A DNA stretch of 23,130 nucleotides from a virus. The notes beneath the pieces are model-generated. The model searched no databases and was not told the DNA's origin. It saw only the letters and a list, made by a program, of their open reading frames with translations. The stretch lies in IMG/VR virus record IMGVR_UViG_3300031553_000037, positions 1 to 23,130 of that record; one strand, written 5' to 3'. The translations under genes were made by a program, and so were the position numbers. Below, piece after piece: positions 1 through 23,130 of this stretch; within the stretch, counting starts at the first letter, position 1; every line of letters starts with the position of its first letter.

Positions 1-324
1 GGCTAGGTGGTTATAAAAGAAATTAACCTTGTTAAGTAGCCTCTCGGTGATAAAATCGGAATAAGCTACCAGCACGGTATTGGTGCCAGGTGAGGTTAGT
101 GTATCTTTGAGCCTCTTAGCTATTCTCTCGGTGCTAAATCCAACCTGAGCAGGTTTGACCCAGATATCCATACCAGTTTCCGTGGAGTCAACATCAGCCT
201 GAATATCATTATAGGTAAAAGGAACTATCTGCCTAGCCTTGTTCTCCACAACGAACAATTCCTCAATGAACTTCCTATCATTGGGAATAATACTATTAAA
301 ATAATCCTTCATTGCTGTGGTCAT
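1..324 (-). CDS. terL: Terminase large subunit, N-terminal part (cut by window edge)
   Basis: The 108 codons present run off the left edge, so only the start of the ATPase domain is visible. TerL is the ATP-driven motor that packages DNA into the prohead and cuts concatemers. Residues 35-42 (PFTYNDIQ) fit the adenine-binding Q motif, and residues 57-65 (KPAQVGFST) match the variant Walker A typical of phage TerL (K-x-RQ-x-G-x-ST), although the usual Arg is Ala here. The following strand and helix (TVLVAYSDFITERLL) also fit. The ATG overlaps the stop of the preceding small gene as ATGA, and a GAGG lies about 8 nt upstream. The terminase identity is fairly sure from the motif and from the terS-like gene upstream; the Walker B and nuclease domains lie outside the window. 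Confidence 0.8.
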   Translation of the reverse strand, partial: MTTAMKDYFNSIIPNDRKFIEELFVVENKARQIVPFTYNDIQADVDSTETGMDIWVKPAQVGFSTERIAKRLKDTLTSPGTNTVLVAYSDFITERLLNKVNFFYNHLA

Positions 325-476
325 ATGTATAACCTCACAGCCGGTGGTTTAGGAGGACTAGGTATCTTAGCCTTACGCCTAGGATTATGGACTCCTACTC
401 GTAAGACCTGTGCCTTGCGAAGATTCCTCCTACCAGCAGACTTCTGTTTAGGAGTCGCCCTAATCCCTTTTGCCAT
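321..476 (-). CDS. Small, strongly basic protein between terS-like gene and terL
   Basis: A 51-residue ORF starting MAKGIRATPKQKSAGRRN and rich in Arg, Lys and Pro, with almost no acidic residues. It overlaps the end of the upstream membrane-protein gene by 17 bp and joins terL by ATGA, so it is embedded in the packaging operon and probably translationally coupled. No good SD sequence precedes its ATG. No family is recognised. A basic, proline-rich peptide here might bind DNA or the terminase complex, but that is inference from charge and location. Tight packing between two convincing genes is the main evidence that it is real. Confidence 0.55.
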   Translation of the reverse strand: MAKGIRATPKQKSAGRRNLRKAQVLRVGVHNPRRKAKIPSPPKPPAVRLYI

Positions 477-687
477 TTAACTTCTTCACCAGTGTAGATA
501 GTTCGGATAATACCTTAGTATTCCTATCTCTTGAACGATTCTCCGCACTCCTGGATTTATTCAAGTCCTTGCTAATATCATTTAACCTTCTGGACCATTC
601 TTTCATATCCCTACGATACATTAGGAAGATAATTACGGCTAGGACACCACCAACACCAAGACTTAGAATCTCTGGTAGGAATTCCAT
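460..687 (-). CDS. Small membrane protein with C-terminal coiled coil
   Basis: 75 residues. An N-terminal hydrophobic segment (about residues 5-23, LPEILSLGVGGVLAVIIFL) is followed by a charged, heptad-like helix with many Arg, Lys, Asp and Ser residues to the end. The pattern, one short transmembrane helix then an amphipathic charged tail, is shared by phage XhlA-like/holin-associated proteins and by small membrane anchors. No family signature was recognised, so a lysis role is only one possibility. It lies 5 nt downstream of the terS-like gene and overlaps the next small basic gene, placing it in the leftward packaging operon. Confidence 0.6.
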   Translation of the reverse strand: MEFLPEILSLGVGGVLAVIIFLMYRRDMKEWSRRLNDISKDLNKSRSAENRSRDRNTKVLSELSTLVKKLNGKRD

Positions 688-692
688 AGTGG

Positions 693-1217
693 TTACCTTT
701 CCGTCATAGTGACTTGCCTTAATCTAAATTCAACCACAGTTTTAGAGAAATCAAACCTCTTATCTGGAGAGATAATACCTTCAAGTAATTCCTTCATAAC
801 AACCAAATTCTGAGGTGTATAGAACTTCCTAATAAGTCTTAGGTAGTCCTGCTCCGCCTCGGTTAACACACCACCAGTTGCATCCTTATAAAGGATACTA
901 AAGTCTTTGGCCATTACCAGCTTAAAGTTTCTGGTGTATTCAATGTCATTTATCTCAAGGGAAAGTTTTTTCCTAAGTTCACCTTGACACTTAGCTTCCA
1001 CATCAGCAAAGGTTGAGTCCTCACGCCATCTGGTTAAAGTCTTGTGATGTATTTTGGTTAGCTTTAGAGCCTCAGTAACGGTGAAATTGGCTATTAGATA
1101 ACCTAAATATTGTACCTTCTTGGAGCCAATTGAGGTATCATCCAGATAGTATGGAACTATAGACCTAACGAGAGATTCGGTTGGAGTGGTTTCCTGGTCA
1201 TTAGTCTCCAAAGTCAT
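693..1217 (-). CDS. terS: Terminase small subunit-like HTH protein
   Basis: 174 residues. The N-terminal third holds a helix-turn-helix of the kind seen in phage small terminases (about residues 34-68: YLGYLIANFTVTEALKL, then HHKTLTRWREDSTFADVE); the rest is predicted helical. TerS recognises the packaging site and loads TerL. Identification rests on the HTH, the size and the position as first gene of the operon that leads to terL. A generic phage DNA-binding protein is the alternative. Its ATG is preceded by an ideal AGGAGG with 7 nt spacing and by a consensus promoter (1237-1265). Confidence 0.65.
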   Translation of the reverse strand: MTLETNDQETTPTESLVRSIVPYYLDDTSIGSKKVQYLGYLIANFTVTEALKLTKIHHKTLTRWREDSTFADVEAKCQGELRKKLSLEINDIEYTRNFKLVMAKDFSILYKDATGGVLTEAEQDYLRLIRKFYTPQNLVVMKELLEGIISPDKRFDFSKTVVEFRLRQVTMTER

Positions 1218-1236
1218 AACAAACCTCCTACTCTAT

Positions 1237-1265
1237 AGTATAGCACATTTTACATATTATGTCAA
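1237..1265 (-). promoter_or_regulatory. Leftward sigma70 promoter for terS/late packaging genes
   Basis: On the minus strand, TTGACA (1265-1260), exactly 17 bp, then TATACT (1242-1237) preceded by TGC, i.e. an extended -10. The SD and ATG of the terS-like gene follow. The -35 box is fused to a copy of the 10-bp element (TTGACATAAT, 1265-1256), so a protein bound there would block or modulate RNA polymerase. Confidence 0.8.
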
Positions 1266-1303
1266 GTATATACAATTTACTGAATAATGATATATTATGT
1301 AAT
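1256..1303. promoter_or_regulatory. Operator-like elements in the divergent promoter region
   Basis: One exact copy of RTTATGTNAA at 1256-1265 (ATTATGTCAA) overlaps the -35 of the leftward promoter. A one-mismatch copy at 1294-1303 (ATTATGTAAT) ends 8 bp before the -35 of the rightward promoter. A further degenerate inverted half (1248-1257, one mismatch) abuts the first. The same element recurs at all other strong promoters in the window, suggesting co-regulation of early and late transcription by one binding protein. Confidence 0.6.
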
Positions 1304-1311
1304 ATAGTATA

Positions 1312-1340
1312 TTGACAAAATAGCTACCATGTGATATAAT
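1312..1340 (+). promoter_or_regulatory. Rightward sigma70 promoter for the first early operon
   Basis: TTGACA (1312-1317), 17 bp, TATAAT (1335-1340), with TGA just before the -10 (extended -10). Both hexamers match consensus fully. The first ATG (1369) lies 28 nt after the -10. Confidence 0.85.
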
Positions 1341-1368
1341 ATAGGGAGAACTAAATCAGGAGACTGAA

Positions 1369-1599
1369 ATGACTTGGGGTAGTTACATACAGGATAAGAA
1401 ATTTGAGGAGTTAGACCAGTTAGGCTCTCAGTTAAGCCTGGAGTTGGATTGTGCTGTGCATTATCCTGCTTATAATAAAAACCTATTTGAATGTGAGTGT
1501 GGGGTTATATTCCCACTTTACCTAGTCAGGTCAAGGAATTGGGAACTAATGCGGAAAAAGCATGCTGAGGAAAGAGGATTAGCCGTTGGCAATTCCTAA
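1369..1599 (+). CDS. Hypothetical early protein, 76 aa
   Basis: First gene after the strong rightward promoter, with CAGGAG at a suitable distance from its ATG. The product has an acidic N-terminal helix and a central segment with a CEC pair (NLFECECGVIFPLY), then a basic C-terminus. The two cysteines plus an upstream Cys and His could bind a metal, but no full zinc-finger pattern is present. It overlaps the next gene by 14 bp. No family recognised. First position behind a consensus promoter suggests an immediate-early product, possibly acting on the host; that is inference. Confidence 0.6.
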   Translation: MTWGSYIQDKKFEELDQLGSQLSLELDCAVHYPAYNKNLFECECGVIFPLYLVRSRNWELMRKKHAEERGLAVGNS

Positions 1600-2044
1600 T
1601 GTAGTGATACGGTGGTGCCGTAAGAAGGCTAAGTGTGCCTACTGCGAGCAGGATATTGAAGTAGGACAGCCTATGGTAGTTGTTATATTTTGGAATAAAG
1701 GAGAGGAAGGAAATAGAAAGTGGAATGTTCACCTGTACTTCCACCTTGAAAGGGAGAATGGACAACACTGTTGGGTAGAACAGGGAAAGGACTTTCTCAA
1801 GAAGAATCCATTTATACCACATGCTAGAGGTAGGAAGTCCATACTATCTGCTGAGGATAGGAGAAAGAGATTTTTGCTGGTAAGGAGATTCAACGCTTTG
1901 TATCAAAGGAAACAAAACATACTGGTTGGGTACCCAGACCGGTTGTTAATAGAACAAGGATTAAATGAGCAAATGGTTGGCATAACTTTAGATATGATAA
2001 ATCTAGGAGGAGTTCCTAAGTCATGGGCAGAGAAGATGATGTAA
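1586..2044 (+). CDS. Zinc-binding conserved phage protein, 152 aa
   Basis: TTG start chosen because GAGG lies 8 nt upstream; no ATG is available early in the frame. Residues about 17-20 form CAYC inside a segment that resembles the first half of a PARP-like or HNH-like zinc module, followed by a hydrophobic strand and a HLYFHLE...HCW stretch that may supply the remaining ligands. The C-terminal half is basic and helical (RRKRFLLVRRFNALYQRK). I believe this arrangement is a recurring phage hypothetical but cannot name a family. It overlaps its neighbours at both ends, so translation is probably coupled. A nucleic-acid-binding role is plausible from charge and the zinc module. Confidence 0.65.
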   Translation: MAIPNVVIRWCRKKAKCAYCEQDIEVGQPMVVVIFWNKGEEGNRKWNVHLYFHLERENGQHCWVEQGKDFLKKNPFIPHARGRKSILSAEDRRKRFLLVRRFNALYQRKQNILVGYPDRLLIEQGLNEQMVGITLDMINLGGVPKSWAEKMM

Positions 2045-2271
2045 AATGTGACTCTCCTACTGGAGCACACCACTGGGTTCAGCTTGACCAGACTGAGGAA
2101 CTAAGAAAGAGTGGTTACTTCCAATGCAAATATTGTATGGAGGTAAGAAGGTTTGCTATTTATTGGGACCAAGTTTCCGGTAAGAGAGACCCTAATAAGA
2201 AGTATCCACTGGTTAAACAGGATGAGGTGGAAAGGATGCTTGACCAGTTGAGTAACAGGAGGTTAGGATGA
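2023..2271 (+). CDS. Small putative zinc-binding protein, 82 aa
   Basis: The product contains CDSPTGAHHW near the N-terminus and FQCKYC about 25 residues later, a C...HH...CxxC pattern that could hold one zinc ion. The remainder is basic and polar. GGAGGAG lies 10 nt before the ATG. It overlaps the preceding gene by 22 bp and the following gene by 4 bp (ATGA). Function unknown. Confidence 0.6.
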   Translation: MGREDDVKCDSPTGAHHWVQLDQTEELRKSGYFQCKYCMEVRRFAIYWDQVSGKRDPNKKYPLVKQDEVERMLDQLSNRRLG

Positions 2272-2573
2272 AAACTAGACATGTAGGTAGACTTTTACTG
2301 CCAATTGATACCTTGACTAATTTCTTCCATTATGATGGTGGCAGGGTTTGGTATGTAGGTATGCCTGAGGAGTGCTATAAAAAGGTAACCATCATGATTG
2401 AACACCCTGACATGCCAGAGATACCAGATTATGGTGAAGTCCCAATAGTTAACCCAGCATATAAATACCTAGGAATTCAGCCAGCTCATGTCATCCGGGT
2501 AGACCCACACATGGGGTTCCGGACTAAGTTAAGGCAGACTAAGAGGTTTTTATCCGAACTTTGGTTCAGCTAA
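2268..2573 (+). CDS. Hypothetical protein, 101 aa
   Basis: Starts within the stop of the previous gene (ATGA) with AGGAGG upstream, so it is translated as part of the same early message. Sequence is mixed alpha/beta with several Pro-rich turns and a basic C-terminus (TKLRQTKRFLSELWF). No known motif. Real by spacing, overlap and codon use like its neighbours. Confidence 0.6.
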   Translation: MKTRHVGRLLLPIDTLTNFFHYDGGRVWYVGMPEECYKKVTIMIEHPDMPEIPDYGEVPIVNPAYKYLGIQPAHVIRVDPHMGFRTKLRQTKRFLSELWFS

Positions 2574-2610
2574 ACCTGAAGATTTTTAATTCCTCAGAAT
2601 AGGAAGAGTT

Positions 2611-2760
2611 ATGACCAAGTTAGAATGGATTAGAACCTTTTACAATACAGGCGTATTACAAATCGGGCATCGTACCTACGGCCCATATCCACTAAGGTTT
2701 ATAGGAAAATGGATTCTTAGAAAAAATTGGCCTCTCAGAATGGGGATAGGAAAAAGATAA
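2611..2760 (+). CDS. Small basic aromatic protein, 49 aa
   Basis: A 49-codon ORF starting MTKLEWIRTFYNTG, with AGGAAGAG before its ATG and 37 nt after the previous gene. Very basic (many Arg/Lys) and rich in Trp, Tyr and Phe, ending GIGKR. It is the last gene before the repeat array. No family recognised; confidence is limited by the size. Confidence 0.45.
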   Translation: MTKLEWIRTFYNTGVLQIGHRTYGPYPLRFIGKWILRKNWPLRMGIGKR

Positions 2761-2794
2761 TCCATCTCCAGTTAAGGTGACCCCTACCCCTTAG

Positions 2795-2998
2795 GTTATG
2801 TAAAGTAGCCGTTATGTTAAGCTAATAAGTTGGCACCGTTATGTCAACTAATAGATGGGTTGCGTTATGTAAAGGTGTTATGTCCTCAGGGGCTGGTACA
2901 TTATGTTAACTAGAACAGGCAACATTATGTCAAGTAGTTTGGGTTATAGGCTCGTTATGTTAACCAACGAGTTTTTGAAAATGGTAACATTATGTAAA
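2795..2998 (+). repeat. Array of nine direct copies of RTTATGTNAA (iteron/operator array)
   Basis: Copies start at 2795, 2811, 2838, 2864, 2877, 2900, 2924, 2954 and 2989, all in the same orientation. Eight match RTTATGTNAA exactly and one (2877-2886, GTTATGTCCT) deviates at its 3' end. Start-to-start distances are 16, 27, 26, 13, 23, 24, 30 and 35 bp, so spacing is irregular. The array fills the gene-free stretch 2761-3100 and ends 9 bp before a consensus promoter. Possible roles are a multi-site operator/silencer or replication iterons; nothing here decides between them. Confidence 0.85.
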
Positions 2999-3007
2999 GG
3001 AAACTAC

Positions 3008-3036
3008 TTGACAAACGATATCCGATATGATAAAAT
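3008..3036 (+). promoter_or_regulatory. Sigma70 promoter of the 3101 gene
   Basis: TTGACA (3008-3013), 17 bp, TAAAAT (3031-3036) with TGA directly before it. The last array copy (2989-2998) ends 9 bp upstream of the -35. The next gene starts at 3101, leaving a leader of about 60 nt. Confidence 0.8.
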
Positions 3037-3100
3037 AAATTATGCTGATGAATTGGCAACAGCATTAGCACCTTAAAAATTTAATATAGGAGTGTGACAG

Positions 3101-3655
3101 ATGAACTTTGATGAGCTAAAGAAGGCTATGGCTGACGCAATTGCTAAGGGTGATACCAAAGCGATTGAGGAAGCCGCCGCCGCCATCAGTAAATCCAAAG
3201 TTGAACGCCATAAAGCTGAAGCTGAAGCTATACGGAAGGAGTCCGAAGCGTTAGCTGGGAAGCGTGAGAAGTTTGGAGAAGTTATCAAGTCAGCAGTTAA
3301 AGGACTAGGGCTTGATAAAGACATCGCCGCCCTAAAAGCTAAGGGGTTTACTTACACCATAGACCATAGGGAAGACCCCAACGGCAGAATAAATCCAGAA
3401 GGGGAAGTCAAAGTCACTGGTGGTGTAGGGTTGCTAGTTCCTTCAGTGAGGGGTAAGAGTGCTGGTGGAGCTGGTGGAGCTGGCAAGACTAAGGACGAGT
3501 TTGGGATGAGTCTCGGAGAGGTGTTCGAGAAGTTTGCAACCGACGAGGAACGAGACAAGCTCGCCATCGCTGAGACCAACTCCGCCCAATGGGCAATTAA
3601 AAACTCCGTTAAAAAGCGTGCCATCAAGGATGGATTGCTCAACCCCGCCAAATAA
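3101..3655 (+). CDS. Autonomously transcribed coiled-coil protein, candidate DNA-binding/architectural protein
   Basis: 184 residues. Residues about 1-75 form a long Ala/Glu/Lys-rich amphipathic helix (likely coiled coil). A beta-like segment follows (FTYTIDHRED...VKVTGGVGLLVP), then a Gly/Ala linker (SAGGAGGAGK) and a basic helical C-terminus (SAQWAIKNSVKKRAIKDGLL). The order oligomerising helix, linker and basic tail recalls H-NS/Rok-like silencers in plan only; no homology is claimed. The gene has its own promoter and a strong terminator directly after it, so it is a single-gene unit, probably well expressed. Codons differ from the neighbours (runs of GCC, many AAC, CGC, ATC), and it holds the only TCGA I found in the window. 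This may reflect expression-driven codon choice or recent acquisition. Confidence 0.75.
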   Translation: MNFDELKKAMADAIAKGDTKAIEEAAAAISKSKVERHKAEAEAIRKESEALAGKREKFGEVIKSAVKGLGLDKDIAALKAKGFTYTIDHREDPNGRINPEGEVKVTGGVGLLVPSVRGKSAGGAGGAGKTKDEFGMSLGEVFEKFATDEERDKLAIAETNSAQWAIKNSVKKRAIKDGLLNPAK

Positions 3656-3669
3656 AACACAATAACAGG

Positions 3670-3705
3670 AACAGGTAGTTAGTTGCCAGCTACCTGTTTT
3701 TGTTT
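3670..3705 (+). terminator. Strong intrinsic terminator after the 3101 gene
   Basis: Perfect 9-bp stem AACAGGTAG (3670-3678) / CTACCTGTT (3690-3698), 11-nt loop, followed by TTTTGTTTGT. It lies 15 nt after the stop codon and isolates the gene from the next operon. Confidence 0.9.
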
Positions 3706-3789
3706 GTCTCGGAATAGGTAATAAGGTAGTATGGCTATTGAGGACATTGGAGGAGAAATAGCGGGAATTGCTGGACATTGATAGCCAAC

Positions 3790-3884
3790 TTTACATAATA
3801 TTGTAGCTGTGTTATGTAAATAGAACACTTGTACTATTGACAACTGCAACACTAGGAGCTATAATAAAGATAACTTTACATAAT
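3790..3884. promoter_or_regulatory. Three operator-like elements around the second early promoter
   Basis: Exact RTTATGTNAA copies at 3790-3799 (minus orientation), 3811-3820 (plus) and 3875-3884 (minus). The first two form an inverted pair upstream of the -35; the third lies just past the -10, near the expected transcription start, where binding would block initiation. The surrounding gene-free stretch is 3656-3917. Confidence 0.65.
3837..3865 (+). promoter_or_regulatory. Sigma70 promoter of the large early operon
   Basis: TTGACA (3837-3842), 17 bp, TATAAT (3860-3865); both hexamers are perfect. It precedes the long unbroken series of plus-strand genes up to 10904, none of which is followed by an obvious intrinsic terminator. 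Confidence 0.85.
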
Positions 3885-3917
3885 ATAGGTAATGTTAGAC
3901 GGAAGGAGGCAACCTCA

Positions 3918-4013
3918 ATGCGTAAGATAAAGGTTACTTGGCGACAGCTAGAGGACATTATCAAGTCCAAGAACATTATCGGAGAGGATGAGGAAGTCAG
4001 TCAAGTCAGCTGA
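3918..4013 (+). CDS. 31-aa leader-position peptide
   Basis: First ORF after the 3837-3865 promoter: MRKIKVTWRQLEDIIKSKN and so on to 31 residues. GGAAGGAGG lies 8 nt before the ATG, an excellent ribosome binding site. The short amphipathic helix has a basic start and acidic end. No family recognised. Strong SD and position support translation; function unknown. Confidence 0.5.
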   Translation: MRKIKVTWRQLEDIIKSKNIIGEDEEVSQVS

Positions 4014-4067
4014 CCAAGCCTAGGACTTTACTCATCCATTCCGAAATAAAACGGAAGGAGAGTTAAA

Positions 4068-4367
4068 ATGAGAGTCACAACAACAGGCAAGCCAGACCAT
4101 AATAGGCATATGGACATAGGGGTTGAGGTTGTAGTCTTCCGCAACTATGGTAATGTTATGGGCAGACTAACACCATACTCAACCAAATATGTTCCTATTG
4201 AGGGAGGGTTGCACACCGTAATCACCGCAAAAAAGCAGGTACAGTATGGATGGGGTGTAACTTCTACCTATATGCTATACCAAATAGCTACACCTTTTGG
4301 TCTACTATGGGTAAAGGCTTCTGACCTACTGAATACATACCAATTTTACTCGCCTAGTACGAGGTAA
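4068..4367 (+). CDS. Hypothetical protein, 99 aa
   Basis: GGAAGGAG precedes the ATG. A small inverted repeat (TTCCG 4039-4043 / CGGAA 4052-4056) overlaps that SD and could fold over it. The product appears beta-rich (DIGVEVVVFRNYGNVMGRLT; LYQIATPFGLLWVKASDLL), suggesting a small beta-barrel-type fold. No catalytic motif. Function unknown. Confidence 0.6.
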   Translation: MRVTTTGKPDHNRHMDIGVEVVVFRNYGNVMGRLTPYSTKYVPIEGGLHTVITAKKQVQYGWGVTSTYMLYQIATPFGLLWVKASDLLNTYQFYSPSTR

Positions 4368-4375
4368 TAAAGTAA

Positions 4376-4621
4376 GTGGAAGACCAACCTGAAGGTAAAA
4401 TAATACATAGCTCTATAGGTGACTTCATACCCGAGGTACTGAGCTATGAGCCAGTCAACGAGGTAGCTCACTTTTGCCCTTCCATAGAGTGTCCATTCTG
4501 CGGCTACCCAGGACAATATAACATAGAGGTCAAGGGCAAGTATGCCAACTACTGTCCTAGCTGTGAGCTTACCTGGAAATACAGGCTTGAGAGAATACCG
4601 TTCTCAATGATAGGAGGGTGA
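4376..4621 (+). CDS. Small zinc-ribbon protein, 81 aa
   Basis: GTG start; only a distant GAGG (11 nt) is seen, so the start is less certain. The C-terminal half is a clear zinc ribbon: CPFCGYPGQY, about 15 residues, then YCPSCELTWKY. The preceding part is acidic and may be a partner-binding region. Such ribbons in phage early regions often bind nucleic acid or RNA polymerase, but no partner can be inferred here. Confidence 0.65.
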   Translation: MEDQPEGKIIHSSIGDFIPEVLSYEPVNEVAHFCPSIECPFCGYPGQYNIEVKGKYANYCPSCELTWKYRLERIPFSMIGG

Positions 4622-4623
4622 CA

Positions 4624-4809
4624 ATGGAATACTACCAATTGGTTAAGTTATGTCCTAGCTGTATTGACGATGTGTTGGATGGGGAAATTGAGTTTACTGA
4701 ACCAACTATCATCAATGAGGTCAAAGGTTGCAAGGACTGTGACAATGCTGTAGTTGAGGATTACAACCAGCTTGTTACTAACCGTGGTAAAATACTAATG
4801 GAGGATTAA
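4624..4809 (+). CDS. Small acidic cysteine-rich protein, 61 aa
   Basis: ATG at 4624 chosen over an in-frame GTG at 4618 because AGGAGG (4612-4617) is 6 nt from the ATG but abuts the GTG. Contains CPSC and, about 27 residues on, CKDC, a likely four-Cys zinc site, in a strongly acidic protein. It overlaps nothing but follows the previous stop by only 2 nt. Function unknown. Confidence 0.6.
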   Translation: MEYYQLVKLCPSCIDDVLDGEIEFTEPTIINEVKGCKDCDNAVVEDYNQLVTNRGKILMED

Positions 4810-4810
4810 C

Positions 4811-4948
4811 ATGCCACTAGATACACCTGAAATAATTGAGGAACAACCAGTCAGTTGGATAGCACTCCACGATACTACCAACTACCTAGAGTATTTAGAT
4901 AAGGACGATGTAGTTTGGGTTAAATTCTGCCAGACTCATACCAACTAG
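4811..4948 (+). CDS. Small acidic protein, 45 aa
   Basis: ORF starting MPLDTPEIIEEQPVSW, with GGAGG overlapping the end of the previous gene and its ATG 1 nt after that gene's stop. Acidic, with a short aromatic beta-like stretch (DDVVWVKFCQTH). No family recognised. Supported by SD and the absence of any other gene in the gap. Confidence 0.5.
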   Translation: MPLDTPEIIEEQPVSWIALHDTTNYLEYLDKDDVVWVKFCQTHTN

Positions 4949-4956
4949 GAGGGCTG

Positions 4957-5160
4957 ATGAAAAAGCCAGTCAGGTTTAAGAATGGTCAACGAGTAAAGCA
5001 TATAGGTCTAGGAGCATATGCCTCAGTGGTAGAGGATAGTGAGGAGACTACCACTATGATTAAGTGGGATGATTGGAATACTACCAAACGAGGTAAGCCA
5101 GTAACCTACAAAGGTGGTACTATCAAGGTAATGACCCACCAATTAAAGCTGGTTAAATAG
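4957..5160 (+). CDS. Small SH3/KOW-like basic protein, 67 aa
   Basis: AGGAGG 8 nt upstream. The sequence (FKNGQRVKHIGLGAYASVV, then TTMIKWDDW and KGGTIKVMTHQLKLV) looks like a small beta barrel of the SH3/KOW type, where a G-x-RV strand is followed by turns and a final strand. Strongly basic, so nucleic-acid or protein binding is plausible. Fold assignment is by eye only. Confidence 0.55.
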   Translation: MKKPVRFKNGQRVKHIGLGAYASVVEDSEETTTMIKWDDWNTTKRGKPVTYKGGTIKVMTHQLKLVK

Positions 5161-5168
5161 GAGGATAA

Positions 5169-5552
5169 ATGATAATATCCAATTGCACTAAAAAGGATAT
5201 TGACCAAGCCTTAGATATTACTAACCAAGAATTTAACAATAACATAAGGCTTAACAACTACCAACAACTCAGTGGTACTGGTCTAAGGCACAGGGTAACA
5301 CTACGGGTAAAGGACTCACACGGTAGTGGTGCACACCTAAGTAGGTACATGGAACCATTTGGACACAAGCCAAGACGCACAATCTCAGCCTGTTGGCATG
5401 TTCACGGTACATTCTTTGATGCTCTACCATACGGCACTAAAATATATACCGGAGGCAAGTTGCATATGGCTGGCGACCAATGGGATAACTTTAATATTGG
5501 CTCTACCATATATCCCATATTTGCCAGTGATTCCTGTAACTGTGGTGAATAG
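5169..5552 (+). CDS. Hypothetical phage protein, 127 aa
   Basis: AGGAGG before the ATG. The central part is compact, with HRVTLRVKDSHGSGAHLS and a CWHVHGTFFDALP segment; the end holds SDSCNCGE, a possible partial metal site. Position and size fit a small phage accessory protein. No catalytic signature that I can name. Confidence 0.6.
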   Translation: MIISNCTKKDIDQALDITNQEFNNNIRLNNYQQLSGTGLRHRVTLRVKDSHGSGAHLSRYMEPFGHKPRRTISACWHVHGTFFDALPYGTKIYTGGKLHMAGDQWDNFNIGSTIYPIFASDSCNCGE

Positions 5553-5563
5553 GAGGATAGGTA

Positions 5564-5869
5564 TTGTACTATAAAATAAGGATACACGAAACAGGTAGGA
5601 ATTCATTAAAGGAGGAGCCAGTAACCCTTAATGTAGAGGTTAAAGAGGTAAGAACACTAGAGGAAGTAAAGTCTTATCTAACAGACCGATATGGTAAAAT
5701 ACCTAAGCGTACACCTACTAACACAACTTACCAAGAACCAAATGCTACACCTATTGGCTTCGTATACTCCTACTGGAATAAGGACTATAGCCACAATACT
5801 AAGTCTTGGTATCAGACAGACTGGGTGGAGGTGACTATGGTAGTAGAAAAGCCTATACTATTAAATTGA
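5564..5869 (+). CDS. Hypothetical protein, 101 aa
   Basis: TTG start inferred from AGGAGG (5551-5556) 7 nt upstream; no ATG exists nearby in frame. The product reads as an alternating strand/helix protein, beginning with YYKIRIHETG and ending with WVEVTMVVEKPILL. No known family. Confidence 0.55.
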   Translation: MYYKIRIHETGRNSLKEEPVTLNVEVKEVRTLEEVKSYLTDRYGKIPKRTPTNTTYQEPNATPIGFVYSYWNKDYSHNTKSWYQTDWVEVTMVVEKPILLN

Positions 5870-5883
5870 TTAGGAGGATAGGT

Positions 5884-6252
5884 ATGAAGATACATAAGGA
5901 ATTCCCTGAATGTCCAGTATGTGGCTCCAAAGAACGATTGCTGGAAACCTTAGCTCAAGACCTCAAGGATAGAGGGTTAGCCAGCAAAGATTGGGACTTC
6001 CATTATGACTCCCGACAAGGTGTAGTCATTGAGCAAAAGTCCCAACATAAAATGTTAATAGGAGCCAAGATACCAGCCTACCACATCAACACCGACATTT
6101 GTATGGCTTGTGGCTGTGTCTATGCCACCAGCTTTGACGTAGGTGAAGCAACCATAACTGCTAAGGAGTTCAAACCTAACATACAAACTCCGAGACAGCC
6201 TGGAAACCTTCCACTAGGTATACCGCCAATAGACCTGATAAGAGGTAACTAA
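5884..6252 (+). CDS. Zinc-ribbon-containing protein, 122 aa
   Basis: ATG at 5884 chosen because AGGAGG (5872-5877) lies 6 nt upstream; the open frame extends further back but overlaps the previous gene without an SD. Residues 9-15 (CPVCGSK) and about 80 (CMACGC) give two widely spaced CxxC knuckles, consistent with one zinc ribbon with a long insertion. The C-terminus is Pro-rich. Function unknown; one of several zinc-ribbon genes in this operon. Confidence 0.65.
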   Translation: MKIHKEFPECPVCGSKERLLETLAQDLKDRGLASKDWDFHYDSRQGVVIEQKSQHKMLIGAKIPAYHINTDICMACGCVYATSFDVGEATITAKEFKPNIQTPRQPGNLPLGIPPIDLIRGN

Positions 6253-6437
6253 TGTTAGTGAGGCCAGAGAGTAGTTGGAACCTACCACCTACCGACAAAC
6301 AAATGAGGCGGGTAACCCTACTACGAATGAGGCATCATATATTGGATGATAGCAAACCTGCTAACAGGCTAGAAGCTAACAGGATAATCAATAGGTTAAG
6401 GAGGAGGCCATGCGAAAGAATTGGTACTTACACCTAG
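6252..6437 (+). CDS. Small arginine-rich protein, 61 aa
   Basis: Its ATG shares a base with the previous stop (TAATG), and AGAGG is upstream. The product is strikingly rich in Arg (QMRRVTLLRMRHH; RIINRLRRRP), which suggests RNA or DNA binding. It overlaps the next gene by 28 bp. No family recognised. Confidence 0.5.
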   Translation: MLVRPESSWNLPPTDKQMRRVTLLRMRHHILDDSKPANRLEANRIINRLRRRPCERIGTYT

Positions 6438-6613
6438 CCGCAAGTAGCATCCTAACTGCCATAGGTCTAATGCTTATTATAATGTTCCTGGTAATGGCAT
6501 TTGGTGGTAGCTGGTATGAACCTAACTTAGCAATAGCCTTGGTTGAAGTTGCCTTATCAATCGGGGTTACTGTGTTAGGCTTTATCATATGGCTAAAAGT
6601 TATAAGGAATTAG
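6410..6613 (+). CDS. Two-helix membrane protein, 67 aa
   Basis: GAGGAGG before the ATG. Two hydrophobic segments (about residues 8-31, and about 41-63) separated by a short polar turn (GGSWYEPN), with basic residues at both ends, so both termini probably face the cytoplasm. This is holin-like or superinfection-exclusion-like in plan, but no lysin gene is nearby. It is the last gene before a 64-bp AT-rich gap. Confidence 0.6.
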   Translation: MRKNWYLHLAASSILTAIGLMLIIMFLVMAFGGSWYEPNLAIALVEVALSIGVTVLGFIIWLKVIRN

Positions 6614-6623
6614 TATATTAAAC

Positions 6624-6646
6624 TACTGTAATAGTATTATACAGTA
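6624..6646. repeat. AT-rich inverted repeat TACTGTA-N9-TACAGTA
   Basis: Perfect 7-bp arms at 6624-6630 and 6640-6646 in the only sizeable gap of this part of the operon (6614-6677). Three TAGTAT hexamers (6611, 6632, 6649) surround it. It could be an operator for a dimeric HTH protein; no convincing promoter hexamers were found with it. Confidence 0.4.
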
Positions 6647-6677
6647 AATAGTATATATAACCAAAGGAGGACAACTT

Positions 6678-6851
6678 ATGAGCAGGTCAGGACAAGCATT
6701 TGTTGCGGCTACTGAGGGACACCAGTTTACTCTTTATGCTGTGATGAGGAGGCTAGGTTTACCACTTACAGAGGAGCAGGCTAAGTTCCAGGAATACCTA
6801 GAACGTACTTACCCTCCTGTAGTAGAGAAGGAGGAGCCATGTACGGATTAG
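6678..6851 (+). CDS. Small hypothetical protein, 57 aa
   Basis: ORF starting MSRSGQAFVAATEG, with AAAGGAGG before the ATG; first gene after the 6614-6677 gap. Predicted helical, ending acidic (VVEKEEPCTD). It overlaps the next start by 13 bp, and the SD of that gene lies inside it. Function unknown. Confidence 0.55.
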   Translation: MSRSGQAFVAATEGHQFTLYAVMRRLGLPLTEEQAKFQEYLERTYPPVVEKEEPCTD

Positions 6852-7045
6852 CTGAGGTAATAGATACCAATGCCTTGGAGCAACAGGCTGTACAATCCCT
6901 AGAGAATTTAGGACTGGCAGTTACCAGCAACAACCTGAAGAAGTTATGGCATGAGTTCCTTGATGAGGAACTTGACCGAGTCCTATTTATATGTGCTGAG
7001 AGGATAGCTGAGGAGGCTAAATTTGGACGAGCAAGATTACCCTGA
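6839..7045 (+). CDS. Small acidic helical protein, 68 aa
   Basis: AGGAGG is 5-6 nt upstream, inside the previous gene. Entirely helical in appearance and acidic, with a C-terminal basic end. No motif. Overlaps both neighbours, so translation is likely coupled. Confidence 0.55.
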   Translation: MYGLAEVIDTNALEQQAVQSLENLGLAVTSNNLKKLWHEFLDEELDRVLFICAERIAEEAKFGRARLP

Positions 7046-7283
7046 TGGCCTAATTACCGAGTCAGCCCATGATATTGGTGACTTGGTCTATGTGGCTAGA
7101 ATAATAGAGAGGTATGCAGACCCAATAATGGTGGATGCCTACAACTTTGGGGTTACAATGCCCTGTCCTATATGTGGGTCAGACAATACCTGTTGTATAT
7201 CACCTAGTTTTGAGCCACATGGTTGGTTCTGTCAAGACTGTACTTTACTTTGGGAATGGATATTAGCTCCAGAGGAGGTATAA
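7023..7283 (+). CDS. Zinc-ribbon protein, 86 aa
   Basis: TTG start supported by AGGAGG (7011-7016) with 6 nt spacing; the frame has no early ATG. C-terminal zinc ribbon: CPICGSDNTC, then about 18 residues, then WFCQDCTLLWEW. The N-terminal half is acidic and helical. The layout is close to that of the 4376-4621 protein (acidic N-terminus, CPxCG, CxxC, aromatic end), so the two may be distant paralogues. Confidence 0.65.
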   Translation: MDEQDYPDGLITESAHDIGDLVYVARIIERYADPIMVDAYNFGVTMPCPICGSDNTCCISPSFEPHGWFCQDCTLLWEWILAPEEV

Positions 7284-7284
7284 T

Positions 7285-7377
7285 ATGTGGAAGTGGTGTG
7301 TATTTGGTTTCGTTATAATCCTTGCTGTTTGGGGTATTATAGCTATTACCTTGGTGCTGAGTGGGGGACTACCATGA
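7285..7377 (+). CDS. 30-aa single-pass membrane micropeptide
   Basis: Starts MWKWCVFGFVIILAVWG and is almost wholly hydrophobic, ending SGGLP. GAGG lies 8 nt before the ATG, and its stop overlaps the next start as ATGA. A one-helix membrane peptide; function unknown. Similar in plan to the micropeptide at 7889-7978. Confidence 0.5.
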   Translation: MWKWCVFGFVIILAVWGIIAITLVLSGGLP

Positions 7378-7568
7378 GCAGAAGGAAAGATAGAGAAAGG
7401 GCTAAGACCTCTGTTTTCCGTAATGGTAGACTTGTGCCGAGATATTTAATTGACCAAGCAGAGAGGGATAAGAGGCAGGCTCAAACAGATGCAGAGTTGG
7501 TTAGGCTAGGTCTAATACCTGGTAGAACCAAAATTATAATGCCAAAAATTAAACCAAAGGAGCAGTAA
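7374..7568 (+). CDS. Small basic protein, 64 aa
   Basis: Begins MSRRKDRERAKTSVFRNG at the ATGA overlap with the membrane micropeptide. A longer reading from upstream in the same frame is possible but would overlap that gene entirely and lacks its own SD. Rich in Lys and Arg throughout; likely nucleic-acid binding by charge only. Confidence 0.55.
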   Translation: MSRRKDRERAKTSVFRNGRLVPRYLIDQAERDKRQAQTDAELVRLGLIPGRTKIIMPKIKPKEQ

Positions 7569-7892
7569 ATGGAAAAGGACAAACTGGATTTTAAGCTGGT
7601 AATACTTGGAGGCGAAGTGGCAAGGTTAGAATACGAGTTCTTACCTATTTCATCGGATGGCAAGCATGAGCCAACACTAGCCAGGTTGTTAATCAAGGAA
7701 TTTGGACTGCCGGATAACTGGAGGCACCGTAGCTCTGGGACTATAACCCTTGACATAAAATACACACCAGTACTGACCAATGATATTTACCTTGATTTGA
7801 TATTTAATGTCCAATGCTACATCACCAACCTACTAGACAAAGCAATATTCCAGAGGAGGATAGCTAAGGCGATACAGGACAGCCAACAATGA
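7569..7892 (+). CDS. Hypothetical protein, 107 aa
   Basis: ATG directly after the previous stop, with AAAGGAG upstream. Mixed alpha/beta with two beta-like stretches (FKLVILGGEVARLEYEFLP; GTITLDIKYTPVL) and a helical basic C-terminus. No family recognised. Its stop overlaps the next start. Confidence 0.6.
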   Translation: MEKDKLDFKLVILGGEVARLEYEFLPISSDGKHEPTLARLLIKEFGLPDNWRHRSSGTITLDIKYTPVLTNDIYLDLIFNVQCYITNLLDKAIFQRRIAKAIQDSQQ

Positions 7893-7978
7893 AGTGGTTA
7901 ATAATATTGCTGGCTGGTTGGGTCTTAGTATTTGTTATATATATGCTGGTACTTAGGTACTGGTTACCAGGAGGTTAA
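7889..7978 (+). CDS. 29-aa single-pass membrane micropeptide
   Basis: Starts MKWLIILLAGWVLVFV and ends YWLPGG: one transmembrane helix with basic residues near both ends. ATGA overlap with the previous gene; the SD of the next gene lies in its last codons. The KW start and the LP/GG ending echo the micropeptide at 7285-7377, suggesting a related pair. Function unknown. Confidence 0.45.
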   Translation: MKWLIILLAGWVLVFVIYMLVLRYWLPGG

Positions 7979-7979
7979 A

Positions 7980-8150
7980 GTGGAAAAAGTTACCTGTAAT
8001 ACTTGTGGTTGGAAAGGTAATGATGATGAACTAGGTAAGTGTCGCATTGGACATCATGGTACTGACGACTCAGAGGTTGTAGAAAGGTGTCCCAATTGTG
8101 GTAGTATGGACTTAGAATATGAGCCTAACACCGAGAGAACGGATACTTAA
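7980..8150 (+). CDS. Zinc-ribbon protein, 56 aa
   Basis: GTG start with AGGAGG (7969-7974) 5 nt upstream. A small complete ribbon: CNTCGWKG at residues 5-8, then C...H at about 19-24, and CPNCGSMD at about 40. The CxxCGW...CPxCG form resembles rubredoxin-like/zinc-ribbon domains. Possibly a nucleic-acid-binding or protein-adaptor module. Confidence 0.6.
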   Translation: MEKVTCNTCGWKGNDDELGKCRIGHHGTDDSEVVERCPNCGSMDLEYEPNTERTDT

Positions 8151-8529
8151 AGAACGAGGTATGGTTAAGACTAGACCTTCCTCTAAAAAGAGGAGTAAAG
8201 TTGTGCCTATTATAAAGCCACCAGTCTCAGGCATTAGCAAAACTCCAATGATGAGGTATTTAGAGGAGAAGTATGGACAACCAATAGAAGAAGTACTTAT
8301 CTCAGGTTCCTTAACCATAATAGTTAAAAGGTTGAATGGTGAGGTGGATAGAAGCACGGTGAGTAGGTGGATTAAACGCCTCAAGCTACGTTACACTTCT
8401 GATAATTTGCCTAACTGTCATGGCTGTAAGGAGTATAGACCAGCTTGTGATTTAGGTTTATGCTATGTACTACTTAACTTGGAATTGTGGGAGTTAGTAC
8501 CACTGAAGAAGGAGGAAATACTAGGATGA
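8119..8529 (+). CDS. HTH DNA-binding protein with C-terminal cysteine cluster
   Basis: Up to 136 residues. The N-terminus is very basic; a helix-turn-helix lies at about 71-92 (IIVKRLNGEVDRSTVSRWIKRL), the kind found in small phage regulators and resolvase-type HTHs. A cysteine cluster follows (CHGCKEYRPACDLGLC), fitting a zinc or iron-sulphur site. The start is uncertain: the ATG at 8119 lacks an SD, an ATG at 8161 has GAGG too close, and a GTG at 8203 has AGGAG with 7 nt spacing. The one recognisable HTH protein of this early operon, so a candidate regulator. Confidence 0.6.
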   Translation: MSLTPRERILKERGMVKTRPSSKKRSKVVPIIKPPVSGISKTPMMRYLEEKYGQPIEEVLISGSLTIIVKRLNGEVDRSTVSRWIKRLKLRYTSDNLPNCHGCKEYRPACDLGLCYVLLNLELWELVPLKKEEILG

Positions 8530-8846
8530 ACCTATCTACAACAAGGCAGATAATCAAACTATGTGAGGAGAATAAAATTGAGGAAGCTATAGCCATACTC
8601 AAGGCTGAGTTAGGTAAACCTACCCAACACACCAAAGACCAAGAGGACTGGGGCATATTAGTCCTGAGATTACTCCGTAAGATAGGAGTTGTGAATAGTG
8701 ACACAGACCCAAGCATCGTAGAGGTTGTTGCTGCCGCAGAAGATGCTATAGAGCATTTTGAGGGCTGCCAGAAGCGGATAGAACAGGCAAGAAGCACCCC
8801 TGGTCAAGTAATCCTTGGGTCTGGGCAGTATCCTTTAAGATGCTAA
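8526..8846 (+). CDS. Helical hypothetical protein, 106 aa
   Basis: ATG at 8526 (ATGA overlap) with GGAGGA upstream, preferred to an earlier in-frame start inside the preceding gene. Predicted all-helical (TRQIIKLCEENKIEEAIAIL; VEVVAAAEDAIEHFEGC). No known motif. Confidence 0.6.
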   Translation: MNLSTTRQIIKLCEENKIEEAIAILKAELGKPTQHTKDQEDWGILVLRLLRKIGVVNSDTDPSIVEVVAAAEDAIEHFEGCQKRIEQARSTPGQVILGSGQYPLRC

Positions 8847-8865
8847 AAGAGCAGGATGAGGGGAG

Positions 8866-9000
8866 ATGAAACAAATTACAGCTTCTTGTAAATATTGTAA
8901 ACATTATTCTTATAAGTCTGGCTGGTGCTACAAACTAAAGCGGCAAGTCAGGCGGAATGACATATGTCTGGGCTTTGATACCCTAGAAAGGAGAAGATGA
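8866..9000 (+). CDS. Cysteine-rich zinc-finger-like peptide, 44 aa
   Basis: Starts MKQITASCKYCKHYSYKSG. It holds CKYCKHY, a second Cys (WCYKLK) and a final Cys (ICLGF): four cysteines spaced as in small 'CxxC...C...C' phage peptides that end in a CxGF-type motif. GAGGGGAG before the ATG; ATGA overlap with the YopX-family gene. Likely metal-binding; role unknown. Confidence 0.6.
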   Translation: MKQITASCKYCKHYSYKSGWCYKLKRQVRRNDICLGFDTLERRR

Positions 9001-9434
9001 TGGAGAGAGAGATTAAATTCAGGGCGAAGCAGCGACATTGGGATGAGTTTGATAGTTTCAATACTTGGTTATTCGCTAGTGGGTACTATTATGATGGTAC
9101 TAATTATTGGTTCACTCTACCAGATGATGAAAACTCAGGTATTGCTTATGCGCAACATAAAATAATTGATATAAACACATTGGGGCAATACACTGGCCTC
9201 AAAGACAAGAACGGCAAGGAAATTTATGAAGGGGATATAGTAGAACTCCTCAAGCGGAGGACACTAACTAATTTGTTCACTCGGCAACTCACAATTCACA
9301 TTCAATGGAGTGAAGATGGGTTGAATTGGAATATTTGGAGGCCTCATCCTGATTTAGAAAAGTGGGAAGTCATCGGCAACATCTACGAAAACCCCGAATT
9401 AGTTAGCCCCACACCTAATGGGGAGGGGGAATGA
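8997..9434 (+). CDS. yopX: YopX-family phage protein
   Basis: 145 residues. The N-terminus REIKFRAK and the central signature TLGQYTGLKDKNGKEIYEGD are the hallmark of the YopX family, widespread in Firmicutes phages and prophages such as SPbeta. The family forms small beta-rich proteins of unknown function. GGAGA lies before the start, at an ATGA overlap. Its presence adds to the evidence that this is phage DNA, and hints weakly at a Gram-positive-type host range, though YopX occurs elsewhere too. Confidence 0.85.
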   Translation: MMEREIKFRAKQRHWDEFDSFNTWLFASGYYYDGTNYWFTLPDDENSGIAYAQHKIIDINTLGQYTGLKDKNGKEIYEGDIVELLKRRTLTNLFTRQLTIHIQWSEDGLNWNIWRPHPDLEKWEVIGNIYENPELVSPTPNGEGE

Positions 9435-9454
9435 GAAATAAAAGGAGGATAACC

Positions 9455-9640
9455 ATGCTGGAGATTAAAATCCTAATGAGGGAACTAAGGAATTACCCAA
9501 ACAACTACTTTGCCTATCCACGAGAGGAAAAACTAGACGGTGAAACTCGTACCACTGGTAGTTTGGTAGTTTGCGATGTCAATGGTATAACCAAGGGAGT
9601 CATTGAAACTGGTAATGATAAAAAGATTTTAGTCAGGTAG
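9455..9640 (+). CDS. Small hypothetical protein, 61 aa
   Basis: Two in-frame starts: ATG 9431 (GGGAGGGGG upstream, ATGA overlap with the previous stop) and ATG 9455 (AAGGAGG, 6 nt spacing). The second is chosen for the better spacing. Product MLEIKILMRELRNYPNNYF onward, with a beta-rich second half. No family recognised. Confidence 0.55.
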   Translation: MLEIKILMRELRNYPNNYFAYPREEKLDGETRTTGSLVVCDVNGITKGVIETGNDKKILVR

Positions 9641-9652
9641 AAAGGTTGATGG

Positions 9653-10423
9653 ATGAAAGGGCTAACACCCAATGAGTTGATAGCTTGGACTCCACCGTAC
9701 CAATCTAACATAATTAGCCATGATATCCTAATAACTCAAGGAACCATGATGGTATATGGTAAAGAGGAGACATGGAAAAGTATGTTGGTAGGTCTGGACA
9801 TGTCCTTTAGAATAGCTACAGGTAAAGACTGGTTTGGCTTTAAGACCACAGCAAGTCCAGTCTATATATTCCAGACCGAGATACCTCAAGGCCCACTCCG
9901 TAAGAGGATGATAAAATACATGCAGGGTAATAAAGCCACCACTGAAAACATTTGGTATAGTAGTGAACTCTATATGAAGATTGATAAAGGTTGGGGCTAC
10001 GCCGAGTTGGAAAAGGAAATAGAGAGAACTAGACCTAAGGTACTGGTAGTAGACCCTATTTTTAGCTCCATGTCTGGGAAGCTATCCGATGATTATGATG
10101 TTGGTTTGTTCATAGACCGGATGGATATGCTCAGGTCTAAGTATAAGGTAGCTATTATCCTAATACACCATACCAGGATAGCAGAACATAGCGAGGGTGA
10201 GACATTCCATTATGGAGCAGATGAAATATTTGGTTCCTCAAGATGGCCAAGGTGGTTAGATACCATCATATATATTGACAAGGTTAAGGATGATGAAGTT
10301 ACTGAGTTAGTAGACCTAAGACTGGTATTTGAAAAGACTAGGCATACTGAGAGGAAGCTAAAGGATATTGAGGTCACTGTTAATCGTAGTGACTTAACCT
10401 TTAGAAGAAAGGAATACCTATGA
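9653..10423 (+). CDS. RecA-fold (AAA_25/RepA-like) ATPase, probable replication helicase or loader
   Basis: 256 residues. Walker A region at 36-43 (GKEETWKS), in which the usual Gly before Lys is Trp; likely catalytic Glu in FQTEIP (76); Walker B VLVVDP ending at Asp134; then ILIHHTR, the strand and His pair typical of RepA/DnaB-related RecA-fold ATPases. The family includes plasmid RepA hexameric helicases and many phage replication ATPases. It lacks a primase domain and is shorter than DnaB, so it may be a stand-alone helicase core or a loader. It sits near the end of the second early operon, just before the replication operon. Confidence 0.75.
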   Translation: MKGLTPNELIAWTPPYQSNIISHDILITQGTMMVYGKEETWKSMLVGLDMSFRIATGKDWFGFKTTASPVYIFQTEIPQGPLRKRMIKYMQGNKATTENIWYSSELYMKIDKGWGYAELEKEIERTRPKVLVVDPIFSSMSGKLSDDYDVGLFIDRMDMLRSKYKVAIILIHHTRIAEHSEGETFHYGADEIFGSSRWPRWLDTIIYIDKVKDDEVTELVDLRLVFEKTRHTERKLKDIEVTVNRSDLTFRRKEYL

Positions 10424-10478
10424 GGAGGTGTTGCCTAACGATATTAAATCCGAATCTTAAAGAAAGGAGGTGAACCAA

Positions 10479-10904
10479 ATGGAGAATGTAGAGAAGTGGT
10501 TGGTAACTGTTATCATCCTGTTAATCCTGATGGTAGTCGCACTTGGTGTTGGGTTAGGTGTTTTTATACCTAAGATTAACTATAATACCTCTGTCCTTGA
10601 GGCGGCTAACACCAATGCTACTACCGCCATCAACAATGCTGAAGGTGTAAGTAAAGACCTAACTACTCATACTGAGGATTATGACCAGTTTGTTGAGGAT
10701 ACCAACAAGGCTATAGCTGACCTACAGAAAACCTCACTTACTGATGAGGAAAGGGACAGTCTGGCTGATATTGATGGTATGCTGAAGGACATAGCAGACA
10801 ATACTAAGGATATAACTGAACTACAGGATGAGGACACCGATATCTGGGACGAGCTTGATGAATACCTAGACCGAATTAAGGAACTGGAATGGGAGGTTTG
10901 GTAG
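10479..10904 (+). CDS. Membrane-anchored acidic coiled-coil protein, 142 aa residue range
   Basis: ATG 10479 is preceded by AAAGGAGGTGA, a near-complete anti-SD match, 8 nt away; an in-frame GTG at 10470 lies within that SD. Residues about 7-32 form one transmembrane helix, followed by a long, strongly acidic helical region (NATTAINNAEGVSKDL; ITELQDEDTDIWDELDEY), probably a coiled coil outside or inside the membrane. Spanin-like or anchoring roles are conceivable, but no lysis genes are near. Last gene of the operon before the next promoter. Confidence 0.65.
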   Translation: MENVEKWLVTVIILLILMVVALGVGLGVFIPKINYNTSVLEAANTNATTAINNAEGVSKDLTTHTEDYDQFVEDTNKAIADLQKTSLTDEERDSLADIDGMLKDIADNTKDITELQDEDTDIWDELDEYLDRIKELEWEVW

Positions 10905-10907
10905 TAC

Positions 10908-10930
10908 TTAACATAACAACTTTACATAAT
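10908..10930 (-). promoter_or_regulatory. Two operator-like elements upstream of the replication-operon promoter
   Basis: Exact copies of the element in minus orientation at 10908-10917 (TTAACATAAC) and 10921-10930 (TTTACATAAT), 13 bp apart. The second ends 5 bp before the -35 at 10936. Confidence 0.65.
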
Positions 10931-10935
10931 AACTC

Positions 10936-10964
10936 TTGACAGTCAAGTACCATTGTGCTATAAT
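10936..10964 (+). promoter_or_regulatory. Sigma70 promoter of the replication/recombination operon
   Basis: TTGACA (10936-10941), 17 bp, TATAAT (10959-10964), preceded by TGC (extended -10). All downstream plus-strand genes to 19903 can be read from it. Confidence 0.85.
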
Positions 10965-11039
10965 GTAGATACGAGGCTAAAGTTTGGAACAGCTAAAGGA
11001 AAAAAGGTCTGGAGGTAATAAATGAAAAGGAGGTTATAA

Positions 11040-11222
11040 ATGAAAGCCATTATCTTCATGCAAGACCATGCAAGTGGACTTGCTGTGTCCGTAGAGGACA
11101 AGAACCCAGAGAAGGCGGCTAGAGCCTTTAATAAGGTAATGTCAATAGTCAAGCCAAGTATTAAAGATTTAATACAATTGGTAAAAGAAAAGAAGGAGGC
11201 TAAACATGACGCAGGGAAATGA
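11040..11222 (+). CDS. Small hypothetical protein, 60 aa
   Basis: First full gene after the promoter. AGGAGG (11028-11033) lies 6 nt upstream, inside a possible 5-codon minicistron at 11022-11039 that ends exactly before this ATG. N-terminal beta-like stretch (AIIFMQDHASGLAVSVED), then a basic helix. Overlaps the next gene by 17 bp. Function unknown; operon position suggests a replication accessory. Confidence 0.6.
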   Translation: MKAIIFMQDHASGLAVSVEDKNPEKAARAFNKVMSIVKPSIKDLIQLVKEKKEAKHDAGK

Positions 11223-11976
11223 ACAACCAGTACCAATGGAGCAGGTACTCGCACAACTACAGACAAGAGGCTTTGAAACCGGTGGCTTCCGTACACCACT
11301 GAGGTACTTCAAGGGCAAATTGACAGGCATAAGTGGTAGTATGGTAAAGCGTGGTAACATGCAGGAGTCCAAGTTAGAGGTACTATACAACTTTGACGAG
11401 CTTGAGGTATTTGCCTCTACCGAGCCGTACATTCTTACCGTTGCCCAGATTGGCATAATGCACAACAACCGAGTAAAAAGCAACATGGGTGTGCTTGGTG
11501 TCTCAATAGACAAGATTATCAATGCCGGTCTGGACGAGAAGGAGCCACAGGAGAAAGCCAAGAACCAGGATTTCTTAATCGGTAAGGTACAAGAATGGCG
11601 GATGACTCCTGGCCACATGATGTGGGATATGCAGAAAGGTGAGGAGACAGCCAGAGAGTGTTGGGAAGTTGTCTATATTGAGGGTGTTGGTGGAACGCCA
11701 CATTCTGGAGTAGCTCCGGCACCTGAAGCCGCACAGGCACCTGCTGTACCACCAGTAGCGGCATCAACTAAGACTCCGCACCGAGTGGCCATGGAACTGC
11801 TGAATGGTAAAACACAGCAGGATTGGAACAACATCGTATTCCAGAACCCAGCAGTTAAGGCAGATGCTGACCTGACCAATAGCATTATCAGTGGAACATT
11901 CATCCCACCATTGGAGGCTGCTGGCCTGGCTACTAAGGATGCTACTACTGGCATCTATACGGTAAAGCTAGATTAA
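11206..11976 (+). CDS. Candidate single-stranded DNA-binding-like protein
   Basis: 256 residues. The N-terminal two thirds look like a compact beta-rich domain (FKGKLTGISGSMVKRGNM; KLEVLYNFDELEVFAST) that could be an OB-like fold. A Pro/Ala linker (PAPEAAQAPAVPPVAAS) leads to a helical C-terminal domain of about 70 residues. AAGGAGG before the ATG. The position, first sizeable gene of the replication operon directly ahead of a Cas4-like nuclease and Sak4-like ATPase, is where phages often keep an SSB. No sequence family was recognised and the tail lacks a typical acidic SSB tip, so this is inference from context. Confidence 0.5.
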   Translation: MTQGNEQPVPMEQVLAQLQTRGFETGGFRTPLRYFKGKLTGISGSMVKRGNMQESKLEVLYNFDELEVFASTEPYILTVAQIGIMHNNRVKSNMGVLGVSIDKIINAGLDEKEPQEKAKNQDFLIGKVQEWRMTPGHMMWDMQKGEETARECWEVVYIEGVGGTPHSGVAPAPEAAQAPAVPPVAASTKTPHRVAMELLNGKTQQDWNNIVFQNPAVKADADLTNSIISGTFIPPLEAAGLATKDATTGIYTVKLD

Positions 11977-12035
11977 GTGGGGGTTAAGGGCTAGGACAGG
12001 AGAAGTGGGGGTTAAAAGGTCGTCCTGTCCTAGCC
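11975..12035. repeat. Long hairpin with 13-bp direct repeats
   Basis: A 13-bp perfect stem, GGCTAGGACAGGA (11989-12001) against TCCTGTCCTAGCC (12023-12035), with a 21-nt loop. The 13-mer AAGTGGGGGTTAA occurs twice: 11975-11987, overlapping the stop of the preceding gene, and 12003-12015 inside the loop. No T-run follows, so it is not a standard intrinsic terminator. It could stabilise or attenuate the mRNA, or act as a protein-bound DNA/RNA element. Confidence 0.7.
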
Positions 12036-12066
12036 ACTACCCGATTTCTTATTTAAGGAGGATAAT

Positions 12067-12963
12067 ATGCCACTACAATGGTTCCAATGCCCAGATGGTA
12101 AAGTAATTGAGGTTGAGGACTGCCTCAAATGTGTGACCAATTGCAGGATGGGAGAGACCTGCTTAACACTCCCAACCAGGATGAAGATAGCTGAGGAGAG
12201 GGAATGGAATGGTGTAGCCAGTACCACTCAGCTACTTAATGGCACCATGCAGGAATTTCTAAAGCTAACCCAGCCTTATATGGCTAACCCTGATAAGCGG
12301 TTATTTATGATAGAAGGCACCAAACACCATGAGAACCTGGAGGCTTATGCTAAGGCTCTTGGCTTCCCTGCTGAAATAGCCTTAAACATTGACCGTGATA
12401 TATTTGACCTATTGGAGCCAGACGGTGATGGCTGGTCACTTACCGATTATAAATTATGGGGTAGCTACCGAGTAGTTAAGGCACTAGGATTAGTGGAGAC
12501 CGGCAGGATGCCAGACCCTAGTGGTGCTGTATATAAAACCTCAGGTAAATGGGGTAAAGCTGGCTCACCTAAAATGGTGACAACATACAAGGCTATGGCT
12601 CAGGAAGTGGATTTATTTAATGAGGAATTACAGCTTAACCGTTACCGGATAATGTTGGAGGAAAAGGGTATTAAGGTAACTCGTATGCAGTTACAGGTAA
12701 CTGTCCGTGATGGTGGTTTAGCTGTAGCTAATTCAAGAGGTATCATGAGGAATGGGTATAAGATACCTATAAATAAACTGTCAAATGGTGAGGTCATTGA
12801 CTACTTTGAGGCTAAGAAGGAAGATTTAAGAGTAGCTCTGGAGCAAGGTAGTTGGAGCGAACCTTGTAGCCTTTATGAATGTTGGGACGGAGCCAGATGT
12901 AAGAACTACTGTGAGGTAGCTAGGAACTGCCCCAAAGGTATTTTAGTGCAAGGAGGAGACTAA
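12067..12963 (+). CDS. Cas4/RecB-like PD-(D/E)XK nuclease with cysteine clusters
   Basis: 298 residues. N-terminal cysteines (C8, C19, C22, C26, C32), a conserved-looking GTKHHE with His at 87/88, Asp114, and the nuclease signature LTDYK (D127, K129). A helical region with QLNRYR follows, and a C-terminal cluster CWDGARCKNYCEVARNC. Histidine, Asp and D-x-K followed by terminal cysteines is the plan of Cas4/AddB-like Fe-S nucleases that resect DNA ends. In a phage replication operon next to a Sak4-like ATPase it probably processes ends for recombination. AAGGAGG precedes the ATG. The distribution of cysteines at both ends supports an iron-sulphur or zinc site. Confidence 0.75.
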   Translation: MPLQWFQCPDGKVIEVEDCLKCVTNCRMGETCLTLPTRMKIAEEREWNGVASTTQLLNGTMQEFLKLTQPYMANPDKRLFMIEGTKHHENLEAYAKALGFPAEIALNIDRDIFDLLEPDGDGWSLTDYKLWGSYRVVKALGLVETGRMPDPSGAVYKTSGKWGKAGSPKMVTTYKAMAQEVDLFNEELQLNRYRIMLEEKGIKVTRMQLQVTVRDGGLAVANSRGIMRNGYKIPINKLSNGEVIDYFEAKKEDLRVALEQGSWSEPCSLYECWDGARCKNYCEVARNCPKGILVQGGD

Positions 12964-13202
12964 TGATTAAGGTACATTTCACTGATGGTAAGTCCGTTGA
13001 GGTTCCCAATGGTAGATTTACCGATATATCTATCAGTAAAGCTAACCTCAGTCAAGAGGTATTGACCGGCAACGACATGCTATCTATTCGTGATGGAGAG
13101 AGCAGGTACAGTGGTAAGGTCGTAGCTGAGTTCAGGCTTGGCCTGGTAACAGGCTACACCGTAGTACCAGAGCCAGAAGAAGAAAAGTCTGAGGAAGAAT
13201 AA
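12963..13202 (+). CDS. Small acidic protein, 79 aa
   Basis: TAATG overlap with the nuclease gene and AGGAGG upstream. Beta-rich N-terminal part (KVHFTDGKSVEVPNGRF) and a strongly acidic C-terminal tail (EPEEEKSEEE). Acidic tails of this kind are used for protein docking in replication proteins, but nothing more can be said. Confidence 0.6.
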   Translation: MIKVHFTDGKSVEVPNGRFTDISISKANLSQEVLTGNDMLSIRDGESRYSGKVVAEFRLGLVTGYTVVPEPEEEKSEEE

Positions 13203-13402
13203 TGGGCTATCTATCAAATGGTCAATTCATCCAATCCGATGATTATGGTCGTGGGCTCCAGGAGGAAATACTCCGAGAGGCTAGACAAATTTATCGGGAT
13301 TGGTATGGTAAGCGTAGTGTTGATACCTTATCTACCATGGAGCTAGACCGAGTTAAAACTGAGGCTGGTAAACGAGTAATGAGGAGAAGGAGACAACAGT
13401 GA
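13202..13402 (+). CDS. Small basic helical protein, 66 aa
   Basis: TAATG overlap with the previous gene; only a weak GAGGAAG upstream, so probably translationally coupled. Helical, ending in a run of arginines (KRVMRRRRQQ). Unknown function; charge suggests DNA or RNA contact. Confidence 0.55.
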   Translation: MGYLSNGQFIQSDDYGRGLQEEILREARQIYRDWYGKRSVDTLSTMELDRVKTEAGKRVMRRRRQQ

Positions 13403-13848
13403 TACAGAATCCAGAAGCTATAGCTTGGACAATAGCGGCAGAAGGTTATATCAGCTTGAGGAAGAACCATAACTCAATACAACCAAGAGTTGGTCTGGCT
13501 AATACTAAGGAAGACTTTATTATAAAATTCCAAAAGATGGTAAATGGTATTGGTAGGGTTTATTATTATAAACACCAGAACCCAAAACATAGTGGCAAGT
13601 GGTTCTGGGAGTTATATTCAACTGGTGCCTGCCTGGAATTGCTGGTTGAGATATATGATTACCTACCTATAAAGGAGGAACAGGCAGATATTGTTATCGG
13701 CTTTTGTATGAGGTCTTTGGACAGAATAGCAAAGACGAGAGGACTTTCCAGAGGCAGTAAGGAATGGAAGTCTGCTTGGTTCCTAACAGAACAGGATTTA
13801 AGTGACTATGAACGCATGAAGGTATTAAATAGCAGAGGTGCACAATGA
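13399..13848 (+). CDS. LAGLIDADG-family homing endonuclease (single motif)
   Basis: 149 residues, GTG start (GTGA overlap) with GAAGGAGA upstream. Near the N-terminus, IAWTIAAEGYISL is a LAGLIDADG helix variant (consensus like AGLIDGEGYI): the Asp is changed but the Glu that would bind metal is kept. The following strands (QPRVGLANTKEDFIIKFQ; GRVYYYK) fit the family. One motif per chain implies it works as a homodimer. Wedged between overlapping genes ahead of the Sak4-like ATPase, as expected of a free-standing homing gene. The changed motif leaves activity uncertain. Confidence 0.7.
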   Translation: MIQNPEAIAWTIAAEGYISLRKNHNSIQPRVGLANTKEDFIIKFQKMVNGIGRVYYYKHQNPKHSGKWFWELYSTGACLELLVEIYDYLPIKEEQADIVIGFCMRSLDRIAKTRGLSRGSKEWKSAWFLTEQDLSDYERMKVLNSRGAQ

Positions 13849-14651
13849 TAGTAGGAATCTGGGGGGAAGACAAAACATGCAAGACTTCCTTAGCACTCAC
13901 CTTTCCCAAACCGATGGTGATTATGGAGATGGATATAGGTGGCTATGACAGAGCCAAGTATAGGTTTCAGGATGATATTAACAAAGGGCTAATCAAGTAT
14001 GAGCCTTACCCAATGCCACTAACCTTTGGCACTCTCAATATGGAAGGTCTATTAGACCCATCTAAGTTGGAAATAAAACCAAGCAAGCAGGTCATTGGTA
14101 TGAAGGAATTATTCTACAAGTGGGCGGCTTCATACCTTAGGCATTTGAAGGACATCAACATAGCCTCAATCGTTATTGATACTGCCACATTACTCTATAG
14201 CATTACCTGTGACTCCTACCTACAAGAACTACAGGAGAAGCAACTACCATTAAATGCTAATGGACTTGGTAGGGATGGCAAACAATTAAGAAGCCAGCTA
14301 CTACAAATTGAGTATCGGGAGCCTAACAACCGCATGCGTGGGATTATCTACAATGCTAAGGCTAGTGGTAAGCACCTAATCATGACACACCATGCAAGGG
14401 ATGAGTATAAACCTATGCCACAGAGGGATGGCTCTATTGCTAACTCACAGACTGGTAAGAGGGAACGTGCCGGATTCTCCACCCTTGGTGACAGTGCTGA
14501 TGTGATAGTCCATACCTTCTGGGATGGAGTAAAGAATATACCAACCTGCACCGTAGACCTGGCTGAAGTTAAACCATTAGAAGGTATGCTATTGGAGACA
14601 CCTACCTATGAAAAGATAGCGTCTAGGATTAAATTTTTCAAAGGTATTTAG
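13845..14651 (+). CDS. Sak4-like/AAA_24 RecA-fold ATPase (recombination)
   Basis: 268 residues. P-loop right at the N-terminus, GEDKTCKTS (G7, K13, T14), with Cys in place of the last Gly; Walker B SIVIDT (Asp112); LIMTHHARD around 176-186. This is the plan of phage Sak4-type RecA-like ATPases that assist single-strand annealing. Its place beside the SSB-like and Cas4-like genes supports a role in recombination-dependent replication. AGAGGTG precedes the ATG. The same layout also fits other AAA_24 ATPases, so Sak4 is the likely, not certain, label. Confidence 0.7.
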   Translation: MIVGIWGEDKTCKTSLALTFPKPMVIMEMDIGGYDRAKYRFQDDINKGLIKYEPYPMPLTFGTLNMEGLLDPSKLEIKPSKQVIGMKELFYKWAASYLRHLKDINIASIVIDTATLLYSITCDSYLQELQEKQLPLNANGLGRDGKQLRSQLLQIEYREPNNRMRGIIYNAKASGKHLIMTHHARDEYKPMPQRDGSIANSQTGKRERAGFSTLGDSADVIVHTFWDGVKNIPTCTVDLAEVKPLEGMLLETPTYEKIASRIKFFKGI

Positions 14652-14669
14652 CAATGTTAGGAAGATAAT

Positions 14670-14945
14670 ATGGCTAACAAAAGAGACCCAAATTATAATG
14701 GATATTATTACAGCAGAGTTGGACTGGACAGCCCATACTACCAAATGTCGTACAATGGCAGCATAGCTGAACACCGCCTAGTGATGGCACAACATTTAGG
14801 TAGATGCCTAGAAAAAGGTGAAATAGTACATCATAAAAATGGCAAAAAGAATGACAATCGGATAGAAAACTTGGTCGTAGTTAAAGGTGGTGGAACCCAT
14901 ACATTAATTCATAGGTTGCTAGGAAATGCTTTGACTGAGAGCTAA
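14670..14945 (+). CDS. HNH homing endonuclease
   Basis: 91 residues. EHRLVMAQHLGRCLEKGE, then IVHHKNGKKNDNRIENL, is the HNH_3 signature (paired His, Asn, and the NR-x-ENL tail). It lies 18 nt after the Sak4-like ATPase gene with AGGAAG before its ATG. Complete catalytic residues suggest an active nicking or cutting enzyme that spreads between phages. The 116 bp after it (14946-15061) hold no gene and no clear signal. Confidence 0.85.
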   Translation: MANKRDPNYNGYYYSRVGLDSPYYQMSYNGSIAEHRLVMAQHLGRCLEKGEIVHHKNGKKNDNRIENLVVVKGGGTHTLIHRLLGNALTES

Positions 14946-15061
14946 AATAAGCACGTTAAAAACTGCTATGAATGTATTTAGTCACGCTAACTAAAATAGA
15001 CGCTGTATATCGCTGTGAGTGTGTTACATGACATTTGAAGCTAATCCGAGAGGAGAGTACC

Positions 15062-15208
15062 ATGTATGGCAGAGATTCCATACTTGATAGGATAATGACA
15101 GGACTAGTACATATCCTACTATCAGTAGGAGCATTTCTAGTTCTAGCCATGACTGGCATTGGAGTATATGTAGTTATCAAGTTATTAGTAACATGGATTG
15201 GAGGTTGA
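15062..15208 (+). CDS. Single-pass membrane protein, 48 aa
   Basis: Starts MYGRDSILDRIMTGLVH. One or two hydrophobic helices (about residues 14-46), ending TWIGG. AGAGGAGAG before the ATG. It ends just before the next gene, whose SD lies in its last codons. Odd position for a membrane peptide within a replication operon; function unknown. Confidence 0.5.
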   Translation: MYGRDSILDRIMTGLVHILLSVGAFLVLAMTGIGVYVVIKLLVTWIGG

Positions 15209-15209
15209 A

Positions 15210-15659
15210 GTGTCCATGAGCTGGGACTATATAGCCGGATTCTTTGATGGTGAAGGCTCAGTAGTTTACCTAAGTGGTAAATCATATAGGGTAACCTTTG
15301 CACAATCCAATATTACAGTTCTTAACCAAATAGCGGATTTTCTCCATGAGTTTGGTATATATACTTGGATAACGTACAAACAGCCTACATCATTGACCAG
15401 GTTACCAAGCTATCACCTAGCCTTCTCCAAATCAATGAGTGTTAGGTTCTTTTTACAACAAATTCAGGATAAAGTAATAGTTAAGAAGGAATTACTATGG
15501 TATGTCTTGAACAACCTATCTACCACACCCAGACATGAGATACCACCAGAGATAGATAAGAAGGTCTTGGAATTGAGAACTAAGGGATTAAGCCAGACAG
15601 CTATAGCAAATAGGTTAGGAATATCACAATCTGCTGTTTGGAGGAGGTGTCATCCATGA
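15210..15659 (+). CDS. LAGLIDADG homing endonuclease with C-terminal HTH
   Basis: GTG 15210 chosen (GGAGG at 15200-15204, 5 nt spacing); ATG 15216 is the alternative. YIAGFFDGEGSVVYL near the N-terminus is a good LAGLIDADG motif with the acidic residues intact. The C-terminus carries a helix-turn-helix (LSQTAIANRLGISQSAVWRR), which probably adds target recognition. Its stop overlaps the start of the ERCC4 nuclease gene (ATGA). A free-standing mobile gene inserted directly ahead of a DNA-repair gene. Confidence 0.85.
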   Translation: MSMSWDYIAGFFDGEGSVVYLSGKSYRVTFAQSNITVLNQIADFLHEFGIYTWITYKQPTSLTRLPSYHLAFSKSMSVRFFLQQIQDKVIVKKELLWYVLNNLSTTPRHEIPPEIDKKVLELRTKGLSQTAIANRLGISQSAVWRRCHP

Positions 15660-16391
15660 GTATACTCTTGGATATATTTTGAGCCTGAGGAAATTGAACA
15701 TCTAATCCAACAATCAGTGCCGGTAACTAGAATGGGATTAAATGGTCATGGGTTTGCTGATTATCTATTCTTTGGATATGACAACCACAGGATACAGGTA
15801 GAGAGGAAACAGACCCATGAAATATTGGGTGGTATGAACCATGTGGAGGAACAGTTAAGGAGAGAGTTGGATAACGGAGTGGAGGAAACTATCCTGCTTA
15901 TAGAGGGTGTTTGTGAGCCGATAGCCGGACTTAAGATAGCCACACAAACTTGGAGAATGGCTAGAGATAAGAACATCATGATTCCAGGCAGGGTTTACAA
16001 TGTAAGCTACACTGGATTACAGGCATGGAAAAGCCAGCTTGATAAGGCTGGGGTAACTATAGTTGAAACCTTTGACTATACCGCCACAGCTATGACTTTG
16101 GTTGCATTATACCAAAATGCTCAGAAGGCTGAACATACCACACTAAAGAGGTATATAAAGGATAGGATTCAAATTGAGAATTATAATCCTCATGTCTATA
16201 ATCTTATGGCTATAAAAGGTGGTGGTATTGGTGAGGAGAGAGCTAAGGCTTTGATAGATAGGTATGGGACATTTTGGTACACTATCAATCAGAGTGCTGA
16301 GGATTTGGCTGAAACTCTAATCGGAGAAAAGGGTAAGAAGTTAGGGCTAGCTACAGCCAAACGGTTGTTAAAATCTATAGGTAGACAATAA
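15656..16391 (+). CDS. ERCC4-type (XPF/MUS81-like) nuclease, needs +1 frameshift at 15677-15681
   Basis: The continuous frame after 15657 codes for GFADYLFF...VERKQTHEIL (ERCC4 nuclease core, ERKx3E instead of ERKx3D) and a C-terminal helix-hairpin-helix (AIKGGGIGEERAKAL). That frame has no ATG or SD upstream: its first usable start, GTG 15717, lacks an SD and would delete the first strand with its expected Asp. An ATG at 15656 with GGAGGAGG starts MSILLDIF and meets TGA. A +1 slip on TTT-T joins it as LLDIFEPEEIEHL, exactly the expected N-terminus. Either programmed frameshifting (TTT TGA resembles the RF2 site) or a sequence error. Role: cuts branched DNA in recombination. Confidence 0.7.
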
Positions 16392-16403
16392 AAGGAGGAC
16401 ACA

Positions 16404-16772
16404 ATGCCTGAACGTGGTACAATAGATGGCGACAAATTCATCATGGGTGATATGGAGTTCACCAATCTGGTAAGGCTGATGATAAGGTTCTACAATATAA
16501 GGAATAATAACAGAAAACCTAAGGTGGTAATAATGCCTACTATCTTTGAGGTAGATGGTGTTACTATTCAGTTCCCAAGTGATGAGGATAGACAATCATG
16601 GGAATTATTCAAAGCTGAGGAATTGAATAGAGAAGCGGAGCAACATGCCTTGGAGGATGCCGAGAGGGAAGTTATGGAAGCTGATGCCCAAAGAGAGGCT
16701 GAGGAGAAAGCTAAAAATGAAGCCAGTGAACTGGAGCCTCCTGACACCGGAGGAGCAGAAGTAGAGGTTTAA
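16404..16772 (+). CDS. Acidic protein with Glu/Ala-rich tail, 122 aa
   Basis: AAAGGAGG before the ATG. N-terminal part mixed (NLVRLMIRFYNIRNNNRKPK; TIFEVDGVTIQFPS), then a highly charged Glu/Ala-rich helix and a tail of EPPDTGGAEVEV. Likely a small structured domain with a long acidic helix. No family recognised. Confidence 0.6.
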   Translation: MPERGTIDGDKFIMGDMEFTNLVRLMIRFYNIRNNNRKPKVVIMPTIFEVDGVTIQFPSDEDRQSWELFKAEELNREAEQHALEDAEREVMEADAQREAEEKAKNEASELEPPDTGGAEVEV

Positions 16773-16775
16773 CCT

Positions 16776-17585
16776 ATGAAACAGTTTGCTCCTGGATACC
16801 AACGTGATGAGAATGGCTGGATACTATTTCCTCGGGACGTGGATGATAGGAAACATCTATTCTTCCCTGAGGAGGTGATGAAGCATCCGGCCAAGATGAA
16901 CTTCCACCTACAACAGGCTATTATTGAATATGTGGCTGAGGAAGGCGATACTCTGTTAGACCCGTTTGGTGGTACTGGTACTATCTTAATTGGCGCTCTC
17001 CAAGGTATAAAGGTAATACTAATTGAGATTGAGGATGGATACTACCAGCTAGAACTACAGGCTAAAGCTAACCTTGAAGAACAAATGCCTGATGCTGTAG
17101 GTCTAATTACCATACTACATGCAGACAACAGGTTGATACTACCTATACCTTGTGACCATATAATTACATCACCACCTTATGCTGGAGCCATGGATATCCG
17201 TAAAGTTAGGAAAAAGCGAGAGGATGCCCCTGACAACTGGCTAGTAGAGCAGGATGAAAGGATGAAGGCTTATAGCAAATCTCCTAGGAATATAAGCAAG
17301 TTAAATACATTCCTATATAATATGGAGATGGCAAAGCTATATCGGCTATTCTATACTAGCCTAAGGCCAGGCGGAACATTCACCAATATCATTAAGGATA
17401 GAGTAGAAGGTGGTGAGAGGTTGTACCTATCTAAGTGGGCTGATAAAGTATGCAAGCAGGCTGGGTTTGAATTACAGGATTGGTTCAAGTGGAAAACACC
17501 AGGTCATGGATTCACTAAGATTGCTAAGAGTCAGGGTAAGTTGGTAGTGGAGGATGAGGACATCATTGTGTACCGTAAATTGTAA
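16776..17585 (+). CDS. Site-specific DNA methyltransferase (N4-cytosine/N6-adenine type)
   Basis: 269 residues. HPAKM (37-41) and motif I LDPFGGTGT (61-69) for SAM binding, then motif IV TSPPY (131-135), the catalytic tetrapeptide; both complete. Motif I precedes motif IV, whereas the common beta class has the reverse order, and the target region appears to follow. TSPPY favours N4-cytosine or N6-adenine modification of an exocyclic amine. No restriction gene is near, so it is a solitary phage methylase, probably protecting phage DNA from host restriction. AGAGG lies upstream, 3 nt after the previous stop. Confidence 0.8.
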   Translation: MKQFAPGYQRDENGWILFPRDVDDRKHLFFPEEVMKHPAKMNFHLQQAIIEYVAEEGDTLLDPFGGTGTILIGALQGIKVILIEIEDGYYQLELQAKANLEEQMPDAVGLITILHADNRLILPIPCDHIITSPPYAGAMDIRKVRKKREDAPDNWLVEQDERMKAYSKSPRNISKLNTFLYNMEMAKLYRLFYTSLRPGGTFTNIIKDRVEGGERLYLSKWADKVCKQAGFELQDWFKWKTPGHGFTKIAKSQGKLVVEDEDIIVYRKL

Positions 17586-17596
17586 TGGAGGATAAA

Positions 17597-18019
17597 GTGG
17601 ATTATAAATATGTTCCAGAATTAGCTTTACCATATATTGCTGGGATAATTGATGGTGAGGGTTGTATTACAATAAGTAAAAGGGGACAACCAATACTAAG
17701 GCTAAGCATGTATGATAGGAAGCCATTGGATATAATGTCAAATATATTTGGTGGAAATGTTACCCTTATAAATAGAACTGACCACAAACCTGTTTGGCAA
17801 TTAACCTACACCAGTCAATCAGCAGTTGATGTAGCTGAGGCACTATCTCCATATCTTGTAACTAAACAACCTCAAGCGGAACTTATTATAGAATATTATC
17901 AAAATTTCTCCTCATACAAAGGTGGAGACCATACCAAAATTCCACAAACAGAGTGGGATAAGAGAATCCATTACTATAACAGGATGCAAGAACTATTGAA
18001 TGAATATAGGAGATGGTAA
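17597..18019 (+). CDS. LAGLIDADG homing endonuclease between methylase and polymerase
   Basis: GTG 17597 chosen because GGAGG (17587-17591) lies 5 nt upstream; ATG 17585 (overlapping the methylase stop as TAATG) has no SD but is possible. YIAGIIDGEGCITI is an intact LAGLIDADG motif. One motif, so it probably acts as a dimer. Its stop overlaps the PolA start. Insertion immediately upstream of the polymerase gene is a typical location for free-standing homing genes. Confidence 0.85.
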   Translation: MDYKYVPELALPYIAGIIDGEGCITISKRGQPILRLSMYDRKPLDIMSNIFGGNVTLINRTDHKPVWQLTYTSQSAVDVAEALSPYLVTKQPQAELIIEYYQNFSSYKGGDHTKIPQTEWDKRIHYYNRMQELLNEYRRW

Positions 18020-19698
18020 TGCACTTTACCCACGACCCTAACGCCGACTTCTATTATATGGGTGAGGAGGAACCTAGTAAGGAACTCTACAGGTCTTGTT
18101 TTGTGAACTCTAAACCATCAGTAGTAGGCATTGATGTTGAGACTATATCACTGAAGGAACGAATAGCTATAGGGGTAAGTATTGCCTTAAAACCCAAGCT
18201 ATGTTTTTACTTCCAATTATTCCCTGAGGTGTCACCGGCAGTACCATGGTCTGTACTTAAAGACCCGACCATTACTAAGGTAATACACAATGCACCATTT
18301 GACCTATCAGCCTTGAGAGAATATGAGGTTGATAATACCAATATCATAGACTCTAGTATTATAGCCAGGCTCCTATGCTTTAGGTTTGCAGACTTACTAT
18401 CAATGGGTGTAGCACACCAAATGGAAGTACATGACATGAAGGAAATACTAGAGGAGCATAAGGCTAAGACATGCCTAGAAGTACCACAGTCTGTTATGGC
18501 TAGAAAGTGTATGCAGGATAGTGGAGCCTGTCTCAAGCTATATGAGGTATTATATCCTAAAGTGGATAAGGACTATCTGGCTGTGGAAATGCAAACTATA
18601 CCTATAATGATTGAAATGTCTAATATAGGCTTAGCTATAGACCAAGAAATGCGGGCTGAGGTTGAGGAACAGTTAGATGATAATGCCAACTATTATGCAG
18701 GTCTGTGTGAGAATATAGGATTCAAACCTAGCTCTCCACAACAGGTATCTTGGACTCTGGCTAATCGTGGAGCCTATTCAATATTCACTAGGTTACCATT
18801 TACTAGAGGTAAATATGGTAGAAGGACATCTAATTTATCATCCTCAAGAGCCACACTGGAAAAGATGGACGACCCACTAGCCTCTATAGTATTAAAGTGG
18901 CGGGATAATAGTTACCTACTTAGCCACTATATAAGACCATGGTCACATGATGATAGAGCCTACACTAGGTTCCACCTAGATGCCATTACTGGTAGACCTA
19001 GTTCCACTGATAGGAATATGCAGAATATACCTGGTAAAAAACTAATGAATGAGAGAGGTGTACCTAATTGTAGGAATATCCTAATACCTGATAGTGGTGT
19101 ATGGACTGATGTTGATTGGAGCCAGCTTGAGTTAAGGTTATTAGCCTATCTGTCACAGGATAGGGAAATGCTCCATATCTATGAGACTGGAGGAGACATA
19201 CACCAAACTACTGCTGACTTCCTAGGTATACCAAGAGCATTTGCCAAGAATGTAAATTTTGCTTTGGTATATGGAGCCACTGATGAGACCTTAATGGAGA
19301 CTGCCCACATAAGGTCTATTGAAAGAGCTAGGCAGTTGAGGCAAAATATATTCCAACTGTTCTCTGGAGTAGGTGACTGGATTGATGCCCAGCACCATCA
19401 ATCAACTATAACCCATAGGGCTAGAACTATCTTTGGCAGGGATATAAGGTTACCGACTGAAGATGAGGAACGAGTTGATGGTATCCATCGCAAGGCTGTA
19501 AATTATCCAATTCAAGGTTCAGCGGCTGAGATATTAAAGCGTGGGTTAATCGCCTGTAAGCATTTACCTATGTACCTACAGGTACATGATGAGATACTTT
19601 GTGATGGTTTTATACCTGACTATACGTTCAAGGTATTAGAGGATATAGCTCCAATTCACACTCCAGTAGAGGTTAAATATCTAACCAGATGGGAATAG
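18019..19698 (+). CDS. polA: Family A DNA polymerase (replicative, with 3'-5' exonuclease)
   Basis: 559 residues. ATG 18019 chosen (AGGAG 7 nt upstream); an ATG at 18013 abuts the SD. Exonuclease motifs: D39/E41 in GIDVETI, and HNAPFD (N91, D95). Polymerase motif A DWSQLELR (Asp366), motif B R406...K410-NVNF-ALVYG, motif C VHDE (His523, Asp524), all intact. No 5'-3' exonuclease domain, as in T7-like replicative polymerases, but shorter than T7 gp5. The residue equal to E. coli Pol I Phe762 is Phe414. It is the core enzyme of this phage's replisome. Confidence 0.93.
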   Translation: MHFTHDPNADFYYMGEEEPSKELYRSCFVNSKPSVVGIDVETISLKERIAIGVSIALKPKLCFYFQLFPEVSPAVPWSVLKDPTITKVIHNAPFDLSALREYEVDNTNIIDSSIIARLLCFRFADLLSMGVAHQMEVHDMKEILEEHKAKTCLEVPQSVMARKCMQDSGACLKLYEVLYPKVDKDYLAVEMQTIPIMIEMSNIGLAIDQEMRAEVEEQLDDNANYYAGLCENIGFKPSSPQQVSWTLANRGAYSIFTRLPFTRGKYGRRTSNLSSSRATLEKMDDPLASIVLKWRDNSYLLSHYIRPWSHDDRAYTRFHLDAITGRPSSTDRNMQNIPGKKLMNERGVPNCRNILIPDSGVWTDVDWSQLELRLLAYLSQDREMLHIYETGGDIHQTTADFLGIPRAFAKNVNFALVYGATDETLMETAHIRSIERARQLRQNIFQLFSGVGDWIDAQHHQSTITHRARTIFGRDIRLPTEDEERVDGIHRKAVNYPIQGSAAEILKRGLIACKHLPMYLQVHDEILCDGFIPDYTFKVLEDIAPIHTPVEVKYLTRWE

Positions 19699-19711
19699 GA
19701 AGGTGAAAACA

Positions 19712-19903
19712 ATGGACAGATGGATAGTTAGTAAGGTACAATGCCGATACTTTGAGAAAAGTGCCAGACTTGACCGGCTATTGAGTTTAGGCTGGGAGCC
19801 ATTCTCAGCTAGTGGATTCATAAAAAATGGTAAATTCTATTCGGTGATATTCCTAAGGATTAAGTTCACTGATTTGCAAGAGGCACTAAATAGTAACAAA
19901 TAA
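19712..19903 (+). CDS. Small basic protein after the polymerase, 63 aa
   Basis: ATG 19712 preferred over in-frame GTG 19703, as AGGAAGG lies before it. Starts MDRWIVSKVQCRYFEK; basic, with the segment SLGWEPFSASGFIKNGK followed by a beta-like stretch (FYSVIFLRIKF), reminiscent of small phage 'DUF1737-like' LGWEP peptides. Last gene of the operon; its stop runs into the terminator hairpin. Confidence 0.55.
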   Translation: MDRWIVSKVQCRYFEKSARLDRLLSLGWEPFSASGFIKNGKFYSVIFLRIKFTDLQEALNSNK

Positions 19904-19938
19904 AGAGCCTCCCTTTGTTGCCATTCCAGGAGGCTCTT
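19903..19938 (-). terminator. Terminator between convergent early and late operons
   Basis: 10-bp perfect stem AAGAGCCTCC (19903-19912) / GGAGGCTCTT (19929-19938), loop 16 nt. On the minus strand the stem is followed by TTATTTGTTA, so it fits an intrinsic terminator for the leftward late genes. On the plus strand no T-run follows, and termination there would be weaker. The gap 19939-19997 holds nothing else clear. Confidence 0.75.
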
Positions 19939-19997
19939 ACAGCTAGAGGTGGATAAACCGCAATTTTTATTACTTCGCCGGTTCCCCTCTTAACTGC

Positions 19998-20096
19998 CTA
20001 ATTAAGTCCTAGGTACCTAAATATAAAGTATATGGCTAATGCAAGTATTATACCAAGTACTAGGCTCTCAAACAATACCTTGATTAAGTACTTCAC
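19998..20096 (-). CDS. 32-aa membrane micropeptide at the end of the late operon
   Basis: GTG start overlapping the stop of the adaptor-like gene (GTGA), with AAGAGG about 9 nt upstream. Starts VKYLIKVLFESLVLGIILA and is one transmembrane helix ending in a basic/polar tail. Short, so moderate confidence; the coupled start is the main support. Function unknown. Confidence 0.45.
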   Translation of the reverse strand: MKYLIKVLFESLVLGIILALAIYFIFRYLGLN

Positions 20097-21628
20097 GCCG
20101 GTTGCCTCTTAGAAGCTGTTGATACTCTCCTCCGGTATTCAGCCTTATCCTTCATTATGAATAGGAACTCATTACGCCTCTCAATAGCTTCAGCCCTGTA
20201 CCTATCTGCTATTTCAAGGTGTTGACCAGAATTAGCTAAACGGCTAGCGGCTTCAGCTACCCAAGCATCAGCTTTGTCAAGGTATCTAGCCGACTCTGTC
20301 AGGATATCAGCCCGCTTTTGCTCCCAAGCTCTGACCATTAGGTAGGTAGTTTCGGCATAGGCTCTATAACCCTCAGCCACCTGGTCTGCTACATTAAGAG
20401 TAGGAATCTTAACAGCACCTAGCTCTAGGTAGGATTCCATACCTGGTATACCGGCTGCCGTAAGTATATGCTTCACTTCCTCAGTCCAAATAGCTCCAGC
20501 CAGGACAAGTTCGGCATCAACAGAAGCCATTTCGGTAGTGATTTTATCTAAGGCTGTATCCACCAAAGCTATCTCTGTGGCGGCGGCATGTTCATACTGT
20601 AAGGACTTTAATAGTAAGGCATAGGCAGAAGCACCTATACATATTACCTCATCAAGCAAACTGGGATAGCTACCAGGAGAGTCCTCACCAGGTGGCATAT
20701 GCTTCCTCTCATAGTAGATTCCTATATGGTTACCGGCAGACATTTCGGCTTGTGATTTACCAACATCAGGACTACCTATAAACATGAAGTCACCTAGTAT
20801 CTCATAGGATACAGTTTTTTGAGGTACTTCACCCATAGGATATTCAATGTGTTGGATTCTAGTAACTACCGGCAACAGGGAGCTTATGTTTATACCTAAC
20901 CTAGATTTATCATAACTTACTAGGTAGGCAGTACCAGCGGCCATATCACCACCATTGATGAATTTAATGGCCCCTCGGCTATAGTCCATATAGTAATCAG
21001 TATCTCTGGTGTAGGTAACAGTACCGCCAGCATTAGTCACGGTCTCGCTTTTCGGTCTTATAGGTTTATTGGCTAAGAACACCAAAGCATCATAGGCATT
21101 ACCAGTACCTACACTTAAAGTATCAGAGGCTCCATTACCTTTTATATTGCTGACCTCAACCATGACTATACGCTTGAAGTGTTGTTTACCTTGGACAGCA
21201 GAACCAGCTACTGGATTATGCCAACTCTCCTCAACATAAAACCCATTCTCATCATAACCTTTAACCACTACAGTTAGCTCGGTAATAGAGGCATTGGCAT
21301 CAGTCAAAGTAACAGTTAATACCCTTGGTACATCAGGGGTAGGACTTGCTATGGTTAAGGCATCACCCGGTGTCTTATCGGTTAAGCTCTGGGCATTGAC
21401 TATAGCTGTGGCTGAGGCAGTAGCTGGAGAAGTGAAAGCCTCATCATCAACATCAAAGGTAAAGGTAATCTCATGTACCAATTCTAGTGGTAGGAACCGG
21501 CTTAAATCATCTACGGCTCTCCTAACACAACGGTTGAGTTCCTCATCTTCCCATAGCCAGCTACTAGGGTCAGTATCTTTTAGGTCACGCCTAAGTTCTT
21601 CTCTGAATTTGATAAGGTTGAAGCCCAT
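20093..21628 (-). CDS. Virion structural protein, head-tail adaptor-like N-terminus
   Basis: 511 residues; CAGGAGGTGA before the ATG. The N-terminus (FREELRRDLKDTD...WEDEELNRCVRRAVDDL) matches the helical start typical of phage head-tail connector/adaptor proteins. The middle is beta-rich and Thr/Asp-rich (TVTLTDANASITELTVVV), like virion proteins. From about residue 330 on it is helical and Ala/Glu-rich (RYLDKADAWVAEAASRL), unusual for a simple adaptor. Probably part of the connector or tail; the exact role is inferred from the N-terminus and the late-operon context. Confidence 0.6.
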   Translation of the reverse strand: MGFNLIKFREELRRDLKDTDPSSWLWEDEELNRCVRRAVDDLSRFLPLELVHEITFTFDVDDEAFTSPATASATAIVNAQSLTDKTPGDALTIASPTPDVPRVLTVTLTDANASITELTVVVKGYDENGFYVEESWHNPVAGSAVQGKQHFKRIVMVEVSNIKGNGASDTLSVGTGNAYDALVFLANKPIRPKSETVTNAGGTVTYTRDTDYYMDYSRGAIKFINGGDMAAGTAYLVSYDKSRLGINISSLLPVVTRIQHIEYPMGEVPQKTVSYEILGDFMFIGSPDVGKSQAEMSAGNHIGIYYERKHMPPGEDSPGSYPSLLDEVICIGASAYALLLKSLQYEHAAATEIALVDTALDKITTEMASVDAELVLAGAIWTEEVKHILTAAGIPGMESYLELGAVKIPTLNVADQVAEGYRAYAETTYLMVRAWEQKRADILTESARYLDKADAWVAEAASRLANSGQHLEIADRYRAEAIERRNEFLFIMKDKAEYRRRVSTASKRQPA

Positions 21629-21803
21629 GTTTCACCTCCTGCGGATTTATAATGTTCTCAATGGTTGGCATAGCCTGCCTTCCAGTTCTAGTAGTCTTTA
21701 AGGTTTTCTCCAGTTTAGTTAAAGTAGTGGTTAACTGGTTGTTTGCATTACCTAATAGATACCTCTTCGGTGGTTCTGCCTGTCTTAAATTAGGAATGTC
21801 CAT
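21591..21803 (-). CDS. Small hypothetical late protein, 70 aa
   Basis: ATG 21803 chosen (GGAGG 6 nt upstream, inside the end of the preceding gene); an earlier in-frame start would overlap that gene further. Polar helical, basic, starting MDIPNLRQAEPPKRYLLG, with a coiled-coil-like stretch (NQLTTTLTKLEKTLKTTR). It overlaps the adaptor-like gene by 38 bp. Possibly a small virion or assembly factor. Confidence 0.6.
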   Translation of the reverse strand: MDIPNLRQAEPPKRYLLGNANNQLTTTLTKLEKTLKTTRTGRQAMPTIENIINPQEVKHGLQPYQIQRRT

Positions 21804-21804
21804 A

Positions 21805-23130
21805 TTAACCTCCCTCCAGTTTCTCAACTTTATCAGATAATTCCTTGACGGCTGATAGGAGTAACCCTATAGTAGCAGTTATAGAAATACCAGGCTGAGG
21901 AACCATACGGACTGGTTCTGTAATATTAGCTAGTTCCTTTTCCTCATAAGTGATAACCTGCTTCATCTTGTCTATTAGGTGACCTTTACCAAGTTTAGCA
22001 AGTTTCTCCTGGCCAGTATTAGATAAGACTAACAATCTATCCTTGTGCTTACCTATCTTTTCTATCAGTTTGGATTTAACAAGGATATCTCTTTGGTATT
22101 TCCTTTCAGACTTATCAATGTCCCTTTGGGCTACAGGAACAATTAGTTCAGATGGTAAAGATTCCCTATCAAATGTTTCTATCTCCTTATCAGGATGGCC
22201 TTTACGTTTTCTTGTGGATAAATGAGAGTCTAATGACTTCAACTTATCCAATGCATTAGATACTTTTAGAGGAGACGGAGTCCTATCTATAAAATCACTG
22301 GCATTGACATCGTCCCACCAAGTACCAGCATATCCTAAATCTGTATCAGTATCACCAGGTACAACGTCATGGCCACCTGTATATAATTCAATATCATCCT
22401 CAGCACTCTCTACCCTAAATAGGTATGGAGCCCTAGCTCTTATCCTTACTGTATCACCACCAAATGTGTCAAACTCTCCGGCCCAATCGTCCTCACCATC
22501 ATACAACTTCAGTGACTCATCCAAGTTTAGGAATAGACCATTCTCTGAAATCTCTACTTCTCTATTGCCACCACCATAGATAACAACTCCATCTATAACA
22601 CCAGCAGATAGATTGCCTACGTTAGCAGTTAGGGCTGATAAGGTCATACAGGCAATAACATCAGCATTTAGTAGTGGTTCTTTTCCTCTAGTTGGCCATA
22701 CCAAACAAGTAGTGCCAATTTCACTACCAGCCGCCACAAAGGCTACAAGTCCACAACCAGGAGCACAACAATTGGCAAATGATGTAGTATAATGTAGGAC
22801 ATTATCCTCCAAGTCAAAGTATAGCCAACCAGTAGTTACACTGGACTTAGACCCTGAGTTTATACTATGGGTACTACCATCTTGGAAAGTAATAGTACCA
22901 GCACCCCAACTTATAGCATTTCTGCTGGTAGCGGTAAAGTCAATATCACAGACATAAGGCTGGACTGACTGTAACAACTGCCATGGATAAACAGCTTTTC
23001 GGAGTGTTACTTTCTCCTTCTTAGTGGTATAGGATATATCCCTAATATCCCACTCTACAGCTTCAGGCATACCAGGCATACCAGCACCGGCTTCGGAAAG
23101 TAAGCCACCTAACCTAAACTCAACCTGATA
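21805..23130 (-). CDS. Tail/fibre-like virion protein, C-terminal part (runs off the right edge)
   Basis: The frame stays open to the window edge: 17 more codons (YQVEFRLGGLLSEAGAG) precede the Met at 23079, so the gene starts outside. Content is typical of phage tail-tip/fibre proteins: ISWGAGTITFQDGSTHSI, a WLYFDLEDNVLHYTTS strand pair, a VIACMTLSALTANVGNLSAG repeat-like connector and GVVIYGG. The last part is basic and helical, ending with a coiled coil (VKELSDKVEKLEGG). Such order is seen in central fibre or tail-spike proteins with a C-terminal trimerising or anchor segment. Confidence 0.7.
   Translation of the reverse strand, partial: YQVEFRLGGLLSEAGAGMPGMPEAVEWDIRDISYTTKKEKVTLRKAVYPWQLLQSVQPYVCDIDFTATSRNAISWGAGTITFQDGSTHSINSGSKSSVTTGWLYFDLEDNVLHYTTSFANCCAPGCGLVAFVAAGSEIGTTCLVWPTRGKEPLLNADVIACMTLSALTANVGNLSAGVIDGVVIYGGGNREVEISENGLFLNLDESLKLYDGEDDWAGEFDTFGGDTVRIRARAPYLFRVESAEDDIELYTGGHDVVPGDTDTDLGYAGTWWDDVNASDFIDRTPSPLKVSNALDKLKSLDSHLSTRKRKGHPDKEIETFDRESLPSELIVPVAQRDIDKSERKYQRDILVKSKLIEKIGKHKDRLLVLSNTGQEKLAKLGKGHLIDKMKQVITYEEKELANITEPVRMVPQPGISITATIGLLLSAVKELSDKVEKLEGG

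Follow-up and report, generated by a model that had tools for sequence, protein, structure and literature searches.

Type-1 sites and promoters in the phage fragment

The DNA analyzed here (the window) is a 23,130-bp fragment of an uncultured phage, in which genes were called with a home-made caller. It carries a leftward promoter before terminase genes, a rightward early promoter, a gene for a 184-aa protein (P184), an early operon of small genes, an H108 family gene, and the promoter of a replication/recombination operon, and copies of a 10-bp element, RTTATGTNAA (type-1 site), lie among them. A strong promoter is a match to TTGACA-N17-TATAAT at 11–12 of 12 positions. The features are as follows.

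1237–1265, minus: leftward sigma-70-like promoter of the TerS-like gene (693–1217) and terminase, TTGACA-17-TATACT
1256–1265, plus: type-1 site ATTATGTCAA, exact match
1294–1303, plus: near copy ATTATGTAAT, one mismatch; the −35 at 1312 lies 8 bp downstream
1312–1340, plus: rightward early promoter, TTGACA-17-TATAAT, 12/12
2795–2804, plus: type-1 site GTTATGTAAA, array B, exact
2811–2820, plus: type-1 site GTTATGTTAA, array B, exact
2838–2847, plus: type-1 site GTTATGTCAA, array B, exact
2864–2873, plus: type-1 site GTTATGTAAA, array B, exact
2877–2886, plus: near copy GTTATGTCCT, array B, two mismatches, read from the sequence
2900–2909, plus: type-1 site ATTATGTTAA, array B, exact
2924–2933, plus: type-1 site ATTATGTCAA, array B, exact
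2954–2963, plus: type-1 site GTTATGTTAA, array B, exact
2989–2998, plus: type-1 site ATTATGTAAA, array B, exact; 9 bp upstream of the −35
3008–3036, plus: P184-gene promoter, TTGACA-17-TAAAAT, sigma-70 match
3101–3655, plus: P184 gene, 184 aa, operator-flanked in every complete relative
3790–3799, minus: type-1 site ATTATGTAAA, exact
3811–3820, plus: type-1 site GTTATGTAAA, exact
3821–3836, no strand: putative type-2 palindromic operator TAGAACACTTGTACTA; its last base directly precedes the −35
3837–3865, plus: small-gene early operon promoter, TTGACA-17-TATAAT, 12/12
3875–3884, minus: type-1 site ATTATGTAAA, exact; at the predicted start point
8119–8529, plus: H108 family gene, 136-aa protein, candidate regulator
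10908–10917, minus: type-1 site GTTATGTTAA, exact
10921–10930, minus: type-1 site ATTATGTAAA, exact; 5 bp upstream of the −35
10936–10964, plus: replication/recombination operon promoter, TTGACA-17-TATAAT, 12/12

A rescan of both strands returned, at the same places, the 14 exact matches (1256, eight at 2795–2998, 3790, 3811, 3875, 10908, and 10921) and the two near copies (1294 and 2877) that a preliminary description of this DNA had counted. The same description had put the number expected from composition below one, which agrees with 100 dinucleotide shuffles of the window (0.86 ± 1.02 exact matches, with 14 reached in 0 of 100), and had placed the exact copies in promoter regions outside coding sequence, as we also find: none of the 14 lies inside a called gene, and all are intergenic. 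When up to one mismatch is allowed, the window has 30 matches compared with 18 expected, so that information comes only from copies that are exact or nearly so. An Rfam search gave no match.

Five intergenic promoters in the window score 11–12 of 12 (1265–1237 on the minus strand, 1312, 3008, 3837, and 10936), and all five carry type-1 sites. The only two other 11/12 sigma-70 matches, at 16174 on the plus strand and 17741 on the minus strand, are intragenic; the earlier statement that the motif marks every strong promoter therefore holds for the intergenic promoters of the window. Copies do lie, as had been described, on the −35 (1256), upstream of it (10921), and at the predicted start point (3875). 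Read on the minus strand, the site at 1256 is TTGACATAAT, and its TTGACA coincides exactly with the −35 of the promoter that drives the terminase genes leftward.

Conservation of the sites across the phage clade

The clade set consists of the window and 20 recovered relatives. In these 21 records, which include near-duplicates (e.g. G003, G009, and G010) so that counts are not fully independent, we found 108 intergenic and 17 coding exact copies, compared with means of 3.0 and 14.6 in 200 letter permutations. The preliminary description had stated that many exact copies in coding regions would count against a regulon; coding copies stand at the control level, so that the idea passes this test and a coding artefact is ruled out. 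Within the 20 relatives, 94 of 111 exact copies are intergenic, and intergenic DNA amounts to ∼10%. Whole-record counts over 25 relatives came to 114, compared with 14 for the backwards pattern, and an extended PWM gave 130 intergenic matches at a threshold giving 2 with the reversed PWM.

The sites recur at five loci, i.e. the divergent terminase/early promoters, the region upstream of P184, the small-gene early operon, the replication operon, and a second late promoter. The last of these, which carries sites in relatives, lies outside the 23,130-bp fragment. Across the clade, a site falls between −90 and +70 at 66 of 90 strong intergenic promoters, compared with 13.8 ± 3.5 expected for random intergenic points. 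Equivalent promoters in relatives with roughly 40–80% protein identity, a comparison that had been proposed earlier, also carry sites, apart from G014, which lacks type-1 sites and is the sole relative to have lost the network. Among the core, widespread phage genes, clade presence/absence revealed none missing only from G014, which rules out finding the binder in this way.

Site geometry and a second, LexA-like palindrome

The refined type-1 site, aYRTTATGTHAASY, is ∼13 bp long, exceeding the 10-bp element of the preliminary description, and asymmetric; a PWM built from 134 sites carries information across ∼13 columns, and a full dyad is absent. In the clade, 87 of 133 sites lie between −70 and +50 of a strong promoter, and only 14 of 133 have no strong promoter inside 250 bp. 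Eleven sites read TTGACATAAY and coincide exactly with a −35, and further sites occupy the −35/−10 spacer, positions from which RNA polymerase should be excluded. Many others lie at varying distances upstream of the −35, a placement that, taken alone, would also fit activation. Relative to transcription, upstream sites are in the same orientation in 58 cases and opposite in 34, and promoter-overlapping sites divide 11 and 11; in the window, cluster D is opposite to transcription and cluster C is mixed.

A second motif, the type-2 palindrome TAGNACANNTGTNCTA, which the preliminary description had not noted, resembles the Gram-positive LexA box and shares the regulatory region with type-1 sites (3821–3836 in the window, where one half of the copy, GAACACTTGTAC, is altered). 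Clade matches with at most one mismatch number 36 intergenic compared with 2 coding, the full palindrome occurs 16 and 0 times, and GAAC-N4-GTTC occurs 14 and 3 times; the cyanobacterial LexA-box form RGTAC-N3-DGTWC is found 3 and 2 times, respectively. Half-site variants are TAGAACA, TAGCACA, and TAGTACA, and eight type-2 copies end exactly at a −35.

A proposed operator network and its candidate binders

The best reading of these sites is a network of dispersed operators, mostly repressive, over early and late promoters. We put at roughly 0.7 the probability that one protein holds the early, replication, and late promoters via sites with the RTTATGTNAA core and that a second, LexA-like regulator acts on TAGNACANNTGTNCTA. 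The ∼13-bp element would be the site of one sequence-specific DNA-binding protein, with copies on the −35, within the −35/−10 spacer, at the start point, or in the near-upstream region of nearly every sigma-70 promoter of the phage; the bound protein would repress early, replication, and late promoters jointly, the array before the P184 gene would be the densest control point, and the second regulator, probably dimeric, would act in the same central region. With respect to the early-late link under one regulator suggested in the preliminary description, the sites do join early, replication, and late promoters, and we infer protein binding, a mainly repressive effect, and a single factor for both gene sets. 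Candidate binders are the HTH/zinc protein encoded at 8119–8529, P184, or a host factor, and the phage- and host-encoded possibilities are sub-cases of the operator-network reading that differ in who binds.

A host-encoded global regulator adopted by the phage, by which it would read the host state and defer lysis, is a serious possibility at somewhat under even odds. No CI-like HTH_3 repressor common to the clade was found, and integrases (PF00589 and PF00239) were absent in 17 records, several of which are possibly incomplete; the likeness of the type-2 motif to the LexA box points in the same direction. Further, arrays of the same core occur in unrelated phages, whose gene content hardly overlaps with that of the clade, and a viral collection contained 19 extended triple-site stretches compared with 2 in one permuted control, but the array-bearing contigs were picked by motif search, so that part of this recurrence is selection. 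Flank preferences in these arrays are similar to those of the clade (Y-R before, H inside, and R-T after), and the one gene found widely across the array-bearing groups is that for DNA polymerase A. However, in these phages most arrays border a single small gene and are not spread over many promoters, and two protein queries of a collection of bacterial genomes, aimed at the host, returned no relative: one gave nothing and the second gave one 29% terminase only. The cultured polymerase relatives of the second group, Stenotrophomonas AXL_3 and Pseudoxanthomonas PW916, are without sites. IS21-type ends were rejected as the source of these arrays, because the genes seen at the loci are those of phages, with no transposase among them. 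It is conceivable, but in our judgment unlikely, that YRTTATGTHAAR is the site of a novel bacterial global regulator, or of a new repressor class, independently adopted by several unrelated phage lineages, and that in this clade, in which no integrase was found, it forms with the LexA-like operator a two-input dormancy switch centred on P184.

That a phage-encoded regulator binds the sites is a tentative proposal, with the HTH/zinc protein as the best candidate and P184 as the second. H108 (scanned across the clade from a shorter 108-aa start, 8203–8529) is present in every complete clade genome and has four invariant Cys and an HTH-like segment whose recognition-helix residues are invariant; modelled alone, it gave a poor model. 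Made from the early operon, it would feed back on its promoters. P184 is a conserved protein with a predicted coiled coil and a C-terminal helical domain, outside known families; it is found only in the operator-bearing clade, always among operators, and the polymerase tree implies at least three changes of its orientation, through which the operators remained on its 5′ side. On the other hand, G014 retains both proteins yet lacks type-1 sites, the two forms of the P184 C-terminal domain do not track operator type, and neither protein has a significant Pfam, PHROG, PDB, or fold match. The P184 AlphaFold model (mean pLDDT 73.6) gave no credible PDB or viral structure match, and no credible match to H108 or P184 was found in the unrelated array-bearing phages; homology of P184 to an 82–89-aa array-flanked protein of another phage group was rejected (hhalign probability 0.2%).

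It is improbable that array B (2795–2998) serves as an origin of replication or a partition site (iterons or a centromere) to which the promoter copies are secondary. Its nine copies, which follow one another head to tail within 204 non-coding bp, and the arrays with the same core in several unrelated phages would suit such a role, but its spacing is irregular (16, 27, 26, 13, 23, 24, 30, and 35 bp), the equivalent array in G005 and G014 is built of type-2 sites, and single sites recur on −35 elements at other loci. Compositional coincidence in AT-rich promoter DNA, with which the near-chance level of single-mismatch matches would agree, has a negligible probability and is ruled out by the shuffles, permutations, reversed pattern, and reversed PWM, none of which reproduces the enrichment.

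Comparison with known regulatory systems

Boxes of the OmpR/PhoB family (PhoP, WalR, and RpaB) consist of TTWACA-like half-sites repeated every ∼10–11 bp. The tandem spacings of the type-1 sites peak at 13–16 bp, with none at 10–11, which does not fit direct-repeat boxes of this kind.

The likeness to stoperators noted in the preliminary description stands insofar as the network is intergenic, promoter-bound, and operator-like. Cluster A mycobacteriophages (L5 and Bxb1; repressor Rep) likewise have an asymmetric site of ∼13 bp (13–14 bp) in many copies per genome, with some copies within promoters and a site set that changes by lineage. However, Cluster A stoperators are oriented with transcription (PMC6550527 and PMC9283540) and lie mostly away from promoters, in short intra-operon gaps where they block elongation, whereas the clade sites are mixed in orientation and concentrate at promoters, which rules out membership of the stoperator family. 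Cluster A phages have a monomeric Rep-type repressor and are temperate with integrase or parABS; in the clade no repressor relative was detectable, the candidate regulators had no family match, and no integrase was found in 17 records.

Phage GIL01 is regulated by host LexA and phage gp7 (PMC4551915). In the clade, similarly, the type-2 palindrome includes GAAC-N4-GTTC, is present in many copies, and abuts an early promoter, and no integrase was found; unlike the clade, GIL01 has no counterpart of the type-1 site, and the half-site of the putative LexA-like operator is variable in the clade. Clusters of CtrA-binding sites have been described in several unrelated lineages of Alphaproteobacteria phages (PMC9437464), where, as here, sites crowd into one large stretch of intergenic DNA and into promoter regions. 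Recurrence of the signature in unrelated lineages may be a further likeness, the arrays here having been found by motif search; CtrA sites differ in sequence, and the clade network covers nearly all strong promoters. Overall, the analysis provides a comparative promoter-operator map of a phage clade that is represented here by metagenomic sequences alone and in which no repressor or integrase is recognisable. Because the map names exact DNA baits and a few candidate proteins, it opens a direct way to isolate the regulator. Were the binder to prove a host protein, CtrA and LexA would be joined by another host regulator through which phages time lysis, perhaps one common to several phage lineages.

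Type-1 sites lie at promoters of the window and its relatives

The preliminary description had placed 14 exact copies of the type-1 site, RTTATGTNAA, in non-coding DNA of the window, and we note that all are found at those positions and are intergenic (14/14), compared with a mean of 0.86 and a maximum of 4 copies in dinucleotide shuffles; the near copies at 1294 and 2877 are also present. A consensus scan revealed five strong intergenic promoters, with 11-12 of 12 consensus matches and 17-bp spacers.

1265-1237, minus strand, leftward promoter of the terminase
1312, plus strand, promoter
3008, plus strand, promoter
3837, plus strand, promoter
10936, plus strand, promoter

Type-1 sites occur at all five, bearing out, for intergenic promoters of the window, the claim that the element marks every strong promoter, and the other 11/12 consensus matches in the window all lie within genes. 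The site at 1256-1265, which reads TTGACATAAT on the minus strand, takes in the -35 of the terminase promoter; those at 2989-2998 and 10921-10930 are a short way upstream of their respective -35 elements, and the predicted start point falls at the site of 3875-3884.

The window, a 23,130-bp fragment from a virus collection, has terminase-like genes at its left, then a run of small early genes and, to their right, helicase-like AAA, Sak4-like, methyltransferase and DNA polymerase A genes. A TerS-like HTH protein (693-1217), for which Pfam and PHROG gave no match, adjoins the terminase and is kept across the clade and two outgroups. The proteins of 15198-15659 and 17585-18019 adjoin the replication genes, match the PHROG HNH endonuclease family phrog_5046 and are probably homing endonucleases; 13399-13848 has a similar HNH-like reading by eye.

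Related viral contigs were found via the helicase-like protein (8) and the polymerase (21), several of which an independent search at the DNA level, for three copies of the core, had also recovered. In the clade set (21 records including the window; 671 kb, 10.2% intergenic), with genes of whole records called by a dicodon/RBS script, exact sites numbered 108 intergenic and 17 coding, compared with averages of 3.0 and 14.6 for 200 letter permutations, some records being near-identical and the counts thus not all independent. Only intergenic DNA therefore has an excess, coding copies being at the background level, and the many coding copies that the preliminary description regarded as fatal to a regulon are not seen. 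Further, as its regulon idea required, relatives carry the motif at equivalent promoters, in five recurrent clusters.

Cluster A, in the gap separating the TerS-like gene from the first early gene
Cluster B, upstream of P184, the 184-aa gene
Cluster C, before the small-gene operon
Cluster D, before the operon of the 256-aa gene, Cas4-position gene, and Sak4-like and polymerase genes
Cluster E, at a leftward promoter among late genes, outside the window

The re-estimated site is aYRTTATGTHAASY, with G almost absent at the free position. Among strong intergenic clade promoters, 66 of 90 had a site at -90 to +70 of the -35 (random intergenic points, 13.8 ± 3.5). Eleven copies lie exactly over a -35, in reverse, and further copies in the spacer, positions that fit repression; the many upstream sites, whose distances vary, could reflect either cooperative repression or activation.

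A second, palindromic candidate operator

Reading the equivalent regions of relatives G014, G005 and G022 revealed a 16-bp palindrome, TAGNACANNTGTNCTA (type 2), with 16 exact copies intergenic and none coding (36 versus 2 with one mismatch), eight copies directly abutting a -35 on its upstream side. One copy lies in the window, at 3821-3836 in the P184 region; further relatives also have the palindrome there, and in G005 (L169) and G014 (L195) it takes the place of the type-1 array. The palindrome includes, or is close to, the LexA box CGAAC-N4-GTTCG that work on GIL01 gives for Bacillus (PMC4551915), and its form in G005 is similar to the cyanobacterial LexA box RGTACNNNDGTWC. From this likeness we infer that LexA may bind there.

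P184 lies at the hub of the putative operator network

In every complete clade genome, type-1 and/or type-2 operators are found both 5' of P184 (3101-3655, plus strand) and at the promoter that follows, those upstream of P184 in G002 lying just over 900 bp off. P184 was not found in outgroups without operators; G014 has lost type-1 sites and retained P184. In G006, G012, G016, G017 and G019 the gene has the opposite orientation and diverges from the early operon, a geometry shared with a lysogeny switch, and orientation requires at least three changes on the polymerase tree (G001 was marked inverted solely for want of an assigned polymerase; judged by TerS it is direct). The C-terminal domain has two forms, which do not track operator type, and the protein matched no family or fold.

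Long 5' leaders precede P184 in G002, G014, G005, G021 and G022 (L160, L195, L169, L190 and L198), with conserved stretches such as AATAGATGGCTACTATTGGAGTAGCAAGGTG and TTACTCTAGCTGCTAGGGCATAGG; they are possibly structured RNA, and Rfam gave no match for the scanned sources, L195 not being among them. A conserved non-coding element, GCTTGCTGG...CCAGCAAGC plus CTGCCAGCC repeats, lies 3' of the 256-aa gene in G005, G006, G014 and G022 (e.g. L169 at about 7350-7700).

Candidate binders of the type-1 site

A search of 17 records found no tyrosine or serine integrase, and no HTH_3 repressor common to the clade was found. The best phage-encoded candidate is H108 (8119-8529, plus strand), which has an HTH-like segment and four invariant Cys and is present in every complete clade genome. 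About as likely is binding by a host factor. In its favour, dense arrays of the same core recur in unrelated phages, with similar preferences at the bases that the search did not fix, and 19 stretches matched an extended triple-site pattern, versus 2 for one permuted control. However, this recurrence is partly selection, because 2.9 million contigs were searched for this very motif. Other loci of that search, mostly AT-rich, had less strong preferences at free positions. The unrelated phages share little with the clade except a distant DNA polymerase, and in seven of them arrays flank both sides of an 82-89-aa gene.

L012, 1621-2338, arrays around the gene
L038, 846-1542, arrays around the gene
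L105, 284-934, arrays around the gene
L052, 6909-7537, arrays around the gene
L037, 7577-8150, arrays around the gene
L063, 7895-8482, arrays around the gene
L017, 7921-8506, arrays around the gene

A protein search with its product, assigned to no known family, returned exactly these contigs, protein and arrays co-occurring in 7/7.

Comparison with known systems

The preliminary description had likened the sites to stoperators. In L5-type phages these are oriented with transcription and most lie away from promoters (PMC6550527, PMC9283540); both features were tested in the clade and its sites differ on both, so that membership of the stoperator family is not supported. The CtrA signature in phages (PMC9437464) has the same layout and occurs in unrelated lineages, as the clade site may also do, but the clade site differs in sequence. 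The network is therefore not placed in a named family; judged from sequence, we call the sites a putative dispersed phage operator network that would act like a global promoter-control system.
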